In this document: piece after piece, positions 1-64,000 of the stretch
Layout: the number at the start of each line of letters is the position of its first letter
Numbering within the stretch: the stretch's first letter is position 1
Assembly (NCBI RefSeq): GCF_014279595.1
Contig: NZ_CP047943.1
Location: 1,550,001 to 1,614,000, forward strand
DNA: 64,000 nt
Direction: 5' to 3'
Origin: Synechococcus sp. RS9909
GTDB taxonomy: Bacteria > Cyanobacteriota > Cyanobacteriia > PCC-6307 > Cyanobiaceae
The notes under the pieces: generated by a model
What the model saw: only the letters and a program-made list of their open reading frames with translations
What the model was told of the DNA's origin: nothing
Database searches by the model: none
Program-made: the position numbers and the translations under genes

Positions 1-64
1 CTACGCAGTCGCTCCGCCAAGACGGGGAGAGATGTGCGTTTGCAACGGTGAAAACAGCAAACCG

Positions 65-589
65 TCAGCGCTGCCGCACGTCGGTGGCCGCCAGGCCGGA
101 GGCCATGTGATCAAAGGGCTGACGAATCACGGCACAACGATCGATCTCCAGACCCTCCGCCACCAGCCGTTCACAGAGCACCTCAGCCAGCAGGGTGATG
201 CTGCGCACGGTCGGACCCGTCGGCACTCCCAGGCTCTTGTAAGTGTCATCGAGTCCGTTCAACACCCGTTCGTTGAGGATGGTGCTGTCACCGGCCACCA
301 GGGCGTAGCTGGCATAGCGAAGGAAGTAATCCATATCGCGCAGACAGGCGGCCAGGCGTCGGGTGGTGTAGGCATTACCGCCGGGAAGCAGCAGTTCCGG
401 GTCGCCGGCAAACAGCCGCTGGCTCGCTTCGCGCACCACCTCCGCGGCTTCGCGGTTGATCAGTTCCACGGCCTTGAGCCGAATGGAAGCTTCCGAGAGA
501 TAGTCATCAATCCTGTCCATGGCGGAGCGATCGAGATAACGACCGAGCTGGTCGTAGCGGCCGATCAACCCGGTGATGGCATCACGCAT
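65..589 (-). CDS. apcF: Allophycocyanin beta-18 subunit (phycobilisome core)
   Basis: This encodes a 174-residue phycobiliprotein of the beta family. It replaces one ApcB in the terminal-emitter trimer of the phycobilisome core, which passes energy to PSII. The N-terminus MRDAIT is typical of ApcF; ApcB normally starts MQDAIT. The bilin-binding cysteine is about residue 82 in AACLRDMDY. The asparagine that is N-methylated in beta subunits is about residue 72 in GGNAYTTRR. The length is close to the family norm of 169 residues. The gene diverges from glnA across about 260 bp. No other phycobilisome gene is adjacent, as is usual for apcF. Identification is by family recall of motifs; ApcB is the only close alternative and fits less well. 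Confidence 0.93.
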   Translation of the reverse strand: MRDAITGLIGRYDQLGRYLDRSAMDRIDDYLSEASIRLKAVELINREAAEVVREASQRLFAGDPELLLPGGNAYTTRRLAACLRDMDYFLRYASYALVAGDSTILNERVLNGLDDTYKSLGVPTGPTVRSITLLAEVLCERLVAEGLEIDRCAVIRQPFDHMASGLAATDVRQR

Positions 590-773
590 GGCGCAGGCTT
601 AGACGATGACAAGCTGGAAAGTAACACCAGCGAACCGTGGAGAACGCTTTGGGTGGCTGCGATATGGCCCAATTGACAGAAACGGTTACCAAGCAGAAAA
701 TCGGCGCAGCCGCCACGCTGCAGGTGTCGACTGCGGCTGACGAGCGCGGGTCAGGACCGAGGACCCCAAAAAT

Positions 774-815
774 GTACGCATTGATACAAAAAGAGGGTCG
801 ATCCCTCCCTACGGT
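774..815 (+). promoter_or_regulatory. NtcA-activated promoter of glnA
   Basis: A perfect NtcA box GTA-N8-TAC lies at 774-787. It is followed after exactly 22 nt by a TAN3T -10 hexamer (TACGGT, 810-815). This is the class II geometry known for NtcA-activated cyanobacterial promoters. The glnA start codon follows 37 nt after the -10 element. The site lies in the apcF/glnA divergent spacer. Confidence 0.85.
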
Positions 816-852
816 CCGCCACGACTGAGGCTTCGTGCCACCCACATCATTC

Positions 853-2274
853 ATGGCCAAGACCGCACAGGACGTTCTCCGGCAGATCAAGGACGACGGC
901 ATTGAGCTGATCGACCTGAAGTTCACCGATCTGCATGGCAAGTGGCAGCACCTGACGGTCTGCGCCGACATGGTGGATGACCAGGCGTTCAGTGAAGGAC
1001 TGGCGTTCGACGGGTCATCGATCCGGGGCTGGAAAGCGATCAACGCCTCCGACATGGCGATGGTTCCCGATCCCAACACCGCCTGGATCGATCCTTTTTA
1101 TCGGCACAAGACCCTGAGCCTGATCTGTTCGATTCAGGATCCGCGCACCGGCGAGCCCTACGACCGCTGCCCCCGGGCCCTGGCGCAGAAAGCGCTGGCC
1201 TACCTCGCCGGCACAGGGCTGGCCGACACTGCATTCTTCGGTCCGGAGCCGGAATTCTTCCTGTTCGACGACGTCCGCTACAGCTCCAGTGAAGGAGGAT
1301 GTTTCTACAGCGTTGACACGATTGAAGCCCCCTGGAATTCCGGCCGACTGGAAGAAGGCGGCAATCTGGCCTACAAGATTCAGTTGAAGGAGGGTTATTT
1401 CCCTGTCGCCCCCAACGACACCGCCCAGGACATCCGCTCCGAGATGCTCCTGATGATGGGACAACTGGGGATTCCCATCGAAAAGCACCACCATGAGGTG
1501 GCCGGCGCCGGCCAGCACGAACTGGGCATGAAGTTCGCCGAGCTGATCCAGGCCGCCGACAACGTGATGACGTACAAATACGTGGTGCGGAACGTTGCCA
1601 AGAAATATGGCAAAACCGCCACCTTCATGCCGAAGCCGGTGTTCAACGACAACGGCAGTGGCATGCACGTGCACCAGAGCCTCTGGAAAGGCGGCCAACC
1701 CCTCTTTTTCGGCGAAGGCACCTACGCCAACCTCTCCCAGACCGCCCGTTGGTACATCGGCGGCATTCTCAGGCACGCCCCCTCCTTCCTCGCCTTCACC
1801 AACCCCACCACCAACAGCTACAAGCGCCTGGTGCCCGGCTTTGAAGCACCCGTGAACCTGGTGTATTCCGAGGGGAACCGCTCCGCCGCCGTGCGGATTC
1901 CGCTCACCGGCCCGAACCCGAAAGCGAAGCGTCTCGAGTTCCGTTCTGGCGATGCTCTGGCCAACCCCTACCTGGCCTTCACGGCGATGATGATGGCCGG
2001 TATCGACGGGATCAAGAACCAGATCGATCCCGGCGACGGCACTGATGTGGATCTGTTCGAGCTGCCCGCCGACGAGTTGGCGCAAATCGCCACCGTGCCC
2101 GCATCCCTGAACGGGGCTCTGGAGGCCCTCAACGCCGACAAGCACTATCTGATGGAAGGGGGTGTCTTCAGCGAAGACTTCATCAACAACTGGATCGACA
2201 TCAAATACGAGGAGGTGCAGCAGCTGCGACAGCGGCCCCACCCCCACGAATTCGTGATGTATTACGACGCCTGA
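853..2274 (+). CDS. glnA: Glutamine synthetase type I
   Basis: This 473-residue enzyme condenses glutamate and ammonium to glutamine with ATP, the entry point of nitrogen assimilation. GSI landmarks are visible: the beta-grasp N-terminus, [11 protein letters not shown], the [12 protein letters not shown] metal and glutamate site, and NRSAAVRIP near the active site. At the position of the enterobacterial adenylylation tyrosine (NLYDLP), this protein reads DLFELP. Phenylalanine there fits the known absence of adenylylation control in cyanobacteria. I chose ATG at 853 (MAKTAQDV) over the GTG at 835, because family members start at this point. Expression is probably NtcA-dependent, given the box upstream. 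No gene for a GS-inactivating factor is visible nearby. Confidence 0.98.
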
Positions 2275-2279
2275 TTCGA

Positions 2280-2531
2280 TCAGCGAAAGGCGTGCCTCAG
2301 CTGGGCCAGGGCGCTGTCATGCAAGTGGCGGCGGTGCTGGTCCCGCTGGGCCCAGGCCCGTTGCTGGGCCATGGCATTGCGGCCATCCAATCGGTCGGGA
2401 TGGGTTTCCATTTGCGCTAAAAGCGCCTCGTGGTGGCGCTGGTCCTGAGCATGGTGATCAGACCAGGCGACGAATTCAGCGGCTGCCCGCTGGCGACGCT
2501 CCAACAGGTTGCGGCGATCACGATCGGTCAT
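2280..2531 (-). CDS. Conserved small hypothetical protein
   Basis: This is an 83-residue, strongly charged soluble protein rich in Arg, Gln and His, with no membrane segment or recognised motif. It is probably all helical, as runs such as RRQRAAAEFVAWSDHH suggest a coiled or helical fold. It lies in the gap between glnA and the methyltransferase on the opposite strand and ends 5 nt from the glnA stop. I do not recognise a function. It could be a lineage-restricted Synechococcus protein. Confidence 0.5.
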   Translation of the reverse strand: MTDRDRRNLLERRQRAAAEFVAWSDHHAQDQRHHEALLAQMETHPDRLDGRNAMAQQRAWAQRDQHRRHLHDSALAQLRHAFR

Positions 2532-2670
2532 GGCTGAAGCCTCCGATTCCTGCCATCAGTCTGTAGCAACCACTACCGTTTTTCCGGGCTGCGACATGAA
2601 ACGTGCCATGGTCACGCCGGCAGGCTCCGGTGAGCTGGAATGGGCAGCATCTGGATGCCCGACTGCCGCG

Positions 2671-3732
2671 ATGGCGACGCCCACTCTCACTGAAATCGCC
2701 TACCGCACCCTGCAGCAGAGCCGCAGCCTGGCGGGCCTCGCGCACAAGGAATTGAGCACCAAGCTCATGGAGTGGGTCGCTCCGGAGGCCACCCCCCAAA
2801 CCGAAGCGGTGCCCCAGGAGATGTTTCTGGAGCTGCGCCGTTCCCTCGCCGCCCTTGAGGATCAAGACTGGCAAGACGCCGAAGCGGGGCTCTACCCCAC
2901 CCGTCAGCTTTTCGATCTCCCCTGGGTCGACTGGGCCACCCGCTATCCCCGGCTCTGGCTCGATCTGCCCTCCACCTGGATGCGGCGCAAAGATCGGAAT
3001 GTGCGCGACCTGCCCGATGAGGCGCAGGATGCGCTCTACCCCTCCTATTACCTACAGAACTTTCACCATCAAACCGATGGCTACCTGAGCGACCACTCCG
3101 CGGAGCTCTACGACCTCCAGGTCGAGATCCTCTTCAACGGCTCTGCTGATGCCATGCGCAGGCGCGTGATCGCCCCCCTGCTGCGCGGTGTCCGCCGATT
3201 TAACAACCGCCCGGCCGCCGCCCTGAAGGTGCTCGATGTGGCCACGGGAACGGGGCGAACCCTGCATCAGATCCGGGCTGCGCTCCCCGACGCCACCCTG
3301 ATCGGCCTGGATCTGTCCGAGGCCTATCTGCGTCAGGCGAATCGTTGGCTGAACCAGGGCCGGCAGGGTCTGGTGCAACTGTTGCAGGGCAATGGCGAAG
3401 CCCTCCCCTTCGCCGACGGCAGCATGCAGGCGGTGACCTGCGTGTTCCTGCTGCATGAGTTGCCCGGCGACGCGCGTCAGGCCGTGCTTGCAGAGTGCTA
3501 TCGCGTGCTCGAACCCGGCGGCGTTCTGGTGCTGGCCGATTCGATTCAGCTGGCTGATTCCCCCCAGTTCAGCGTGGCGATGGAGAATTTCCGCCGCGCC
3601 TTCCACGAGCCTTACTACCCGGATTACATCCGCGATGACATCGACGCCAGGCTCAGCGCAGCCGGCTTCCAGGGGATCACGGCCGAGTCCCACTTCATGA
3701 CGCGGGTCTGGGCCGCCCAGAAAACCCCATAA
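2671..3732 (+). CDS. Class I SAM-dependent methyltransferase
   Basis: This 353-residue protein has a long N-terminal extension (about residues 1-180) followed by a Rossmann methyltransferase domain. Motif I is VLDVATGTG at about 188-196 and motif II is LIGLDLS. A Methyltransf_11-like motif (YRVLEPGGVLVLAD) lies near residue 285. The N-terminal part, with a PSYYLQNFHHQTDGYLS segment, is shared by cyanobacterial and plastid methyltransferases of unknown substrate. Similarity to ubiquinone and menaquinone methylases is only at fold level. ATG at 2671 begins MATPTLTEIAYRTL, the point where the family sequence begins. An upstream in-frame ORF extension to 2509 overlaps the antisense gene and looks non-coding. 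Confidence 0.8.
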   Translation: MATPTLTEIAYRTLQQSRSLAGLAHKELSTKLMEWVAPEATPQTEAVPQEMFLELRRSLAALEDQDWQDAEAGLYPTRQLFDLPWVDWATRYPRLWLDLPSTWMRRKDRNVRDLPDEAQDALYPSYYLQNFHHQTDGYLSDHSAELYDLQVEILFNGSADAMRRRVIAPLLRGVRRFNNRPAAALKVLDVATGTGRTLHQIRAALPDATLIGLDLSEAYLRQANRWLNQGRQGLVQLLQGNGEALPFADGSMQAVTCVFLLHELPGDARQAVLAECYRVLEPGGVLVLADSIQLADSPQFSVAMENFRRAFHEPYYPDYIRDDIDARLSAAGFQGITAESHFMTRVWAAQKTP

Positions 3733-3805
3733 GGTTTTCCTGACACGGGCTCTTGCGCCGGGAGCTCTCGACCATAAGGTGCTCCTATCCCTGTTGCGGG
3801 AGTCC

Positions 3806-4123
3806 ATGACCAACCCCTTTCGTTTGCGCTGGCTTCAGGGCTGGACCTTCCAGCTGGTGCTGATGGAGGGAAAGGTTCAGGTTGAAGCCCATGGCTTCGG
3901 CATCTGTCTGCGCACAGCCCTCTTCCCAGGTGAAAGCCCCCACGCTGCCGCTGATCGCCTCGTGCTGGCAGAAGATCGCCGTCGCCGCGCCCTCCATCAG
4001 GCCTGGATTCGCGGACAGGATCTGCCCCAGGCCAGCCCCCAGGTGGTGCCCAACCTTGACGCACCCCGCCCCGAGGCACCGGAATCGCTGGTGGTGGTCC
4101 ACCCCGAACCCCTGGCGGCCTGA
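3806..4123 (+). CDS. Conserved hypothetical protein
   Basis: This is a 105-residue soluble protein with a compact N-terminal beta-rich part (MTNPFRLRWLQGWTFQLVLMEG) and a proline-rich tail. ATG at 3806 has a purine-rich GCGGGAG stretch 5-11 nt upstream. It probably belongs to a family of small proteins restricted to picocyanobacteria. I cannot assign a function. The neighbours give no operon hint: it follows the methyltransferase by 73 nt on the same strand. Confidence 0.55.
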   Translation: MTNPFRLRWLQGWTFQLVLMEGKVQVEAHGFGICLRTALFPGESPHAAADRLVLAEDRRRRALHQAWIRGQDLPQASPQVVPNLDAPRPEAPESLVVVHPEPLAA

Positions 4124-4155
4124 GCACTTCGCCACCAACCGCTGACTCGCCCGCC

Positions 4156-4452
4156 TCAGCGTTGCGCCAGGATCCAGCCCAGGAGCAGGCCCGGTCCACC
4201 CCAGCGCAAAGCGCGCCAGAACCACCAACCGGAGGGCCTCAGGTTCAGTCTCTGCCGCTCCGGCAGTGCTTCAAGCAGCTGACGCAGCAGGGCCTGGCGT
4301 TGCCGCAAACGCACGCGCTGCTGCCGGCCATGGCCCCTAGTCCTGACGGGAGCGGAGAGTTGCTGCTCAACCCGCAACCAGGCCCCCAGGCGATGCAACA
4401 GCCCTTGGTGTGTCAACAGCCTTTGTTGTTTCAACAGCCTTTGCCGCGCCAT
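4156..4452 (-). CDS. Small basic protein with C-terminal membrane segment
   Basis: This is a 98-residue protein rich in Arg and Gln. Its only hydrophobic stretch is at the C-terminus (PSGWWFWRALRWGGPGLLLGWILAQR), so it looks tail-anchored with a long basic cytoplasmic region. I took ATG at 4452 because sequence further upstream is Arg/Trp-rich and looks like frame noise. There is no recognised domain. It could be spurious, as high-GC DNA gives open frames readily, but the clean tail anchor argues for a real gene. Confidence 0.4.
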   Translation of the reverse strand: MARQRLLKQQRLLTHQGLLHRLGAWLRVEQQLSAPVRTRGHGRQQRVRLRQRQALLRQLLEALPERQRLNLRPSGWWFWRALRWGGPGLLLGWILAQR

Positions 4453-4529
4453 CGGTTGCCGTCGCCCTGAAGGCATGGCTCCATTCCGACGCCACAGCCT
4501 CCAGGATAGGAATCCGCCTCTTTGCTGCC

Positions 4530-4784
4530 ATGGCTCCCTCCACCGCCTCCTGGCCCGACACCGCACCGGACCTGGCCCGGACCCTGCATGCGCAGCTGAG
4601 CCTGAACGATCGCAACTGGCATCAGCTGAAAACCGATCCGGATCGCCGCGCCGCTGAACTCCTCGCCGGCGCCCTGGCCCAGTTGCTTCAGGGTGGACAG
4701 CGCGAGGACGTGGACGCGCTCCTGTGCCAGGGACTGCGTTGGCTCAGACGGGAACTGAAGGATCCAGGCTGCCCGCACCGCTGA
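4530..4784 (+). CDS. DUF6439-type small cyanobacterial protein
   Basis: This is an 84-residue helical protein. Its closing segment (GLRWLRRELKDPGCP) and central part (NDRNWHQLKTDPDRRAAELLAGALAQLL) match my recall of the picocyanobacterial DUF6439 family, whose function is unknown. ATG at 4530 starts MAPSTASWPDTAPDLARTL. Its last 41 nt overlap convergently the 3' end of the anti-sigma kinase gene. Confidence 0.7.
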   Translation: MAPSTASWPDTAPDLARTLHAQLSLNDRNWHQLKTDPDRRAAELLAGALAQLLQGGQREDVDALLCQGLRWLRRELKDPGCPHR

Positions 4785-5265
4785 CGGCAGGGCGGACCGA
4801 GACGGCATCAGGCCGGCGACAGGCCACCTGAAGACGATTGCCGCGCTGACTCCAGCGCACATCGTCGAAGCACTGGTGGATCAGAAACAGGCCGCGGCCA
4901 TGGTCGATATCCAGGCGGCTGGGGAGATCGCCGCGGCGGGCATGGGCCGGCAAGCCCGCACCCTCATCCTGGATCTGCCAGACCAACCAGTTGGGGGTGA
5001 GGATGCGTCGCACCCGCAGGCATTTGCGGGGATCGCCGGCATTGCCATGGCGCACCGCATTCACCAGAGCCTCCTGCAGGCCGAGCTCGAGGCGACAACA
5101 GGTGTCGCGGCAGCGCACGGGCTCGAGAAGCAGCTCCAGCAGTGGACTGAGCTGCAGCGTGGACGGCAGGATGAAATCCGCCCAGCGGAACATGGGCGCC
5201 ACGCCAAAGGACTGCAGCAGACTCTGCAGTGGGTCAACGCTGACGCTCCGTTGCCCGGACGACAT
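4744..5265 (-). CDS. Anti-sigma factor/serine kinase of RsbW-SpoIIAB type (HATPase)
   Basis: This 173-residue single-domain GHKL ATPase carries an N box (LQEALVNAVRHGN), a G1 box (IQDEGAG) and a G2 box (DHGRGLFLIHQCF). It lacks a histidine phosphoacceptor domain, which identifies it as a switch kinase. Such kinases bind a sigma factor or other partner and phosphorylate an anti-anti-sigma STAS protein. A matching STAS protein is encoded at 47656-48003, although the two genes are 42 kb apart. The C-terminal about 25 residues are Pro/Ser-rich and variable. The sigma target cannot be read from the sequence. Confidence 0.85.
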   Translation of the reverse strand: MSSGQRSVSVDPLQSLLQSFGVAPMFRWADFILPSTLQLSPLLELLLEPVRCRDTCCRLELGLQEALVNAVRHGNAGDPRKCLRVRRILTPNWLVWQIQDEGAGLPAHARRGDLPSRLDIDHGRGLFLIHQCFDDVRWSQRGNRLQVACRRPDAVSVRPAVSGAGSLDPSVPV

Positions 5266-5316
5266 CGCAGATCCTGCATCCTGTTTCGACCATACCGGGA
5301 TGCGGACCGGCTGCCA

Positions 5317-6045
5317 CTACCGCCTGGAGCTGGATCGACGGGCCAGCAGAGAGGGGTGATTGAGGATGGCATCCATCAGGCGCACGCCTCGGAGCTGGTT
5401 GATCAGGGGCATGTGGCCTTCCGGCGCCGTGATCGACCAGTCGAACGCACCGGGATACCGGGTCCAGACCCCGTCGAGCTTCCAGCCGATCCGCGGCCAA
5501 AGGCGGTCGTAGCGGCCATTGAGGCCCTCCAGGAGACGGGCCTGCACACTGAAACCGAAGCGCCCCTGGGAGTAAGCCAACCAGAGACGATCGAGCGTGA
5601 CCAGATCCTGCCCCGGCATGGCAGGAACTTCGCTGAAGTACACGTAACCGCGGCGCTCCGCCTCCGCACCGGCCAGGCGGCGGAGAATGGCGCTGGTGCT
5701 GCGGTCGGCATCCTCGAACCGCTCGGCCAACAGATCCCGCTGCAACGGGCCGTAATCGATGCCGACCGACGAGGGGGCCTGGAACCAGCCATCGCAAGTG
5801 CCGAGCAGGGCGGGCAACACCTGGGGCTGATGGCGTTGCAACACCTGCAGCAACCAGCCGGCTTCCCAGGCGTCGCCGGCCGGATCAAAAGCCGCAAGAG
5901 CAGCAGAACCGAGCGCCGCGATCTCGCTAGCCCTGGATTCCAGCGTGGGGATCAGGGAGCGACGCTGCCGGGTGGAGCCGCTGCTGAAGCGTTCCAACAG
6001 TTCTTCAGCGCTGAGGCTGGTGCTGGGGGAGGAACCGGAAAGCAT
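5317..6045 (-). CDS. gun4: GUN4 porphyrin-binding regulator of Mg-chelatase
   Basis: This 242-residue protein binds protoporphyrin IX and Mg-protoporphyrin and stimulates Mg-chelatase at the first committed step of chlorophyll synthesis. The N-terminal helical bundle (about 1-90) is followed by the GUN4 core (about 95-230). Core motifs are LDRLWLAYSQGRFGFSVQ, LWPRIGW and the W-x6-PEGHMPLINQLRG segment that forms the porphyrin-binding cleft. Length and domain order match cyanobacterial Gun4. It is transcribed divergently from mnmH with only 40 bp between starts, so any promoters must overlap. Confidence 0.92.
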   Translation of the reverse strand: MLSGSSPSTSLSAEELLERFSSGSTRQRRSLIPTLESRASEIAALGSAALAAFDPAGDAWEAGWLLQVLQRHQPQVLPALLGTCDGWFQAPSSVGIDYGPLQRDLLAERFEDADRSTSAILRRLAGAEAERRGYVYFSEVPAMPGQDLVTLDRLWLAYSQGRFGFSVQARLLEGLNGRYDRLWPRIGWKLDGVWTRYPGAFDWSITAPEGHMPLINQLRGVRLMDAILNHPSLLARRSSSRR

Positions 6046-6085
6046 GGGTCAGGGCCGGCGCTGACGGGCTCGGCGTTGGCCCACT

Positions 6086-7150
6086 ATGTCAGGCATGGGC
6101 CCATCGACTTCACTCGAGCTGGAGACCTTCCGTTGCACGGCAGGTGCTCTGGTGGACGTGCGCAGCCCATCGGAATTCCGGCAGGGCCACTGGCCCGGCG
6201 CGATCAATCTGCCGTTGTTCAGCGATGCCCAACGGGCCGAGGTGGGTCTCACCTACAAAACCGTTGGCCGGGAGGAGGCGATCCAGCTGGGCCTGGAGGC
6301 GGTGGGCCCGCGGCTGGCCAGCCTGGCCACACAGCTGCGGAAGGTTGCGGCTCCAACGCAAGACTCCGCTTCTGGCGCAGCCGTGCGCATCTATTGCTGG
6401 CGCGGCGGCATGCGTTCCGGCAGCGTGGCCTGGCTGGCCCAGCTGATCGGCCTGTCCCCCGTGCTGCTGGCGGGGGGCTACAAGACCTATCGCCGCTGGG
6501 TACTGCAGCAGTTCACACGCCCATGGCGTCTGCATCTGCTGGGAGGACGCACAGGAACCGGCAAAACCGACCTGTTGCTGAGCCTGCAGCGGCATGGTGT
6601 GGCCGTGGTGGATCTCGAAGGACTCGCCCATCACCGCGGCAGCAGCTTCGGCGGTCTGGGCCAGCCGGAACAACCGAGCACGGAGCACTACGAAAATCTG
6701 CTGGCGGAGCAGCTGGAGCACCATCGTGCGCACGGAGCGGCGCAGATCTGGCTGGAAGCGGAGAGCGCCCAGGTGGGACGGTGCCGTATCCCCCAGGCCC
6801 TGTTTCAGCAGATGCGGGAGGCGCCCGTGCTGGAAATCCAACGCAGCCTGGAGGAACGCATCGCCCAACTGGTCAAGGTCTACGCCCCCCTGGGAGCCGC
6901 CCCCCTGCAGGCAGCGACGGAACGGATCAGCCGTCGTCTCGGCCCCCAGCGCACCAAGCAAGCGCTTGACGCGATTCAAGACGCTGACTGGGCGACGGCC
7001 TGCCGGGCGATGCTCGATTACTACGACCGCTGCTACGACCATGAGCTCGCCCGGGCTGTGAAGCGCCGGGAGGTTGATCTGCAGGGGCTGAATCTGGAGC
7101 AGTCCACCCAGGTGCTGCTGGAGCAGGGCTTGCTGGATTGGTCGGTTTAG
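6086..7150 (+). CDS. mnmH: tRNA 2-selenouridine synthase
   Basis: This is a 354-residue SelU/MnmH enzyme. It replaces sulfur by selenium (through a geranylated intermediate) at the 2-thiouridine wobble base of Lys, Glu and Gln tRNAs. The N-terminal rhodanese domain has DVRSPSEF and the active-site Cys104 in YCWRGGMRS. It is followed by a P-loop domain with GGRTGTGKT at 153-161. Both halves are complete. No selD is seen in the window, so a selenophosphate source must lie elsewhere if selenation occurs. ATG at 6095 is an alternative start. Confidence 0.93.
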   Translation: MSGMGPSTSLELETFRCTAGALVDVRSPSEFRQGHWPGAINLPLFSDAQRAEVGLTYKTVGREEAIQLGLEAVGPRLASLATQLRKVAAPTQDSASGAAVRIYCWRGGMRSGSVAWLAQLIGLSPVLLAGGYKTYRRWVLQQFTRPWRLHLLGGRTGTGKTDLLLSLQRHGVAVVDLEGLAHHRGSSFGGLGQPEQPSTEHYENLLAEQLEHHRAHGAAQIWLEAESAQVGRCRIPQALFQQMREAPVLEIQRSLEERIAQLVKVYAPLGAAPLQAATERISRRLGPQRTKQALDAIQDADWATACRAMLDYYDRCYDHELARAVKRREVDLQGLNLEQSTQVLLEQGLLDWSV

Positions 7151-7180
7151 TGTTGGCGTTTGGCCTGCTGGGGGACCGCA

Positions 7181-7600
7181 ATGGCAGAAGACACAAACGC
7201 TGGGGCAGCGAACAGCGCCGGGCAGGCGGCGGCGGCCATCCAGTTTTTCCGGGGTGTGAATGAGCCGGTGGTACCCGACATCCGCCTCACCCGCAGCCGT
7301 GATGGACGCACCGGCCAGGCGATGTTCGTGTTCGAGGAACCGGATGCCCTGGCACCGGAGAGCATGGGTGACATCACCGGCATGTTCCTGGTGGATGAGG
7401 AAGGCACCCTGGTGACCCGGGAGGTGAAGGCCCGCTTTGTGAACGGCAAACCGAGCGCGATCGAGGCCACCTACACCTGGAAGAGCGAAGTGGACTTTGA
7501 GCGATTCATGCGCTTCGCCCAGCGCTACGCCGATGCCCATGACCTGGGCTATTCGCAGAATTCCGGCAACAATGCCGAGGACGCTGACGGGAACGGGTGA
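7181..7600 (+). CDS. psb28: Photosystem II assembly protein Psb28
   Basis: This 139-residue protein associates with CP47-containing PSII assembly intermediates on the cytoplasmic side of the thylakoid. The core matches the family: [44 protein letters not shown] and FMRFAQRYA. It has an N-terminal extension of about 20 residues (Ala/Gly/Asn-rich) and an acidic Asn/Asp/Gly tail that shorter orthologues lack. ATG at 7181 follows a GGGG stretch. The stop overlaps the GTG of the next gene by 4 nt, which suggests translational coupling. Confidence 0.95.
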
Positions 7601-8706
7601 AGCTGCCCCAATGGCTTGGACTGGCGGCCCTCGTGGCCGCGGTCGTCCTGCTCTGGACGCTGAAAGACGTCCTGATCCATTGCTTTGCCGCCATCGTGTT
7701 GGCGATGGCGCTCTGCACCCTGGTGGGTCGGCTGCGCCAACGCCTGCCCATGCCCAGACCCCTGGCCCTGCTGGTCTGCCTGGTGGGTCTGGCTCTGGTG
7801 ATCGGCATCGGCGCCGCGATCGTCGTGCCGCCCTTCACCACCCAGTTTCATCAGTTGCTCCTGCAGCTGCCCGCCGCTGCCCGCGAGTTGAAATCGCTCG
7901 CGATCCAGAGCATCAACGGCATTTCCGGCATGGTGTATGGCTCGGGAACGGCGGCCAGCTGGAGTGAGCGCCTCTTCCCCGATGGCGTGAACAACTGGCC
8001 CGACGGTTCCGCCCTCGCCTCCGGACTGGGGGGGAGCCTTCAGGGACTGCTCGGGCTCGCCGGCAATCTGGGCAGCGGCCTGGTGCAGATCGTGTTTGTG
8101 ATCGCCGTGAGCCTGATGGTGGCCGTGCAGCCCCAGGCCTACCGCGAGGTGGCGATTCTGCTGGTGCCCTCCTTCTATCGGCGCCGGGCCCGGGAGATCC
8201 TGCTGCAGTGTGGTGATGCGCTGAGCAGCTGGATGGTGGGGCTGCTGATCAGCTCCCTCTGCGTGGCCGTGCTGGCGGGCATCGGCCTCTCCCTGCTCGG
8301 CGTGCGCCTGGTGATGGCGAACGCCCTGCTGGCGGGGCTGCTCAATGTGATCCCCAACGTGGGGCCCACGATGAGCACGATCTTTCCCATGGCGATGGCC
8401 CTTCTGGATGCCCCCTGGAAATCCCTGGCGGTGCTGGGCCTCTACGTGGTGATTCAACACCTGGAGAGCTACGTGATCACCCCTTCGGTGATGCACCACC
8501 AGGTGAAATTGCTCCCTGGCCTTACCCTCACGGCCCAGTTTGTCTTCACGGTGTTGTTCGGCCCCCTCGGTCTGCTGCTCGCCCTGCCCTTGGCGGTGGT
8601 GCTGCAGGTGCTGATCCGGGAGGTGGTGATTCACGACATGCTCGACCGCTGGAAACCGGCCCATCGCCACCGGCTCAACCGCCAGCTTCCCCACCAGGCC
8701 CGATGA
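7597..8706 (+). CDS. AI-2E family transporter, copy 1
   Basis: This is a 369-residue multi-pass membrane protein of the AI-2E/PerM (UPF0118) family. It has paired N-terminal hairpin helices, a periplasmic region around 80-140, and the conserved C-terminal block ([45 protein letters not shown]). Members export small molecules or act as Na+/H+ antiporters; no substrate can be read here. GTG at 7597 overlaps the psb28 stop and its own stop overlaps the next gene (ATGA), so the three genes probably form one transcript. Confidence 0.88.
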
Positions 8707-9701
8707 ACGCCAGGACCCTGCTCGCCGCCCTCACCCTCGTGGTGCTCGCCCTGCTGGTGTGGGAGCTGCGCTGGGTGCTTCTGGTGCTGTTCGGGGCCGT
8801 GGTGTTGGCCGTTGCCCTGGACGTGCCGATCGGCAAGCTGATGCATCTGGGGCTGCCGCGCCACCTGGCCCTGCTCGTGGTGCTGGCCGTGATGACCCTG
8901 GGGGGAGCGCTGGTGATCCAGCTGCTGGTGCCGGAACTGCTCACCCAGCTGCAACAGCTCACCTCCCTGGCGCCGAGCCTGTTCGACAAACTCAAATCGA
9001 TGGTCGCCAGCCAGCCCCAGCTGAGTGAGCTGGAGCGGTCCTTGCCCGATCAGTTCAGCTGGGATCGCATCCAGCCCGTGGGGGTGCAATTGCTCGGAGT
9101 GGCGGGGGGCGCCGCCAACAGCGTGATCCAGCTGTTGCTGATGAGCCTTCTCGCCATCCTGATGGCCCTGGACCCCGGAGCCCATCGGCGCATGGTGGTG
9201 GCGGTGACGCCCAGGCCCGCCCGGCCGATGATGAATCGGGTGCTGGATCGGTGCCGCACGGCCCTCGGCGGCTGGCTGGCCGGGATGACCCTCTCGGCAA
9301 CGGCTGTGTTCCTCCTCACCTGGCTCGGCCTGGCCCTGCTCAAAGCCCCCCTGGCCCTGCTCAGTGCGCTGGTGTGCGGACTGTTCACCTTTGTGCCCAC
9401 CATCGGTCCGACGGCGGCGACGCTGCTGCCCATGGGCCTGGCCCTGCTGATTTCACCCACGCTCACCGTGCAAGTGCTGGTGCTGCGGTTGGTGCTGCAG
9501 AACCTGGAGGCCTTCGTGCTCACGCCGGTGCTGCTCAGCCGCACGGTCAACCTGCTGCCCACGGTCGCCCTGATGGCCCAGCTCAGCCTGGGGGCCTTGC
9601 TGGGTTTGCCCGGCGTCCTGTTGGCCCTCCCGCTGGTGGTGGTGCTTCAGGTGGGCATGGAGCTGGTGGTGGTGCGCCAGATCATGGATCGCTGGTCTTG
9701 A
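8703..9701 (+). CDS. AI-2E family transporter, copy 2
   Basis: This is a 332-residue paralogue of the preceding gene with the same architecture. It shares the GLFTFVPTIGPTAATLLP and LQNLEAFVLTPVLLSRTVNLLPTV blocks and the ending LPLVVVLQVGMELVVV. The two copies are clearly diverged, so the duplication is old. They may form a heteromer, which is inference from the 4-nt overlap alone. The 3' end overlaps an antisense small gene by 20 nt. Confidence 0.88.
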   Translation: MNARTLLAALTLVVLALLVWELRWVLLVLFGAVVLAVALDVPIGKLMHLGLPRHLALLVVLAVMTLGGALVIQLLVPELLTQLQQLTSLAPSLFDKLKSMVASQPQLSELERSLPDQFSWDRIQPVGVQLLGVAGGAANSVIQLLLMSLLAILMALDPGAHRRMVVAVTPRPARPMMNRVLDRCRTALGGWLAGMTLSATAVFLLTWLGLALLKAPLALLSALVCGLFTFVPTIGPTAATLLPMGLALLISPTLTVQVLVLRLVLQNLEAFVLTPVLLSRTVNLLPTVALMAQLSLGALLGLPGVLLALPLVVVLQVGMELVVVRQIMDRWS

Positions 9702-9876
9702 TCTGACGGATCGTGTTGCGCGGGCTGGTGCGGGTGGGTCTGGCCTTGGAGGGGCGCAGCTTGGTGGCGGGTTGCCCGGGGCGATGGGGCTGAAACTGGG
9801 AGCGGCTGCGCGCCAGCAGTATCACCAACACGAGGCCGCAGAGCAGATACACAGCCCAGAAGCGCTGCAAACCCAT
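9682..9876 (-). CDS. Small single-pass membrane protein
   Basis: This is a 64-residue protein with one N-terminal membrane helix (FWAVYLLCGLVLVILLA) and a basic, Pro/Arg/Thr-rich cytoplasmic tail. A GGAG ribosome site precedes the ATG at 9876 by about 8 nt. It is the last gene of the apparent pdhB-secD-secF run, so it may be co-transcribed with the translocase genes. No known family was recognised. Confidence 0.5.
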   Translation of the reverse strand: MGLQRFWAVYLLCGLVLVILLARSRSQFQPHRPGQPATKLRPSKARPTRTSPRNTIRQIKTSDP

Positions 9877-9879
9877 GGA

Positions 9880-10131
9880 TCACTCCTGACCTGAGGGTCC
9901 ATAACGCCGCCACAACGAAGGCATGGCACAGAGCACCGTGATGGCGAGCGCATGATGACGAATCGCGTAGGAGAGCGCCGTGATCGTGACGTGATCACGA
10001 AGGAGGAGAAGCTCCGTGCGCAGGTCGAGCAGGGCCAGCAACAGGAGCAGCAGCGGGAACCAGCGCTGTCCGCCCGGGGCCGGGCCAACGACACGCTGGC
10101 GCCGCCGCGACGCGAGCGGATCAGGCACCAC
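9880..10131 (-). CDS. Small membrane protein downstream of secF
   Basis: This is an 83-residue protein with two or three hydrophobic stretches (WFPLLLLLLALLDL; ALAITVLCAMPSLW) around a conserved-looking LRDHVTITALSYAIRHHALA segment. I recall similar proteins beside secDF in other Synechococcus, but have no name for them. The start is a GTG at 10131 or 10128. Either overlaps the secF stop and suggests coupling. An upstream extension within secF has the composition of a frame shadow. Confidence 0.5.
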   Translation of the reverse strand: MVPDPLASRRRQRVVGPAPGGQRWFPLLLLLLALLDLRTELLLLRDHVTITALSYAIRHHALAITVLCAMPSLWRRYGPSGQE

Positions 10132-11074
10132 GACGCTGCTGGGACCAGAGCATGAGCAGGGAGGGCGCCAGGGCAATGCTTGACCAACTGCCCACCACCA
10201 CCCCCACCGCCAGGGCGATGGCAAACCAGTAGAGCGTGGCGCCACCGAAAAGGATCAATGCCAGGAGAGGCAACAGGGTGGTGCCACTCGTATAAAGCGT
10301 GCGGGTGAGGGTGGCATTCACCGCAATGTCGACCTGCTCCGGCAGGGAGAGCGCCTCATCGAACCGCTGCCGCTCGCGAATCCGATCGAACACCACCACG
10401 GTGTCATTCACCGAATAGCCCGCAATCGTGAGCAGGGCCACGGCGAACAGGCTGTCAACCTCCAGGGAGATCAACAGACCCAGCCAGGCGAACAGGCCAC
10501 ACACGATCACCACATCGTGGGCCAGGGCCACCAGGGCGAGGAAGGCATAGCGGCGGTCGTAGCGCACGCTGATGTAGGCCGAAATCCCGATGAAGGCCAC
10601 CGCCAGGGAGATCAGGCTGCTGCGCAGCAGCTGACTGCCGAGGGTCGGGCCGATCGTATCGACCGCTTCGCCACCGGCTTGAAACGGTCCAGCCACAGGC
10701 TGGAGTGCCTGAATCAGCGCCTGCCCCTGGGCGGCCGTGAGCGTGGGCAACCTCAACACCAGCGACTGGCCGCGATCGAGCAACTGCAGCCGCGCCGAGG
10801 CGAGATCGGGAGCCGCGGTGCCGTCCTGCTCAGGTAGGGAGAGCTTGGCGAGGCTGGCCTGCACCTCGGAGACCCGCAAGTCGGAGCAGGTGGCGCCACA
10901 GGCGCGTTCCAGTTGAATCTGGGTGCCGCCCGTGAAGTCGAGGCCGGGGCGGAGCGGCGCCTGAATCGAGGGATTGGTCCAGCAGAGCAGCAGACCGAGG
11001 AGGCTGATCAGCAGCACCAGCAACGACACCCACCAGACGCGGCGACGAAGACGACTGAGAGGAAAAACGACCAT
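10121..11074 (-). CDS. secF: Protein translocase subunit SecF
   Basis: This is a 317-residue RND-type membrane protein that works with SecD to pull exported proteins through SecYEG using proton motive force. It has a first membrane helix, then the periplasmic P4-like region, then five helices carrying the SecF signatures (VALAHDVVIVCGLFAWLGL; GYSVNDTVVVFDRIRE). It lies 3 nt downstream of secD on the same strand. Length is normal. Confidence 0.96.
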   Translation of the reverse strand: MVVFPLSRLRRRVWWVSLLVLLISLLGLLLCWTNPSIQAPLRPGLDFTGGTQIQLERACGATCSDLRVSEVQASLAKLSLPEQDGTAAPDLASARLQLLDRGQSLVLRLPTLTAAQGQALIQALQPVAGPFQAGGEAVDTIGPTLGSQLLRSSLISLAVAFIGISAYISVRYDRRYAFLALVALAHDVVIVCGLFAWLGLLISLEVDSLFAVALLTIAGYSVNDTVVVFDRIRERQRFDEALSLPEQVDIAVNATLTRTLYTSGTTLLPLLALILFGGATLYWFAIALAVGVVVGSWSSIALAPSLLMLWSQQRRGA

Positions 11075-11077
11075 GGC

Positions 11078-12577
11078 TCAGGCGGGAGTCGAGGGGAGCT
11101 GCCGGGCCGGCAGGAAGTTGGTGGGACGGCGGAGCGCCTGATACCCCATCAGGAAGCGCAGCAGCGTTCGCGTGCAGGTGAGGGCCGTGAACAGACTGAG
11201 CAGCACGCCGATGCCCAGCGTTGCCGCGAAGCCCTTCACCAAACCGGTGCCGAGGAAAAACAGGGCGGCACAGCTGATCAGGGTGGTGAGGTGACCATCC
11301 ACGATCGAGGAGAGCGCTTCGGAGAAGCCGGTTTCAATCGAGCGAATCAAGGTGGTGCCGCGCCGCAATTCGTCTTTGATGCGCTCGAAGATCAACACAT
11401 TGGCGTCGACCGCCATGCCGATGCTGAGGATGAATCCGGCGATGCCCGGCAGGGTGAGCGTGACCGGAATGAGGGCATACACCGCCAGGTTGAAGAGGGC
11501 ATAGAGGCTGAGCGCGAGAACAGCCACCAGGCCGGCGAGGCGATAGACGAGCAGCATGAACAGGGCCACGAGCGCCAGACCGGAGAGGGCGGCAATCAGG
11601 CTGCGCTGCACGTTTTCCGCCCCCAGGGTGGGGCCGATGGTGCGCACCTCGAGGATTGTCACCGGCAGGGGAAGGGAACCGCCCCGGAGTTGCACCTCAA
11701 GATCGCGGGCTTCCTCGGCGCTGAAATTGCCCGTGATGCTGGCGGCACCCCCCGTGATGCCCGCCGCCTTGAACTGCTCCCCCACGCTCGCTTCGCTGAT
11801 CGGCTGACCATCGAGCACGATCCCCAGCAGGCGACCGCTGCCAGCAATCGAACGGGTGAGGTTGGCAAACGCTTCTCCCCCTTCTCGATTGAAGGTGAGC
11901 GTGACCTCCCAACCGGTGGCATTGGGCTGCTGCTGGCGCCCGGCGGTGACCAGATCCTTGCCGGTGAGCGCGGCCGGTTCAAAACGGGCGACGATCTCCT
12001 CGTTGACCTTGGCCTGCAACTGCTCCAGCTGCTCCTGTTCACTGCCGGCGCTGCCGCTCAATCCCAGCGCCTGCTGAGCCTTGGCCAGCTGCTCCTGATC
12101 CAGGGCCGTTTCGGCATCGCCTGCGGACGACTCCGCACTGCCATCACGGCTGCGAGCCTCCCGCAGAGCGAGGATCTGACGCACCTGGTTGCGCAGTCGC
12201 AGCAGACCGCGCATCTCCTCCTCAGTGCCGGGCTTCTGGGCGCGGAATTCGAGCAGGGCTGTGCTGCCCAGCACCTTGGCGGCGCGGGACGGGTCGGTTT
12301 CGCCTGGAAGCTGCAGAACCAACTGGTCATCACCCACGGTCTGGAGCGTGGATTCCGCCACACCCAGGCCATTGACGCGGCGATCGAGCACGGCCTTCAC
12401 CGCCTCGAGCTGCTCCGGCTTCACGGTTTGAATCGAGCCTCCCGGCTGCACTTCAAGGGTGAGCTGACTGCCGCCACGCAGATCGAGGCCCAGCTGAAGC
12501 GGGAAGCTGGCGAGCACCGAAGCGGCGGCGATCGCCAAGGCGAGGATGAGGGCAAACCAGCCCTGCTGTCGGGCCAT
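11078..12577 (-). CDS. secD: Protein translocase subunit SecD
   Basis: This is a 499-residue partner of SecF. The LDLRGGSQLTLEV motif after helix 1 is the SecD hallmark. It is followed by the large periplasmic domain (about 45-320) with a low-complexity Ala/Glu/Gln insertion around residues 140-190, and five C-terminal helices with IGMAVDANVLIFERIKDE. It sits 3 nt after pdhB, so pdhB, secD, secF and two small genes look like one transcription unit. The same pdhB-secDF order is common in picocyanobacteria, by my recall. Confidence 0.96.
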   Translation of the reverse strand: MARQQGWFALILALAIAAASVLASFPLQLGLDLRGGSQLTLEVQPGGSIQTVKPEQLEAVKAVLDRRVNGLGVAESTLQTVGDDQLVLQLPGETDPSRAAKVLGSTALLEFRAQKPGTEEEMRGLLRLRNQVRQILALREARSRDGSAESSAGDAETALDQEQLAKAQQALGLSGSAGSEQEQLEQLQAKVNEEIVARFEPAALTGKDLVTAGRQQQPNATGWEVTLTFNREGGEAFANLTRSIAGSGRLLGIVLDGQPISEASVGEQFKAAGITGGAASITGNFSAEEARDLEVQLRGGSLPLPVTILEVRTIGPTLGAENVQRSLIAALSGLALVALFMLLVYRLAGLVAVLALSLYALFNLAVYALIPVTLTLPGIAGFILSIGMAVDANVLIFERIKDELRRGTTLIRSIETGFSEALSSIVDGHLTTLISCAALFFLGTGLVKGFAATLGIGVLLSLFTALTCTRTLLRFLMGYQALRRPTNFLPARQLPSTPA

Positions 12578-12580
12578 GAA

Positions 12581-13564
12581 TCAGAGCCCCTTGCGCACGA
12601 TCTGCATCGCCGCCTCAACGATCTGATGGGGCTGGATGATGGTGAGATTCTCCAGGGTGCCGTTGTAGGGCGTGGGGATGTCCTGGCTGGACAACCGCAG
12701 GGGCCGGGCATCCAGGTCGTCGAAACAGTGCTCCGTGATCAGAGCGATCAGCTCGGCGCCGATCCCACCGGTTTTCATGCACTCCTCCACCACGATCACG
12801 CGGTGGGTCTTGCGGATCGATCGGGCGATCGTGTCCATATCGAATGGCTTGAGGCTGATCAGATCGATCAGTTCGGCGCTGATGCCATCGGCCTCAAGTT
12901 GCTCCACGGCTTTCAGGCAGTGATGACGCATGCGGGAATAGGTGAGGATCGTGATATCCGATCCCTCCTGCACCAAATCGGCCTGATCGAGCGCACAGGT
13001 GTACTCGCCGGCCGGCAGTTCTTCGCTGAGGTTGTACAGCAACACATGCTCGAAGAACAACACCGGGTTGTTGTCGCGAATGGCGGCCTTCATCAGGCCC
13101 TTGGCATTCGTGGGCGTGCTGCAAGCCACGATCTTGATGCCGGGCACCGCATGGAAATAGGCCTCGAGCCGTTGGCTGTGCTCGGCACCCAACTGCCGGC
13201 CCACCCCACCGGGACCACGCACCACGGTGGGAATGGTGAAGTTGCCGCCACTGGTGTAACGGAGCATCCCCATGTTGTTGGAGATCTGGTTGAAGGCCAG
13301 GAGCAGGAACCCCATGTTCATGCCCTCCACGATCGGGCGCAGCCCCGTCATCGCCGCACCCACTGCCATGCCGGTGAAGCTGTTTTCCGCGATCGGGGTG
13401 TCCAGCACCCGCAACTCGCCGTACTTCTCGTAGAGATCCTTGGTGACCTTGTAGGAACCGCCGTAATGACCGACGTCCTCACCCATCACGCAGACATGGG
13501 GATCACGGGCCATCTCCTCGTCGATGGCTTCACGGAGTGCATTGAAAAGGAGCGTCCCTGCCAC
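12581..13564 (-). CDS. pdhB: Pyruvate dehydrogenase E1 component, beta subunit
   Basis: This 327-residue transketolase-like subunit pairs with PdhA to decarboxylate pyruvate with thiamine diphosphate, feeding acetyl-CoA into lipid and TCA metabolism. Visible features are [15 protein letters not shown], the [20 protein letters not shown] dimer and cofactor region, and the C-terminal transketolase domain ([23 protein letters not shown]). The start codon is GTG at 13564 ([13 protein letters not shown]), at the family start. pdhA is not in the window. Confidence 0.96.
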
Positions 13565-13626
13565 GGCGTTGCTGTCGGTCCGGCCAGGCCGGCGTCAGCG
13601 GCCAAGCTATCTCAGTCCGGTCAGGC

Positions 13627-13722
13627 TCAACCGCCGGCGGCAAAGGTGGTGAGCAGCAGCACCGACAGGAGCAATCCTGGTGAGAGCAGCAGCACCAGTT
13701 GACCGAGGTCATGCAGCGTCAT
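13627..13722 (-). CDS. 31-residue single-helix membrane peptide
   Basis: This is a very short gene. A strong ribosome site (AGGGGAG about 9 nt upstream of ATG 13722) precedes a 31-codon frame with one membrane helix (LGQLVLLLSPGLLLSVLLLTTF). The size and build resemble the low-molecular-mass subunits of PSI, PSII, cytochrome b6f or NDH-1. It matches none of PetG, PetL, PetM, PetN, PsbM, PsbX or PsaM as I remember them. It lies 62 nt upstream of pdhB on the same strand. Confidence 0.5.
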   Translation of the reverse strand: MTLHDLGQLVLLLSPGLLLSVLLLTTFAAGG

Positions 13723-13760
13723 GGCAGCCACTCCCCTGAGTGCATCGCATTGGTTGGACC

Positions 13761-14072
13761 CTAGGCAGGGTCGGCGGGCCGGCCTGTGAAAAGACTGCGA
13801 AGAAACACCAGCGCCAGGCCGAGGCCGATGAAGGCAAAGCTGAAGGTGGCGACAAAACACATGCCGGTCAGCAGGGTCTTGAGCGCCGAAGCAATGCTCT
13901 GGGCAATCGCCGAGCTGTAGTGGGGTGGATGCTCCGCGAAATAGAGCACCATGCGCTTGCTCAGACCAAGGCTGAGCCAGGCCAGCAGCAGGCTCGTGAG
14001 GGATCCGGAGAGAAAACTGAGCGGCCCTTTGCGCCGCGCGTCGACCGGGGGGGTGCTGTTGGTGTCACTCAT
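13761..14072 (-). CDS. DUF3082 membrane protein
   Basis: This is a 103-residue protein with two membrane helices ([37 protein letters not shown]) separated by a conserved [21 protein letters not shown] linker. This is the pattern of the DUF3082 family shared by cyanobacteria and plastids. No function is established. ATG at 14072 overlaps the ispE stop by 4 nt, so it is the last gene of an rsmA-ispE-DUF3082 operon. Confidence 0.82.
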
Positions 14073-15016
14073 GCCAACAGCTTGGCCCCATGGCCGAGAA
14101 AGGAACAACTCCAGGCCTCCAGCCCGGCGGCCTGAAACTGCGGCATCCCCTGCTCCAGGGCCCCGTCGGCCTGGGGTCGCCCCGGAAACAGGGCGAAGCA
14201 ACTCGGCCCCGACCCGCTCATCGCCACCCGCAGCTGGCCAGGAAGCGCCTGCAACAGCTTGAGGGCTGTTTGCACTGCCGGCGTCTGCGGCGCCACCACA
14301 TCCTGGAGGTCATTGCGCAGTGGCGGTGGCGGTGGCGAAGCGGCCTGGGCCAACGGCAACCAGGAAGCCTGCCGCAGGGCGGAGCGCCGTTGCTCAAACG
14401 CCGCTTCTCCTTCGAGGTAGGAGGCACCACGCAGGCGACGGCATTCGCCGTAGGCCCATGGCGTTGACACGCTGACGCCGGGATCTTTCACCAGCACAAT
14501 CCCCAAAGGCTCGGACGCCTCAGCCGCAGCGGGCAAGGGCTCGAGGCGTTCGCCTCGACCGAAGCACAGCTGGGTACCTCCCGACACGCAAAAGGGCATG
14601 TCGGAGCCCAGCTCGGCAGCCATCCGCTCCAGATCGGCCTGCGAGTGCCCCAGTCCCCAGAGCGTGTTCAGGGCCACGAGGGTGGCCGCTCCATCACTGG
14701 AACCACCGGCCAAGCCCGCACCGATGGGAATCCGCTTGCGCAGATGAAGGCGTGCCCCCAGCTCGGCAAAGCCTGAGCGTTGTCGCAGCAGCTCAGCGGC
14801 GCGAAGGATCAGGTTGTCGGCACCGCAACTGAGCTCAGGCCGATCGCAGCTGAGCTGGAGTGAGGCATCGGCGGTGTTCTCGCAGAGCAGTTCATCGGCC
14901 AGGTCGATGCTCTGCATCACCATCGCCAGTTCATGAAAACCGTCGGGTCGCAACCCGAGCACCTCCAGATGGAGATTGATCTTGGCGGGAGCGCTGACGC
15001 GAACCGTGGCCGTCAT
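14069..15016 (-). CDS. ispE: 4-diphosphocytidyl-2-C-methyl-D-erythritol kinase
   Basis: This is a 315-residue GHMP kinase that phosphorylates CDP-ME in the MEP isoprenoid pathway, supplying chlorophyll phytol tails, carotenoids and quinones. The GHMP ATP loop is [16 protein letters not shown], and the N-terminal substrate motif is [23 protein letters not shown]. It overlaps rsmA upstream and the DUF3082 gene downstream by 4 nt each. The rsmA-ispE pairing is widespread in bacteria. Confidence 0.95.
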
Positions 15017-15855
15017 GGCATCGATGCGGCGGGATCGGCCTGATTCAAGCCCCTGGCCAGCGCCACCCAGGCCGCCGGTGCGATCTCCTGAGGCCGTTGC
15101 TGAAGATCGATCCCCGCCGCACCCGCCAGGGCCTGCAACTGATCCGGCGCCGCGAGAGGAGCCAGGGTGTTGCGCAGCATCTTGCGGCGAGCCAGAAACG
15201 CCATGCGCAGCAAGCGCTCAACGTCACGGGCCAGCTCGACCGGCAAGCGCTGGTCCGCAGGCAAAGGGTCGAGTCGCACCACTTCCGACTGCACCTTCGG
15301 CGGCGGCTGAAAACAGCGCGGCGGCACAGGGCAGACGCTGCTGCAGTACGCCAGCAACTGCATGCGCACGCTCAACGCACTGAAACTGCTCTGCCCGGGG
15401 CGGGCACGGATCCGCTCGGCCACCTCCTTCTGCACGAGCAGCACCAGCGACTGATAGGGCGGATCCACCGGCCGGTCCAGCCGTCCGACCAGGCGCTCCA
15501 GCAAAGGACCTGTGATGTTGTAGGGGATATTGGCGACCACCTTGGTGGCACGGCAACCGCCCGGGCCCTCCAGGGCAACGGCCAGCACATCCCCCTCCTG
15601 CAGGGAGAAGCGGGGCTCGGCCGCGAAGCGCTGACGCAGCCCGACCACCAGGTCGCGATCGAGCTCAACGGCATGCACCGACGCGACCGGTGAGGCCAGG
15701 AGACGCTCGGTGAGGGCGCCGCGGCCGGGCCCCACCTCCAGCACCCGGTCACCCGCCTGCAGATCGGCGGCCTGCAGGATCCGCTCCAGCACCTGGTCAT
15801 CCCGGAGCCAGTGTTGGCCGAAGCGTTTGCGCGCGGTGTGACCGGAGAACGTCAT
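15013..15855 (-). CDS. rsmA: 16S rRNA (adenine1518/1519-N6)-dimethyltransferase
   Basis: This is the 280-residue KsgA/RsmA enzyme that dimethylates two adjacent adenines in helix 45 of 16S rRNA as a late 30S maturation check. Motifs are [12 protein letters not shown] at the N-terminus, [12 protein letters not shown] (SAM motif I), the catalytic NIPYN motif, and the C-terminal helical domain. It is the first gene of the operon with ispE and DUF3082. Confidence 0.96.
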
Positions 15856-15876
15856 GGCGTCGGGCTCGACATGGTT

Positions 15877-16776
15877 TCAGGGACGACGCAGCGCACCACT
15901 CAATTCAATCGGTGTGCGCGTCTCCACCTCAATCGCCTCGAAGGGAATCCGGATGCCGTTCTGATCCAGCGCCTCTTTCATCGCCTGCTGCACAATCCGG
16001 GTGGCCCACCACTGATTTTCATTGCCATGGATTTTGGTGTTGACGCGCACCACCACCGCATTGGCACGCAATTCCTCCACATTGGAGAAATAGGGATTGT
16101 CGAGAAAAACCTCTTTGTATTGCGGGTCCTGCCCCAACGACTTGCCGGTGGCGTTGATGATCGCCTCCACCTGGCGCAGATCAGCGTCGTAGGGAACCGG
16201 CAGTCGCACCAGAGACCAGGTCCAACCTTTCGACTGATTGGCCAGAAACGTGACCTGGCTGTTGCGGATGTACCAGACCACCCCCCAGTAATCACGGATG
16301 CGGATGTTGTAGAGATTCACCTCCCGCACCTGCCCCAACACCTCTCCGATTTTCACCGAATCACCGATCCCGAGCTGATCCTGAAAGATGATCAGGGTGC
16401 CGGCGATGATGTCGGCCACCAGGGATTGGGCACCGAAACCCACCACGCCGGCCACGATGCCCGCGCCAGCCAGCAGGGGCACCAGATTCACCCCGAGGGA
16501 ATCGAGCATCCAGAGCAGCGCCATGAAGGCCACCAGCAATCGCCACAGGCTCTTGAAGAGGTTGCCCAGGGCCGACACGTGCTGAGCACGCCGGTCGAGC
16601 ATCAACTTGGTGGCCATCTCGAAGTCGGTCTCGCCGAAGAAGGCCGCCCGATCCTGCGTCGGGCGTTTGCGCACCAGACGCCCCACCACCCGCTCGATCA
16701 GTCGGGATCCCAGCCACACCGCCAGCCAAGACGCCAGAAGGATCATCAGCAGCTGGGGCACAGCAACCAAAGACAC
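15877..16776 (-). CDS. Small-conductance mechanosensitive channel (MscS family)
   Basis: This is a 299-residue channel with an N-terminal helix, a central pair of helices and a pore-lining TM3 (LLAGAGIVAGVVGFGAQSLVADIIAG). It is followed by the beta domain (GDSVKIGEVLGQVREVNLYNIRIRDYWG) and an alpha-beta C-terminal domain. Such channels vent solutes on hypo-osmotic shock. It starts at a GTG (16776). Its start is separated by only 8 nt from the stop of yraN, which is upstream on the same strand. Confidence 0.92.
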   Translation of the reverse strand: MSLVAVPQLLMILLASWLAVWLGSRLIERVVGRLVRKRPTQDRAAFFGETDFEMATKLMLDRRAQHVSALGNLFKSLWRLLVAFMALLWMLDSLGVNLVPLLAGAGIVAGVVGFGAQSLVADIIAGTLIIFQDQLGIGDSVKIGEVLGQVREVNLYNIRIRDYWGVVWYIRNSQVTFLANQSKGWTWSLVRLPVPYDADLRQVEAIINATGKSLGQDPQYKEVFLDNPYFSNVEELRANAVVVRVNTKIHGNENQWWATRIVQQAMKEALDQNGIRIPFEAIEVETRTPIELSGALRRP

Positions 16777-16784
16777 GGGATCGA

Positions 16785-17174
16785 TCAGATCAGTCTCTCC
16801 ACCATGACCCAGCGCACCGGCCGTGTGCTCGGCGCCAGGGGCACCAGTGCCAGCACCACCTCCAGCCCAGCCGTGGCCATCCAGGGATGGTCCGCCTGCC
16901 AGCAGGCCAGAGCCCGGGCCAGCCGCAGTCGTTTGCGGTGATGAAAGGCGGCCAGTCCGCCGGCATCAGGACCGAGGCGCCGCCGTGCCTTCACCTCCAC
17001 GGCAAGCAGACGCATGCGGCAGGAGCGCCCCTTGACCATGAGCAGATCGATCTCGCCGTAGCGGCAGCGCCAACGCTGGGCCAGGCAACGCCAACCCTGA
17101 CCCTGCAATAAGCGCAGGGCCCGCTGCTCCGCCCAGCGACCATCCAGGGTCCGGCCGCGGTTCCGTGGTTCCAT
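16785..17174 (-). CDS. YraN/UPF0102 family nuclease-fold protein
   Basis: This is a 129-residue protein with the UPF0102 pattern: GRWAEQRALRLLQGQGW at the N-terminus, RYGEIDLL (acidic metal ligand) and AVEVKAR (ExK). Together these form a Holliday-junction-resolvase-like PD-(D/E)XK core. No biochemical role is established for the family. ATG at 17174 (MEPRNRGRT) matches the family start; an upstream in-frame extension overlaps the pentapeptide gene and is ignored. Confidence 0.87.
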   Translation of the reverse strand: MEPRNRGRTLDGRWAEQRALRLLQGQGWRCLAQRWRCRYGEIDLLMVKGRSCRMRLLAVEVKARRRLGPDAGGLAAFHHRKRLRLARALACWQADHPWMATAGLEVVLALVPLAPSTRPVRWVMVERLI

Positions 17175-17238
17175 GCTCTTCACCCAGACTCCGCTCTTAG
17201 GGTTCCCCTGTGGTCTTGCGATCGTGGTCTTGCGAGAG

Positions 17239-17724
17239 ATGTCGTTCCGTCCCGCTGCAGCAGCCCTTGCCCTGCTGCTCTCCGTTTGCACCCTGGTGAT
17301 GGCAGCGCCAGTCGCCCAGGCCGCCATGGACTACGCCAAGCAGGTGCTGATCGGCGCCGACTTCTCCGGACGGGAGATGCAAGGCGTCACCTTCAACCTC
17401 ACCAACCTGCGCGAAGCCGATCTCTCCGGCAGTGATCTGCAGGGGGCCAGCCTGTTCGGCGCCAAGTTGCAGGATGCCGATCTGAGCAACACCAACCTGC
17501 GCGACGCCACCCTCGATTCCGCCGTGCTGGATGGCACCAACCTCAGCAATGCGGTTCTGGAAGACGCCTTCGCGTTCAACACCCGCTTCATCAACGTGAC
17601 GATCAGTGGCGCTGACTTCACGAACGTGCCCCTGCGCGGCGATGTGCTCAAAACACTCTGCGCGGTTGCTGAGGGCACCAATCCGGTGACCGGCCGCAAC
17701 ACCCGCGACACCCTCGGCTGCTGA
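17239..17724 (+). CDS. Exported pentapeptide-repeat protein (thylakoid-lumen type)
   Basis: This is a 161-residue precursor. A Sec-type signal peptide (AAAALALLLSVCTLVMAAPVAQA) is followed by about 14 pentapeptide repeats of the A(D/N)LXX type (ADLSGSDLQGASLFGAKLQDADLSNTNL). These form a right-handed quadrilateral beta helix. Related lumenal proteins (TL15/TL20.3-like) occur in cyanobacteria and plastids. Two cysteines near the C-terminus could form a disulfide. I chose ATG 17239 because it gives a proper signal peptide. Confidence 0.85.
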   Translation: MSFRPAAAALALLLSVCTLVMAAPVAQAAMDYAKQVLIGADFSGREMQGVTFNLTNLREADLSGSDLQGASLFGAKLQDADLSNTNLRDATLDSAVLDGTNLSNAVLEDAFAFNTRFINVTISGADFTNVPLRGDVLKTLCAVAEGTNPVTGRNTRDTLGC

Positions 17725-18146
17725 TGAGCTTCGATCCCCGCAGCCTCGAACGCCTGAAGGAACTGGGGCGGACCCTGCCCCAGGCCCTGCCGACGCCTGA
17801 GGCGAAACCAGCGTCAACGCCGAAGGCCAGTGAACGGCGCCACAAGGTGGAAACGGAGCAGAACCCGGAGCAGCTGTTCCGAGAGCTGATGCAGGTGAGC
17901 CCCGATGGCACGGTGCCCGAGCATCTGATGCAGCGCCTGAAGGAGGCGGAACAGCGCAGCCAGGCGGAACGCCGGCCGGCCACAGCGGCCACCAGCTCCC
18001 CCTTGCCGGCCCCGACGACCGGTCAACGGCCGATCAAAGGCAAGACCACCCGCCCCCAGCGGCCCTCTGTGGCGCCGGGCAGCGAAGAGGAAAGCCTTTA
18101 TGTGGCCTTCGGGCAGCTGCTGCTGGAAGACGAGGCGGAGGATTGA
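17724..18146 (+). CDS. Conserved hypothetical protein
   Basis: This 140-residue protein has a helical N-terminal part ([18 protein letters not shown]), a central segment ([30 protein letters not shown]) and a disordered Pro/Ala/Thr linker. It ends in an acidic helix ([18 protein letters not shown]). It starts one base inside the stop codon of the pentapeptide gene, and its stop overlaps the TTG of rlmH. The three genes are therefore tightly coupled. No function is known to me. Confidence 0.72.
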
Positions 18147-18577
18147 ATCCCTCCCGCTGCCGGATCATCGCCGTCGGCAAGGTGCGCAAAGGCTGGGTGC
18201 AGGAGGGGGTGGAGCTCTACCTCAAACGGCTGCCTGGGCTCCAGGTGCTGGAACTCAAGGACAGCAGCCAAGACAAGGAAGCGGCGGCGATCCGAGCGGC
18301 GTTGCGCTCCGATGAGCGGCCGGTGATGCTGATGGAGCAGGGGGAGAATCTCGCTTCGGTTCCCTTCGCCAAGCGGCTGCAGCAGTTCGGCAATGAACGC
18401 CTGGCCTTCGTGATCGGCGGCGCCGATGGACTCAGCGATGGGCTCAAAGCAGATGCCCACTGGCAGCTGAGCCTCTCACCGATGACCTTCCCCCATGAAC
18501 TGGCCCGGCTGCTGCTGCTCGAGCAGCTCTACCGAGCCCAGGCCATTCTGCAGGGGAGCCCGTATCACCGGGCTTGA
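18143..18577 (+). CDS. rlmH: 23S rRNA (pseudouridine1915-N3)-methyltransferase
   Basis: This is a 144-residue SPOUT-class enzyme that methylates pseudouridine 1915 in helix 69 of 23S rRNA. The trefoil-knot SAM site is visible ([13 protein letters not shown]), as is the diagnostic C-terminus ([30 protein letters not shown]). It has a TTG start at 18143 (TTGA overlap with the preceding gene). It is the last core gene before the accessory island. Confidence 0.95.
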
Positions 18578-18622
18578 GACCCGTGGCATGGGTCCCATGC
18601 AGGGGGGGATCCCTGTTGCTGA

Positions 18623-18890
18623 TCAGCCCGGCCAGCGCCAGGCGCCTCGTTCCAGGGTTGTCTGGCCTTGCACGTGTGTTGCTTCCAGCGCACGCTGCAA
18701 CTGCACGTGGCGACAGTGCGCCTGCACCGCCAGCACCTCGATCAACTCCGGAGCATGGGCGATCACCCACACCTGGGCGCGCTCCGCCGCCGACTGGATC
18801 AGCCGCGCAAGAGGGGCCAGGAGGTCCGGGTGCAGGCTGCTCCTGCGGATCGACACCGCTCTGGAACAGGCTGCGGTCGGGATCAGCCAT
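18623..18890 (-). pseudogene. C-terminal relic of an AAA-type (ABC-like) ATPase
   Basis: The last 72 codons on the minus strand (18623-18841) read like the end of an OLD/RecF-like AAA ATPase. They contain SSLHPDLLAPLARLIQSAAE (the D-loop/Walker B trailer), VWVIAHAPELIEVL (the H-loop region) and the family ending GAWRWPG. Just upstream the expected Walker B acidic motif is missing and the frame is disrupted, and nothing of the P-loop half remains. It is a 5'-truncated pseudogene and accounts for most of the gap 18578-18925. The composition is as GC-rich as the neighbours. Confidence 0.6.
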
Positions 18891-18925
18891 GCCGAGGCTG
18901 CTGCTGAGCAGATTGGACTGGCGCT

Positions 18926-19234
18926 ATGAGCAACGCAGCTGCCACCACGATCCGCCAGCGGCTGGACGCCCTGAAACCACAGGTGTTGGCGGTGGCCACC
19001 AGCCATGGCGCCTCCAACCTCAGGATCTATGGATCCATCGCCACGGGCCGGGAACACCCCGCCAGCGATCTCGACTTGCTGGTCGACCTGCCTGAGGAGC
19101 AGTCCCTGCTGGGCCTGATCAGCCTGCGTCAGGACCTGGAAGACCTCCTGGGCTGCTCCGTGGACGTAACGGAAGCAGAGACCCTGCATCCCCTGATTCG
19201 CACTCAGATCCTGGAGCAAGCCCTGGCCCTGTGA
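18926..19234 (+). CDS. MNT-domain nucleotidyltransferase antitoxin
   Basis: This is a 102-residue minimal nucleotidyltransferase with the signature GS-x11-D-x-D (IYGSIATGREHPASDLDLLVDL; Asp48 and Asp50). In the HepT/MntA systems such proteins neutralise a HEPN RNase by adding AMP to a tyrosine of the toxin. It overlaps the following HEPN gene by 4 nt, which is the standard arrangement. The MNT itself looks intact, although its partner is not. Confidence 0.87.
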   Translation: MSNAAATTIRQRLDALKPQVLAVATSHGASNLRIYGSIATGREHPASDLDLLVDLPEEQSLLGLISLRQDLEDLLGCSVDVTEAETLHPLIRTQILEQALAL

Positions 19235-19557
19235 ACAAGGACCGCCTCTATCTCGAAAGCATTCGCGACTGCCTGGAGCGCATCGCCGAGTACACCGCTC
19301 CAGGGGAGCAGGCTTTCCTGACTTCGCGGCTGATCCAGGACGGCGTGATCCGCAACCTGGAGGTGAATCTCGCCAGGGTCTGGCGCACCGTGATCACGGA
19401 TCTACCGCCGCTTACGATGCCCGCCCCGAGCTGGAATTCCTCTGGGATCTGTATCCAGTGGTGGATTGGCTCGCCGATCGCGGCCAGATCACCTTCCCCC
19501 GCCATTGCGCCCCGGTACTCCACCTCTCAGAAGGGCTGGATCCTGGTGAGGCGGTGA
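19231..19557 (+). pseudogene. HEPN (HepT/DUF86) toxin with catalytic segment deleted
   Basis: The first 45 codons match HepT (KDRLYLESIRDCLERIAEYT ... VIRNLEV). The sequence then jumps directly to NLARVWRTVITDLPPL, which is the C-terminal helix of the same family. The segment that normally lies between them, including the R-x4-6-H RNase motif (roughly 35-40 residues), is absent. The junction is in frame, near 19365. After about 19409 the frame runs out of phase over a helicase fragment, giving a meaningless tail. The product can hardly be an active toxin. Confidence 0.72.
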
Positions 19558-20066
19558 TGGTGCTGCAGGGAACAATTCCCAACCAGAAAGGCATGCCTGT
19601 GGTGCAGGAATGGGTGGCGGTGCGCTTCGCCGGCAGTGGACTCAGGGTGATGGCGGTGGAGCCCTTTGAAACGGTGGCCGAACGGCTGCAGCTTGGCCGC
19701 AAGGCCTATGCCAATCCCGGTGCACCAATCCCGGAATCGCTGAAACAACAGCGCCAGGTGGCGGTGGATGCCGCGCACCGCTATCTGGTGCAGAAGCAGG
19801 AGGCCTGGAGTGCTCGGATGAAACCCGAACTGGAAGCCCAACGGGAGCGACTCAGGCAGCTGCGGGGTCGACAGCAAGAACAACTGCAGCTGGCTTACGA
19901 GAGCAGCCAGCGCCCTCAGCAGGTCAAAGAGAAACAACGCATCGCCGACCAGAGCCGGATCGATCGCCGCTTTGACGACCACGAACGGTTCATGCAAGAG
20001 GTGATGACGATCGAACCCGCCCCCTACTTGAAGTTGGTGGCCGTGCTGCACCGCGACAGCAGTTGA
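19410..20066 (+). pseudogene. C-terminal relic of a SNF2-like helicase
   Basis: A 218-codon frame begins without a start codon at AYDARPELEFLWDLYPVVDWL and ends KLVAVLHRDSS. The closing coiled segment (RRFDDHERFMQEVMTIEPAP) and the VMVLQGTIPNQKGMPVVQEW block resemble the region after helicase domain 2 in large SNF2/RapA-like proteins, some of them in DISARM-type defence loci. No helicase motif survives. An ATG at 19458 could still give a 202-residue protein. I regard it as a 5'-truncated remnant fused behind the broken HEPN gene; the family assignment is moderate. Confidence 0.5.
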
Positions 20067-20128
20067 GCACCCGTTGCGTCAGAGACCTCAATAGCGTTCC
20101 AACACTGCCCATCCGAAACCACCTCACC

Positions 20129-20359
20129 ATGAGCTCATCCACTTCCCTGATCACCTGCACACCAGGCGTGCGTAGCGGCAAAGCCTGCGTGGCTGGCACA
20201 CGAATCAGCGTCTCAGATGTACTCGAGTACCTCGCCAGTGGCATGAGCCAAGAGGAGATCCTGGCGGACTTCCCCGATCTGCGACCAGAGCACATCCAGG
20301 CCGTGTTGCGCTACGCCGCCGATCGTGAAAAGCGGCTCAGCGAAGTCACCGTGGCCTGA
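20129..20359 (+). CDS. DUF433 antitoxin
   Basis: This is a 76-residue DUF433 (VapB-like) protein. It has the typical pattern RSGKACVAGTRISVSDVLEYLASGMS-QEEILADFPDL, a DNA-binding helix-turn-helix fold. It normally pairs with a downstream DUF5615 PIN-like protein, which is present 8 nt after the stop. ATG 20129 matches the family start; the longer frame from 20063 overlaps the helicase relic. Confidence 0.88.
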   Translation: MSSSTSLITCTPGVRSGKACVAGTRISVSDVLEYLASGMSQEEILADFPDLRPEHIQAVLRYAADREKRLSEVTVA

Positions 20360-20367
20360 ACGAAACA

Positions 20368-20712
20368 ATGAGGGGCCGTTTTCTGCTGGATGAGAATCTG
20401 AGCCCTCGGCTCGCTGCGGCGCTCTCGGAGTTGTTTCCAGGCAGCGTGCATGTGCGGGATGTTCAGTTAAGGGGCCAAAGCGATGAGCGGATCTGGGCCT
20501 TTGCAGCCGAAGGCGGCTACGCGATCGTCACCAAAGACGATGACTTTCGCGGCATGAGCCTGCTGCGCGGTGCGCCGCCGAAGGTGATCTGGCTGGTGGT
20601 GGGTAACACCAGCACAGCGGAGATCCTGCGCATCCTGCTCGCTCACACCACGGCCATCAAGACCTTCATCGCCGAACCGGTCACTTCTCTACTCACGCTG
20701 CGCAAGCCTTGA
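20368..20712 (+). CDS. DUF5615 PIN-like toxin
   Basis: This is a 114-residue Mut7-C/PIN-like RNase-fold protein. It has the N-terminal acidic motif FLLDENLSPRLA (Asp8, Glu9), VHVRDVQLRGQSDERIW and the KDDDF motif, which together form the acidic metal site. It is the probable toxin partner of the DUF433 protein. Both genes look complete, so this module may be active. It ends 16 nt before the left end of the IS3 relic. Confidence 0.85.
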   Translation: MRGRFLLDENLSPRLAAALSELFPGSVHVRDVQLRGQSDERIWAFAAEGGYAIVTKDDDFRGMSLLRGAPPKVIWLVVGNTSTAEILRILLAHTTAIKTFIAEPVTSLLTLRKP

Positions 20713-20772
20713 CCCATGGCACTACCAGTGGGGGTCCCCCGGTTTTGAGGACAAGTCGGTAAGGGTCACGTC

Positions 20773-21090
20773 CTGACCACCAGACTGTGGTTCACGACGC
20801 AGCAGAAAGCCGAGGCCGTGGAGCTCTGCCTGCAGGAGGGCCTCTCCTGCAATGCCGTCGCTGAGCGGCTTGGGCTTCCCTCCAGCAGCCTGGCCCGCTG
20901 GGTGCGTCAGGCCCGCATCGACCGCGGTCAGGCCGGACCCCGTGATCAGGGCCTGCTCACCAGCGAGGAGCGCGCTGAACTCAACCGGCTCCGCAAGGAA
21001 AACCGTGAGCTCAGGAGGGAGAAGGATTTTTTCAGGCTGGCGGCAGCGCACTTTGCGAAAGAGCAGCTGCCGCCGAGAGGTTTCGCCTGA
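20773..21090 (+). CDS. IS3 transposase OrfA (helix-turn-helix)
   Basis: This frame of about 105 codons starts at an uncertain CTG (20773); GTG 20818 is the next option. It carries the IS3 OrfA pattern: [37 protein letters not shown] (HTH) followed by a leucine zipper ([29 protein letters not shown]). The lack of a normal start codon suggests decay. OrfB follows in the -1 frame, as usual for this family. Confidence 0.7.
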
Positions 21091-21533
21091 TCGACCAGCT
21101 GGCCGCTCAGCACTCGGTCTCCTGGCTGTGCCGCCAGCTTGGGGTGGCCCGCAGTGGCTTCTACGCCTGGCGGCGCATCTGGAGTCGCGGAGAACTTGCT
21201 GCAGCAGGACTTCGCTGCTGGGCGGGCGACATCACCTATATCCGCACCACGGCGGGCTGGCGGTATCTGGCGGTGTGGATCGATCTGTTCAGTCGCCGCG
21301 TCGTCGGCTGGACGCTCGCTCCGCGGATGGATGCGACCCTGGTGATTGAGGCCCTCAACCGAGCCCTCGGCCAGCGGCATTTGGAGCCCGAGCAGCTGCA
21401 ACGGGATCTGGCCTTCTGGATCGAGGGCTACTACAACCGCGAGCGTCGTCACTCAACGATCGATTACCTCAGTCCAATCGACTACGAACAGCAGTTCATC
21501 ACTGCTCGTACATTCTCACCTGTGAACCCCTGA
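21081..21533 (+). pseudogene. IS3 transposase OrfB with two in-frame deletions
   Basis: About 150 codons remain of a normal 270-300. The frame starts [20 protein letters not shown] and passes FYAWRR. It then jumps to [25 protein letters not shown], which holds the first catalytic Asp. It jumps again at [20 protein letters not shown], and the ending [18 protein letters not shown] is intact. Both joins keep the reading frame. The blocks that should carry the second Asp (HSDQGSQY-like) and the Glu (ESFF-like) are gone, so no transposase activity is possible. Confidence 0.75.
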
Positions 21534-21566
21534 GACCTGTCCACGAAATCGGGGGAAGCCCACACC

Positions 21567-21682
21567 CACGAGTATTTGAAAGTCAGTGATCCAGTGGTTG
21601 GGGTGCGATCCAAACAGATCTGCCGGTTCTGATCGAGCACTGCAGCCAGCTGCTCAACCAGCTCGACAAGGGGAAGGGCTGA
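21567..21682 (+). pseudogene. 3' scrap of a second HEPN toxin gene
   Basis: Immediately after the right IS end, the sequence reads HEYLKVSDPVV. A one-base frame change follows, and then AIQTDLPVLIEHCSQLLNQLDKGKG with a stop at 21682. This matches the HepT/DUF86 C-terminus that follows the catalytic His (H-x-Y...VW...DLP-x-L). The 5' part is absent on both sides of the IS. It is separate from, and different in sequence to, the HEPN gene at 19231. Confidence 0.55.
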
Positions 21683-21685
21683 CCC

Positions 21686-21985
21686 ATGGCCACCCTCACG
21701 ATCCGCAACCTCGACGAAGCCGTGCGCGATCGGCTTCGGCGTCGCGCCGCCGAGGACGGCCATTCGATGGAGGAAGAGGTGCGCCAGATTCTCAGGCAGC
21801 TGATCAGGGCCCCCAGGGCCTGGTGGCAGGCGCTGGAACAAGAAGGCCACAGCAATCCCTGGCTCCTCGGCAAACAAACGAACGCCGACTACGCCGCCGC
21901 CAGTGCAGCGTTTGCACAATGGGTGGAGTTCATCCACCAGGCCACGCTTTACAACGACGAGATTAGCGGCATTGCAGTCGCTTGA
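21686..21985 (+). CDS. FitA-like ribbon-helix-helix antitoxin, partner missing
   Basis: This is a 99-residue protein whose first half is a classic Arc/MetJ antitoxin: ATLTIRNLDEAVRDRLRRRAAEDGHSMEEEVRQILR. The C-terminal half (PRAWWQALEQ...AAASAAFAQWVEFIHQ) is unlike the short toxin-neck of FitA and has no recognised match. The expected PIN toxin gene downstream is absent; the convergent helicase gene begins 36 nt later. It is either an orphan antitoxin or one with a replaced neutralising region. Confidence 0.75.
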   Translation: MATLTIRNLDEAVRDRLRRRAAEDGHSMEEEVRQILRQLIRAPRAWWQALEQEGHSNPWLLGKQTNADYAAASAAFAQWVEFIHQATLYNDEISGIAVA

Positions 21986-22018
21986 GCAGGAGCAAAAGGT
22001 CTTCAGACCAGCCTGCTC
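21984..22018. terminator. Nested inverted repeat between convergent genes
   Basis: An outer 7-bp stem, GAGCAGG (21984-21990) with CCTGCTC (22012-22018), encloses an inner 5-bp stem, GGTCT with AGACC. It sits exactly between the convergent ends of the FitA-like gene and the helicase operon, so it could act as a bidirectional terminator. There is no T-tract on either strand, so this is tentative. Confidence 0.35.
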
Positions 22019-22021
22019 CGC

Positions 22022-25000
22022 TCAAATCGCCACACTCATCATCGGCAACCACGCCGCCGGGATCTCTCGCTCCAACCGCCAGCGAATTGCCATCGGGCGC
22101 TCACCCTCGTGACTCTCGTAGACGGCAAAGCCCAGACACGCAAAAGGCTCGGTGATAAGGCCCTGTTTTCGTTGCTCCCGCGCAAAGAGCAACACCCGTG
22201 AACCACCACTCACGTATCGCTGGCCTGTCGGAGAGGAAGCCGTGGTGGTGCTTTGACTTTCCCAGTGGAAAAGGCGTGGGCCGAGGGCCAGGTCGCGGTA
22301 ACGGGTGGACGGGGAGAAAAGGGCCTCGCTCTTTTTGAGGGTCACGAACAGCAGGTCACACCGGCTGGGTTCATGCCAGAGCACGCCTTCACGGTGAATC
22401 CACGGTGCGTCATCACTGAGGACGCCAAAAGCCGCTTCGATTTCGGCACGGCTGTAGTGACCATGCACGCGAAGCGGCACTGGTAGCGCCCAAGGAAGTG
22501 GGTGCAGGCGGTGATCGGCCCTGGCGGCAAGGAAGACAAGCAGCTGGCGCAGTTCGTCGCGCCAGGCGGCGGCTTGCCAGAGCACAGCCAGAGCGTCGGG
22601 AAGCGGACGCCACTGGCGGCCTGTACCGAACAGCTGAGCCGTGAGCATCAACCACTCACGGCGCTCGCGTTCTCCCATGGTGAGCGGATCCGGCGGGGCA
22701 GGTTCAGAAAGGGCGGCGGCGAGGGTGAGCAGACGATCAGGATCGTCGCCATGCAGCAGGCCGGTACCGATGGAGCGGCTGAGGCGTTCTTCCTCCGGAT
22801 GGGGCCCATCGCACAGCCAGCCCAGCTCACGGCGCAGGGCGGTGAATGAGACGCCGCGGATCCCGTAGAAGTCGACCGGATCCATCGCGAGCGCCTCGAG
22901 CCAATCGGCGAGACCGCTGGCGGCCGTGATCTTTCCCTCAGCCGCAAGGGCGCGGAGCTCCTCGAGGATCTGAGGGCGTCGGCTGGGTAGGCACTGGCGC
23001 AGATTGGCCAGCACCCGCTCACTTGCCACGCGATCCAGGACCAACCGGCAGCCCGGGGGGAGGAATGGAAAGTCCTGAACCAGCTGCTGCTGCAGTTGGC
23101 GCCGGCTGCAGCCAAGCAAGGCGCGATAGCGCAGGTCGAACCGGAAGCGGCGGTGCTGCTGGCCGATGAAGTCGAGCACCGTGAGACAACTCTTGCCGGT
23201 TTCTGGCGAAAGACGCAAACCACGACCGAGCTGCTGCAGGAACACCACGGCACTCTCAGTGGGGCGCAGCAGCAGCACGGTGTCGATCGAGGGGATGTCG
23301 AGTCCCTCGTTGAACAGATCCACCGCAAAGAGGATCTGCAGCTCACCAGCGTGCAGGCGGCGCAAGGCCTCTCGGCGCTCGTCGCTGGGGGTGGAGGCGT
23401 CGAGGGCCTCGGCCTGGAGGCCAACGGCACGGAAGCGCTCAGCCATGAAGCGGGCATGCTCCACACTCACGCAGAAGCCCAGAGCGCGCATCCGCCGAGG
23501 CTCAGCGACCGCCTTCTCCAGTTCGCTGAGGATCAGCGCGACGCGACGATGGTCGCCGGTGTAGAGGGTGCTGAGCTCAGCGGGCACATAACCACCCCGG
23601 CGCCACTCCAGGGAGGAGAGGTCCGTGGCGTCAGCGACGGCGAAGTAATGGAAAGGCGCGAGCAAGCCCTGATCGAGGGCGGTCCAGAGACGCAGCTCCG
23701 CAGCGATACGACCGCCAAACCAACGGAGGACGTCGAGCCCGTCGGCGCGCTCGGGGGTAGCGGTGAGGCCAAGCAGCAGCTGGGGGCGCAAGTGGTCGAG
23801 CCAGCGGCGATAGCTCAAGGCAGCCGCGTGGTGGAACTCATCCACGATCACCACGGCGAAGCGATCAGCAGGGATCTCGGCCAGATCGCGCTGGGCGAGA
23901 GACTGGACAGAGGCAAACACATGCCGCCACTGGCGCGGCAGTTCGCCATCCACATAGAGCTCACCGAAGGCCGGGTCGCGCAACACCTGGCGGAATGTGG
24001 CCAGGGCCTGCTGCAGGATTTCCTTGCGGTGAGCGATCAACAGCAGCGGCGGCGGATCGGCTGCGGGGAACCGCTCAGGGAAATCGCTGTGCAGGCGGGC
24101 CACGTCGAACGCGGCCAGCACCGTCTTGCCAGTACCCGTGGCAGCGACAACCAGGTTGTGCCAGCGGTCATGGACCGTGCGCTCGGCCGCCAGGGCTTCG
24201 AGCATCTCGCGCTGGTAGGCGTAGGGCCGCAGGTTGAACCACGCCAGCGCCGAATCTTCCCTGACTTCATCCACGCCCCGGGCCACAGCGAGCTGGTGAT
24301 CGATACGAGCCTGTTGATCTGGCGTTGCGGCATAGGACTCGAATTCGCCCTCCTCCCAGTAGGCGTCAAAGGTGGACTGAAACTTGGCCACCATGGCCGG
24401 CGTCTCCAGGGCAGCCAGGCGCACGTTCCACTCCAGCCCGTCGAGTAGGGCTGCAGAGGAGAGGTTTGAGGAGCCGATGTAGGCCGTGCTGGTTCCACTC
24501 GCACGATGAAAGTGCCAAGCCTTGGCATGGAGCCGGGTGCGGCGAGTGTCGGTACTGACCCGCACGTCGGCGCCATGCTCCACAAGCCAGTCGAGTGCTT
24601 TGCGATCGGTAGCGCCGAGATAGGTGGTCGTGAGCACCCGTAGGGATCGTCCGGTCCCCAGGTACTGGGCGAGCACCGGCTGCAGCAACCGCAGGCCACT
24701 CCACTTGATGAAGGCGCAAAGCAGATCGATGCGGTCGGCAGAGGGCACTTCTGCCTGCAAGGCCAGCCCCACACTGGGCTCGCTGGGGGCATTGATCAGC
24801 AGGGTGCCATCGGCCAGGGGGATGAGGGGCCGGACCAAGGGGGCCTCGTTTGGCAGTAACGGCGTAACTCGCAGTTCCTGCAGCAAGCGAGCGCTTGGGT
24901 GCAGGAGATCTCCCGAGCCGATGGCAGAGCTGTGCTGCTGGAGTAACCCAACGATCTGGTTTACCAGGGCCAGTTGCTGCTGTTGCCGCTGGGCCTCAGG

Positions 25001-25180
25001 TAATGAGGCCAGAGCTATCTCACTCAGCTGGCGCAAGTACCGGGCCAGGCGCTGGGGCGCTTCGGCGGGATCCAGGGGTTGGAGGTAGTGGAAGGATTCC
25101 TGCTGGCCGGCAAGGAGCTGGTCAATCGTTGCACTGAGGGGGTGGTCGTAGAGGCCGGGAGGGAACGTTTGCTCATGCAT
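22022..25180 (-). CDS. PLD-nuclease/SF2-helicase/DUF3427-like defence protein
   Basis: This is a 1052-residue multidomain protein. Residues 1-120 are a helical head. Residues 125-260 form a phospholipase-D-type nuclease domain with H218-x-K220 and GSSNLSS (about 236-242). Residues 320-690 form a superfamily 2 helicase: TGTGKT (348-353), VDEFHH (446-451), GLTATPER (471-478) and a motif VI QLGRGLRLS. Residues 700-1050 are a DUF3427-like tail with VSGGSRVLLFARE and HYWESQST-type elements. It overlaps the stop of the preceding gene by one base, so it is translationally coupled. Proteins of this build are found in defence islands; the activity is presumably nucleic-acid cleavage coupled to translocation, which is inference. 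Confidence 0.85.
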   Translation of the reverse strand: MHEQTFPPGLYDHPLSATIDQLLAGQQESFHYLQPLDPAEAPQRLARYLRQLSEIALASLPEAQRQQQQLALVNQIVGLLQQHSSAIGSGDLLHPSARLLQELRVTPLLPNEAPLVRPLIPLADGTLLINAPSEPSVGLALQAEVPSADRIDLLCAFIKWSGLRLLQPVLAQYLGTGRSLRVLTTTYLGATDRKALDWLVEHGADVRVSTDTRRTRLHAKAWHFHRASGTSTAYIGSSNLSSAALLDGLEWNVRLAALETPAMVAKFQSTFDAYWEEGEFESYAATPDQQARIDHQLAVARGVDEVREDSALAWFNLRPYAYQREMLEALAAERTVHDRWHNLVVAATGTGKTVLAAFDVARLHSDFPERFPAADPPPLLLIAHRKEILQQALATFRQVLRDPAFGELYVDGELPRQWRHVFASVQSLAQRDLAEIPADRFAVVIVDEFHHAAALSYRRWLDHLRPQLLLGLTATPERADGLDVLRWFGGRIAAELRLWTALDQGLLAPFHYFAVADATDLSSLEWRRGGYVPAELSTLYTGDHRRVALILSELEKAVAEPRRMRALGFCVSVEHARFMAERFRAVGLQAEALDASTPSDERREALRRLHAGELQILFAVDLFNEGLDIPSIDTVLLLRPTESAVVFLQQLGRGLRLSPETGKSCLTVLDFIGQQHRRFRFDLRYRALLGCSRRQLQQQLVQDFPFLPPGCRLVLDRVASERVLANLRQCLPSRRPQILEELRALAAEGKITAASGLADWLEALAMDPVDFYGIRGVSFTALRRELGWLCDGPHPEEERLSRSIGTGLLHGDDPDRLLTLAAALSEPAPPDPLTMGERERREWLMLTAQLFGTGRQWRPLPDALAVLWQAAAWRDELRQLLVFLAARADHRLHPLPWALPVPLRVHGHYSRAEIEAAFGVLSDDAPWIHREGVLWHEPSRCDLLFVTLKKSEALFSPSTRYRDLALGPRLFHWESQSTTTASSPTGQRYVSGGSRVLLFAREQRKQGLITEPFACLGFAVYESHEGERPMAIRWRLEREIPAAWLPMMSVAI

Positions 25181-27045
25181 CAGGGATCAGTGGTCTTCTC
25201 TGAGATCTGCTTGAGCCACGCACCTAGCTCAGTGTCACACGCAAACACCCAGCAGGCCTTTGTTCCCCGGCTCATCAACGTTCGGTATGTGTTGCGGATG
25301 ATCGCGTCTGCCTTTAACCGGATCGCCTGGGGGTCACGCTTCAGGCCCACTTTGTATCCCTTCAGCGACTGATCCGTGCGCGCACGCGCCGTAGGAACCG
25401 TCACCACCTGGCCATCCCGGTAAGCCAGATCTGGCCCGATGATCACACCGATCGTTTCCAGCTCCAGGCCCTGGCAGGTGTGGATGCAGCCCACCTCCTC
25501 CACCGTGCCTGGCTTCATGATCCAAACGCTGCCGTCTTTGCTCAGGTTCCAGCGGGCCCTGTAGCCCCAGGGCTCGATCGTGATGTCCCAGGCGTTGGGG
25601 TGGTATTTCGAGGCCCAGTTCCAGCAGTAACCCGCCACCATCCGTGCCTGGTTGGCGTGGTTGGCCTGACGGATCGCCTCGTGCAGCTCCACCGGATCGT
25701 CAAACACCCTGAAGTCGTAGCCGGCGGGGTCCAGCTGCTCGTTGGCCGTGGCCCGAATCCCCAGGGTGGAATCGAGCCAGGCCAGGTAGCCATCGGAGCC
25801 GCAGCAGCGGAACTGCGAGGGCAGCACGTCGCGGTGGAGCTCGGCCTCGTGGAACTGACTCCACTTTTCGATCTCGGCCGTACTCCCAATGTCGTCGAAA
25901 GTGACGCGCTGGTCTTCATCGAGGAAAAACACCGCCAGCTTGCTGGCATGGATGATCTCCTTGACCTGGTTCTCGCCCTGCTTGTCATAGATGGTCTTGG
26001 TCATCAGCCGATGGCTTTCATCCACGATCAAGGCGTCGTAGAAGCCCTCCGGACAGCCAACGAAGCAGGCCGAGCCACAGAAGAGGTTGTCGTATTCTCC
26101 CTTCTGCAGAGAACCGGTGAGCTTGGCACGGTACACAGCCCGTGGCGCCGCGTTCTTGCTTACGTAACGGGCATTCAGGCCCATGCCCAGTAGCCGGGCC
26201 AGCAGGTTCACCGCCAACACCGATTTGCCTGTTCCGGGCCCGCCCCGCACGAGCAGCACACAGTGCCTTCCTTTTTGTAGCCGCCGTGCCAGGGCTAGCG
26301 CCTTTTCGTACACCACCTTCTGGTCGTCGATCAGCACGAACTCGACGTTGCCCTTCAGCATCCGCTCCACCGCGTCGGCCAACTGTTGGCTCGGCTTTGG
26401 CTTTCCGTCGCGGATCCGCTCGATTGTGTGGCCCCGATCGCCAACTACCAGACAGCGCCGCAAGAAGGCCGCCATGGCTGCGTTGTCGTGTCGCAGGAAC
26501 ACCGGTGCCTGATCGATGTATGGGCGATAGCGGGCATCGGTGATGCCACTGCCATCCGTGCAGTTGTGTAGGTAAGCGCAGGGTTGCAGAGCAATCCTGT
26601 GCTCAACCACCGCTGTATTGAATCCCCGTAGGAGCTGCCCGTAGCTCATGGCCTGATACGAAGGATGAATGGTCTCGCGCGGACCCTTTCCGAGGAAAGT
26701 TCGTACCACCCCATCCAGCTCAGTGGGCTCCACTGATTCCCACTGCTTCAGTTCCACGATTACCGCAGCTGGAGCGCCAGAAGCATCACAGCCTGAGAGC
26801 AGCAGATCAATACGCTTCGCTGTGTTGTGGATGCGGTATTCGATCGCCACACCCAGCTCGGATGGGACCTCCTCGAACTGCAATACGTTTCCAACGCACT
26901 GAAGTGAGTTCTTCCAGGATCGAAACTCGTTCGCGGCGACTTTGTGGCCTGTCATCGCGATGTAGCGATCCCGCACCTCCTCCTCGATGCGCTGCTCCCG
27001 CACGTGCTTCAGGAAGCATTCCCGAGTTGCGAGATAAATGATCAC
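25180..27045 (-). CDS. PD-(D/E)XK nuclease-DUF2075 ATPase (helicase-like)
   Basis: This is a 621-residue protein. The N-terminal domain (about 1-150) has a PD-(D/E)XK-type core with Asp80 (KRIDLLLSG) and E98-x-K100 (VIVELKQW). The DUF2075/Schlafen-like P-loop ATPase has LLVRGGPGTGKSVLAV (Walker A 268-275), IVDESHRL (Walker B) and FFLDEDQRVTFDDIG, and a C-terminal QGLELETIGVIIGPDL helicase motif. I prefer GTG 27045, which gives MIIYLATRECF, the usual start of this family; the frame remains open to 27069. It is the second gene of a three-gene minus-strand cassette. Related ATPases occur in several bacterial immunity loci, but I know no named system with these exact partners. Confidence 0.8.
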   Translation of the reverse strand: MIIYLATRECFLKHVREQRIEEEVRDRYIAMTGHKVAANEFRSWKNSLQCVGNVLQFEEVPSELGVAIEYRIHNTAKRIDLLLSGCDASGAPAAVIVELKQWESVEPTELDGVVRTFLGKGPRETIHPSYQAMSYGQLLRGFNTAVVEHRIALQPCAYLHNCTDGSGITDARYRPYIDQAPVFLRHDNAAMAAFLRRCLVVGDRGHTIERIRDGKPKPSQQLADAVERMLKGNVEFVLIDDQKVVYEKALALARRLQKGRHCVLLVRGGPGTGKSVLAVNLLARLLGMGLNARYVSKNAAPRAVYRAKLTGSLQKGEYDNLFCGSACFVGCPEGFYDALIVDESHRLMTKTIYDKQGENQVKEIIHASKLAVFFLDEDQRVTFDDIGSTAEIEKWSQFHEAELHRDVLPSQFRCCGSDGYLAWLDSTLGIRATANEQLDPAGYDFRVFDDPVELHEAIRQANHANQARMVAGYCWNWASKYHPNAWDITIEPWGYRARWNLSKDGSVWIMKPGTVEEVGCIHTCQGLELETIGVIIGPDLAYRDGQVVTVPTARARTDQSLKGYKVGLKRDPQAIRLKADAIIRNTYRTLMSRGTKACWVFACDTELGAWLKQISEKTTDP

Positions 27046-27175
27046 GAAAGTAACGGGCTGGATGGACACACCTAAAGGGATTCTGGCTGCATCTGATTGT
27101 CGGGACTGCAGTTCGCAGCTGGGTACAGATGAGCTTCAGGATTGAGGACTGGATTAATGGAACGCTGATCTGACA

Positions 27176-28177
27176 TCAATACCTCTGCCTCTGCGAAATC
27201 ACCCCCCTCACACCACCCCGCGGGTCAGGCATGTCGCCCTTGCGCCTCGGGATCAGATGCCAGTGGGCATGCATCACCGTCTGCCCCGCCGACTCACCAC
27301 TGTTCAGGCCGATGTTGAAACCGCTGATGGAGGCATCCGCCAGCTCAAGATCCTGCCGCCGCTGCTTGAGGAGTGCAGTGACGGCATTCCACTCGGGCTG
27401 ATGCAGCTCCATCCCATCCGCCACATGCCGGCAGGGGATCACCAGGCTGTGGCCTTCGGTGACGGGGTAGGCATCGGCGATGCAGACCGCCAGTTCGTTC
27501 CTGAGAAGCACCCGGTCTGAAGTCTGCAGTTCACAGAAGAGGCATCCCTCCTGCCTGTGGCCGTAGCTCTGCAGAACCCCGCGGAAGTCGGTGCTGTCGC
27601 TGTCCCGCTTGCCGGCGTTGCAACGGAAGCAGAGCGCCTGGAAGTTGGAGATGTCATCGGAACCACCGTGGTTCTTCGGGATGATGTGATCCACCTCCAG
27701 CGCCGCCTGGTGCTCATGGGCACCGCAGCATTCACAGCGGCCCTTCGCGCGGGTGAACACCCGATAGCGGATCGATCCGCTGATGGCCGTGCGATGGCGT
27801 GAGCGATGGGCGAAAACCTCGTCGCCGCGCTTCAGACGAAAGGCATCGAGCTTCTCCCGACAGAGCTGCAGCAGTGCATCCCGCTCGATCTCGCTGAGGT
27901 CGTCCACGCCGATCAGGCTGTAGACGCCTCCGGCATGGGACGTGATGCCGTTGGAGGTCATCACCCGCCCCACCATCCGTTTCACACGTTCGGTGTAGTA
28001 CTCGATCTGGGAGCTGTCCTCGCCGAGGATCCGCCGGGCGATGTCTTCTGCGGGTGCAGGGCTGCTTCTTCCGAGCAGCTCCATCAGCATCAGTGGCTGA
28101 TAGATGTACGACATGCGCATCCGCCGATTGATGTACTCGGCGAGTCGGTCGTAGGCACTTGATCGAGCAGGCTCCAT
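27176..28177 (-). CDS. HNH endonuclease-HIT hydrolase fusion
   Basis: This is a 333-residue protein with three parts. Residues 1-130 are a helical and winged-helix-like head (MRMSYIYQPLMLMELL, AEDIARRILGEDSSQIEYYT). Residues 145-190 are an HNH nuclease with four zinc cysteines (CECC at 148-151, CFRC at 183-186) and VDHIIPKNHGG. Residues 212-333 are a HIT domain with CLFC at its start and the triad H303-A-H305-W-H307. HIT enzymes cleave nucleotide phosphoanhydrides or phosphoramidates. All catalytic residues of both domains are present. It is the first gene of the cassette; upstream (28178-28260) is relatively AT-rich with a TAAGAT -10-like hexamer. The downstream gap to the ATPase gene is about 130 nt. 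Confidence 0.85.
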   Translation of the reverse strand: MEPARSSAYDRLAEYINRRMRMSYIYQPLMLMELLGRSSPAPAEDIARRILGEDSSQIEYYTERVKRMVGRVMTSNGITSHAGGVYSLIGVDDLSEIERDALLQLCREKLDAFRLKRGDEVFAHRSRHRTAISGSIRYRVFTRAKGRCECCGAHEHQAALEVDHIIPKNHGGSDDISNFQALCFRCNAGKRDSDSTDFRGVLQSYGHRQEGCLFCELQTSDRVLLRNELAVCIADAYPVTEGHSLVIPCRHVADGMELHQPEWNAVTALLKQRRQDLELADASISGFNIGLNSGESAGQTVMHAHWHLIPRRKGDMPDPRGGVRGVISQRQRY

Positions 28178-28421
28178 CGTCAGCAGCAGCCGTTCTGAAC
28201 CTGAAAGGAATCACCCATTGCGCCATCTTAATCAGTGATTGATTCCGCTAATGGGCCGATCGACCAAATTGGCAAATCCTGCCGTTCAGATGCACTCCAC
28301 AAAGTTGCAGCATTGATGGCCAATCTTTTGTTCTCACCATTGCCGCCCTTGGCGCCATATGAGTTATCATGAATGACCTTGATTCGACAAAACCTGCATC
28401 AACTCCGAAATCAGACCTATT

Positions 28422-28733
28422 GTGGTCGCATCGGCGGAGCGAGGCATAGCAGAAGCAGTCACAAGCCAGGTTGCGGTGCGGGACCTCAAGACCCACCTCT
28501 CCGAATGGCTCGGCCGGGTGCAGGCCGGTGAGGTGGTGGAAGTGACTTCACACCGCAAACCGATCGCCCGGATCATGACCGTGAAGCAAGCGGACTCAGA
28601 GATCAGCAGCCCGATGCAAAAGGCGATTGATGCTGGTGTGATCAGCTGGAGCGGTCAGAAGCCCAATCAGAGCAGCTGCGGCAGAACAGCACCACAGTTG
28701 ATGCCATCGGGGTCTGCCCTCCAGCGTGTTTGA
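28422..28733 (+). CDS. Phd/YefM-family antitoxin, C-terminally altered, orphan
   Basis: This 103-residue frame begins at GTG 28422 (the next start is uncertain). The core VAVRDLKTHLSEWLGRVQAGEVVEVTSHRKPIARI is a textbook Phd fold. KAIDAGVISWSGQKP is the usual linker to the toxin-binding tail, but the tail that follows (NQSSCGRTAPQLMPSGS) does not resemble the normal ending (a short hydrophobic ED-rich peptide). A frameshift near 28660 is probable. No PIN toxin follows, since the TacAT operator begins 10 nt after the stop. It is likely a decaying antitoxin. Confidence 0.68.
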   Translation: MVASAERGIAEAVTSQVAVRDLKTHLSEWLGRVQAGEVVEVTSHRKPIARIMTVKQADSEISSPMQKAIDAGVISWSGQKPNQSSCGRTAPQLMPSGSALQRV

Positions 28734-28743
28734 CGACAATTAG

Positions 28744-28816
28744 GTAGGTGGCCGCCTACGTCGTTGACGCCGGGCAGCTTGAACGCTGCATAGACGACGT
28801 CTACCTGCTTAGGTAG
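28744..28816 (+). promoter_or_regulatory. Operator palindromes of the tacAT module
   Basis: There are two 16-bp palindromes built from the same arm. GTAGG/CCTAC is at 28744-28759 (one mismatched pair) and CTACCT-GCTT-AGGTAG is at 28801-28816. A further 7-bp inverted repeat (28758-28764 with 28794-28800) links them. They lie 27 nt or more upstream of the TacA start codon. This is where TacA-type antitoxins bind and autoregulate, so they are likely its operator sites. Confidence 0.65.
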
Positions 28817-28842
28817 GATCAGTTGTGATCGATTAGCTGGAT

Positions 28843-29115
28843 ATGGCTGCGACTCCTCGCCTCAGCTGGAACCTGCGGGTGTCACCCGGGGATCAAGACC
28901 TGATCGATCGAGCTGTGCGGGCTTCGGGGCTCACCCGAACCGACTTTGTGCTGCAGGCGGCGCGGGCTGCAGCACAGAACCTTCTCGTGGAGCAGACCTG
29001 GTCTGTCTTGGAGCCCCAGGCCTTTGAGACCTTCCGCCGCCAGCTCGATGCCCCTGCTGGTCCGAATGAGCGGCTGCAGCGCACGATGGCCGCATCCAGG
29101 CCCTGGAAGGCCTGA
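28843..29115 (+). CDS. TacA-like DUF1778 antitoxin
   Basis: This is a 90-residue ribbon-helix-helix protein of the DUF1778 family. It has RLSWNLRVSPGDQDLIDRAVRASGLTRTDFVLQAA (RHH) and a C-terminal neutralising tail with the conserved FETFRRQLDAPAGPNERL segment. It shares its last base with the start of the acetyltransferase gene. It is expected to bind the upstream palindromes and to mask the toxin. Both parts look intact. Confidence 0.9.
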   Translation: MAATPRLSWNLRVSPGDQDLIDRAVRASGLTRTDFVLQAARAAAQNLLVEQTWSVLEPQAFETFRRQLDAPAGPNERLQRTMAASRPWKA

Positions 29116-29624
29116 TGGGGCTGCAAGCGCCGCAGCCTCTTGACGATCACCACGTCATGAAGGGGTTCGACTGCGGTGACCACACACTCAACCAGTGGCT
29201 GCAGCAGCGCGCCCTGGCCAATCAGCGCAGCGGCGCGACCCGCACAGTTGTGGTGTGTGACGCCGACCACGCGGTGAAGGCCTACGTCGCTCTGGCCTCA
29301 GGTGCTGTGGCGGTTGCCGCAAGCCCTGGCAGCTTTCGCCGCAACATGCCCGACCCGATCCCAGTGGTCGTTCTCGCTCGCCTGGCGGTCTGCCGCAGTG
29401 TGCAGGGGCAGGGCATCGCACGGGCCTTGCTGGCCGATGCCTTCGAGCGCGTACTCCTGACCAGTCAACAGATCGGCGTGCGGGGCATCGTGGTGCACGC
29501 TGCGGCAGCAGCAGCGCGAACCTTCTATCTCCACATGGGCTTCGACTCATCCCCCAGCGATCCGAGCCTGTTGCTCCTTCGGCTGAGCGATGTAGCCGCA
29601 GCCTTGGAAGCCTCAGCAAAATGA
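29115..29624 (+). CDS. TacT-like GNAT acetyltransferase toxin
   Basis: This is a 169-residue GNAT enzyme of the TacT/AtaT class, which blocks translation by acetylating the amino group of aminoacyl-tRNAs. It has the family start (FDCGDHTLNQWLQQRALANQ), the acetyl-CoA loop LARLAVCRSVQGQGIARALL and the late Tyr in RTFYLHMGFDSSPSDP. Gene order and overlap with TacA are canonical. It appears to be the best-preserved toxin in the island together with DUF5615. Confidence 0.9.
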   Translation: MGLQAPQPLDDHHVMKGFDCGDHTLNQWLQQRALANQRSGATRTVVVCDADHAVKAYVALASGAVAVAASPGSFRRNMPDPIPVVVLARLAVCRSVQGQGIARALLADAFERVLLTSQQIGVRGIVVHAAAAAARTFYLHMGFDSSPSDPSLLLLRLSDVAAALEASAK

Positions 29625-29665
29625 ACCACCCAGTCATTCGCTCTAGGGTGACTAACGTGCGGCCT

Positions 29666-29791
29666 TCATACCGCGATTTCCTCGTAGAACATCGGCAGCG
29701 CATCGCGGAGCGGTTGAACATGGTTCTCGCGGCCCAGCAAGGCGCAGATCGCTTCGCGATCGAGCGGGGTCTCCAAGCTGCAGGTGAAGCT
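29666..29791 (-). pseudogene. Possible degraded small gene
   Basis: The minus frame reads SFTCSLETPLDREAICALLG then RENHVQPLRDALPMFYEEIAV and a stop, which has protein-like composition. It has no start codon in its own frame. An ATG one frame over (about 29808, MTTTPRAS) would join it after a single-base shift. The family is not recognised. The plus-strand frame over the same DNA (29621-29839) looks random. The rest of 29625-29890 shows nothing. Confidence 0.25.
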
Positions 29792-29890
29792 CTAGGGGTT
29801 GTGGTCATGGCTGCACCTCCTAACTTCAGGATGCCTTGACCAGGTCAGCGAGCACCATCCTGGCTTGCCGAGACTGCGCGGTCAGCCCGC

Positions 29891-30325
29891 TCACCACTCC
29901 GTCAACGTCAGCGGCTGGAACTTGTCGACGCTCAGGGTCCAGCCGCGCCCGGCCATGGCCCGAAGGCCGGCCTGGAAGGCCGAAGCATCCCCCGTGTTCA
30001 GCCAGGCGGCTTTCAGGGCCGGGAGATCCTCCGGTAACCGCTCCATCGGCAGCTCCACCAGCAACAGGCTGTCCACGCCGCAGGCGCGGCGGAGCGGTCC
30101 GTCATCACTGCGCTGCCACACCCGCAGCAACAGCTCCAGCGCCAGGGCATGGGCCACGTCCACGGGCTTCTCTGAAGCAGCAGCCTCGGCCGTGAGCGAA
30201 CGACCGGCCAGAGGCAACGCCCGTCGCCCCTCCTGATCGATCAGGGCCAGAGCGACGAGATAGGGAGCCTCAGCCATCGGAAACGCGCCAGTGGGCGCAT
30301 CCTCACCGATCACCCACGCCATCAC
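29891..30325 (-). CDS. Hypothetical protein sharing the SOS box with umuD
   Basis: This 144-residue soluble protein has a beta-rich N-terminus (PYLVALALIDQEGRRALPLAGRSL) and a helical C-terminus. No family was recognised. ATG 30325 begins MMAWVIGEDAP; ATG 30277 (MAEAPYL) is an alternative. The upstream start lies only 4 nt from the LexA-type box. This protein may therefore be damage-inducible or may share the umuDC promoter region. Confidence 0.6.
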   Translation of the reverse strand: MMAWVIGEDAPTGAFPMAEAPYLVALALIDQEGRRALPLAGRSLTAEAAASEKPVDVAHALALELLLRVWQRSDDGPLRRACGVDSLLLVELPMERLPEDLPALKAAWLNTGDASAFQAGLRAMAGRGWTLSVDKFQPLTLTEW

Positions 30326-30328
30326 TTC

Positions 30329-30342
30329 AGAACATCTGTACT
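30329..30342. promoter_or_regulatory. Cyanobacterial LexA/SOS box
   Basis: On the minus strand the 14-mer reads AGTAC-AGA-TGTTCT. This is a full match to the cyanobacterial LexA consensus RGTAC-N3-DGTWCB. It lies in the short gap between the divergent hypothetical gene and umuD, so one site could control both. Confidence 0.75.
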
Positions 30343-30367
30343 ATTGCAGTGCGTCGGATGGTCTCCC

Positions 30368-30811
30368 GTGGCGGTCGATCGCTGCTCTCTTCAGGCCGCG
30401 CTGCCCCTGCGGGCCCAGCGCCAGCCCCTGCTGCTGCCTCTGGCGGGCGAACGTGTCGCGGCGGGGTTCCCCTCACCCGCCGACGACTACGTGGAGGTGG
30501 GGATCGACCTCAATGAGCAGCTGATCCGCCATCCCCTCAGCACCTTCTTCCTGCGGGTGAGCGGTGAGTCGATGCTCGGCGCCGGCATCCACGACGGCGA
30601 CCTGCTGGTGGTGGACCGCAGCCTCGAACCCAGACCCGGCCGGGTGGTGGTGGCCGTGCTCGATGGCGCCTTCACCCTTAAACGCCTGGCCCGCCATCGC
30701 GGCCAGCTGCGTCTGGAAGCGGCCCATCCCGACTATCCGCCACTGGAGCTGCACCGCTGCGGTGATGTGCAGATCTGGGGCGTGGCGATCCATGTGATTC
30801 ACCCGCTCTGA
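30368..30811 (+). CDS. umuD: SOS mutagenesis protein UmuD (S24 peptidase)
   Basis: This 147-residue protein self-cleaves on the RecA filament to UmuD', a subunit of polymerase V. The cleavage Ala-Gly bond lies in RVAAGFPSPADDYVE. The nucleophile Ser is in SGESMLGAGIHDGDLLVVD, and the general-base Lys is in AFTLKRL. I chose GTG 30368 (MAVDRC); TTG 30344 would overlap the LexA box and is less likely. It is followed after 19 nt by umuC. Confidence 0.92.
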   Translation: MAVDRCSLQAALPLRAQRQPLLLPLAGERVAAGFPSPADDYVEVGIDLNEQLIRHPLSTFFLRVSGESMLGAGIHDGDLLVVDRSLEPRPGRVVVAVLDGAFTLKRLARHRGQLRLEAAHPDYPPLELHRCGDVQIWGVAIHVIHPL

Positions 30812-30830
30812 ATCCTCAGAACGCAGCGCC

Positions 30831-32105
30831 ATGCCTGCCGCCACGGCCCTGATTGATGCCAACAATTTCTATGCCTCCTGCGAGCAGAGCCTCGATCCCT
30901 CCCTGATCGGCCGACCGGTGGTGGTGCTCTCCAACAACGACGGCTGCATCGTTGCCCGCAGCGCCGAAGCCCGGGCCATGGGCATCGCCATGGGCACGCC
31001 ATTCTTCAAGGCGAAACGGGACCTGGAACGCCATGGCGTGGTGGTGCGCAGCTCCAACTACGCCCTCTACGCCGACATGAGCCAGCGGCTGATGAGCCTG
31101 TTGGAGCGGGAGGTGGAGGAGCTCGAGATCTATTCGATCGACGAGGCCTTCGCCTGCGTACGCCGGCCGGCCGGCGGCGACCTGCTGCCCTGGGGCCGGC
31201 GCTTGCGCGCCCTCACCCGGCGCGACCTGGGGCTGCCGATCGCCATCGGTCTGGGCGCCAGCAAGGGGCAGGCCAAACTCGCCAACCGCCTGGCCAAGGT
31301 GGTGCCGGCCCATGCCGGCCTGTTCGACCTGACGCGGTGCAGCGACCCCGACCACTGGCTGGAAACGATCGCGATCGAGGATGTGTGGGGAATCGGCCGC
31401 CAATTGGCCCACTGGTGTCGGGCGCGGGGGGTGACCCACGCCCGGGCACTGCGCGACATGCCCAGCGGCGTCCTGCGGGCCAAAGCGGGGGTGGTGGGCA
31501 TGCGGCTGCAGCGAGAGCTGCAGGGTCACAGCTGCCTGCCGCTGGAGCTGACGCCCGCACCGAAGCGGGAAACCTGTGTGAGCCGCAGCTTCAGCCGACC
31601 CATCACCAGCCTGGAGGAGCTGCGCGAAGCGGTGGCCACCTACGTGGTGCGCGCCGCCGAAAAATTACGCCAGCAGCATCAGCGCGCCGCCGCCCTCAGC
31701 GTCTACACCCGCACCAGTCCGTTCGTCCCCGATTTCTACAGCAACACCGCCAGCACCCGTCTGGACCTGCCCAGCAACGACACCCAGGCCCTGCTCAACG
31801 CCGCTTTACCGCTGGTGGAGCGGATCTTTCAGCCGCACCGCCAGCTCGCCAAAGCCGGCGTGTTGATGCAGCACCTGCAAAGCACCGACCAGCTGCAACA
31901 TCATCTGCTGGTGCCCTGCAGCGCCGCCGAGCAACAGCGGCGCGAGACGCTGATGGCCACGATCGATCGGCTCAACCGACGCTACGGGCGCGGCACCGTG
32001 CAGTGGGCCGCCTGTGGCCTGGATCCGAGCTGGGCGATGCGGCGGGAACGGCTGGGCCGGGCCGCCACGACCCGGCTGCGTGATGTGCCGATCGTGCAGG
32101 CCTGA
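30831..32105 (+). CDS. umuC: Y-family DNA polymerase V catalytic subunit UmuC
   Basis: This is a 424-residue translesion polymerase. It has the N-terminal metal motif ALIDANNFYASCE, the steric-gate region, SIDEAF (catalytic Asp and Glu), an HhH-like segment in the thumb (DVWGIGRQLAHW) and the little-finger domain. Length matches UmuC. The operon is probably induced by DNA damage through the LexA box at 30329. Confidence 0.95.
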   Translation: MPAATALIDANNFYASCEQSLDPSLIGRPVVVLSNNDGCIVARSAEARAMGIAMGTPFFKAKRDLERHGVVVRSSNYALYADMSQRLMSLLEREVEELEIYSIDEAFACVRRPAGGDLLPWGRRLRALTRRDLGLPIAIGLGASKGQAKLANRLAKVVPAHAGLFDLTRCSDPDHWLETIAIEDVWGIGRQLAHWCRARGVTHARALRDMPSGVLRAKAGVVGMRLQRELQGHSCLPLELTPAPKRETCVSRSFSRPITSLEELREAVATYVVRAAEKLRQQHQRAAALSVYTRTSPFVPDFYSNTASTRLDLPSNDTQALLNAALPLVERIFQPHRQLAKAGVLMQHLQSTDQLQHHLLVPCSAAEQQRRETLMATIDRLNRRYGRGTVQWAACGLDPSWAMRRERLGRAATTRLRDVPIVQA

Positions 32106-32142
32106 GCCACGATGTAAGGCAGCGCACAATCCAGAGATCAGC

Positions 32143-33267
32143 ATGAACGGACTGCTCAGAACGCTGGCCACAGCCCTGGCGGGGGTGGGACTGCTCGGAA
32201 GCGCGGTGGGGGCGCCGACCCAGGCCTGCACCAGCTTCACCTTGAAGGGCAATGACGGTGGCCATGTGTATGGCCGCACGATGGAATTCGGCCAACCGCT
32301 GAACAGCGAGGCGATTCTGATTCAGAGGGGCACGCCGTTGCGCGGCAATGGGCCCAACGGCGGCATCGGCAATGGCCTGGCCTGGACCAGTCGCTACGCG
32401 GTGGTGGGCATGAATGCCCTGGGAGTCGATGATGTGGTGCCCGATGGCATGAATGAGAAAGGCCTGGCGGGCGGCCTGCTCTATTTCGCTGGCTATGCGG
32501 ATTTTCAGACAGTGCCGGCAGGGCAGACGAAGCGATCGATCAACAGCGCCCAACTGCTCACCTATGTGCTGACCAACTTCGCCACCATCGAGGAGGTGAA
32601 GCAAGGACTTCCGAAGATCCTGGTGAATGGAGCCGCCGTGAAGGCCTTCGGCGGACCGATGCCTGTCCACATGACGCTGCATGACAGCAGCGGCAAGAGC
32701 CTGTCCGTGGAATACATCCAAGGGGAGCTGACCATGATGGACAACCCCACGGGGACCTACACCAACGATCCACCCTTTCCTTATCACCTGGCGACGGCAG
32801 GGAATTACGCCAATTTGAGCGCCATGCCACCGGCGGAGATGACGATCAATGGCCTGAAGCTGCCACCCACCAGCACCGGTGGTGGCCTGCACGGCCTGCC
32901 CGGAGATTTCCTCTCCACCTCCCGCTTCATTCGCGCCCTGCTGCTCAGCCGCTTTGCACCAACCAATCTCAGCACCCGGCAACAGGTGGGCACCGCCTTC
33001 AGGCTATTGGGCCAATTTGACCTGCCACCGGGGAGCATTCTGCTGCCACCGGGTGGGTCTTTCGGCGGTGCCGGATCCACAACCACTTATGAGATCACGG
33101 AATGGACCGTGGCAGCGGATCAGAAAAACCTGGTGTATTACATCCAGACTTACGACAATCCCGGCTTACGCAGTCTGAATTTCGACCAGCTGCCCCTCGA
33201 TGGTGGAACGATCAAAGTGATGCCGTTGAATCAACCTCTGGAGGTGACCGTGCTGACTCCCTCCTGA
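32143..33267 (+). CDS. Exported choloylglycine-hydrolase-like Ntn amidase
   Basis: This 374-residue precursor has a signal peptide (1-28) that ends exactly before Cys29 in ACTSFTLK. This would leave the catalytic N-terminal cysteine of linear amide C-N hydrolases. The second marker is VYGRTMEFG (active-site Arg), and NEKGLAGGLLYF follows. Family members cleave bile-salt conjugates, penicillin V or acyl-homoserine lactones. The substrate here is unknown, and lactone degradation is one option. The start ATG is 38 nt after umuC on the same strand. Confidence 0.85.
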   Translation: MNGLLRTLATALAGVGLLGSAVGAPTQACTSFTLKGNDGGHVYGRTMEFGQPLNSEAILIQRGTPLRGNGPNGGIGNGLAWTSRYAVVGMNALGVDDVVPDGMNEKGLAGGLLYFAGYADFQTVPAGQTKRSINSAQLLTYVLTNFATIEEVKQGLPKILVNGAAVKAFGGPMPVHMTLHDSSGKSLSVEYIQGELTMMDNPTGTYTNDPPFPYHLATAGNYANLSAMPPAEMTINGLKLPPTSTGGGLHGLPGDFLSTSRFIRALLLSRFAPTNLSTRQQVGTAFRLLGQFDLPPGSILLPPGGSFGGAGSTTTYEITEWTVAADQKNLVYYIQTYDNPGLRSLNFDQLPLDGGTIKVMPLNQPLEVTVLTPS

Positions 33268-33274
33268 GCCGGGC

Positions 33275-33571
33275 TCAGATGTGCTGGAGCAGCTGCACAG
33301 CCTGCTCGCGCTGGCTGAGCAGCAACACCATCCGCTCGCCGTGGCTGTTGAGACCGGTCTGCTCCCGGAGCAGATCGTTGCTGGCCAGGGCCAGACCGCA
33401 GGTTTCACAGAACAGCACCGGCAGGGTGCCGTCATGGCCAGCCATCCCCTGAAGGTCGAGAGCCTGACGCACGGCCCGCTGCGCTCTCTCAAGACCGAGT
33501 CGTTCCACCAGAGCTGGCCAGAGGTGGTTGACGGGGGTGCAGCTGGCGAAATCAAACGACGACGCTGTCAT
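33275..33571 (-). CDS. Conserved small protein with CxxC
   Basis: This is a 98-residue soluble protein with a central CETCG motif and a helical C-terminus. Its start (MTASSFDFASCTPVNHLWPALVERLGLERAQ) looks conserved from recall of picocyanobacterial proteins. The function is unknown. It ends 7 nt from the choloylglycine-hydrolase stop and begins 4 nt after the following small gene's stop, so the two small genes may be co-transcribed. Confidence 0.6.
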   Translation of the reverse strand: MTASSFDFASCTPVNHLWPALVERLGLERAQRAVRQALDLQGMAGHDGTLPVLFCETCGLALASNDLLREQTGLNSHGERMVLLLSQREQAVQLLQHI

Positions 33572-33575
33572 CAGA

Positions 33576-33833
33576 TCAGACCGGAAGCTGCTCGATCGCG
33601 ACCACGATCATCTGCGGTGTGACCGGGATCGTCTCCAGGGCATCCTCGTTATCGAGATAGGCGTCGAAGGAGGCGAAGCGTTCGATCCGAGGCGCCGCAC
33701 CGTCGGCGGCACAGGCCTCGATCCAGTCATTGTTGTCGGGCTTCACCGCCACGTAGGCCTGAAGGGCTTCCTGCAGGTCGCCGCCATCGCCGATGCCCTC
33801 CCCGTGCCAGATCGCTTCAAAGAATTCAGACAT
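33576..33833 (-). CDS. Small acidic hypothetical protein
   Basis: This is an 85-residue acidic protein (MSEFFEAIWHGEGIGDGGDLQEALQAYV...IVVAIEQLPV). No recognised domain was found, but it has a compact composition consistent with a real gene. ATG 33833 overlaps the 3' end of the ACR3 relic by 8 nt. The longer upstream frame is Trp/Arg-rich noise. Confidence 0.55.
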   Translation of the reverse strand: MSEFFEAIWHGEGIGDGGDLQEALQAYVAVKPDNNDWIEACAADGAAPRIERFASFDAYLDNEDALETIPVTPQMIVVAIEQLPV

Positions 33834-34107
33834 GACCCGTGGGAAACAGACGACGGTTGCGGTTGGCGATCGCCACCAACGACAGCATGACCGGAACTTC
33901 CACCAGCAGCAGGGCGGCAATCGGCGCGAAGGCGAACACCATCGCCGAGCTCGGCAGGTTGATCCCAGCCACCTCCAGGGAGGCGATCGCCTCCGGCCAT
34001 GCGGGCACAGCCGCCCCGAGGGCGAGACCAGCAAGGATCGCCAAAGCCACCCACCCACTGAGAAACCGCTCAAAGATGCCCATCAAATCTCGAAAGTGTG
34101 TCGTCAT
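33826..34107 (-). pseudogene. Miniaturised ACR3 arsenite permease
   Basis: This is a 93-codon frame from ATG 34107 (or 34083, MGIFERFL). It consists of three ACR3 pieces joined in frame. The N-terminus is MGIFERFLSGWVALAILAGLALG...AGINLP, the internal block is SAMVFAFAPIAALLL, and the C-terminus is VEVPVMLSLVAIANRNRRLFP. A normal ACR3 is about 350-400 residues with ten helices; roughly 270-300 residues are missing. It cannot be a working As(III) efflux pump. It lies next to no arsR or arsC gene. Confidence 0.7.
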
Positions 34108-34215
34108 TGTCGATGACACCGTGCGCCGCCATGCAGCCAAGCAACCTTGCACATCCATCTACATACAATCCACGAGCGTGGAAAGCGGCGCGGTTTCGCT
34201 CAGAACCAGACCAAC

Positions 34216-35268
34216 ATGCCTCTAAGACAAGACCAGACTCAAGAACTCAAAATTGATGTTTTGATCGTGGGGCTTGGACCAGCGGGCACCGCCTGCGGCC
34301 TGGAACTCAACGCAACAGGCATCAAGGCACTTGGTATCGACCGAAGTCACTTTCCTCGCGACAAGATTTGCGGTGATGCACTTCCCACAGAAGCACAACT
34401 CGAGATCAACAAGCTCGGACTGGATCAGTCTTGCCCTGAAATAAGGACAACATCAAGATTTGCGCAATGGAGCCATAAGGGGAGCCCATACTATCAACGC
34501 CGCTTTCATACACAAGCGCCCATCTTTCAAGCTATTCGACGATACGATCTTGATGATTGGCTCGTCAGCCAATGCGCCGGCAGAGGCCTCTGGATGAAAT
34601 TCGGATGGAAAGTGCAATTGATTCAACGCGACAAGCTGAATAACACGTGGATCGCCAGCGGATCAATACACTCAAAAAAAGGCATACGGACCGGCTCTTT
34701 CTCGATTCATACCCGCTGCATCGTTGGCTGTGACGGAGTCGGCTCCATTGTAAGGCGCGCAACAGAACGAACCAAAGAAACAAAAACGATTGTCCTGGCA
34801 TCGAGATGCTATCGACCAGTCGATCCCAGAAGGGATCAACATCAGTCGAGCATTGCTTTTCGGTGGCCAGGAACGGGGGCATACTCCTGGCGCTTCGCAG
34901 TGCCGGGTGGACACAACTGCGGCGTGGCTTGGCTCTGCCAGTCGGATCAACCAACAATCTCAGGAAAAGCCATCGTTGAACTCACTCGAACGCTCGAGCC
35001 AGGCTGCGGAGACGTCCGCACCATGGGGCTCCCTATCCTTCAATCCATCCCTTCGATCGATGGCGATGAAGGGATTTTTCTTTGCGGAGACGCCGCCTGT
35101 TTAGTCGATCCACTGCTGGGCCATGGAATCGATCGTGCCATGAAAAGCGGAAAGCTCGCTGGCAAGCTCATAAAGGAGAGCCTAAAAAAGGACGAACAGC
35201 CTGCAGAAACAAGCTTCCGTTATCGAGTGAGCTTAGCGAAGCAATGCAAAGAGTGGCTGAATCGATAG
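34216..35268 (+). CDS. FAD-dependent oxidoreductase of geranylgeranyl-reductase/halogenase type
   Basis: This is a 350-residue flavoprotein with a dinucleotide-binding N-terminus (DVLIVGLGPAGTACGLELNATG), the GGR-like PRDKICGDAL block and the second FAD motif FLCGDAACLVDPLLGHGIDRA. It is shorter than plant/cyanobacterial ChlP (about 400 residues). The substrate is unknown. Base composition is visibly lower in GC than the neighbours, with AGA, ATA and AAA codons and A-runs, which points to recent acquisition. ATG 34216 is chosen over an upstream frame that starts in AT-rich leader. Confidence 0.8.
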   Translation: MPLRQDQTQELKIDVLIVGLGPAGTACGLELNATGIKALGIDRSHFPRDKICGDALPTEAQLEINKLGLDQSCPEIRTTSRFAQWSHKGSPYYQRRFHTQAPIFQAIRRYDLDDWLVSQCAGRGLWMKFGWKVQLIQRDKLNNTWIASGSIHSKKGIRTGSFSIHTRCIVGCDGVGSIVRRATERTKETKTIVLASRCYRPVDPRRDQHQSSIAFRWPGTGAYSWRFAVPGGHNCGVAWLCQSDQPTISGKAIVELTRTLEPGCGDVRTMGLPILQSIPSIDGDEGIFLCGDAACLVDPLLGHGIDRAMKSGKLAGKLIKESLKKDEQPAETSFRYRVSLAKQCKEWLNR

Positions 35269-35276
35269 TCGTAAAT

Positions 35277-37370
35277 TCAAGCAACGGGAGGTACAGCACG
35301 CGATGATTCCGAATCGGCATGGATAGGAACAGAGGCTGCATACCCGGCGCAGCGCTGTTGATCGAGAAACAACAGATGTTGACGCTCGCTGTAATACAGC
35401 TGCTGAAAACGCAAGGCATCCGCATTCAGCGTTTCGAACATCAACTGAATGCGCTGCTCCATGTCGACCGAGGGCTGGGGGTCCTGCTGTTCCTCTTGAA
35501 TCAAGGCGGCAATGCAGCGTTCCAGCGTTTCCAGCCGTTGGCCACCCCAGGCCTCAAGCAGATGGCGACAGCGCTTGAGACTTTTCTGGCGCTCGAGCAT
35601 GGCAGCGGTGCCCCGCAGCTGCTGCAACGGCTGCTCCAGGCTGAGTCGCTGCAACTCGCCTGGTTCCAGCAGCGGGGTCAGCCTGGTGACCAGGGCACTG
35701 TTCTCCAGCAACAACTGATCGGTGAGCAGTCGCGCCAATTCAAGATCGGCCAGCGCATCGCCAGGATCGTCGCCCCGACTGATCGCTTCCAACCGTCCCG
35801 CACCCAGGTTGGTTTCCTCCAGTTCACTGATGGCCGCCCAGAGCAGGCGATGGTGCTGAAGGCCGAAATCCTCCAGCTCCCGCTGGCGCAGCTCGCGCCG
35901 GATCTCCGGACGATGGGACGGGCAATGGAGATACAGCATCAACAGCTGGGCCTCACAACGCTCCCGTTGACTCGACTCGCCCGGCTGCTCAAAGCGGGCT
36001 GCCCGGCCATGCCAGCGCTCACCCTTCACCTGCTGACGCAGGTCGTCTTCCAACTGCAAGGCCACCCGGCTCTGACCACCGCTGAGGCGTTCCGCCACCT
36101 GCTGCAGGTAGTGGGTGCGCAGTGCGGACTGGGGCAATTTGCCCAGCAGTTGCACCATGCCTGACACCGCCTGCTGGAACTGGTCGGCCCGATCCAGATC
36201 ACGCCCCTCCAGCACCTGCTCGATCTGCCAATCGAGCCAGAGCGGCGCCTGATCCAGGAGGGCGCGGTAGTCGCCGGCGCCATGATCCTGGAGAAATTCA
36301 TCCGGATCCTTGCCCGAGGGCAGGTGGAGAACCCGCAATTCGAGTTGCCCCTGAAGCGCCAGCTGCTCCACCTCACCGATCGCTCGGTTGGCGGCACGCA
36401 CACCGGCGCGATCGGCATCAAAATTCAGGATGATGCGTTTGCTGTCTGTGCAACGGCAGAGCTGGGTGATCTGCTGACCGCTGAGCGCCGTGCCCAGAGA
36501 CGCCACCGCATTGGTGATGCCGGCAGCGTGGAGGGCGATGACATCGAAATATCCCTCCACAACCACAGCGCGATCGGCTTTGCGAATCGCGTTGGCGGCC
36601 CGATCCAATCCAAACAGGTGCTTGCCTTTTTCAAACACCTCCGTTTCCGGTGAATTGAGATATTTCGGTTCGCTGCCATCGAGGCTGCGCCCACCGAAAC
36701 CGATCACCCGGCCCTGGCGGTCGTGGATCGGCACGATCACCCGATGGCGAAACCGGTCATAAAAGCCATTCCCCCCCTTGCGCGGCACCACCAGCCCCGC
36801 CGCTTCGAGCAGTTCAGGGGCCAGTCCCTCCACCTGCTGGAGATGCTTGAGCAGACCATCCCACTGATCCGGGGCATACCCGAGACCGAACTGCTCCAGC
36901 GTCGCCTCCCGCAGCCCCCGTTTCTCCTTCAGATAGCCGAGGGCCTCAGTGCCGCCGGCGCTTTTCAACTGGCTGCGAAACCAGCCGGCTGCCAAGGCGA
37001 GAGCCCGCTGCAACGTCTCACGACGGGACAGTTGCTGCCGCAGGCGCTCCTGCTGGGGGCCCTCGACGGTTTCAACCGGCAGCTGATACTTGCGCGCCAG
37101 CTCCAGCACCACGTCACTGAAGCTGCGGCGCTGCAGCTCCATCAAAAACTTGATCGCATTGCCGCCGGCACCGCAGGAGAAGCAGTAATAGAACTGCTTG
37201 GCCGGGGACACCGTCATGGACGGCTTGCTGTCGTCGTGGAAGGGGCAGATCCCCACGAACTCCCTGCCCTTCTTCTTGAGCACCACGTGCTCGCCGACGA
37301 CATCGACGATGTCGGCCCGTTCCTTGACGGCGTCAATCGTGCGCGGGTGGAGCCTGGGCATCGCCATCAC
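35277..37370 (-). CDS. dnaG: DNA primase
   Basis: This is a 697-residue primase that lays RNA primers for replication. It has an N-terminal zinc ribbon (CPFHDDSKPSM ... YYCFSCGAGG), a TOPRIM domain with VVEGYFDVI and NFDADRAG, and a C-terminal DnaB-interacting helical region (about 450-690). The frame begins MMAMPRLHPRTIDAV; the third Met (37361) is the usual family start. Its stop is 8 nt from the flavoprotein stop (convergent). Confidence 0.96.
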   Translation of the reverse strand: MMAMPRLHPRTIDAVKERADIVDVVGEHVVLKKKGREFVGICPFHDDSKPSMTVSPAKQFYYCFSCGAGGNAIKFLMELQRRSFSDVVLELARKYQLPVETVEGPQQERLRQQLSRRETLQRALALAAGWFRSQLKSAGGTEALGYLKEKRGLREATLEQFGLGYAPDQWDGLLKHLQQVEGLAPELLEAAGLVVPRKGGNGFYDRFRHRVIVPIHDRQGRVIGFGGRSLDGSEPKYLNSPETEVFEKGKHLFGLDRAANAIRKADRAVVVEGYFDVIALHAAGITNAVASLGTALSGQQITQLCRCTDSKRIILNFDADRAGVRAANRAIGEVEQLALQGQLELRVLHLPSGKDPDEFLQDHGAGDYRALLDQAPLWLDWQIEQVLEGRDLDRADQFQQAVSGMVQLLGKLPQSALRTHYLQQVAERLSGGQSRVALQLEDDLRQQVKGERWHGRAARFEQPGESSQRERCEAQLLMLYLHCPSHRPEIRRELRQRELEDFGLQHHRLLWAAISELEETNLGAGRLEAISRGDDPGDALADLELARLLTDQLLLENSALVTRLTPLLEPGELQRLSLEQPLQQLRGTAAMLERQKSLKRCRHLLEAWGGQRLETLERCIAALIQEEQQDPQPSVDMEQRIQLMFETLNADALRFQQLYYSERQHLLFLDQQRCAGYAASVPIHADSESSRAVPPVA

Positions 37371-37425
37371 CGCATTCTGCGAGACCCGGAGCCGGGTGGC
37401 ATGGTTGACAGGCGATCAGCGCTGG

Positions 37426-38361
37426 ATGGGGATGGCGAGCCTGCTCAAGGCCCTGCGTGGTCGACAGTCGGAGGCGGAATGGCGGGCCTGCGGACTGCTG
37501 CTGGCCTGTGCCCTGGCGTTCAGCCTGATGACCGTGTGCGTGAAGCATCTCGGCGGACGGCTGCCGGTGGCGGAGATCGTGCTGGTGCGTTCCGTGATCA
37601 GCCTGGCGATCACCCTCGCCATGCTCCGGCAAGCCCAGATCTCGCCCTGGGGACAGCAACGCCCCCTGCTGATGCTCAGAGGAGCCCTCGGCACCGGCGC
37701 CCTGCTGCTGTTCTTCGAAGCGCTGGCACGGCTGCCCCTGGCCGCCGCCACCCTGATCCAATACACCTATCCGACCCTCACGGCGCTGACCGCCTGGTTG
37801 CTGCTCGGGGAACCCCTCCGCAAGCGCATCGGCCTCGCCGTGCTGCTCGGCTGGCTGGGGGTGACCCTGGTGGTGCAGCCCGAATGGATGGGAGAAACGG
37901 TGCGGAACCTGCCGCTGCTGGCGGTGCTGATCGGCCTGGGAGGGGCCCTGCTCACCGCCCTGGCCTATGTGAGTGTGCGCCGCCTGTCGGTGCGGGAACA
38001 CCCGCTGGTGATCGTGTTCTATTTCCCGTTCATCTCGGTGCCGGTGACCCTGCCAATGCTGTGGGGGCAGGGCGTCTGGCCCACCCTCACCGAATGGTTC
38101 TGGCTGATCGGCGTGGGGTTGTTCACCCAGCTGGGTCAGGTGTGGCTCACGGAGGGACTGGCGGTGCTCCCCGCCGCCAGGGCGACCTCAATCAATTACG
38201 TGCAGGTGGCCTTCGCCACCCTCTGGGGTGTGTTGTGGTTCGCCGAACCGATCACGGGCACGGTGGTGATCGGGGCCGGCTGCGTGCTGGCCGCCACCCT
38301 GATCAGCCTGAGCGCGAGGCAGCCGCGCAGCCTTCAGGAAGGATCGAGCGGCAAGGGGTAG
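37426..38361 (+). CDS. EamA-family (DMT) transporter
   Basis: This is a 311-residue membrane protein with ten predicted helices in two EamA halves. Examples are LLACALAFSLMTVCVKHL and LLLFFEALARLPLAAATLIQYTYP in the first half, and QLGQVWLTEGLAVLPAARATSINYVQ in the second. Members export amino acids or nucleotide-related metabolites; no specificity can be read. The start is one of the ATGs at 37426 and 37432. The 3' end overlaps the antisense lipoprotein gene by 28 nt. Confidence 0.88.
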   Translation: MGMASLLKALRGRQSEAEWRACGLLLACALAFSLMTVCVKHLGGRLPVAEIVLVRSVISLAITLAMLRQAQISPWGQQRPLLMLRGALGTGALLLFFEALARLPLAAATLIQYTYPTLTALTAWLLLGEPLRKRIGLAVLLGWLGVTLVVQPEWMGETVRNLPLLAVLIGLGGALLTALAYVSVRRLSVREHPLVIVFYFPFISVPVTLPMLWGQGVWPTLTEWFWLIGVGLFTQLGQVWLTEGLAVLPAARATSINYVQVAFATLWGVLWFAEPITGTVVIGAGCVLAATLISLSARQPRSLQEGSSGKG

Positions 38362-38831
38362 GTGACCCATTCCTGCGTGAGGCCATCGGACGATCCCACC
38401 GGCTGGGCCAGCCTCCAGCTCTCGCCCCGCTCCCCTTGTTCCAGGAAGAGCTCGAAGGGACTGTCGACCCGCACCCGATCACCGGGCAATCGCCAGTCGA
38501 ACCGACCGGTGAGATGAACGCCGCGGTGCTCGCCCAGGCGAATGCTCTCCTGGTCTTCCAACCGCACCCGGCTCACATCCGGATCCCCGGCGACATCGAG
38601 GTCGAGGGACTGGGCGATCGCGGATTGGGTGAGCTGAATCTGCAGACCGAGGGCGCTGAGCAGCACGGAGCGGGGCGGCTGGGAGCCACTGCCGCAGGCG
38701 CTGAGACCGAAGAGAAGACACACACTCAGAAGCAGACCGAGCGATCGTTTCAGCAGCACTGCCCTGGTGCGAGCCCAGGTGCAACTCAGCACGGAGACCC
38801 CCTGGGTGAACGGCGTCGGGTCGGGCAGCAT
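38334..38831 (-). CDS. Predicted lipoprotein
   Basis: This is a 165-residue protein with a lipoprotein signal: hydrophobic LLLSVCLLFGLSACGSGS with lipobox LSAC. The mature part is beta-rich and short, with SRVRLEDQESIRLGEHRGVHLTGRFDWRLPG suggesting a beta-sandwich. No family is assigned with certainty. ATG 38831 lies within 25 bp of the ruvA start on the other strand, giving a very short divergent promoter space. Confidence 0.65.
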   Translation of the reverse strand: MLPDPTPFTQGVSVLSCTWARTRAVLLKRSLGLLLSVCLLFGLSACGSGSQPPRSVLLSALGLQIQLTQSAIAQSLDLDVAGDPDVSRVRLEDQESIRLGEHRGVHLTGRFDWRLPGDRVRVDSPFELFLEQGERGESWRLAQPVGSSDGLTQEWVTYPLPLDPS

Positions 38832-38853
38832 GGGCGCAGGCGGGAACATCCCC

Positions 38854-39504
38854 ATGATCGGCTGGCTGCAAGGGGATCGCATCGACACCTGGGAGCAGGG
38901 AAGCCGGCGGGGATGGCTGATCGCCTGTGCCGGCGTGGGCTACGAGGTGCAACTATCGGAACGGCACATGGCCGATCCAGAACAGCAACGCCAGGTGACC
39001 CTCTGGATCCACCAGGTGCAGAAGGAGGATGGCAGCAGTCTTTTCGGCTTTCCGGAACGGCGTGAACGCGATCTGTTTCGTCAGCTGATCAGCGTGAACG
39101 GTGTGGGACCGCAGGTGGGGTTGGCGTTGCTGGCGTGCTGGCGTGCTGATGAGCTGGTGGACGCGATCCTGGATGGTGATGTGCGCCGCCTGAGCCAGGC
39201 GCAGGGGGTGGGGAAGCGCACGGCCGAGCGTTTGGCCGTGGAATTGCGCGATCGCCTCGCCGCCGGTCGCCACCAGATGGACGCGCCACTCTCCCTGGTG
39301 GACCGCCAGGACCTGCACGCCCTGCCGATTGCGGCCGACCCCCTGCAGGACCTGCAGCTCACCCTGACCAGCCTCGGTTATGAGGATCTGGAGATCCGTC
39401 GTGCCCTCAAGGCGGTGGCGACCGGCGCCACCAGCCCTGCCGCAACGGACGGGGAGGCCTGGCTGCGGGAATGCCTGCGCTGGCTCAGTCGGGAGGCGAG
39501 CTGA
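38854..39504 (+). CDS. ruvA: Holliday junction DNA helicase RuvA
   Basis: This is a 216-residue RuvA. The OB-fold domain starts MIGWLQGDRIDTWEQ, followed by two HhH motifs (ISVNGVGPQVGLALL, LSQAQGVGKRTAERLAVELRD) and the C-terminal helical domain that contacts RuvB (about 165-216). It recognises four-way junctions for branch migration. It precedes rpsO by 58 bp. ATG 38854 is the family start. Confidence 0.96.
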   Translation: MIGWLQGDRIDTWEQGSRRGWLIACAGVGYEVQLSERHMADPEQQRQVTLWIHQVQKEDGSSLFGFPERRERDLFRQLISVNGVGPQVGLALLACWRADELVDAILDGDVRRLSQAQGVGKRTAERLAVELRDRLAAGRHQMDAPLSLVDRQDLHALPIAADPLQDLQLTLTSLGYEDLEIRRALKAVATGATSPAATDGEAWLRECLRWLSREAS

Positions 39505-39562
39505 CGAGGGGCCGTCGAGGAGGTAAATTGGTTGTTTGCACTGTCAGGGCCAGACGCCGCGC

Positions 39563-39832
39563 ATGTCGCTCGATACCACCGAAAAGCAGCAACTGATCAA
39601 CACCCATCAGACACACGCCACCGACACCGGATCGGCGGAAGTGCAGGTGGCGATGCTGACCGAGCGAATCTCCAAGCTCAGCAGCCATCTCCAGCAGAAC
39701 ATCCACGACTTCTCGTCCCGGCAGGGCCTGCTGAAAATGATCGGACGCCGCAAGCGCCTGCTCGGCTATGTGCGCGGCAAGAGCGAGGAGCGCTACACCA
39801 GCCTGATCGCCAAACTGGGCATCCGCGGCTGA
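39563..39832 (+). CDS. rpsO: 30S ribosomal protein S15
   Basis: This is an 89-residue uS15 protein that binds helices 20-22 of 16S rRNA early in 30S assembly. The pattern is clear: [47 protein letters not shown] and [13 protein letters not shown]. Length is exactly that of the family. Confidence 0.98.
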
Positions 39833-39865
39833 TCCGCCGCGGTTCCGCCTCGCTCTCCTGCCTTG

Positions 39866-40258
39866 ATGGCTGATCCACGCCGCCCCCTTCCTTTCGAACC
39901 TCGTCGAGCCCCTGCCGCTGGAAGGTCCAGCGGCAGGGGCTCGAACACGGAGGCGATTCCCAAGCATGTGGCCAATCGGATGGCGCGCCGGGTGGCGATC
40001 GCGACGGGTGTGCCCTCTGTGTTGGGCATGGCCGTGTTTGTGATCAGCTACTGGCTCGTGAGTCGAGGCATTCTCGAGATTCCCCCCGGTGTGACCCTGC
40101 TCGCGTCCGGAGGCTGCTTTCTGCTGGGGCTGGTGGGGTTGAGTTTCGGTGTGCTCTCCGCCAGCTGGGAACCCGAGGCCGGAAGCCTGCTGGGGCTGGA
40201 GAACATCAAGCCCAATCTTCAACGCATGCGCAGCTCCATCAAAGCCCAGAAGAGCTGA
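39866..40258 (+). CDS. PAM68-family (DUF3464) photosystem II assembly protein
   Basis: This is a 130-residue thylakoid membrane protein with two helices (GVPSVLGMAVFVISYWLVSRG; VTLLASGGCFLLGLVGLSFGVL) and the family ending (LSASWEPEAGSLLGLENIKPNLQRM). PAM68 assists PSII assembly, including chlorophyll insertion into CP47. The first 30 residues (Pro/Arg/Ser-rich) are encoded over a striking DNA hairpin (see 39904-39944). ATG 39866 is preferred; a downstream start at MARRVAIATG would avoid the hairpin. Confidence 0.85.
   Translation: MADPRRPLPFEPRRAPAAGRSSGRGSNTEAIPKHVANRMARRVAIATGVPSVLGMAVFVISYWLVSRGILEIPPGVTLLASGGCFLLGLVGLSFGVLSASWEPEAGSLLGLENIKPNLQRMRSSIKAQKS
39904..39944. repeat. 19-bp perfect inverted repeat inside the PAM68-like gene
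   Basis: The arms are 39904-39922 and 39926-39944. They are completely complementary over 19 bp with a 3-nt loop (AGG), and 14 of the 19 pairs are G-C. It lies inside the coding region for the N-terminal Pro/Ala/Gly/Arg linker. It has no T-tract, so it is not a simple terminator. It may be an inserted REP-like palindrome or an RNA control element. Confidence 0.85.
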
Positions 40259-40275
40259 ATCAGCCGAGTGCTGAA

Positions 40276-43200
40276 TCAGCTGAGCAGGGGATCGGTGCAG
40301 CGCGCTGTGAAGGCCTTCGCGACCAGATCGCTGGCGGCCAGGGACGCATCGCGCACGCAGAACTGGGGGCCAAAGCGCACGTAACGCACCTGAGGCCCCT
40401 GCCGGACGGCCGCCACCACAGGAACCCGCACCCCCAACTCATCCTGCTGCGGCCGGTGCGACTGCAGGCATTCCCGCAGCCGGTGCTGCACCGCTACATC
40501 GCTGGCCTGATCGGGATCAAGCTCCACCAGCAACAGACGCAGATCATCGATGGCGCGGCAGTCATCCACGATCAACTGAACCCGCTCATCGCGGCGATCC
40601 ACCGCAGCCCACACCAACAAACGGGCCTCCACCATCAGGTGATCAGCCAGACGGGCATAACTCTTCGGGAACACCACGGCTTCGCAGCTGCCGGTGAGAT
40701 CCTCCAGCTGCAGCACGGCCATGCGATCGCCCTTGCGGGTGGTGACCTGACGCAGCTCACTGACCATCGCGATCGCGCTGACCTTGGCCTTGTCGGCCTG
40801 TTCCTGCAGGCTTGCCAAACCGATGGGAGCCAACAGCCTGGCCGGTGGCTTGAGCTGCTTGAGTGGATGATCAGACAGGTAGAAGCCCACCAGTTCCTTC
40901 TCAAGCCGCAGTTTTTCGGAGGGGTGGTAGTCAGGAACGGGGGCAGCCTTGGGGGCCAGACTGAGATCCGCAGGGCCCGATCCTGCGCTGTCTGCGGCGG
41001 ACGCCATCAGATCAAACAGATTGCCCTGGCCGCTGTCGCGATCCTTTGCGCGCGACGAAGCCCAATCGAGCAGCAGATCAAGATCGGCGATCAGCTGGGC
41101 CCGATTCGCCTCAGGCGCCAGGGCATCCATCGCACCGCAGTGAATCAGGGATTCAAGGCTGCGGCGATTCAGCACCGATGAAGGCAGACGGTCGCAGAGA
41201 TCGGCCAACGACTGGAACGGACCATCCGCCTCACGGGACGCGATCAGCTGCCGGATCGCACCATCGCCGAGATTGCGCACCGCCGAGAGACCGAACAGGA
41301 TGCGATCGCCGGTGGGCGTGAAATCGGTGCCCGATGCATTCACGTCCGGTGGCATCACTTCGATGCCCATGGCATTGCAATTGGCGATGTAGCGCTGCAC
41401 CTTGTCGCTGGCACCGGCATTCACCGTGAGCAGGGCCGCCATGTAGGCCACGGGGTAGTGGGCTTTGAGATAGGCGGTTTGATACGTCACTGCGCCATAG
41501 GCCGTGGAGTGACTTTTGTTGAAGCAATACTCCGCAAAGAGCACCATCTGATCAAACAGCTCATCGGCGACCTTGTCATCGACGCCGCGTTCGCTGGCGC
41601 CCTTCACGAAAATGCTGCGATGTTTCTGCATCTCCGCCACCTTCTTCTTGCCCATGGCGCGACGCAACAGATCGGCCTCGCCCAGGGAGTAGCCAGCCAA
41701 ATCCTGAGCGATCTTCATGATCTGCTCCTGATACACCATGATCCCATAGGTCTCCTGAAGGATCGGTTGCAGCGACTGATGGGCGAAATCAATCGCCTCG
41801 CGCCCATGCTTGCGGTTGATGAATTTCGGAATCAGGCCGGCATCGAGGGGTCCGGGGCGATAGAGCGCCAGAATGGAAGAAATATCCTCCAGCGACGAGG
41901 GCTTCAGATCGCGAACAATTTGCCGCATTCCCGTTGATTCCAACTGGAAGATGCCCTCCAAGTCACCGCGGGCGAGCAGGGCAAACGTGTCGGGATCCTT
42001 GGCAGGCAGTTTATCGGGATCAATTCGTTCTCCCAGGCTGGTCTCCACCAGCTCGAGAGTTTTGTCGATCATGGTGAGATTTTTGAGGCCAAGAAAATCC
42101 ATCTTAAGGAGTCCCATCGACTCCACATCCTCCATGAAATATTGGGTGATCACCTGGCCGTCGTTGTTGCGCTGCAAGGGCACCAGTTCATCCAGTGGAT
42201 CAGCGGCAATCACCACCCCGGCTGCATGCACACCGAAGGTTTTGTTGGTGCCTTCGATGCGCATGGCCATGTCGACCCAGCGTTTCACCACCGGATCCTT
42301 GTCGTATTTATCGCGAAATTCAGGATTCGGAGACTCCTCTCCAATCATCGCCTTGAGCTTGGCGGGCTTACCGCGCACCACCGGAATCAACTTCGCCAGA
42401 CGATCGGCATCGCCATAGGGGATATCCAGCACCCGCGCCACATCCTTCAACACCGCCTTGGAGGTCATGCGGTTGAAGGTGATGATCTGCGCCACCTTGT
42501 CGTCGCCGTAGCGGCGGGTGACGTAGTCGATCACTTCACCACGGCGCTCGATGCAGAAATCCGTGTCGATATCCGGCATCGACTTCCGTTCCGGGTTGAG
42601 GAACCGCTCGAACAGCAAGCCATTGCTCACCGGATCGATGTTGGTGATGCCAAGGGCATAGGCCACGAGAGAGCCTGCCGCAGACCCACGGCCCGGTCCC
42701 ACCGGAATGCCCTGGTCGCGAGCGAAGCGGATGTAGTCCCACACCACCAGAAAGTAGGTGGGGAAACCCATCTGCTCCATGATTCCCAGCTCATAGGTGA
42801 GCCGTTCGCCATAGGTGGGGTCGATCACCTCATCGGCACCGAGCTCCAGGCGCTCGCGCAGGCCACACTCCGACACCTCCCGCAGATAACTCACCGGGGT
42901 GTGCCCCTCCGGAATGGGGAACCTCGGCATCTGGTAGCGGCCGAGAATGTCGTAATCCTCCACCTTGTCGGCCACCAACGCCGTGGTGGTAATCGCCTCC
43001 TGCACCACCTCCGGCGCGAGATGGTCAGCGAACAGTCGCCCCATCTCCTCTTCGCTGCGGATGTATTCCGTGCCGGTGTAGCGCAACCGTTTCTCGTCGC
43101 TGATCAGCTTGCCGGTGAGCACGCACAACAGGGCATCATGGGCCTCAACGTCGTGGCGCGTGAGGTAGTGGGCATCGTTGGTGGCGATCAGACCGATGCC

Positions 43201-43797
43201 CAGCTCCTTGGCGATACGCACGATCTCCACATTGACGATGCGATCTTCGGGTGACCCATGATCCTGAATCTCAAGATAGAAATCATCACCGAACACCTCC
43301 TGATACCAACGGGCTACATCCCTGGCCACATCCGGACGACCGCGCAGAATCGCCTGAGGAATCTCACCGCCAAGACAGGCTGTGGCGATGATCAGACCTT
43401 CGCTGTATTGCTTGAGTAGATGCTTATCAATGCAGGCCCGCGAAAAGATGCCTTTGCCGCGCATGCCGCGCAGATGACTGAGGCTGGTGAGCTTCACCAG
43501 ATTGCGGTAGCCGGTGGCATTCTTGGCCAGCACCACCAGGTGGTAACGCCGTTCTTTCTTCTGCTGGGGATCCTCGATCGAGCCGTTGATCACATACATC
43601 TCATTGCCGATGATCGGCTTGATGCCTGCGGCTTTGCAGAGTTTGAGCAGCTCGATCGCCCCATACATCACGCCGTGATCGGTGAGGGCCAGCGCCGGCA
43701 TGCCCAGCTCCTTGCAGCGCTCCACCATCTGGGGCAGCTGGGAGGCGCCATCAAGCAGGCTGTAGTCGCTGTGGTTGTGAAGGGGAACGAATGCCAT
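40276..43797 (-). CDS. dnaE: DNA polymerase III alpha subunit
   Basis: This is the 1173-residue replicative polymerase. The N-terminal PHP domain starts [15 protein letters not shown] and contains [15 protein letters not shown]. The polymerase active site is PDIDTDFC with [23 protein letters not shown], and [16 protein letters not shown] follows. There is a tandem HhH, an OB-fold and a C-terminal tau-binding region. The OB/C-terminal part is complete and no intein is present. The gene stands alone. Confidence 0.97.
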
Positions 43798-43885
43798 GCC
43801 CCCAGCCTAGGGGGCGGCGCAAGATAGGGCGTCAGGGGCTGACGCCAGACACCAGATCTGGAGCCTCGACCACTCCGGGGCTGGG

Positions 43886-45349
43886 TCAGCCCGGGATCAG
43901 GGCCCCCTCAGGACGATGCTGCATCACGGCCGCCGCCTGTTCGTATTGGTGGGCCACCTGCAGCAACCGGGGCTCTTCGAGCACGTTGCCGATCAGCTGA
44001 ACACCGATCGGCAGCCCGGCTTCATCAAAGCCACAGGGAACGCTGATCGCCGGCAGGCCGGCGAGATTGGCCGGGATCGTGAGCAGATCGGCCAGATACA
44101 TCGCCAGAGGGTCATCGGCATGGGCACCGCGACGGAACGATGTGGTGGGAGCCGTGGGCGTCAGCAGCACATCCACCTGGCGGTAGGCCGCATCGAAGTC
44201 CTGACGGATCAGAGTGCGCACCTGCTGCGCTTTTTTGTAGTAGGCATCCACATAACCGGCCGAGAGGGCGTAGGTGCCGATCAGGATGCGGCGCTGCACC
44301 TCGGCCCCGAAGCCTTCAGCGCGACTGCGGGCCGTCATGCTGGCCAGGCTGTCGGCGTCCTCGGCCCGGTAGCCGTATTTGACGCCGTCGTAGCGAGCGA
44401 GATTGGCGGACGCCTCCGAGGGGGCAATCACGTAGTAGGTGGCAATGCCATCGTTGAAGCGAGGGCAGCTCACATCCACCAAGTCGGCGCCGAGGGCCTG
44501 CAGCTGCTCCGCTGCGGCCAGCACCGAAGCCTTCACCTCGGGGTCCAGCCCCTCCTGATCAAAGCATTCACGCACCAGACCCACCCGCAGGCCATCGATC
44601 GGATCGGCCAACGTGGCGCTGTAGTCGGGCACCGGCGCCCGCAGGCAGGTGGAATCAAGCGGATCCGAACCGGCCATCACCTGGAGCAGGGCGGCGGCAT
44701 CGGCCACCGTGGAGGTGAACGGACCGACCTGATCGAGGGAGCTGGCAAATGCCACCAAGCCGTAGCGGCTGATCCGCCCGTAGGTGGGTTTCAGGCCCAC
44801 CACACCGCAGAAGGAGGCGGGCTGACGAATCGAGCCGCCGGTGTCTGAGCCAAGGGCTGCCATGCATTCACCCGCGGCCAGCGCCGCTGCACTGCCCCCG
44901 GAACTGCCGCCGGGCACATGCTCCAGATTCCAGGGATTGCCGGTGGGACCAAAGGCGGAGGTCTCGGTGGATCCGCCCATGGCGAATTCATCGAGATTGG
45001 TTTTACCGAGCAGCACGGCACCTGAGCGCCAGAGACGCTCGGTGACGGTGGATTCATAGGGAGGCACAAAGTGCTCCAGCATCCGGCTGGCGCAGGTGGT
45101 GCGCACCCCCCGGGTGCAGAGGTTGTCTTTGATGGCGAGGGGCACACCGGCCAACGGCGGCAGGCTCTCCCCCGCCTGCCGTGCCGCATCGATCCGATCC
45201 GCATCGGCACGAGCCCGCTCCGCCGTCACATCGAGAAAGGCGTGAAGGCTGGGATCCACCGCAGCAATCCGGGCCAGATGATGATCGGTGAGCTCCCGGG
45301 AGGACACCTCACCTCGTTCCAGTTGCTGACGCCACTCGGCGATCGCCAT
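43886..45349 (-). CDS. gatA: Glu-tRNA(Gln)/Asp-tRNA(Asn) amidotransferase subunit A
   Basis: This is a 487-residue amidase-signature subunit of GatCAB. It releases ammonia from glutamine to amidate mischarged Glu-tRNA(Gln). Marks are the catalytic Lys in [11 protein letters not shown], the Ser-cis-Ser region [13 protein letters not shown] and [23 protein letters not shown]. gatB and gatC are elsewhere. The gene is complete. Confidence 0.96.
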
Positions 45350-45379
45350 CGGCAGGGTTGTGATGCAGTTGCGACGCTA

Positions 45380-45628
45380 TCAGCCGTTGTCTGCGGCAAT
45401 GGTGAAGGGTTCGCCGCGTCGGCAACGCAGCAGGCTGTGATCGATGGACTGAGGCGATTCAGAGGAGACATCCTCCAGAAAAGCCGGCAGTTCTCGCTCC
45501 AGGCTGGTGCGGGTCACAAACGGACCGAACCAGTAGGTGACATCAGGGCCATGGGTCTGAATTCGTGCCCACCAGGCCATGCCGAGGCCGTTGGCAAGGG
45601 TGCGCAGCGGCCGGATCAGGGGGCCCAT
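45380..45628 (-). CDS. DUF1816 protein
   Basis: This 82-residue protein has the DUF1816 pattern (AWWARIQTHGPDVTYWFGPFVTRTSLERELPAFLEDVSSE). DUF1816 proteins are restricted to cyanobacteria and resemble the CpcD-like linker fold by my recall. The role is unknown. ATG 45628 is the only reasonable start. The gene lies 30 nt upstream of gatA on the same strand. Confidence 0.8.
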   Translation of the reverse strand: MGPLIRPLRTLANGLGMAWWARIQTHGPDVTYWFGPFVTRTSLERELPAFLEDVSSESPQSIDHSLLRCRRGEPFTIAADNG

Positions 45629-45716
45629 GGAGCGGGTGGCATGTCTCCGTCATTTTGGCCCGATTCCGCGGCGATGGGACCCACCGATCCGAGGAAAACA
45701 GCGGATCGGATCCGAA

Positions 45717-47231
45717 TCAGAGCTCGATGCTGCCTTCAAACACCGTTGGCGGCGGCACTGAAGCAGGGTCCTGCTCGCTCCGATTCAGGTCGAGGTACAC
45801 CGCCTCTGCCGATGGCAGCTCGGGTTGGGGAGCCTCGGGTTGGGGAGCCTCGTCGGAAAGTTCAGACGGCCCAGAGGTCGCCTCCGCTCCAGGCGCCTGA
45901 GCGGCGTTGTTGAAGCGAGGGCGCCGGATGGCAGGCGAGGGGGCCTGGCCCCGCAGATCCTTCATCCAGCCGCGGCGGGCAACCTCATAGAGGCACAGCG
46001 CCGTGGCCACGGAGGCATTGAGACTCGGGGTGATGCCGCGCAGGGGAATGCGGATCAGTTGATCGCAGTGGCGACGGGTCAACAGGGAGAGGCCATCGCC
46101 CTCCGAACCGGTGACCACCACCAGGGGCCCCTCCAGATCAGCCTCGGCCAGGGTCAGATCGCCCTCCTCAGCCAGACCGACCACCCGATAGCCCGCATCC
46201 TTCAGGCTTTCGAGGGAACGATTCAGATTCACCACCCGGGCAACGGGAAGGTGCTCCAGCGCTCCAGCCGCCACCTTGGCCACCGATCCGGTCAGACCGG
46301 CACTGCGGCGCTGGGGCAGCACCACACCGTGGGCACCAAGAGCCTCAGCGGATCGAACGATCGCCCCCAGGTTGTGGGGATCGGTGAGGCCATCGAGGGC
46401 GAGAAGCAGGGGGGGTTCCCCCAGGGAGGCGCACCCTTCGATCAGGGTCGGGAGATCGAGGGTTTCTGCAGCGGCGGTCTGCAGGGCGATGCCCTGGTGC
46501 ACGGCACCGCCGGTGATCTGGCCCAGCCGAGCCCAGGTGACCTCCTCCACCAGCACTCCGGAGGCCTTGGCCTCCCGCAGCAGGCCCAGGAAGCGGGGTG
46601 CACTGCGCATGTCGGAGGTGCACCAGATGCGATGGATCGGCCGTCCAGCCTCCAGCGCTGCCTGGGTGGCGTGGCGCCCCCAGAGCAGATCATCGGCCGG
46701 CGGCTCGGCCGCATGGCTGCTGGCCTCAGGCGCAGGCGCAGGCGCAGGCGCAGGAGCAGCCGTGCGCTCCGGTGGGGTCCAGCCGGCACGCTGGGGTCCG
46801 CGGCGAGAGTCGGGGCGGGAGCGTTCCGGACGAGAGGACATCGGCTTGCGCTGATCCCGATCAAAGCGACCTGTTCGATCAGAACGGCCGAATCGATCGG
46901 AACGGCCGACCCGATCAGAACGGCCCTCTTGATTCCAACGCGGCTCCCGCGGGGAACGCTCATCCCGATTGAAGCGATCGGACCGATCACGCTCCGGGCG
47001 ACCCCGATCGAAGCGGTCACGACTGGGGCGCTCCCGAAAGGAGCGTTCGCGATCAGGGCGCTCACGATCCGGGCGACCCCGGTCGAAGCGGTCGCGGTGG
47101 TCGCGATCCTCGCGGCGGCCATCGCTGGGCGGTCGGTCATCGCCCTGGCCAGCCCCATCGCGGCGGCTGCGGTAAGGACCACTGGAGCGACCCGCTCCTC
47201 CTGGCGAACGGCGATCAGAACGGAAGCTCAT
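45717..47231 (-). CDS. SpoU/TrmH-family 2'-O-ribose RNA methyltransferase with Arg/Asp-rich head
   Basis: This is a 504-residue protein. Residues 1-175 are low-complexity, dominated by R/D/G/S repeats (RFDRGRPDRERPDRERS, GRSDRxGRSDR) and a (AP)n run. Residues 180-260 form the substrate-binding L30e-like domain (LLWGRHATQAALEAG). Residues 265-425 form the SPOUT knot with LDGLTDPHNLGAIVRSAEA, VTGSEGDGLS and IPLRGITPSLNASVATALCLYE. A variable tail of about 80 residues follows. The core resembles RlmB (Gm2251 of 23S rRNA), but TrmH-group enzymes differ in target. The Arg/Asp head is probably an RNA-binding disordered region. Confidence 0.9.
   Translation of the reverse strand: MSFRSDRRSPGGAGRSSGPYRSRRDGAGQGDDRPPSDGRREDRDHRDRFDRGRPDRERPDRERSFRERPSRDRFDRGRPERDRSDRFNRDERSPREPRWNQEGRSDRVGRSDRFGRSDRTGRFDRDQRKPMSSRPERSRPDSRRGPQRAGWTPPERTAAPAPAPAPAPEASSHAAEPPADDLLWGRHATQAALEAGRPIHRIWCTSDMRSAPRFLGLLREAKASGVLVEEVTWARLGQITGGAVHQGIALQTAAAETLDLPTLIEGCASLGEPPLLLALDGLTDPHNLGAIVRSAEALGAHGVVLPQRRSAGLTGSVAKVAAGALEHLPVARVVNLNRSLESLKDAGYRVVGLAEEGDLTLAEADLEGPLVVVTGSEGDGLSLLTRRHCDQLIRIPLRGITPSLNASVATALCLYEVARRGWMKDLRGQAPSPAIRRPRFNNAAQAPGAEATSGPSELSDEAPQPEAPQPELPSAEAVYLDLNRSEQDPASVPPPTVFEGSIEL
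45821..45850. repeat. 15-bp direct repeat, two copies
   Basis: Two exact tandem copies of a 15-bp unit (45821-45835 and 45836-45850) lie in the C-terminal tail coding region of the SpoU-type methyltransferase. They encode repeated Pro/Gln/Glu/Ala (QPEAP). It is a slippage-type expansion within a disordered tail. Confidence 0.8.
46728..46754. repeat. Hexanucleotide microsatellite (AGGCGC)n
   Basis: Four exact copies of AGGCGC plus a partial fifth form the PA-dipeptide run (APAPAPAPA) that separates the Arg/Asp-rich head from the methyltransferase domain. Copy number changes would alter linker length without a frameshift. Confidence 0.85.
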
Positions 47232-47243
47232 GGGCAGAACGGT

Positions 47244-47654
47244 CTATGACAGGGCGTTGTCGGTCTCCTCGAGTCGATCCAAAAGCTCGGCAAGCCGCGC
47301 CGGATTCTGCAAAAAGAGCCAGCCCACCATTGTCTCAAATCCCGTGGCCCGGCCATAAATCGACGCCTCACCGCGGCGGGGTCCACGACCGGCGCGATTC
47401 CGCCCCCGGCGCACCCAATCCCTCTCCTGGTCGGTGAGCAGTGGATCAAGCCGCTCGAGCAGATCGGCCTGGGCAGCTGCTTTCACCTCCGCCACCACGG
47501 CCCGATGCAGGTCATCGGAGCGCCCGGGACGACGGCAGTGGCGCAAGCGCTGATGCAGCTCCCACACCGCATCACCCAGCCAGGCGAGCTGAAGCGGCCC
47601 AAGACCATCGGCGATGCCGCCCTGGGTCGCCTGGGCGCGGATCCAGTCGCTCAA
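47244..47654 (-). CDS. mrnC: Mini-ribonuclease III
   Basis: This is a 136-residue RNase III-fold protein lacking the dsRNA-binding domain. In Bacillus, Mini-III matures 23S rRNA ends. Signatures are LAWLGDAVWELHQR (the catalytic acidic pair region), a basic RRGRNRAGRGPRRGEASIYGRATGFET motif and a C-terminal helix. It lies 12 nt upstream of the SpoU-type methyltransferase gene, a coupling of two rRNA-processing functions. Confidence 0.9.
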   Translation of the reverse strand: MSDWIRAQATQGGIADGLGPLQLAWLGDAVWELHQRLRHCRRPGRSDDLHRAVVAEVKAAAQADLLERLDPLLTDQERDWVRRGRNRAGRGPRRGEASIYGRATGFETMVGWLFLQNPARLAELLDRLEETDNALS

Positions 47655-47655
47655 A

Positions 47656-48003
47656 TCAAGCCGCCAGCTGATTCATGGCGCTCTCCAGATCGGGCACCAG
47701 ATGAAGAAACTCCTCCAGACGCACCAGTTTCACCGTCTGAATCACCCGGGCATTGCCAACCACCAGGAAGCTGCGCTTCCCGTCGTTGCACTGCTTGGCG
47801 AGCTGCACCATCGCCCCCAGGCCGGAGGAATCGATGAAATCAATCTTGCTCAGATCCACAACGACCGCAGACTTGTTGGTCTGCAGCACGTCGCCCGTAT
47901 AGGCCAGGAACTGCTTCTCGGAATAGGCGTCCAGCTGGCCGGTGAAATGGAACACCAGGCAACGGTCCCGTTGCTCGAAACCGCCGCGCAGAGAAACGGT
48001 CAA
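47656..48003 (-). CDS. STAS-domain anti-anti-sigma factor
   Basis: This is a 115-residue SpoIIAA/RsbV-like protein. The phosphorylatable serine motif is DSSG at 58-61 (IDFIDSSGLGAMVQLA). In a partner-switching pathway the unphosphorylated form binds the HATPase kinase and frees its target. The only such kinase in the window is encoded at 4744-5265. The stop of this gene is 1 nt before the start of mrnC on the minus strand. Confidence 0.9.
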   Translation of the reverse strand: MTVSLRGGFEQRDRCLVFHFTGQLDAYSEKQFLAYTGDVLQTNKSAVVVDLSKIDFIDSSGLGAMVQLAKQCNDGKRSFLVVGNARVIQTVKLVRLEEFLHLVPDLESAMNQLAA

Positions 48004-48086
48004 TCGCTGCAGTTCAGTGATGGAACCAGACCCCCTCGAAAGCGTTGTGCCGAAGTGTAGGGATCCTCACCGCAGAAGACCACGAT

Positions 48087-49241
48087 TCAGCGCTGTTCCG
48101 CCATCAACGCCACAAATCGAGCGAAGTGATGATCGGCATCGTGAGGGCCTGGACTGGCTTCCGGGTGGTACTGCACCCCGAAAACCGGTTGATGACGATG
48201 GGCCATGGCCGCCACGGTGCGGTCGTTCAGGTTGAGGTGGGTGATGGCGATCGCCTCAGGGTCGAGCGATGCAGCATCGAGGGCGAAGCCATGGTTCTGG
48301 CTGGTGATTTCCACCTGCCCGGTGGTGCCGCACGGATGGTTCAGACCGCGATGGCCGTAGGTGAGTTTGAAGGAGGAGCCCCCCAGGGCGAGGCCGAGGA
48401 TCTGATGGCCGAGACAGATCCCGAACAACGGCAGGGTCTTCTCCGCCAGCAACCCGCGGGCCAGGGCAATGCCGTTGGTCACAGCGGCGGGATCACCGGG
48501 GCCGTTGGAGAGGAACACCCCTTCGGGCTGTTGGGCCAGCACCGTGGCCAGATCAACATCGGCCGGCATCACGGTCACCTCGCAGCCATGGCCCACCAAG
48601 CGATCGAGAATCGCCCGCTTGATGCCGAAATCGATCGCCACCACGCGATACCGCTGGGAGGGCGACGGCTGCAAGCGTTGATCAAAGGCGGCCGAGCAGG
48701 CGCTTGTCCAGGTGTAGGGCTGCTCGGTGGAGACCTGATCGGCCAGGTTCAACCCCTGCATCGACGGGGCGGAGCGCACGGTGTCGAGCAAGGCCTGGGG
48801 TGACTGACCATCACTGCTGATGACGCCATTCATGGCGCCGGTCTCGCGCAGATGACGCACCAGGGCCCGCGTGTCGATGCCATGAATGCCCACCACCCCG
48901 TGGGCATCGAGCCAGTCGGGTAGCGGCTGATGGCAGCGCCAGTTGCTGGGACGGGGCGCCAGCTGCCGGGCGATCAGCCCAAGGGCGTGGGGCTTCTCCG
49001 CCTCCTGATCCTCAGGGTTGACGCCGGTGTTGCCCAGTTCGGGATAGGTAAAGGTGACCAGCTGGCCGGCATAACTGGGGTCGGTCAGCACCTCCTGATA
49101 GCCGGTCATGCCGGTGTTGAACACCACCTCGCCCACCACCGAGCCCCGGGCACCGCAGGCCAGCCCTTCAAACACGGTGCCATCGGCCAGCACCAGTCGC
49201 GCCGTCGCTCTGGCCTGAGCGCCTGAATCAGCCACAGTCAT
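48087..49241 (-). CDS. carA: Carbamoyl-phosphate synthase small subunit
   Basis: This is a 384-residue glutaminase subunit. The N-terminal CarA-specific domain ([32 protein letters not shown]) is followed by a class I amidotransferase with nucleophile Cys in [16 protein letters not shown], His in [13 protein letters not shown] and SNGPGDP. It feeds ammonia to CarB for arginine and pyrimidine synthesis. ATG 49241 is the family start; an upstream open frame to 49436 overlaps the trpD end and is ignored. carB is elsewhere. Confidence 0.96.
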
Positions 49242-49275
49242 CGGCAGCGCGCTCCCTTCGGCGACAGTCGTGATC

Positions 49276-50322
49276 TCATTCTTCCTCGGCGGGGTCCAGG
49301 GCCTGGCGCAACTGCTCCAGACGCTCCCAGGCTCGCCCTTCCGCCAGGGCGGTGATGGCACGATCGACACCGGATCGGAGATCCATCTCCACGCCGGCCA
49401 CCCAGAGCACCAGCGCCGTGTTGAACGCCACCACATCCCGCTGCGCCTCGCTGCCCCGTCCCTGCAACAGCTCGCGCAGGATCGCCTGATTCAACTCCAG
49501 GTCTCCGCCTTTGAGGGCCGACAACGGCGCCTCCCGCAGGCCGAAATCGGCCGGCGCCAATATTTCGGCCCTGATCCGGCCATCCTCCACGATGCGCACG
49601 GCATTGGGACCGGCCAGGGAGGCCTCATCCAAACCGCCGGCGCCATGGACCACCACGGCGCGCCGTTGCCCGAGCTGCAGCAGGGCCTCCGCCATCGGAT
49701 CGAGCAGATCAGGGCGCGCCACACCGAGCACCTGACCATCGGGCAGAAGGGGATTGACCAGGGGGCCGAGCAGGTTGAACACGGTGCGCACGCCAAGGCT
49801 GCGCCGCAACGGCGCCAGATTGACCAGGGCCGGATGCCAGGCCGGAGCGAAGAGAAAGGTGACGCCCACGGCGGGCAGCGCCTCCACCACCTGGCGGGCC
49901 TCAGCCTGCAAACGCAACCCCAGGCCTTCGAGCACATCGGCCGAGCCCACCCGACCACTGGCGCTGCGATTGCCGTGCTTGGCCACCACCGCCCCGCAGG
50001 CCGCTGCGGTGAAGGCCACCGCGGTGGAGATATTGAAGGTGTCGGCACCATCACCACCGGTGCCGCAGGTGTCGACCAGCAGCCCCTCGGGGCGGGCGCA
50101 GGGCAGGGGACAAGCCTGGCGCAGCACCCCGGCCATCGCCGCCAGCTCTCCCCCCTGGGCACCCCGCGCCCGCAGGGCCGCCAGGAAGGCTCCGGTCTGA
50201 ACCGGGCTGAGCTCCTCCGCCAACCAGGCCTCCATCAGCACCGCGGCATCCGAGGGCAGCAGTTGCTCACCCTCGAGCAGGCGATCGAGCAAACGGGGCC
50301 AGGGGGCGGAGGCAGTGGCCAT
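49276..50322 (-). CDS. trpD: Anthranilate phosphoribosyltransferase
   Basis: This is a 348-residue enzyme that joins PRPP and anthranilate, the second step of tryptophan synthesis. Motifs are [14 protein letters not shown] (the PRPP loop), [22 protein letters not shown] and LGPLVNPL. The upstream leader contains a terminator-like hairpin whose T-tract ends 11 nt before ATG 50322. It is 34 nt from carA on the same strand. Confidence 0.96.
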
Positions 50323-50332
50323 GGGCAGACAG

Positions 50333-50361
50333 AAAAAAACCCGGGTGCGAAGCACGCCGGG
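50333..50361 (-). terminator. Terminator-like hairpin in the trpD leader
   Basis: Read on the minus strand, a 9-bp GC-rich stem with one bulged C (50340-50361, loop TTC) is followed directly by seven T residues (50333-50339). It has the full shape of an intrinsic terminator but lies just upstream of the trpD start and oriented toward it. It could be an attenuator. No other minus-strand gene lies upstream that would need a terminator here. Confidence 0.7.
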
Positions 50362-50500
50362 CCGGGTGATGGGGACTTTCCCAATATCCCTCAAAAAGCA
50401 ACATCTGGCCAGAACGCCCCGGTCGTGTCCGGCGGACCCCTGCGCAGACCCCGGGTGGAGCCCAATCGCTTCCTAAGTTGATCTCTGCACCGCCGACTGC

Positions 50501-52252
50501 ATGGCTGCCTTTCGCATTGACCTGATCGGCCGATATCTGAGGCCCCATCGCCGCACCGTCCTGTTGGGCGCCGTGGCCCTGGTGATCGTCAATGTGCTGA
50601 GCGTCACGATTCCTCTCGAAGTGCGGCGGATCATCGACGAGCTGCAAGGCGGCTTCGCGGTGAGCGATGTGCTGCGTCAGGCGGGCTGGATCGTGCTCCT
50701 GGCGAGCACGATGGCGGTGGTGCGACTGATCTCGAGGCAGCTCGTGTTCGGGGTGGGCCGCCAGGTGGAGGTGGATCTGCGCCAGAAGCTGTTTGAACGG
50801 ATGCTCGAGCAGGAACCGGGCTGGGTGCAACAGACCGGCAGCGGCGAGGTGATCAGCCGGGCCACCAGCGATGTGGAGAATGTGCGCCGCCTGCTCGGTT
50901 TCGCCGTGCTGAGCCTCACCAACACCGCCCTGGCCTATGCCTTCACCCTGCCGGCAATGCTGGCGATCGATCCTGGGCTGACAGTGGCGGCGATCGCCCT
51001 CTATCCGGTGATGCTCGGAGCTGTGCGTCTGTTCGGTGGGCGGATGATGCGCCAGCAGCGGCGTCAGCAGGAGGAACTGGCCGGCCTCAGCGATCTGATC
51101 CAGGAAGACCTCTCCGGCATCGCCGCCATCAAGATCTACGGCCAGGAGACACAGGAACAGGCCGCCTTCGGCGAACGGAACCTGCGCTACCGGGATTCCG
51201 CCATGCATTTGGCGCGCACCCGCAGCACCCTGTTCCCCCTGCTTGAGGGCATCTCCTCAATTTCACTGCTGCTGCTGCTCGCCCTGGGCAGCGGTCAGCT
51301 GGAGCGGGGCAGCCTCACGATCGGCGGCCTGGTGGCCCTCATCCTTTATGTGGAACGGCTGGTGTTCCCCACCGCCCTGCTCGGCTTCACCCTCAACACC
51401 TTCCAGACCGGTCAGGTGAGTCTGGAGCGGGTGGAGGAACTGCTGAAACGGGAGCCTCAGATCAGCGATCCGATCACACCCCAGCAACCGACAACGCCAG
51501 CGCGGGGACGGATCGAAGCCCGAAACCTCCACATCCGCTACGACGGCAGCAACCGCGACACGCTCAACGGCCTCTCCTTTGTGGTGGAGCCCGGCGAGCT
51601 GGTGGCTGTGGTGGGCCCCGTGGGCTGCGGCAAAACCACCCTGGCCCGGGCCCTCGGCCGCATGGTGACTGTGCCGCAGGGGGAGTTGTTCATCGACGGT
51701 TGCGACGTGACCCAGCTGCGTCTCACGGACCTGCGCAGCCTGATCGCCCTGGTGCCCCAGGAGGGGTACCTGTTCACGAGCACCTTGGCGGACAACCTGC
51801 GCTACGGCGAACCCTCCGCCCCCCTCGAAGCGGTGGAAGCGGCGGCAGCGGAAGCACGCCTGCTGGATGACGTGCGCGGCTTTCCGGATGGCTTCGACAC
51901 CCTGGTGGGTGAACGGGGGATCACCCTGAGCGGCGGCCAGAGGCAGCGCACCGCCCTGGGGCGGGCCCTGATCATGGCGTCGCCGGTGCTAGTGCTCGAC
52001 GATGCCCTGGCCAGCGTGGACAACAACACGGCGGCGGCGATCCTGGCGTCGGTGCGCGCCCAACGGCAGCGCACGATTCTGATGATCAGCCATCAACTTT
52101 CCGCCGCTGCAGCCTGCGATCGGATCCTGGTGATCGAAGACGGTCAGCTGGTGCAACAGGGGCATCACAGCGTGTTGGTGGAGGAGGACGGCGCCTACCG
52201 ACGCCTCTGGGAGCGGGAACAGGCTGCGGAACGTCTCGAAGCGGTGGCCTGA
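50501..52252 (+). CDS. ABC exporter (fused TMD-NBD, MsbA/MdlB type)
   Basis: This is a 583-residue half-transporter: six TM helices (about 1-310) then an NBD. The NBD has VVGPVGCGKTTLAR (Walker A), LSGGQRQRTALGRALI (signature) and VLVLDDALASVD. In the Walker B the usual catalytic Glu is replaced by Asp (DDALASVD), a change also seen in MdlA/MdlB-like exporters that work as heterodimers. No partner half-transporter is adjacent. Substrate is unknown (lipid or drug). Confidence 0.9.
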   Translation: MAAFRIDLIGRYLRPHRRTVLLGAVALVIVNVLSVTIPLEVRRIIDELQGGFAVSDVLRQAGWIVLLASTMAVVRLISRQLVFGVGRQVEVDLRQKLFERMLEQEPGWVQQTGSGEVISRATSDVENVRRLLGFAVLSLTNTALAYAFTLPAMLAIDPGLTVAAIALYPVMLGAVRLFGGRMMRQQRRQQEELAGLSDLIQEDLSGIAAIKIYGQETQEQAAFGERNLRYRDSAMHLARTRSTLFPLLEGISSISLLLLLALGSGQLERGSLTIGGLVALILYVERLVFPTALLGFTLNTFQTGQVSLERVEELLKREPQISDPITPQQPTTPARGRIEARNLHIRYDGSNRDTLNGLSFVVEPGELVAVVGPVGCGKTTLARALGRMVTVPQGELFIDGCDVTQLRLTDLRSLIALVPQEGYLFTSTLADNLRYGEPSAPLEAVEAAAAEARLLDDVRGFPDGFDTLVGERGITLSGGQRQRTALGRALIMASPVLVLDDALASVDNNTAAAILASVRAQRQRTILMISHQLSAAAACDRILVIEDGQLVQQGHHSVLVEEDGAYRRLWEREQAAERLEAVA

Positions 52253-52277
52253 TGGCCCTGGCGCGGCTTAGCTGGAG

Positions 52278-52550
52278 ATGACCCATGGCCTGCCGCCCAT
52301 GACGCCCGGCACACCGTTTGCGGTGCGTTGCACCCTCACCTTCGGCGACATCTACCTCCAGATCCTGGCCTGGATGGCGGTGATCTTCGTGAGCCTGGCC
52401 GCTGGCCTCGGCTTGATGGGAGCCAGCCGGCCCATCTTCGCCCTGGTGGGCGTGGGCCTGATCCTGGTGCTCAGCCTGCCGTTTCTGCTCTTCGCCTTTG
52501 TCACCACCCTGCTGAATCACATTCAGCTGGAACCGGTGCAGGCTTCCTAG
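52278..52550 (+). CDS. Small two-helix membrane protein
   Basis: This is a 90-residue protein with two hydrophobic helices (ILAWMAVIFVSLAAGLGLM; PIFALVGVGLILVLSLPFLLFAFVTTLL). A start at 52299 (MTPGTPF) is possible. It is probably encoded in the same transcript as the ABC exporter (25 nt apart). No family recognised. Confidence 0.6.
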   Translation: MTHGLPPMTPGTPFAVRCTLTFGDIYLQILAWMAVIFVSLAAGLGLMGASRPIFALVGVGLILVLSLPFLLFAFVTTLLNHIQLEPVQAS

Positions 52551-52575
52551 GGTCGCGCGGTCTGCCCTTCCCTCC

Positions 52576-53292
52576 ATGCTTCCCTCCTGGTTGACCGGAC
52601 AGCCGGCAGCTGCCGATGCCGGCACCGCTGAGCGCCATGCGGTGTTGAAGACACCACTGCATGCGCCCTTGATGGACGACCAGGAGGAGGCCCTGTTCGG
52701 TTGCGGTTGCTTCTGGGGCGCAGAAAAGGGGTTCTGGCGCCTCCCGGGCGTGGTCACCACCACGGTGGGATACGCCGGAGGCACCAGCCCATCGCCCAGC
52801 TATCAACAGGTGTGCAGCGGTCGCACCGGCCACGCCGAGATCGTGCGCGTGGTCTGGAGCACGCCAGCGATCGATTTCAGCGATCTGCTCAAGCTGTTCT
52901 GGGAATGCCACGACCCAACCCAGGGGGATCGCCAGGGGAACGACCGCGGCAGCCAATACCGCTCGGCGATCTTCACCACCACGGCGCAGCAGCTGGAGCT
53001 GGCCCAGGCCAGCAAGGAGGCCTATCAGCAGGCCCTGAGCGAGCGGGGGCTGGGCCGCATCACCACCGACATCCGCCCGGATCAGACCTACTACCCCGCG
53101 GAGACCTATCACCAGCAATATCTGGCCAAACCGGGCAGCCGCCCCTATTGCTCAGCCATGCCCACCGGCGTGCCTCTCGGAGCCTTCCCAGGCGCGGCCT
53201 ACAAACTTCCCGCCCGGGTGTGGAGCCACTACGACTGGTCGATCGACCACTGCGTGCTGCGGGGCGACAACGCTCCGATCCAGCTGGCCTGA
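52576..53292 (+). CDS. msrA: Peptide methionine sulfoxide reductase A
   Basis: This is a 238-residue MsrA that repairs oxidised methionine (S-sulfoxide). The nucleophile is Cys in FGCGCFWGAEKGFW, followed by GYAGGTSPSPSYQQVCSGRTGHAE and the late WECHDPTQGDRQGNDRGSQYRSAIF. There is a 40-residue N-terminal extension relative to E. coli-type cores, and a C-terminal GSRPYCSAMPTGVP block that may provide a recycling Cys. Its stop overlaps the next gene's ATG by one base. Confidence 0.94.
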   Translation: MLPSWLTGQPAAADAGTAERHAVLKTPLHAPLMDDQEEALFGCGCFWGAEKGFWRLPGVVTTTVGYAGGTSPSPSYQQVCSGRTGHAEIVRVVWSTPAIDFSDLLKLFWECHDPTQGDRQGNDRGSQYRSAIFTTTAQQLELAQASKEAYQQALSERGLGRITTDIRPDQTYYPAETYHQQYLAKPGSRPYCSAMPTGVPLGAFPGAAYKLPARVWSHYDWSIDHCVLRGDNAPIQLA

Positions 53293-53456
53293 TGAAATCC
53301 CCCTGGCCCGATTGGATGGTGCTGCTCACCCTGGCCCTCACCCTGGTGCTTGTGTTCGCCCTGGTGTTGAGCCAGCGCCCTTCCGGCACGAAGGAGCCGC
53401 CGCTGCTCTGGCGCACGCCAGCCGGCCAGGAGAACTCCGGTTCCCTGCAGATCTGA
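53292..53456 (+). CDS. 54-residue single-helix membrane protein
   Basis: ATG 53292 overlaps the msrA stop by one base. The product is one hydrophobic helix (WMVLLTLALTLVLVFALVLSQ) and a short basic, Pro-rich tail. Tight coupling to msrA is the best support. No homologue is recalled. Confidence 0.5.
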   Translation: MKSPWPDWMVLLTLALTLVLVFALVLSQRPSGTKEPPLLWRTPAGQENSGSLQI

Positions 53457-53523
53457 CCACCGACGGGAACGGAGCGGGAGCTTTGCTGGCAAGGTACGCC
53501 TTGGCCATGCAGGATCGCCGATC

Positions 53524-53883
53524 GTGACCTCCCCTCCCGATCCTCATCAGCGACGCCAACTCCACCCGCTGCCGAAGGGGCTGGTGGAGCTCTACGGCTT
53601 GATCGCCGTGCTCGTGGTGCTGATCCCCGAATGGCTCGCCGATGGAACGATCAGCCTGGGCAACGGCCGCAGCGGCTCCAGCCTGCCGCTGAAGTCCCGC
53701 GCCTGGCGCACCCTGCCGGAGCTGCAACTCGCCTCGATGTCGCTGGCGGAGCTGCGTCAGCTGGCGCGCCAGCTGCGCCTCTGGGGCTACAGCAGCGACA
53801 GCCGCACCGGGCTCACCGCACGGCTGCTGAAGCGCATCCAACGCCGGACTCAAAGCGGAAGCCGAGGAGGGAATGCCTTGTGA
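53524..53883 (+). CDS. Membrane-anchored SAP-like protein
   Basis: This is a 119-residue protein from GTG 53524. The N-terminal part holds one membrane helix (LVELYGLIAVLVVLIPEWL). The C-terminal part ASMSLAELRQLARQLRLWGYSSDSRTGLTARLLKRI resembles a SAP or Rho-N DNA/RNA-binding helix pair. It lies 14 nt before the tRNA-Pro gene on the same strand. Function unknown. Confidence 0.6.
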   Translation: MTSPPDPHQRRQLHPLPKGLVELYGLIAVLVVLIPEWLADGTISLGNGRSGSSLPLKSRAWRTLPELQLASMSLAELRQLARQLRLWGYSSDSRTGLTARLLKRIQRRTQSGSRGGNAL

Positions 53884-53894
53884 TAACTTGCATC

Positions 53895-53971
<77 letters not shown>

Positions 53972-53996
53972 TTTCTTTCCATCGTCACCCCAACAC

Positions 53997-54024
53997 AAAG
54001 CCCCTCCATGGAGGGGCTTTTTTT
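53997..54024 (+). terminator. Intrinsic terminator of tRNA-Pro
   Basis: An 11-bp stem (AAAGCCCCTCC paired with GGAGGGGCTTT, loop AT) is followed by four further T residues on the plus strand. It lies 26 nt after the tRNA. Read from the minus strand it is also a hairpin, but with a weak T-tract, so it may serve the Crp-family gene only partially. Confidence 0.85.
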
Positions 54025-54036
54025 GTTGATGGAGGG

Positions 54037-54672
54037 TCAACGCCGGGGCAGGTGGCTGATCACCAGATGACGCTGATCATCGATCTTCAACCAGCCTTCA
54101 TCCCGCAACAGACCGATCACCCGGGTCACGGTCACCCGGGTGGTGCTGAGGGCACTGGCCATCTCCTGATGGGTCAGGCGCAGATTGAGGCGCAGACCGT
54201 CTTCACAGACCTGGCCGTAATCCTGAGCAAGCAATTCGAGAAAACCGCGCACCCGCTCCTCGACCCGACGTAACCCCAGCAGCGACAACAGGTATTCAGC
54301 CTGGCGGTAACGCACGGCAATCGCCTCCAACATCGCCGTCGCCAGCGCGGGTGACTGCTCCACCTCAGCCATCGTTAAACAGAGCAGATCGCAGTCGGTG
54401 AGCGTGACGGCCTCATAGGCCTCCACCGTGCTCAGGGGCTCACCGAAGGGCTCATTAGGGCCCGCGAGACCCAGCAGCAGCTCATCGCCATGCACCGACA
54501 CAGCGCCGAGCTTCACCATGCCGCGCACCACCAACCAAAGGTTGTTTTTCAGGAGGGGCACCACACTGCCGGCCGAGAGATGCACCAGATTGCGTTTCTG
54601 ATAATTCGCCTCGAGCAGATCACGGAAGCCGTCTCGACGGCGAGCACTGTCGCGGGAGGGAACGGCAACCAT
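54037..54672 (-). CDS. Crp/Fnr-family transcriptional regulator (PtrA-like)
   Basis: This is a 211-residue regulator. Residues 1-115 form a cNMP-binding-like beta roll without an obvious cAMP phosphate-binding cassette. Residues 140-200 form a winged HTH with recognition helix STTRVTVTRVIGLLRDEG, nearly that of NtcA. The rest is unlike NtcA, so it is a different paralogue. In marine Synechococcus a Crp-like factor PtrA is tied to phosphate stress. The location next to pstS makes PtrA the best guess, but the sequence was not compared. ATG 54672 is used; the longer frame to 54729 is less likely. Confidence 0.78.
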   Translation of the reverse strand: MVAVPSRDSARRRDGFRDLLEANYQKRNLVHLSAGSVVPLLKNNLWLVVRGMVKLGAVSVHGDELLLGLAGPNEPFGEPLSTVEAYEAVTLTDCDLLCLTMAEVEQSPALATAMLEAIAVRYRQAEYLLSLLGLRRVEERVRGFLELLAQDYGQVCEDGLRLNLRLTHQEMASALSTTRVTVTRVIGLLRDEGWLKIDDQRHLVISHLPRR

Positions 54673-54782
54673 GGCAGGTGTCTGTCGGTACGTTCCAACT
54701 GTATGGAGCGCCACATGCCCTGCAGGCAAAGGGCAGGAAGTGAGGCTATTAAGAGTGGCCTAAGTGGCTGCTAACAACCAAG

Positions 54783-54807
54783 AAAAAAGGGGTCCTGACG
54801 GACCCCT
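54783..54807 (-). terminator. Intrinsic terminator of pstS
   Basis: On the minus strand a 7-bp stem, GGGGTCC/GGACCCC, with a 4-nt loop is followed by a T-rich tail (TTTTTT, then CTT). It lies about 50 nt past the pstS stop and before the Crp-family gene. Confidence 0.85.
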
Positions 54808-54857
54808 CCGAATCAAATCTCGCATCACCACAGCGGTGAAGCGATTCAGGCAGGCGC

Positions 54858-55838
54858 TCAGCTGCCGATCTTGTTCACAGCAGCGCGGGCCTTGCTGAGG
54901 ATGCCGCCCTTGAGAGGAACGAAACCCAGATCATCGGCCTGGTTCTGAGCCTTATCGCTCAGCATGAAGTTGAAGGTCTTCTTGATGGCGTTGGTGTTCT
55001 TGCCGTTGCCGGTCTTGTAGGCCAGCACCCAGGTGAGGGTGGCGATGGGATAGGCACCCTTGGCGGAGGGATTGGGATTGGAGCCAGCCAGGTTGGCATC
55101 GAGCTTGATGCCGTTCAGGGCTTTGGCACCGGAGGTGAAGCTGGGCTTCACATACTCACCAGACTTGTTCTGGACGGCAGCGGCCTTGACGTTGCCCTTG
55201 ATGTAGGACTGGTTCACGTAGCCGATGGCGCCCACTTTGCTCTGGATGACGCCGGCCACACCGGAGTTGCCCTTGGCACCCACAGCGTTCTTACCGGGCC
55301 ACTTCACGGACTTACCGGCGCCGAGGGTCCACTCGGGAGAGAAGGCAGCCAGAGAAGCGGTGAACGCCTTGGTGGTGCCGGAACCATCAGAACGATGCAC
55401 CCAGGTGATCGGGCCAGCGGCGCAGCCGACCTGCTTCCAGTCGGTGATCTTGCCCATGGCGACCTGCACGGCCTGCTTCTGGGTGAGCTTCAGGTTGCAG
55501 CCGGGCTTGTTGTAACCGAAGGCGATCGTGCCACCCACCATGGGGATCTGCACCACACCGCGCTTCACCTTGGCCATGTCGGCCGCTTTCATCGGATCAT
55601 CGGAGGCACCGAAGTTGACGGTCTGGTCAATGAACGCCTTGCGGCCGGAACCGGAGCCCACGGCCTGATAGTTCACCTGGGGGCCACCAGATTTGGCCAG
55701 TTCAGCAAACCAACGCTGATAAATCTTGGCGGGGAAGGAAGCACCGGCACCGTTGAGACGATCGGCAGCGGAAGCGGAAACACCGGCTCCAAGAGCGAGC
55801 ACGGAGGAGAACAGGAGAGCCTTCTTGGCGAAGCTCAT
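54858..55838 (-). CDS. pstS: Phosphate-binding protein PstS
   Basis: This is a 326-residue periplasmic (or outer) phosphate binder that feeds the Pst ABC importer. Signal peptide 1-24 ends ASAADR. The PstS phosphate-binding loops are visible: GAGASFP, SGSGRKAF, DDPMK and the VHRSDGSGTTKAF segment. ATG 55838 (MSFAKKALLFSS) is the family start. It is preceded by a Pho box and followed by a strong terminator, so it is monocistronic. No pstCAB is near. Confidence 0.95.
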   Translation of the reverse strand: MSFAKKALLFSSVLALGAGVSASAADRLNGAGASFPAKIYQRWFAELAKSGGPQVNYQAVGSGSGRKAFIDQTVNFGASDDPMKAADMAKVKRGVVQIPMVGGTIAFGYNKPGCNLKLTQKQAVQVAMGKITDWKQVGCAAGPITWVHRSDGSGTTKAFTASLAAFSPEWTLGAGKSVKWPGKNAVGAKGNSGVAGVIQSKVGAIGYVNQSYIKGNVKAAAVQNKSGEYVKPSFTSGAKALNGIKLDANLAGSNPNPSAKGAYPIATLTWVLAYKTGNGKNTNAIKKTFNFMLSDKAQNQADDLGFVPLKGGILSKARAAVNKIGS

Positions 55839-55892
55839 GGGAAGCCATAGGGAGATCGGCGACCTATGAGTAGCCAAACGCAAGCGAATTAG

Positions 55893-55911
55893 TCGTTAGC
55901 GACAGGTTAAG
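55893..55911 (-). promoter_or_regulatory. Pho box upstream of pstS
   Basis: The minus strand reads CTTAACCTGTCGCTAACGA. Two half-sites, TTAACC and CTAACG, have their TAAC cores exactly 11 bp apart, the spacing of PhoB-type (SphR) boxes in cyanobacteria. It lies about 55 nt upstream of the start codon. A third repeat is not clear. Confidence 0.75.
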
Positions 55912-55955
55912 GAGTTGGCCTATTGGCGGCCTGCGAGGGGGAAGTTGCGCCTTTT

Positions 55956-56279
55956 TTATTCACACCTCCCCCATGAATCTGTTTGCTGCGATACCAAAGC
56001 GCGATCCTGCAACCGCGTCGCCACGGCATAACGCTGCAACCAGCGATTGACCCGATGTCGTTGTGTCGGAGGCACCTCCTCGAGCAACTGCGACAGTTCC
56101 AGGGCACCGAGGCGCTTCAGCTCTCGCACATCCACATGCCAGAGCGCTTCGGCCTCCCGGATCAGCCGGGCCCAGGTGCGCACCTGCTGCCAATGGCGCA
56201 GGCGAGTGCAGGGTGAAGGTGAGACGTGAGCAACCATGCCTTCAGGCTGCTCGCGGCACAGCGATCCGGCGCAAACCAT
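55956..56279 (-). CDS. Small basic hypothetical protein
   Basis: This is a 107-residue (or 93 from ATG 56237) helical, basic protein. Its core RLRHWQQVRTWARLIREAEALWHVDVRELKRLGALELSQLLEEVP is coiled and amphipathic. No family recognised. It lies downstream of the exonuclease gene by 46 nt on the same strand. Confidence 0.5.
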   Translation of the reverse strand: MVCAGSLCREQPEGMVAHVSPSPCTRLRHWQQVRTWARLIREAEALWHVDVRELKRLGALELSQLLEEVPPTQRHRVNRWLQRYAVATRLQDRALVSQQTDSWGRCE

Positions 56280-56325
56280 CGGTGTCCTTTCAGACTGCTG
56301 AAGCAAATCCTGTCGTGCACCCGCT

Positions 56326-57162
56326 TCAGGAGGCCAGAGGCTCGGAGACCTCGAGGGGCACCACCGGGAAATCCAGCGCCTGGGCTTCCCGAGCACTGAG
56401 GCGGCGGGTCCAGGCCCCGGCCACCGGATCGTTCCAGCGGAATCCCGCCTCCCGGGCCAGATGGCGCTGCTCAAACGACACCTGGGCGCGCATCAGCAGC
56501 CTCGGTTCCAGCCCGAGCCGAATCAGAACCTCCAGATCATCGCGGCGTTTGAACACCTCCGCGATATAAACACAATCCGCCAGGGCGCGGTGCACGGCCC
56601 AGACCGGAATGCCGTGGGCCAGGGCAAGGTCGCGCACCGAAGGCCGGGGGCGCAGCTGCAGCTCGGCGGGCCAGCGGATGTCGTCCATGGTGCAGAGCCA
56701 GGCGGCCCGGGCCGCGGGCAGATGGCCACGACCGAACCACTGCCGATCAAAGGCTGCGTGATGGGCGACGAGCAGATCCGCTGTGTCCATCAGAGCCTGG
56801 AGATAGCGCAGCCCCTCGCGCCAGGGCTGGGGACAGCGGGTGGCGCTGGCGGCGATGTGGTTGATCGCCTGGGCTGGATTGTGTTCAACCGGCAGCAGAA
56901 ACGACTGCTGCACCAACACCTCCCGCTCCGGCACATCGAAGAGAATGGCCCCCACCTCCAGGCATTGATCCTGTTCAGGGTCGAGACCGCTGGTCTCCGT
57001 GTCGAGGATCAGGAGGGTGCGCGGATCAGCATCGGCAGGAGCAGGCGTTGGCAGCGCCGCCGGGATCGGCTCCGCAGGCATCGCCTCGGAGAAGCCCGAG
57101 AGCAGATTCAATTGCGATGCGCCAGCCCCGCTCTCCATCCCTTCAGCCTCGACTGCCCCCAT
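56326..57162 (-). CDS. DnaQ-like 3'-5' exonuclease
   Basis: This is a 278-residue DEDDh exonuclease. Exo I is LLILDTETSGLDPEQDQCLEVGAILFD, Exo II lies in LLVAHHAAFDRQWF, and Exo III is AVHRALADCVYIAEVF (His and Asp). The C-terminal about 60 residues contain a short extra domain found with DnaQ-like proteins in cyanobacteria. Without a dnaX or polymerase fusion it is more likely a stand-alone exonuclease than the epsilon proofreader; either remains possible. Confidence 0.85.
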   Translation of the reverse strand: MGAVEAEGMESGAGASQLNLLSGFSEAMPAEPIPAALPTPAPADADPRTLLILDTETSGLDPEQDQCLEVGAILFDVPEREVLVQQSFLLPVEHNPAQAINHIAASATRCPQPWREGLRYLQALMDTADLLVAHHAAFDRQWFGRGHLPAARAAWLCTMDDIRWPAELQLRPRPSVRDLALAHGIPVWAVHRALADCVYIAEVFKRRDDLEVLIRLGLEPRLLMRAQVSFEQRHLAREAGFRWNDPVAGAWTRRLSAREAQALDFPVVPLEVSEPLAS

Positions 57163-57218
57163 TCTCCAATCGTTCGCCAGCGCCCCCTAGGGTGCGGGGC
57201 CGATCCGTGCAATCCCCC

Positions 57219-57680
57219 ATGGCCCTTGGCGTCGGCGATTCAGCCCCAGCAATCCGGTTGGAGGATCAGAACGGCGTGCTGCGCGACAGCAACGCCCTGG
57301 AGGGACGTTGCCTGGTGCTGTTTTTCTATCCCAAGGATGAGACGCCGGGATGCACCGCCGAGGCCTGCGGGTTCCGGGACAACTACAGCGAGCTGCAGGC
57401 CCAGGGCGCGGAGGTGTGGGGGGTGAGCGGGGATGACATCGTCAGTCATCGGCGTTTCGCTGAGCGGCACCAGCTGCCCTTTCCCTTGCTGAGCGATCGC
57501 GACCAGGGCCTGCGCCGCGCCTTCGGCGTGCCCAAAACCCTTGGCCTTCTGCCATCGCGGGTCACCTACGTGATCGATGGCTCCGGCACGATTCGCCATG
57601 TGTTCAACAACCTGCTCGATGGCCCCGCCCATGTGAACGAGGCGCTACGGATCCTCCAGGGCCTTCAGGGAGGGGCATGA
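57219..57680 (+). CDS. bcp: Thioredoxin-dependent peroxiredoxin (BCP/PrxQ)
   Basis: This is a 153-residue PrxQ. The peroxidatic Cys and resolving Cys are five residues apart in FYPKDETPGCTAEACGFRD, as in atypical two-Cys PrxQ. It reduces hydroperoxides using thioredoxin. ATG 57219 is preferred over a longer frame. Its stop overlaps the DUF1350 start by 4 nt. Confidence 0.95.
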   Translation: MALGVGDSAPAIRLEDQNGVLRDSNALEGRCLVLFFYPKDETPGCTAEACGFRDNYSELQAQGAEVWGVSGDDIVSHRRFAERHQLPFPLLSDRDQGLRRAFGVPKTLGLLPSRVTYVIDGSGTIRHVFNNLLDGPAHVNEALRILQGLQGGA

Positions 57681-58402
57681 GCCGCTGGCGACGATCGGGC
57701 GACTGCTGGTGTCTCTGGCCCGCCCAACCCCGCGCTCTGGTGGAGTTCATCGGCGGCAGCTACCTGGCGGCGACGCCCCAGATCAGTTACAGGCGCTTGC
57801 TGGAAGGGCTCGCGCAGCAGGGCTGGGCGATTCACGCCTGGAGCTACGTGCCGGCCTTCGACCACCAGCTGCAGGCCAGGCAGGCCTGGGATGCCTTCCG
57901 GAGCTGCCGCAGCATCCTGATCCAGCGGGTGGGTGAGCTGCCCCCGTCGCTCCGGCTCGGTCACAGCCTCGGCTGCAAACTGCACCTGCTGGCTCCGGAT
58001 GGCGGTCGCAACAGCAGCGGTCTCGCCGCCCTCAGCTTCAACAACTTCGCGGCCGATCGCTCGATCCCCCTGCTCGGCACCCTGGCACCGAGCCTGGGAG
58101 TGAGCACGGAGTTCAGCCCCAGCCCGGAGGAAACCCTGCGCCTGATCGCACGCCACTACCTGCCGGCCCGCAACCTGGTGGTGCGCTTCGGCACCGACAG
58201 CCTCGATCAAAGCGCAGCGCTGCTCGCCTGCCTCCAGAGCCGTGCCGGCGACCAGAGCACCTGGTTGCCGATGGAGGGCGATCACCTGACGCCGGCGAGT
58301 GCCGGACTGCGCCAGGGCCTGCTGGGCGACTGGGCCGATGATCCCAAACGCAGTCGCAGGCTGCGACAACTGATCGAGGCCCTGGTGGCCTGGGCACCCT
58401 GA
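57677..58402 (+). CDS. DUF1350 alpha/beta-hydrolase-like protein
   Basis: This is a 241-residue DUF1350 protein shared by cyanobacteria and plants. The nucleophile elbow GHSLGCKLHL is clear, and VEFIGGSYLAATPQISYRRLLEGLAQQGW is the family start. No substrate is known. It is coupled to bcp by a 4-nt overlap. Confidence 0.85.
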   Translation: MSRWRRSGDCWCLWPAQPRALVEFIGGSYLAATPQISYRRLLEGLAQQGWAIHAWSYVPAFDHQLQARQAWDAFRSCRSILIQRVGELPPSLRLGHSLGCKLHLLAPDGGRNSSGLAALSFNNFAADRSIPLLGTLAPSLGVSTEFSPSPEETLRLIARHYLPARNLVVRFGTDSLDQSAALLACLQSRAGDQSTWLPMEGDHLTPASAGLRQGLLGDWADDPKRSRRLRQLIEALVAWAP

Positions 58403-58431
58403 AGCCCCCAGGCGAGCTGGCACTCAGCCGA

Positions 58432-60411
58432 TCAGGCCCGCAGCCGATCCAGCACGGAGCGATCCTCCAGGGTGCTTGTGTCACCGCTCACCTCCTGACC
58501 TGCCGCAAGCGAGCGAAGGATGCGCCGCATGATCTTGCCACTGCGGGTCTTGGGCAGGGCATCGCTGCAGCGGATCTCATCGGGCTTGGCGATCGGACCG
58601 ATCTCCTGGCCCACATGGGCACGCAACTCAGCCACCAAGGCCTCGCTGGGGTCGCGATCGGCCTCCAGGGTGACGAAGGCGACGATGCCCTCCCCCTTGA
58701 GCGGATCGGGACGCCCGACCACCGCCGCTTCAGCAACGGCGGGGTGGCTGACGAGCGCTGACTCGATCTCCATGGTGCCGAGACGGTGACCGGAGACATT
58801 GATCACGTCATCGACCCGTCCCATCACCCAGAAATAACCATCGGCATCGCGGCGGGCGCCATCACCGGCGAAGTAAATGCAGGAGCCATCGGCGGGGCGG
58901 ATGTGCTCCCAGTAGCTCTCGCGGAAGCGCTGGGGGTTGCCGTGCACAGTGCGCATCATCCCGGGCCAGGGGCGACGCACCACCAGGTAGCCGCCTTCAT
59001 CGGCGCCGACACTGCGGCCCTCAGCATCCACCACATCGGCAGCGATCCCCGGCAATGGCAGGGTGGCGGAACCGGGCTTGGTGGGGGTGGCGCCCGGCAG
59101 CGGGCTGATCATCACGCCACCGGTTTCGGTCTGCCACCAGGTGTCCACGATCGGGCAGCGGTTGCCACCGATCACCTCGCGGTACCACATCCAGGCCTCG
59201 GGGTTGATCGGCTCACCGACCGTGCCGAGCAGACGCAGGCTGCTCATGTCGTATTGATCGGGCACGGCGCGACCGCTCTTCATGAAGGCGCGGATCGCCG
59301 TGGGGGCCGTGTAGAAGATCGTGACGCCGTGCTTCTGGATCAGCTCCCAGAAGGCACCGGGCTTGCTCGGCCGGGGCGCCCCCTCATACATCACGGTGGT
59401 GGCCCCGTTGGAGAGCGGGCCGTAAACGATGTAGCTGTGGCCGGTGATCCAGCCCACATCGGCGGTGCACCAGTAGATGTCGTCGTCCTTGATGTCGAAG
59501 ATCCACTGGAAGGTGAGATGGGCCCAGAGGTTGTAACCGGCGGTGGTGTGCACCACACCCTTGGGTTTGCCGGTGGAACCGGAGGTGTAGAGCACAAAGA
59601 GGCGATCTTCGCTGGCCATCGGCTCCGCCGGGCACTCGGGGCTCTGGCCCTCCACCAGCTCGTGCCACCAGCGATCGCGACCCTCCACCATCGCCACCGG
59701 TTGCTCGGTGCGGCGCACCACCAGAACTGACGTGACGCTGGGGCAGGCGCCGTCGTCGAGGGCCGCATCGACGGCAGGCTTCAGCGACACCGGCTTGTCC
59801 TTGCGGAACCCGCCATCGGCGGTGATCACCGCCTTCGCCTCCCCATCAATGAGACGATCGCGCAGGGCCTCGGCCGAAAAGCCGCCGAACACCACCGAAT
59901 GGGGGGCGCCGATGCGGGCGCAGGCCAGCATCGCGATCGCCGCCTCCGGCACCATCGGCATATAGAGCGCCACCAGATCCCCCTTGCCGATGCCCATGGC
60001 CTTCAGGGCATTGGCGGCCTTGCACACCTCGGCATGGAGCTCCCGGTAGCTGAAACGACGCACATCACCCGGTTCGCCCTCCCAGATCAGGGCCGTTTTC
60101 TCCGCTGTAGGCCCCTCCAGATGGCGATCCAGGCAGTTGTAAGCGAGGTTGGTGGTGCCGCCTTCGAACCAGCGGGCAAAGGGAGGATCCCGCCAATCGA
60201 GCACGGTGTGAAAGGGCTCGAACCAATGCAGTTCCCGCCGGGCTGCCTCACCCCAGAAGCGATCGGGATCCGCCAAGGCTGCCTCGGCCATGGTGCGATA
60301 CGACTCCAGGCTGTCGATCCGGGCCCCAGCCGCCAGCGCCGCCGGTGGCTCGAACACCCGCTGCTCATGCAGTACCGATTCGATCGTGGTGGAGGGATCG
60401 GAAGCCATCAA
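58432..60411 (-). CDS. acs: Acetyl-CoA synthetase (AMP-forming)
   Basis: This is a 659-residue adenylate-forming enzyme making acetyl-CoA from acetate, ATP and CoA. Marks are [19 protein letters not shown] (A3), [16 protein letters not shown] (A5), the hinge Asp region, and the regulatory lysine in [15 protein letters not shown]. Length is that of Acs. It is transcribed divergently from the HAD hydrolase with about 98 bp between starts. Confidence 0.96.
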
Positions 60412-60509
60412 CGAAGCTCACTGGGGCAATGGCCGCATTCAAGCCAGTCGGGGCCACCCGTCAGGGCGGGGTGACACGCTTGTTCAAATGCATCCGATCA
60501 CCACGGACC

Positions 60510-61214
60510 ATGCCCGCCCCCGCCGCCTGTCTGTTTGATCTGGATGGCCTGCTGCTCGACACCGAGCCCCTGCATGGCCAGGCCTGGACCCGGGCGGCGG
60601 CCCAGTTCGGCGGCCAGCTCAGCCCAAGCCAACGGCGTCAGCTGCGGGGACGGCGTCGCCAGGACTGCGCCGCCCAGGTGATCAGCTGGCTCCAGGCCGC
60701 CAATGCCAGCCCGCAGAGCGCCACCCCGCTGAGCGTCGAGAAGCTGCTCGCGGTGCAGCAACCGATCTCCCGGCAGTTGCTCGCAGCGGCGCCAGCGATG
60801 CCAGGGGCGGAAGCGTTGCTGCGCTGCTGCAGCGAGCTGGCGATTCCGATGGCGCTGGTCACCAGCAGTGCCGAGGAAGCGGTGCAACGCAAAAGTGCGC
60901 CCCATCCCTGGCTGGAGCTGATCCAGACGCGGGTGCTGGGGGATGACCCGGAGCTGGCGCAGGGGAAACCGGCCGCTGATCCCTTCCGGCTCGCCGCGGC
61001 CCGACTGGGCGTTGATCCAGCGTCCTGCTGGGCCCTGGAAGACTCCCTCGCCGGTGCAACGGCAGCCCTGGCGGCGGGGTGCCGGGTGTGGATTCTCGAG
61101 AGCGAGGGCGAAGGCGATGGCCTCCCCCTCGAGCAGTTGCCCAAGGGGAACTGGACCCTGATTCAGCGGCTGGACCAGGTGCAACAGGACCTGCGGCTGC
61201 TTGCGGGGGCCTGA
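60510..61214 (+). CDS. HAD-family phosphatase (beta-phosphoglucomutase-like)
   Basis: This is a 234-residue haloacid dehalogenase hydrolase. Motif I is CLFDLDGLLLDTEPLHG (nucleophile Asp10 and Asp12), motif II is in ALVTSSAEE, and motif III/IV is KPAADPFRLAAARLGVDPASCWALEDSLAGATAA. A small helical cap lies between. Substrate is unknown; a sugar or nucleotide phosphatase or a phosphoglucomutase is likely. The ATG at 60510 is the family start. Confidence 0.87.
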   Translation: MPAPAACLFDLDGLLLDTEPLHGQAWTRAAAQFGGQLSPSQRRQLRGRRRQDCAAQVISWLQAANASPQSATPLSVEKLLAVQQPISRQLLAAAPAMPGAEALLRCCSELAIPMALVTSSAEEAVQRKSAPHPWLELIQTRVLGDDPELAQGKPAADPFRLAAARLGVDPASCWALEDSLAGATAALAAGCRVWILESEGEGDGLPLEQLPKGNWTLIQRLDQVQQDLRLLAGA

Positions 61215-61232
61215 GGCCAGACCACCAGCAGA

Positions 61233-62204
61233 TCAGTAGAGACGGCCGAGCACGAAGTCGGGCAGATCGAGCAGAGCCCGGCGACTGGGCGACTCGGGTA
61301 ACCAGGCCAGGGCCTCCCGGGCTTCGCGGGCGAAGGTTTCGGCCAGCTCCCGGGTGCGCGGAATGGCGCTGGAGGCGCGCACGAGCTCGAGGGCCTGCTC
61401 CAGATCGCCATCGCCACTGAATTCCCGCTCGATCAGGCCCGCCAGGGTGTGCTGCTCCTCGAGTGCATAGAGGGCAGGGGCGGTGAGATAGCCACTGGCC
61501 AGATCACTGGCGGCTGGTTTGCCGAGCTGCTGATCGCTGCCGGTGAAATCGAGGATGTCATCCACCACCTGGAAGGCGAGGCCGAGCTGGCGGCCGTAGT
61601 GATACAGAGCCTGCAGGTGATCGGGGCTCTCACCACTCAACACCCCGGCGGCTTTGGCGCTGTTGGCAATCAGGGATGCCGTTTTGCAGTAGCTCTTTTC
61701 GAGATAGGTAGCGAAGGTCTGACCGGTGTCGTAGCGAAACAGACCCTGCTTCACCTCTCCATCCGCCAGGTCCATGATCACCCGGCTGAGCAGTTTCACC
61801 ACCTCCAGGTCATCCAGGTTGGCCAGGTGCCAACTGGCCTGGGCGAAGAGAAAATCCCCGGCCAACACCGCCACCCGATGGTTGAAGCGGCTGTGCACTG
61901 TGGCCACACCCCGGCGTGTGGCCGCCTCATCGACCACGTCGTCGTGCACCAACGAGGCGGTGTGAATCATTTCCGTGATCTCCGCCAGCCGCCGATGACG
62001 CGCCGTCAGGTCGCCGCTGGGGGAGAGAGCACGGGAGATCAACAACACGATGCCCGGCCGCAGCCGCTTGCCACCCGCACTGAAGAGATGTTCGGCCGCT
62101 GCCTGCAGGATCGGATGACCGGCACCGATCAGGCTGCGCAGATCGCTCAGGAGCGCTTCGAGATCCTGCTCAACCGGCTGCAGCAACTCTGTAACGGTGC
62201 TCAT
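61233..62204 (-). CDS. sds: Long-chain (solanesyl) diphosphate synthase
   Basis: This is a 323-residue trans-prenyltransferase. The aspartate-rich motifs are LVHDDVVDEA (first) and VVDDILDF (second), with RRGVATVHSRFNHRVAVLAGDFLFA between. It makes the C45 side chain of plastoquinone. Small residues before the first motif fit a long-chain product. It is upstream of nothing in an operon and lies 54 nt from murI. Confidence 0.93.
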   Translation of the reverse strand: MSTVTELLQPVEQDLEALLSDLRSLIGAGHPILQAAAEHLFSAGGKRLRPGIVLLISRALSPSGDLTARHRRLAEITEMIHTASLVHDDVVDEAATRRGVATVHSRFNHRVAVLAGDFLFAQASWHLANLDDLEVVKLLSRVIMDLADGEVKQGLFRYDTGQTFATYLEKSYCKTASLIANSAKAAGVLSGESPDHLQALYHYGRQLGLAFQVVDDILDFTGSDQQLGKPAASDLASGYLTAPALYALEEQHTLAGLIEREFSGDGDLEQALELVRASSAIPRTRELAETFAREAREALAWLPESPSRRALLDLPDFVLGRLY

Positions 62205-62258
62205 GACTCCCCTCGGCGCAGCGATCCTAGGGGCAGCGAGCCGATGAACGCTGAAGGC

Positions 62259-63047
62259 TCAGCGCAGCTCCACCAGCTCCACGAGCGGCCTCTCCCCCAG
62301 CCAGGGAGTGGCCCGGCAGGCAAAGCCTTCGGGATCGGCGGTGACACACAGGCGGGTGGTCGCCAGGGAGAGGGGTTGGTCCGGTCGGCCCTCCCGGGGT
62401 GTGCCGAGCAGGGCATCGAGCTGGCGCGCCACCCCTTCCGCTGGATCGATCAGCCGCACATCGGGCGGCAGCAGGCTCTGCAGCAGCGGTTGCAGCAAGG
62501 GATAATGGGTGCAACCCAGGATCACCGATTGCACCGACGCCTCCAGCAGGGGCGTGAGATACAGCTGGGCGATCTGGCGCAGGGCCGGGCTGCTGAGATC
62601 ACCGGCTTCGATCCGGGGCACGAACTCCGGGCAGGCCTGCTGCACCACCAGTGAACCGGGATGGAGCGCCTCGATGCTTTCCCGATAGGCACCGGAGGCC
62701 ACCGTGGCCGGCGTGGCCAGCACCCCGACGCGGGACTCCCGCACCAGAGCCGCTGCTGCACCGATCAGGCCCACCACCGGCACCCCCGCCTGGCCCTCCG
62801 CCACATCACGGGCGAGGGCATTGGTGGTGTTGCAGGCCATCACCACGGTGGACACCTGCTGGGATCGAAGCCAGGCCACCACCTCCGCGGCGATCGAGCG
62901 GATCTCGGAGGGCGCGCGACTGCCGTAGGGCACCCGGGCGGTGTCGCCGAGATACACGCAGGGAACCGGTCCATGGCGATGCAACACGCTGCGGAGCACG
63001 GTGAGGCCACCGACGCCGCTGTCGAACAGTCCGAGACAAACGCTCAC
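62259..63047 (-). CDS. murI: Glutamate racemase
   Basis: This is a 262-residue racemase that makes D-glutamate for peptidoglycan. The motif FDSGVGGLTVLRSV is at the N-terminus; the two catalytic cysteines are in VVMACNTTNALA and ILGCTHYPLLQPLL. It overlaps the amidase gene by 4 nt, so both are in one cell-wall operon. Confidence 0.95.
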   Translation of the reverse strand: MSVCLGLFDSGVGGLTVLRSVLHRHGPVPCVYLGDTARVPYGSRAPSEIRSIAAEVVAWLRSQQVSTVVMACNTTNALARDVAEGQAGVPVVGLIGAAAALVRESRVGVLATPATVASGAYRESIEALHPGSLVVQQACPEFVPRIEAGDLSSPALRQIAQLYLTPLLEASVQSVILGCTHYPLLQPLLQSLLPPDVRLIDPAEGVARQLDALLGTPREGRPDQPLSLATTRLCVTADPEGFACRATPWLGERPLVELVELR

Positions 63048-64000
63048 CGCACCCCCTGGAGGTACTCGAGGATGCCGGCAGCGATGGCGAGCGCCAGGCG
63101 ACGGCGATGGCTCGCATTCGCCAGCCGGGGCGCATCGATCTCCCCGGTGACAAAACCGGTTTCCACCAGCACCGAAGGCATGGTGGTGCGGCGGATCACA
63201 AAGAAGCGACCGCGACGCACGCCGCGATCGGGACTGCCCGGCGAGACATTGAGCACCTGCTGCTGAATGCGCGAGGCCAGCCGAGCCGAGCGGGGGTCGG
63301 AGAAATAGAAGGTCTCGATCCCGTTCACCTCCGGGCGCGACATGCTGATCGCATTGGCGTGAATGCTCACGAAGGCGGTGGCACCGATGCGGTTGGCGAT
63401 CGCCACGCGGGGCGGCAGATCGACATCCACATCCGCCGTGCGCGTCATCGTGACCTGCACCCCCTTGGCCTCCAGCAGCTGGGCCACCTGCAGGGAAATA
63501 TCCAGCACCACGTCGGTCTCGCGCAGCCCGCCGATTCCCACCGCTCCGGGATCAGGACCGCCATGACCGGGATCGATCACGACCCGATACCGACCCCGCG
63601 GCACATCGGGCAGGCCGGAGGCATTGATCGGTGTGCGCGTAGGGGTGATGCGCACCCCCGGCGTCCAGCCCCCGGAGCGGGCGGTGAGGTCGCCCTCTCC
63701 GATCGCCCGCAGTCCTCGCGTGGGCAGATCGGAGAACACCAGTTTCCAGCGGTCGGCGGCCGTGCCCACCAGCTTGAGGCGACCGGGGTCGAGATCAACA
63801 CCGGGCTGGAACTCGAGCACCAGCCGGGTGGTGCCCGGGGTGGGCTTGCCGAGTCGCACCTCCCGCAAGGCCCCACTGCCGGCCAGACTGCGCGCCCGAC
63901 TGAGCTCGCCGGGAAAATCAATCCACACCCGCGGGCCCTGCCGGCGATCGCCGGCTTCAAAAAAAGCTTCCAGGCGGGCACCGGTGGCGGTGCGCAGCTC
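63044..64000 (-). CDS. AMIN-domain N-acetylmuramoyl-L-alanine amidase (5' end beyond window)
   Basis: The frame is open to the window edge, so the 5' end is missing. The visible N-terminal part (about residues 1-100) is an AMIN domain. The C-terminal Amidase_3 domain is complete with the zinc and catalytic residues: VIDPGHGGPDPGAVG (His), ETDVVLDISLQ (Glu), VSIHANAISM (His) and VLVETGFVTG (Glu). It cleaves the amide bond between muramic acid and the stem peptide, for septum splitting. It overlaps murI by 4 nt. Confidence 0.92.
   Translation of the reverse strand, partial: ELRTATGARLEAFFEAGDRRQGPRVWIDFPGELSRARSLAGSGALREVRLGKPTPGTTRLVLEFQPGVDLDPGRLKLVGTAADRWKLVFSDLPTRGLRAIGEGDLTARSGGWTPGVRITPTRTPINASGLPDVPRGRYRVVIDPGHGGPDPGAVGIGGLRETDVVLDISLQVAQLLEAKGVQVTMTRTADVDVDLPPRVAIANRIGATAFVSIHANAISMSRPEVNGIETFYFSDPRSARLASRIQQQVLNVSPGSPDRGVRRGRFFVIRRTTMPSVLVETGFVTGEIDAPRLANASHRRRLALAIAAGILEYLQGVR

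Follow-up and report, generated by a model that had tools for sequence, protein, structure and literature searches.

An HNH-HIT protein and a SauUSI-like restriction enzyme bracket an exchangeable middle in a cyanobacterial defence-type cassette

Three adjacent minus-strand genes of Synechococcus sp. RS9909, lying in the 64,000-nucleotide stretch of NZ_CP047943.1 analysed here (positions 1,550,001 to 1,614,000; the window), belong to a modular cassette bounded by the first gene, A, and the last, C, and do not look like a dedicated trio. They are probably a single generation in a line of exchangeable anti-phage cassettes with the fixed layout A-payload-C, renewed by nested replacement. This is read as one cassette generation rather than a fixed machine because, in relatives, the cut-off ends of older cassettes are stacked outward on both sides. 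The domains, order and polarity of the genes, the stacking and the exchangeable middle were all observed directly.

Genes, domains and surroundings of the cassette

The features of the cassette and its flanks, in window coordinates, are as follows (G132 is a second genome of the same genus).

27176-28177, minus: A, winged-helix-like/HNH/HIT protein, 333 aa, left-hand (head) gene (ORF, Pfam, 94% identical G132 copy)
27830-28177, minus: A residues 1-116, predicted winged-helix-like N-terminal domain (AF2 model)
27605-27736, minus: A residues 148-191, HNH nuclease domain (PF01844, 9e-14)
27239-27526, minus: A residues 218-313, HIT nucleotide-hydrolase domain (PF01230, 1e-15)
25180-27069, minus: B, PD-(D/E)XK-like motif plus SLFN-g3/DUF2075 ATPase, 629 aa from GTG, payload gene (ORF, Pfam, alignment)
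26746-26841, minus: B residues 77-108, E..D..ExK motif, putative PD-(D/E)XK nuclease (alignment of 7 sequences)
25234-26262, minus: B residues 270-612, SLFN-g3 helicase domain of DUF2075 type (PF09848, 1.1e-87)
22022-25180, minus: C, SauUSI-like type IV restriction enzyme, 1052 aa, right-hand (tail) gene (PADLOC, 7clg profile match)
24356-24652, minus: C residues 177-275, PLD nuclease (Pfam, alignment)
23210-24232, minus: C residues 317-657, SF2 ATPase/translocase (Pfam, alignment, 7clg profile match)
22055-22576, minus: C residues 869-1042, DUF3427, aligning to the SRA reader of SauUSI (Pfam, profile alignment)
21869-28217, minus: DNA block common to window and G132, 90% identity, starting 40 bp ahead of A and ending 153 bp beyond the stop codon of C
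28422-28733, plus: Phd/YefM antitoxin, divergent from A (PF02604, 8e-8)
28843-29624, plus: toxin-antitoxin-type pair, TacA-like antitoxin (28843-29115; PF08681, 1.5e-19) and GNAT (29115-29624; PF13508, 8e-9)
21686-21985, plus: FitA-like ribbon-helix-helix antitoxin, convergent with C (PF22513, 1e-17)
20063-20712, plus: toxin-antitoxin-type pair, DUF433 (20063-20359) and DUF5615/PIN-like (20368-20712) (frame scan)
18926-19557, plus: toxin-antitoxin-type pair, nucleotidyltransferase (18926-19234) and HepT-like frame (19231-19557; below the gathering score)

All three ORFs are intact on the minus strand. The ORF and Pfam scans agree with the sequence-only reading in the order HNH-HIT fusion, DUF2075 ATPase, PLD-SF2 helicase with a DUF3427-like tail, and in the one-base overlap of B and C. 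The defence-type context that it described was likewise found: the ten frames scanned around the cassette are of toxin-antitoxin type or are transposase pieces, and every one lies on the plus strand. The window and G132 have A-B-C in common with short edges, while their flanks differ; dN/dS between these two copies only (0.11 for A, 0.09 for B and 0.13 for C) indicates purifying selection on all three genes. A single att-like chromosomal site is unsupported, since the window's flanking ORFs gave only scattered weak matches in 10 genomes.

Both domains previously assigned to A gave significant Pfam matches. Across 17 sequences the HNH residues C148, C151, D163, H164, N178, C183 and C186 are invariant, as are H303, H305 and H307 of the HIT motif HxHxHxx. 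Beyond these, the AlphaFold2 model (pLDDT 66-90 across residues 1-110, except 55 at 51-60, with most of the remainder below 50) suggests a winged-helix-like N-terminus; the model is partial, and Foldseek gave no PDB match at E<=0.001, so that the call comes from winged-helix-like secondary structure. A is probably a DNA nuclease in which the winged-helix-like domain would sense a DNA feature and the HIT domain would hydrolyse a nucleotide or nucleotide adduct. PMC11037411 describes 6mA-dependent type IV endonucleases that join a winged-helix domain to an HNH nuclease, as A may do with its winged-helix-like N-terminus; A differs from these in its extra HIT domain, and its own winged-helix assignment comes without a significant fold match. 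A literature search on HNH-HIT (histidine triad) fusions found no publication, and no such fusion appears in the available portions of PMC7641849, PMC12839542, PMC3874153, PMC7159879 and PMC4999995. Against plasmids, the window's A matched 4 records by the HIT part alone (E<=1e-20) and the homologue from locus L111 matched none (E<=1e-30); against phages, the latter matched two records of one phage, again by the HIT part alone.

A 40-bp deletion in A was considered as a single event, and this was rejected: the tree requires 16 changes, at least six of them forced by starred branches, compared with 28.0 for shuffled labels (0 of 500 shuffles as low). Copies with too few letters for typing were left out; among the typed rows are the window's A, the reference copy in addition to its own locus row, and at least one doubtful row (L030_7163). 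The pattern may stem from recombination between copies.

For B, the DUF2075-type ATPase of the sequence-only reading was borne out by Pfam (1e-87), whereas the PD-(D/E)XK nuclease had no Pfam match and is suggested by E77, D88, E106 and K108, invariant in seven aligned proteins down to 23-24% identity. An AlphaFold model (mean pLDDT 40) was too poor for fold assignment. The likely start codon is the GTG at 27045, as relative L086 begins with methionine at the equivalent of V9. B resembles the SLFN-g3/DUF2075 nuclease-ATPases of PADLOC (AbiO, Nhi and PDC-S41) in its SLFN-g3 ATPase and, at the level of the motif, in its PD-(D/E)XK-like residues, but its matches to these are partial and weak (3.6e-8, 1.5e-6 and 3.4e-7, respectively); the Nhi and AbiO models match over just 151 and 159 residues at the ATPase, not over their full length. 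B would contribute a second ATP-driven nuclease. A nucleotide pyrophosphohydrolase, considered as a constant partner of B, lies directly upstream in only three of the nine annotated regions (a tenth region has no annotation).

C is, as judged from its sequence, a SauUSI-type type IV restriction enzyme, the profile alignment spanning the nuclease and continuing into the SRA reader. SauUSI is the 5mC/5hmC-dependent type IV restriction enzyme of Staphylococcus aureus, with its SRA domain at residues 806-953 (PMC7913695). Pfam recognises ResIII/Helicase_C and DUF3427 (3e-13) in C, with PLDc_2 just under the gathering score (9.5e-6); H218, K220 and N239 of the PLD domain are invariant in 18 homologues, and so are the SF2 motifs G351-K352-T353 and D447-E448. 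The protein scores 857 bits (E 4e-258) on the PADLOC mREase_IV model PDLC03659, and its profile matches SauUSI (PDB 7clg) with E 1e-97 over residues 31-916 of 953, pointing to a C-terminal SRA target-recognition domain; that the DUF3427 tail matches this reader was absent from the earlier domain list. The PLD nuclease, SF2 ATPase, coupler and SRA domains stand in identical order in the two enzymes. By profile alignment the SauUSI pocket residues F841 and W868 correspond to the invariant F945 and W973 of C, whereas Tyr-831 and Ile-842 align with Val-933 and Val-946. Unlike SauUSI, C stands at the right-hand end of a cassette and has toxin-antitoxin genes next to it. By homology, C probably reads a cytosine modification through its SRA domain (5mC or 5hmC in SauUSI), and would translocate on ATP and cut with its PLD domain.

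Distribution of the three genes and the A...C bracket

Among 151 genomes of the family, A occurs in 30, B in 8 and C in 27. A and C co-occur in 22 (expected 5.4; Fisher p 2e-15), and B with C (p 2e-5) and A with B (p 5e-5) are also associated, these values being uncorrected for phylogeny and genome size; within the family the associations are non-random. In the 21 family genomes with both A and C on one contig, C is always downstream of A on the same strand. Across 11 genome stretches, each of the 37 A copies is found to the left of C or of C stumps, with none to the right and none reversed, and A and C copy numbers are correlated (rho 0.62, p 0.04). The genes between A and C are mostly of defence type: B, GmrSD, SLFN-g3, SIR2-HerA, a Ppl-like ATPase and J-K. 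A further gene, E, absent from the window, stands about 50-85 bp downstream of A in 12 of 35 loci; in many A units E comes next with no C on the stretch examined, which counts against the cassette reading. E resembles the EVE/PUA-type HNH modification-dependent nucleases in its HNH_2 domain and partners A in relatives; its N-terminal part has no family match and was recognised by eye as what we take to be EVE-like.

The sequence-only reading had proposed a dedicated, undescribed three-gene defence system, in which the HNH-HIT protein, B and C would work jointly as one machine. In its favour are the one-base overlap of B and C, the purifying selection on all three genes and the B-C association in the family; moreover, A-B-C is intact in two genomes, B-C follows an A remnant in G201, and B immediately follows A, whole or as a stump, in five of seven loci (leaving out G370, where B is in pieces on two contigs). 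However, the intact adjacent trio is confined to those two of the 151 genomes, the window's own and G132, within one genus; A precedes E or J-K elsewhere, and C is found without A and B in G324, G426, G429 and G466 at the cut-offs used. Outside the family, no conserved trio was found in the plasmid regions searched. At tblastn E<=1e-4, ten regions around B homologues, out of 20 plasmid records, held no A, and a C match only in L134 (26%, helicase only), while three regions with C (of 18 records) held neither A nor B; in none of the 13 are the other two genes adjacent. On the Hymenobacter plasmid NZ_CP114769.1 a B homologue and a partial C-like match (31%) lie about 12 kb apart on opposite strands. 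Conservation in unrelated genomes was the refutation test set by the proposal itself, and on this test a dedicated trio fails. Nor is C new to defence models, since it alone matches the PADLOC type IV restriction model, and SauUSI is active as a single polypeptide (PMC3874153). A joint three-gene machine is thus unlikely.

Stacked remnants and how they may have arisen

We found 118 A copies in 35 loci. The 88 incomplete ones comprise 58 with the 5' end only, 5 with the 3' end only and 25 with neither. Of the 27 multi-copy loci, 21 have their most complete copy in last place (expected 8.0) and six do not; the named loci are mostly contig pieces with the best A copy at their centre, a choice that may bias that copy towards an end. 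C shows the mirror image, 21 of 27 incomplete copies keeping the 3' end, one the 5' end, four the middle and one both ends (excluding matches below 38% identity, and locus L006, the same record as G496). Wherever an incomplete copy has an intact C on its contig (14 copies), it is found on the right of that C. In relatives, decayed A copies pile up to the left, and decayed C copies to the right, of the live cassette. The outward gradient of age that nesting predicts is weak over 12 loci: stumps get shorter outward (p 0.038), with no outward fall in their identity (p 0.33). Some named loci are also among the G genomes (L006 = G496, L004 = G358), and the two sets are not independent samples; the locus ORF set comprises ORFs of at least 150 aa, and ORF clusters those of at least four. 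With one A, one C and no remnants, the window does not itself make its own nesting visible, and no genome pair showing a cassette before and after replacement was present among the genomes compared. Also against nesting, right-hand toxin-antitoxin matches run with C in 15 cases and against it in five, and those of the window run against C.

From the A 5' stumps on the left and the C 3' stumps on the right we infer serial nested replacement of A-payload-C cassettes. This reading also draws on the constant order of A and C, on the orientation and toxin-antitoxin content of the spacers and the kinship of A copies across loci described below, and on the A-B-C block common to the window and G132 but not their flanks, a sign that the cassette is mobile as a unit. 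The head is A, the tail is C, and the payload between them, here B, is exchangeable. A new cassette would land inside the old one, between old A and old C, with removal of the middle; old heads would remain as a left stack of 5' stumps and old tails as a right stack of 3' stumps, with toxin-antitoxin modules interspersed. In a more specific form, which we consider improbable, A would also be a mobility nuclease and the A...C units self-displacing: the HNH domain of the incoming cassette would open the resident cassette between A and C, gap repair would capture the incoming unit, which flanking toxin-antitoxin arms would lock in, leaving a readable concentric record of successive anti-phage arsenals, oldest outside.

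The stumps could instead be local duplicates of a hot gene decaying in a degenerate island, in line with the head-to-tail, single orientation of the copies. The nearest relative of an A copy lies in another locus in 100 of 110 cases, so that A copies do not stem from recent local duplication; units of a toxin-antitoxin module plus A turn up in more than one locus with DNA identity of up to 95%, and mirrored truncation of A and C would be unexpected, which together make tandem duplication quite unlikely. A superintegron-like array of integrase-captured toxin-antitoxin cassettes, with the A 5' end as repeated recombination site, would share with the islands many oriented cassettes behind a repeated sequence. 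It would accord with the 83 gaps between A copies, among which each of the 381 alignments of 120 bp or longer agrees in orientation (spacers of 150-6000 bp compared), and with a constant leader before A that has sharp ends near -50 or -150. It is nevertheless very unlikely: in 14 sequences of the class II leader neither a conserved fold (the covariation term being unfavourable) nor a structured attC-like site was found, Rfam gave no match in 8 loci, and the remnants are truncated genes of varying length, with C stumps mirroring A stumps in a stack that has two sides where an array would have one. Finally, A 5' stumps might be kept because they carry the promoter of a divergent toxin-antitoxin module. 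Toxin-antitoxin-type matches occur in 78 of 83 left spacers, and most (126 of 148) run on the strand opposite A behind the constant leader; the other 22 run along A, and this explanation leaves unaccounted for the C 3' stumps on the right and the fixed A-left, C-right order. Promoter retention is highly improbable as the explanation, but may act together with nesting.

Implications for defence islands

Defence islands are usually portrayed as loose clusters of unrelated systems. The loci described here point to one kind of island with a fixed grammar, an A head, an exchangeable middle and a C tail, flanked on both sides by the outer ends of former cassettes. If nested replacement is true, the order of defence-gene swaps would be readable from one genome, and the in-place replacement of defence systems by each other would become testable. 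The HNH-HIT fusion, heading several different nuclease modules, would also be a new kind of partner for type IV restriction.

The three genes and the probable restriction enzyme at the tail

The sequence-only reading took the three minus-strand genes of the cassette to be real and to lie in a defence context, and this was upheld by the open reading frames (ORFs) and their domains. The window spans positions 1550001-1614000 of a single 2.6-Mb contig (genome G000).

27176-28177, minus strand: gene A, head of the cassette, an HNH-HIT protein of 333 aa (ORF and domain search)
25180-27069, minus strand: gene B, the payload, a SLFN-g3/DUF2075 ATPase with a PD-(D/E)XK-like motif, 629 aa (ORF and domain search, alignment)
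22022-25180, minus strand: gene C, the tail, a PLD-SF2-DUF3427 protein of 1052 aa (ORF and domain search)

The reading frames of B and C share a single base, and by alignment the GTG at 27045 is the likelier start of B. The extra N-terminal domain of A has a winged-helix-like secondary structure, and a Foldseek search with the A structure gave no match at E ≤ 0.001. Between the window and the family genome G132, dN/dS is 0.11 for A, 0.09 for B and 0.13 for C (B and C representing a single genome pair), with a median of 0.16 for intact A over 55 pairs. A and B may be nucleases additional to C, and the HIT domain of A would act on a nucleotide.

Judged by alignment, C belongs to a known kind of enzyme, SauUSI-like, and would restrict modified DNA. 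One PADLOC type IV restriction model matches it at E 4e-258, and a profile of 18 C sequences aligns to residues 31-916 of SauUSI (7clg), covering the PLD nuclease, the ATPase and the coupler and extending into the SRA domain. Pocket residues named for SauUSI include F841, W868, I842 and Y831 (PMC7913695). Read by hand off the profile alignment, F841 and W868 correspond to F945 and W973 of C, both invariant, and I842 and Y831 to V946 and V933. SauUSI is described as active as a single polypeptide (PMC3874153), and DUF3427 has been predicted to bind modified DNA (PMC7159879). According to a legend in the EVE paper, small MutT-like genes adjoin SauUSI homologues (PMC7641849). Of nine annotated plasmid regions carrying B homologues, three encode a nucleotide pyrophosphohydrolase immediately ahead of B (L123:4657-5004, L124:4393-5007 and L128:4621-4950, on archaeal, Bacteroidota and Bacillota plasmids), and the HIT domain of A may have a nucleotide-cleaning role like these neighbours.

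A conserved bracket with an exchangeable middle

The conserved feature is a bracket of A upstream and C downstream. C was found downstream of A on the same strand in 21 of 21 family genomes carrying both on one contig (counted by hand); in G119, the 22nd genome with both, the two are on different contigs. Across 11 genome stretches, all 37 A copies lay left of C or of its stumps (decayed partial copies), with none to the right and no reversed A match, and the copy numbers of A and C correlate (rho 0.62, p 0.04).

In the family sample of 151 genomes (cut-offs of E ≤ 1e-15 for A, 1e-60 for B and 1e-100 for C), A was present in 30, B in 8 and C in 27, and 7 of the 30 genomes with A had a full-length, stop-free copy. 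With kinship ignored, A and C occurred together in 22 genomes against 5.4 expected, B and C in 7, and A and B in 7. The trio is not conserved: intact, adjacent A-B-C was limited to the window's genome and G132, and the fixed unit proposed from the sequence is thus unsupported. G201 has an A stump followed by B-C, in G496 C lies 8 kb beyond A-B, and in G473 B is followed by J-K, two other genes found behind A in relatives, and then by C, an order repeated with stumps in G436.

A class-wide sample gave A (E ≤ 1e-40) in 9 of 388 genomes, all nine in the window's family. The named A loci are cyanobacterial in 34 of 35 cases, many from Cyanobium and Synechococcus, the other being from Paradonghicola, which we take to be an alphaproteobacterium; the window therefore probably comes from a picocyanobacterium. 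Beyond the family the search covered plasmids, phages and viral contigs. Conservation of the trio in unrelated genomes was looked for on plasmids: ten regions with B contained no A and, of C, just a 26% helicase-only match (L134), and three regions with C contained neither A nor B. One Hymenobacter plasmid carries a homologue of B and, on the other strand some 12 kb away, a partial match resembling C.

HNH-HIT relatives of A (50-52% identity) are present on IMG/VR contigs L108-L112, at about 6001-6990 in L108 and L110-L112 and at 3792-4778 in L109. Upstream are a DUF2924 gene and a serine recombinase (by Pfam in L108, by look elsewhere, and in pieces in L109); behind the homologue in L108, L109, L111 and L112 is a small protein that looks GIY-YIG-like by eye (no family match for L111).

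The middle of the cassette is exchangeable. E, an HNH_2 protein, is directly behind A in 12 of the 35 loci; J-K (J DnaJ-like, K HNH-looking by eye, without a family match) takes this place in L031 and L028 and leaves a remnant in L009. B directly follows A or an A stump in five of seven loci (the window, G132, G496, G201 and G436), the others being G473 and G414. Further payloads, some encoded on the opposite strand, are:

L019: GmrSD
L004: SLFN-g3 protein matching PADLOC PDC-S41, with a homologue in L011
L031: SIR2-HerA
L028: Ppl-like ATPase
L023: PDC-S37/Hhe-like helicase-nuclease adjoining A; no C within the stretch examined
L034: DpdB-like protein and HNH gene adjoining A; no C within the stretch examined

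A non-defence neighbour also exists, an alpha-amylase-type gene adjoining A in L013. Between the A array and C of L035, a 1268-aa ORF (10919-14725, minus strand) matched nothing in Pfam (E ≤ 0.01) or NCBIfam (E ≤ 0.001).

Stumps, spacers and flanks

The 35 loci hold 118 A copies, every one oriented as its matched copy. Among the 88 incomplete copies, 58 are left with the 5′ end alone, 5 with the 3′ end alone and 25 with neither. In 21 of the 27 loci with several copies, the final copy is the most complete one (8.0 expected; exceptions L006, L017, L020, L033, L037 and L038). Incomplete C copies (n = 27) retain the 3′ end in 21 cases, the 5′ end in 1, the middle in 4 and both ends in 1, and lie to the right of the intact C in 14 of 14 cases sharing a contig. 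In both A and C the outer portion thus survives and the inner one is gone, as would be expected if a new cassette lands inside an old one. The accompanying prediction, that outer stumps are older, was weakly borne out (length p 0.038, identity p 0.33).

A toxin-antitoxin-type match is contained in 78 of 83 gaps between A copies. These spacer matches (n = 148) run opposite to A in 126 cases and along it in 22, and include nucleotidyltransferase/HEPN, DUF1778/GNAT, HicB, DUF433/DUF5615, VapB, PIN, ParE and other families, named by eye, with Pfam applied to the window's own genes only. Orientation agrees in 381 of 381 alignments between spacers. Right-hand spacers, on the side of the C stumps, also carry toxin-antitoxin-type genes (15 matches along C, 5 against). 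The shared part of the leader upstream of A stops near -50 or near -150, and no conserved fold was found in the class II leader.

Two further features were seen in the flanks of the window:

20818-21533, plus strand: transposase pieces, IS3-type by look, HTH and rve in separate frames, among toxin-antitoxin genes right of C
30344-32105, plus strand: UmuD/UmuC-like genes (by eye), adjoining on the left the toxin-antitoxin genes that flank A

In A, exactly 40 bp are deleted at a single site, after about codon 51, in 48 of the 92 typed rows; 40 rows lack the deletion and 4 are unclear. It occurs in copies from L007, L015, L019, L020, L022-L024, L026-L031, L033-L035 and others. Mapped onto an 83-row tree, the deletion requires 16 changes, at least 6 of them forced by well-supported branches, compared with 28.0 for shuffled labels; recurrent loss and spread by recombination are both candidate causes.

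History and mechanism of the arrays

For 100 of 110 A copies the nearest neighbour belongs to a different locus, and units of toxin-antitoxin genes plus A recur across loci at up to 95% identity, so the arrays did not grow by recent duplication in place. They may be old arrays passed on by descent, or they may have been transferred. The window and G132 have a block in common, 90% identical, that starts 40 bp ahead of A and ends 153 bp beyond C, and the window's flanking ORFs gave one match only, at 23%, against 50 kb of G132.

Domain content, order, polarity and the exchangeable middle are read directly from the loci, and we infer that cassettes replace one another from inside. The mixed strands of the spacer matches and the partial overlap between the named loci and the family genomes make this reading slightly less likely, and slightly strengthen the rival in which 5′ stumps of A persist as promoters of the toxin-antitoxin genes. 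Plain uptake with illegitimate recombination might drive this, as might selection by the toxin-antitoxin arms or, most boldly, cutting by A itself, the nuclease of the incoming cassette opening the resident one; the observations fit all three. The finding worth following is the nested cassette island.
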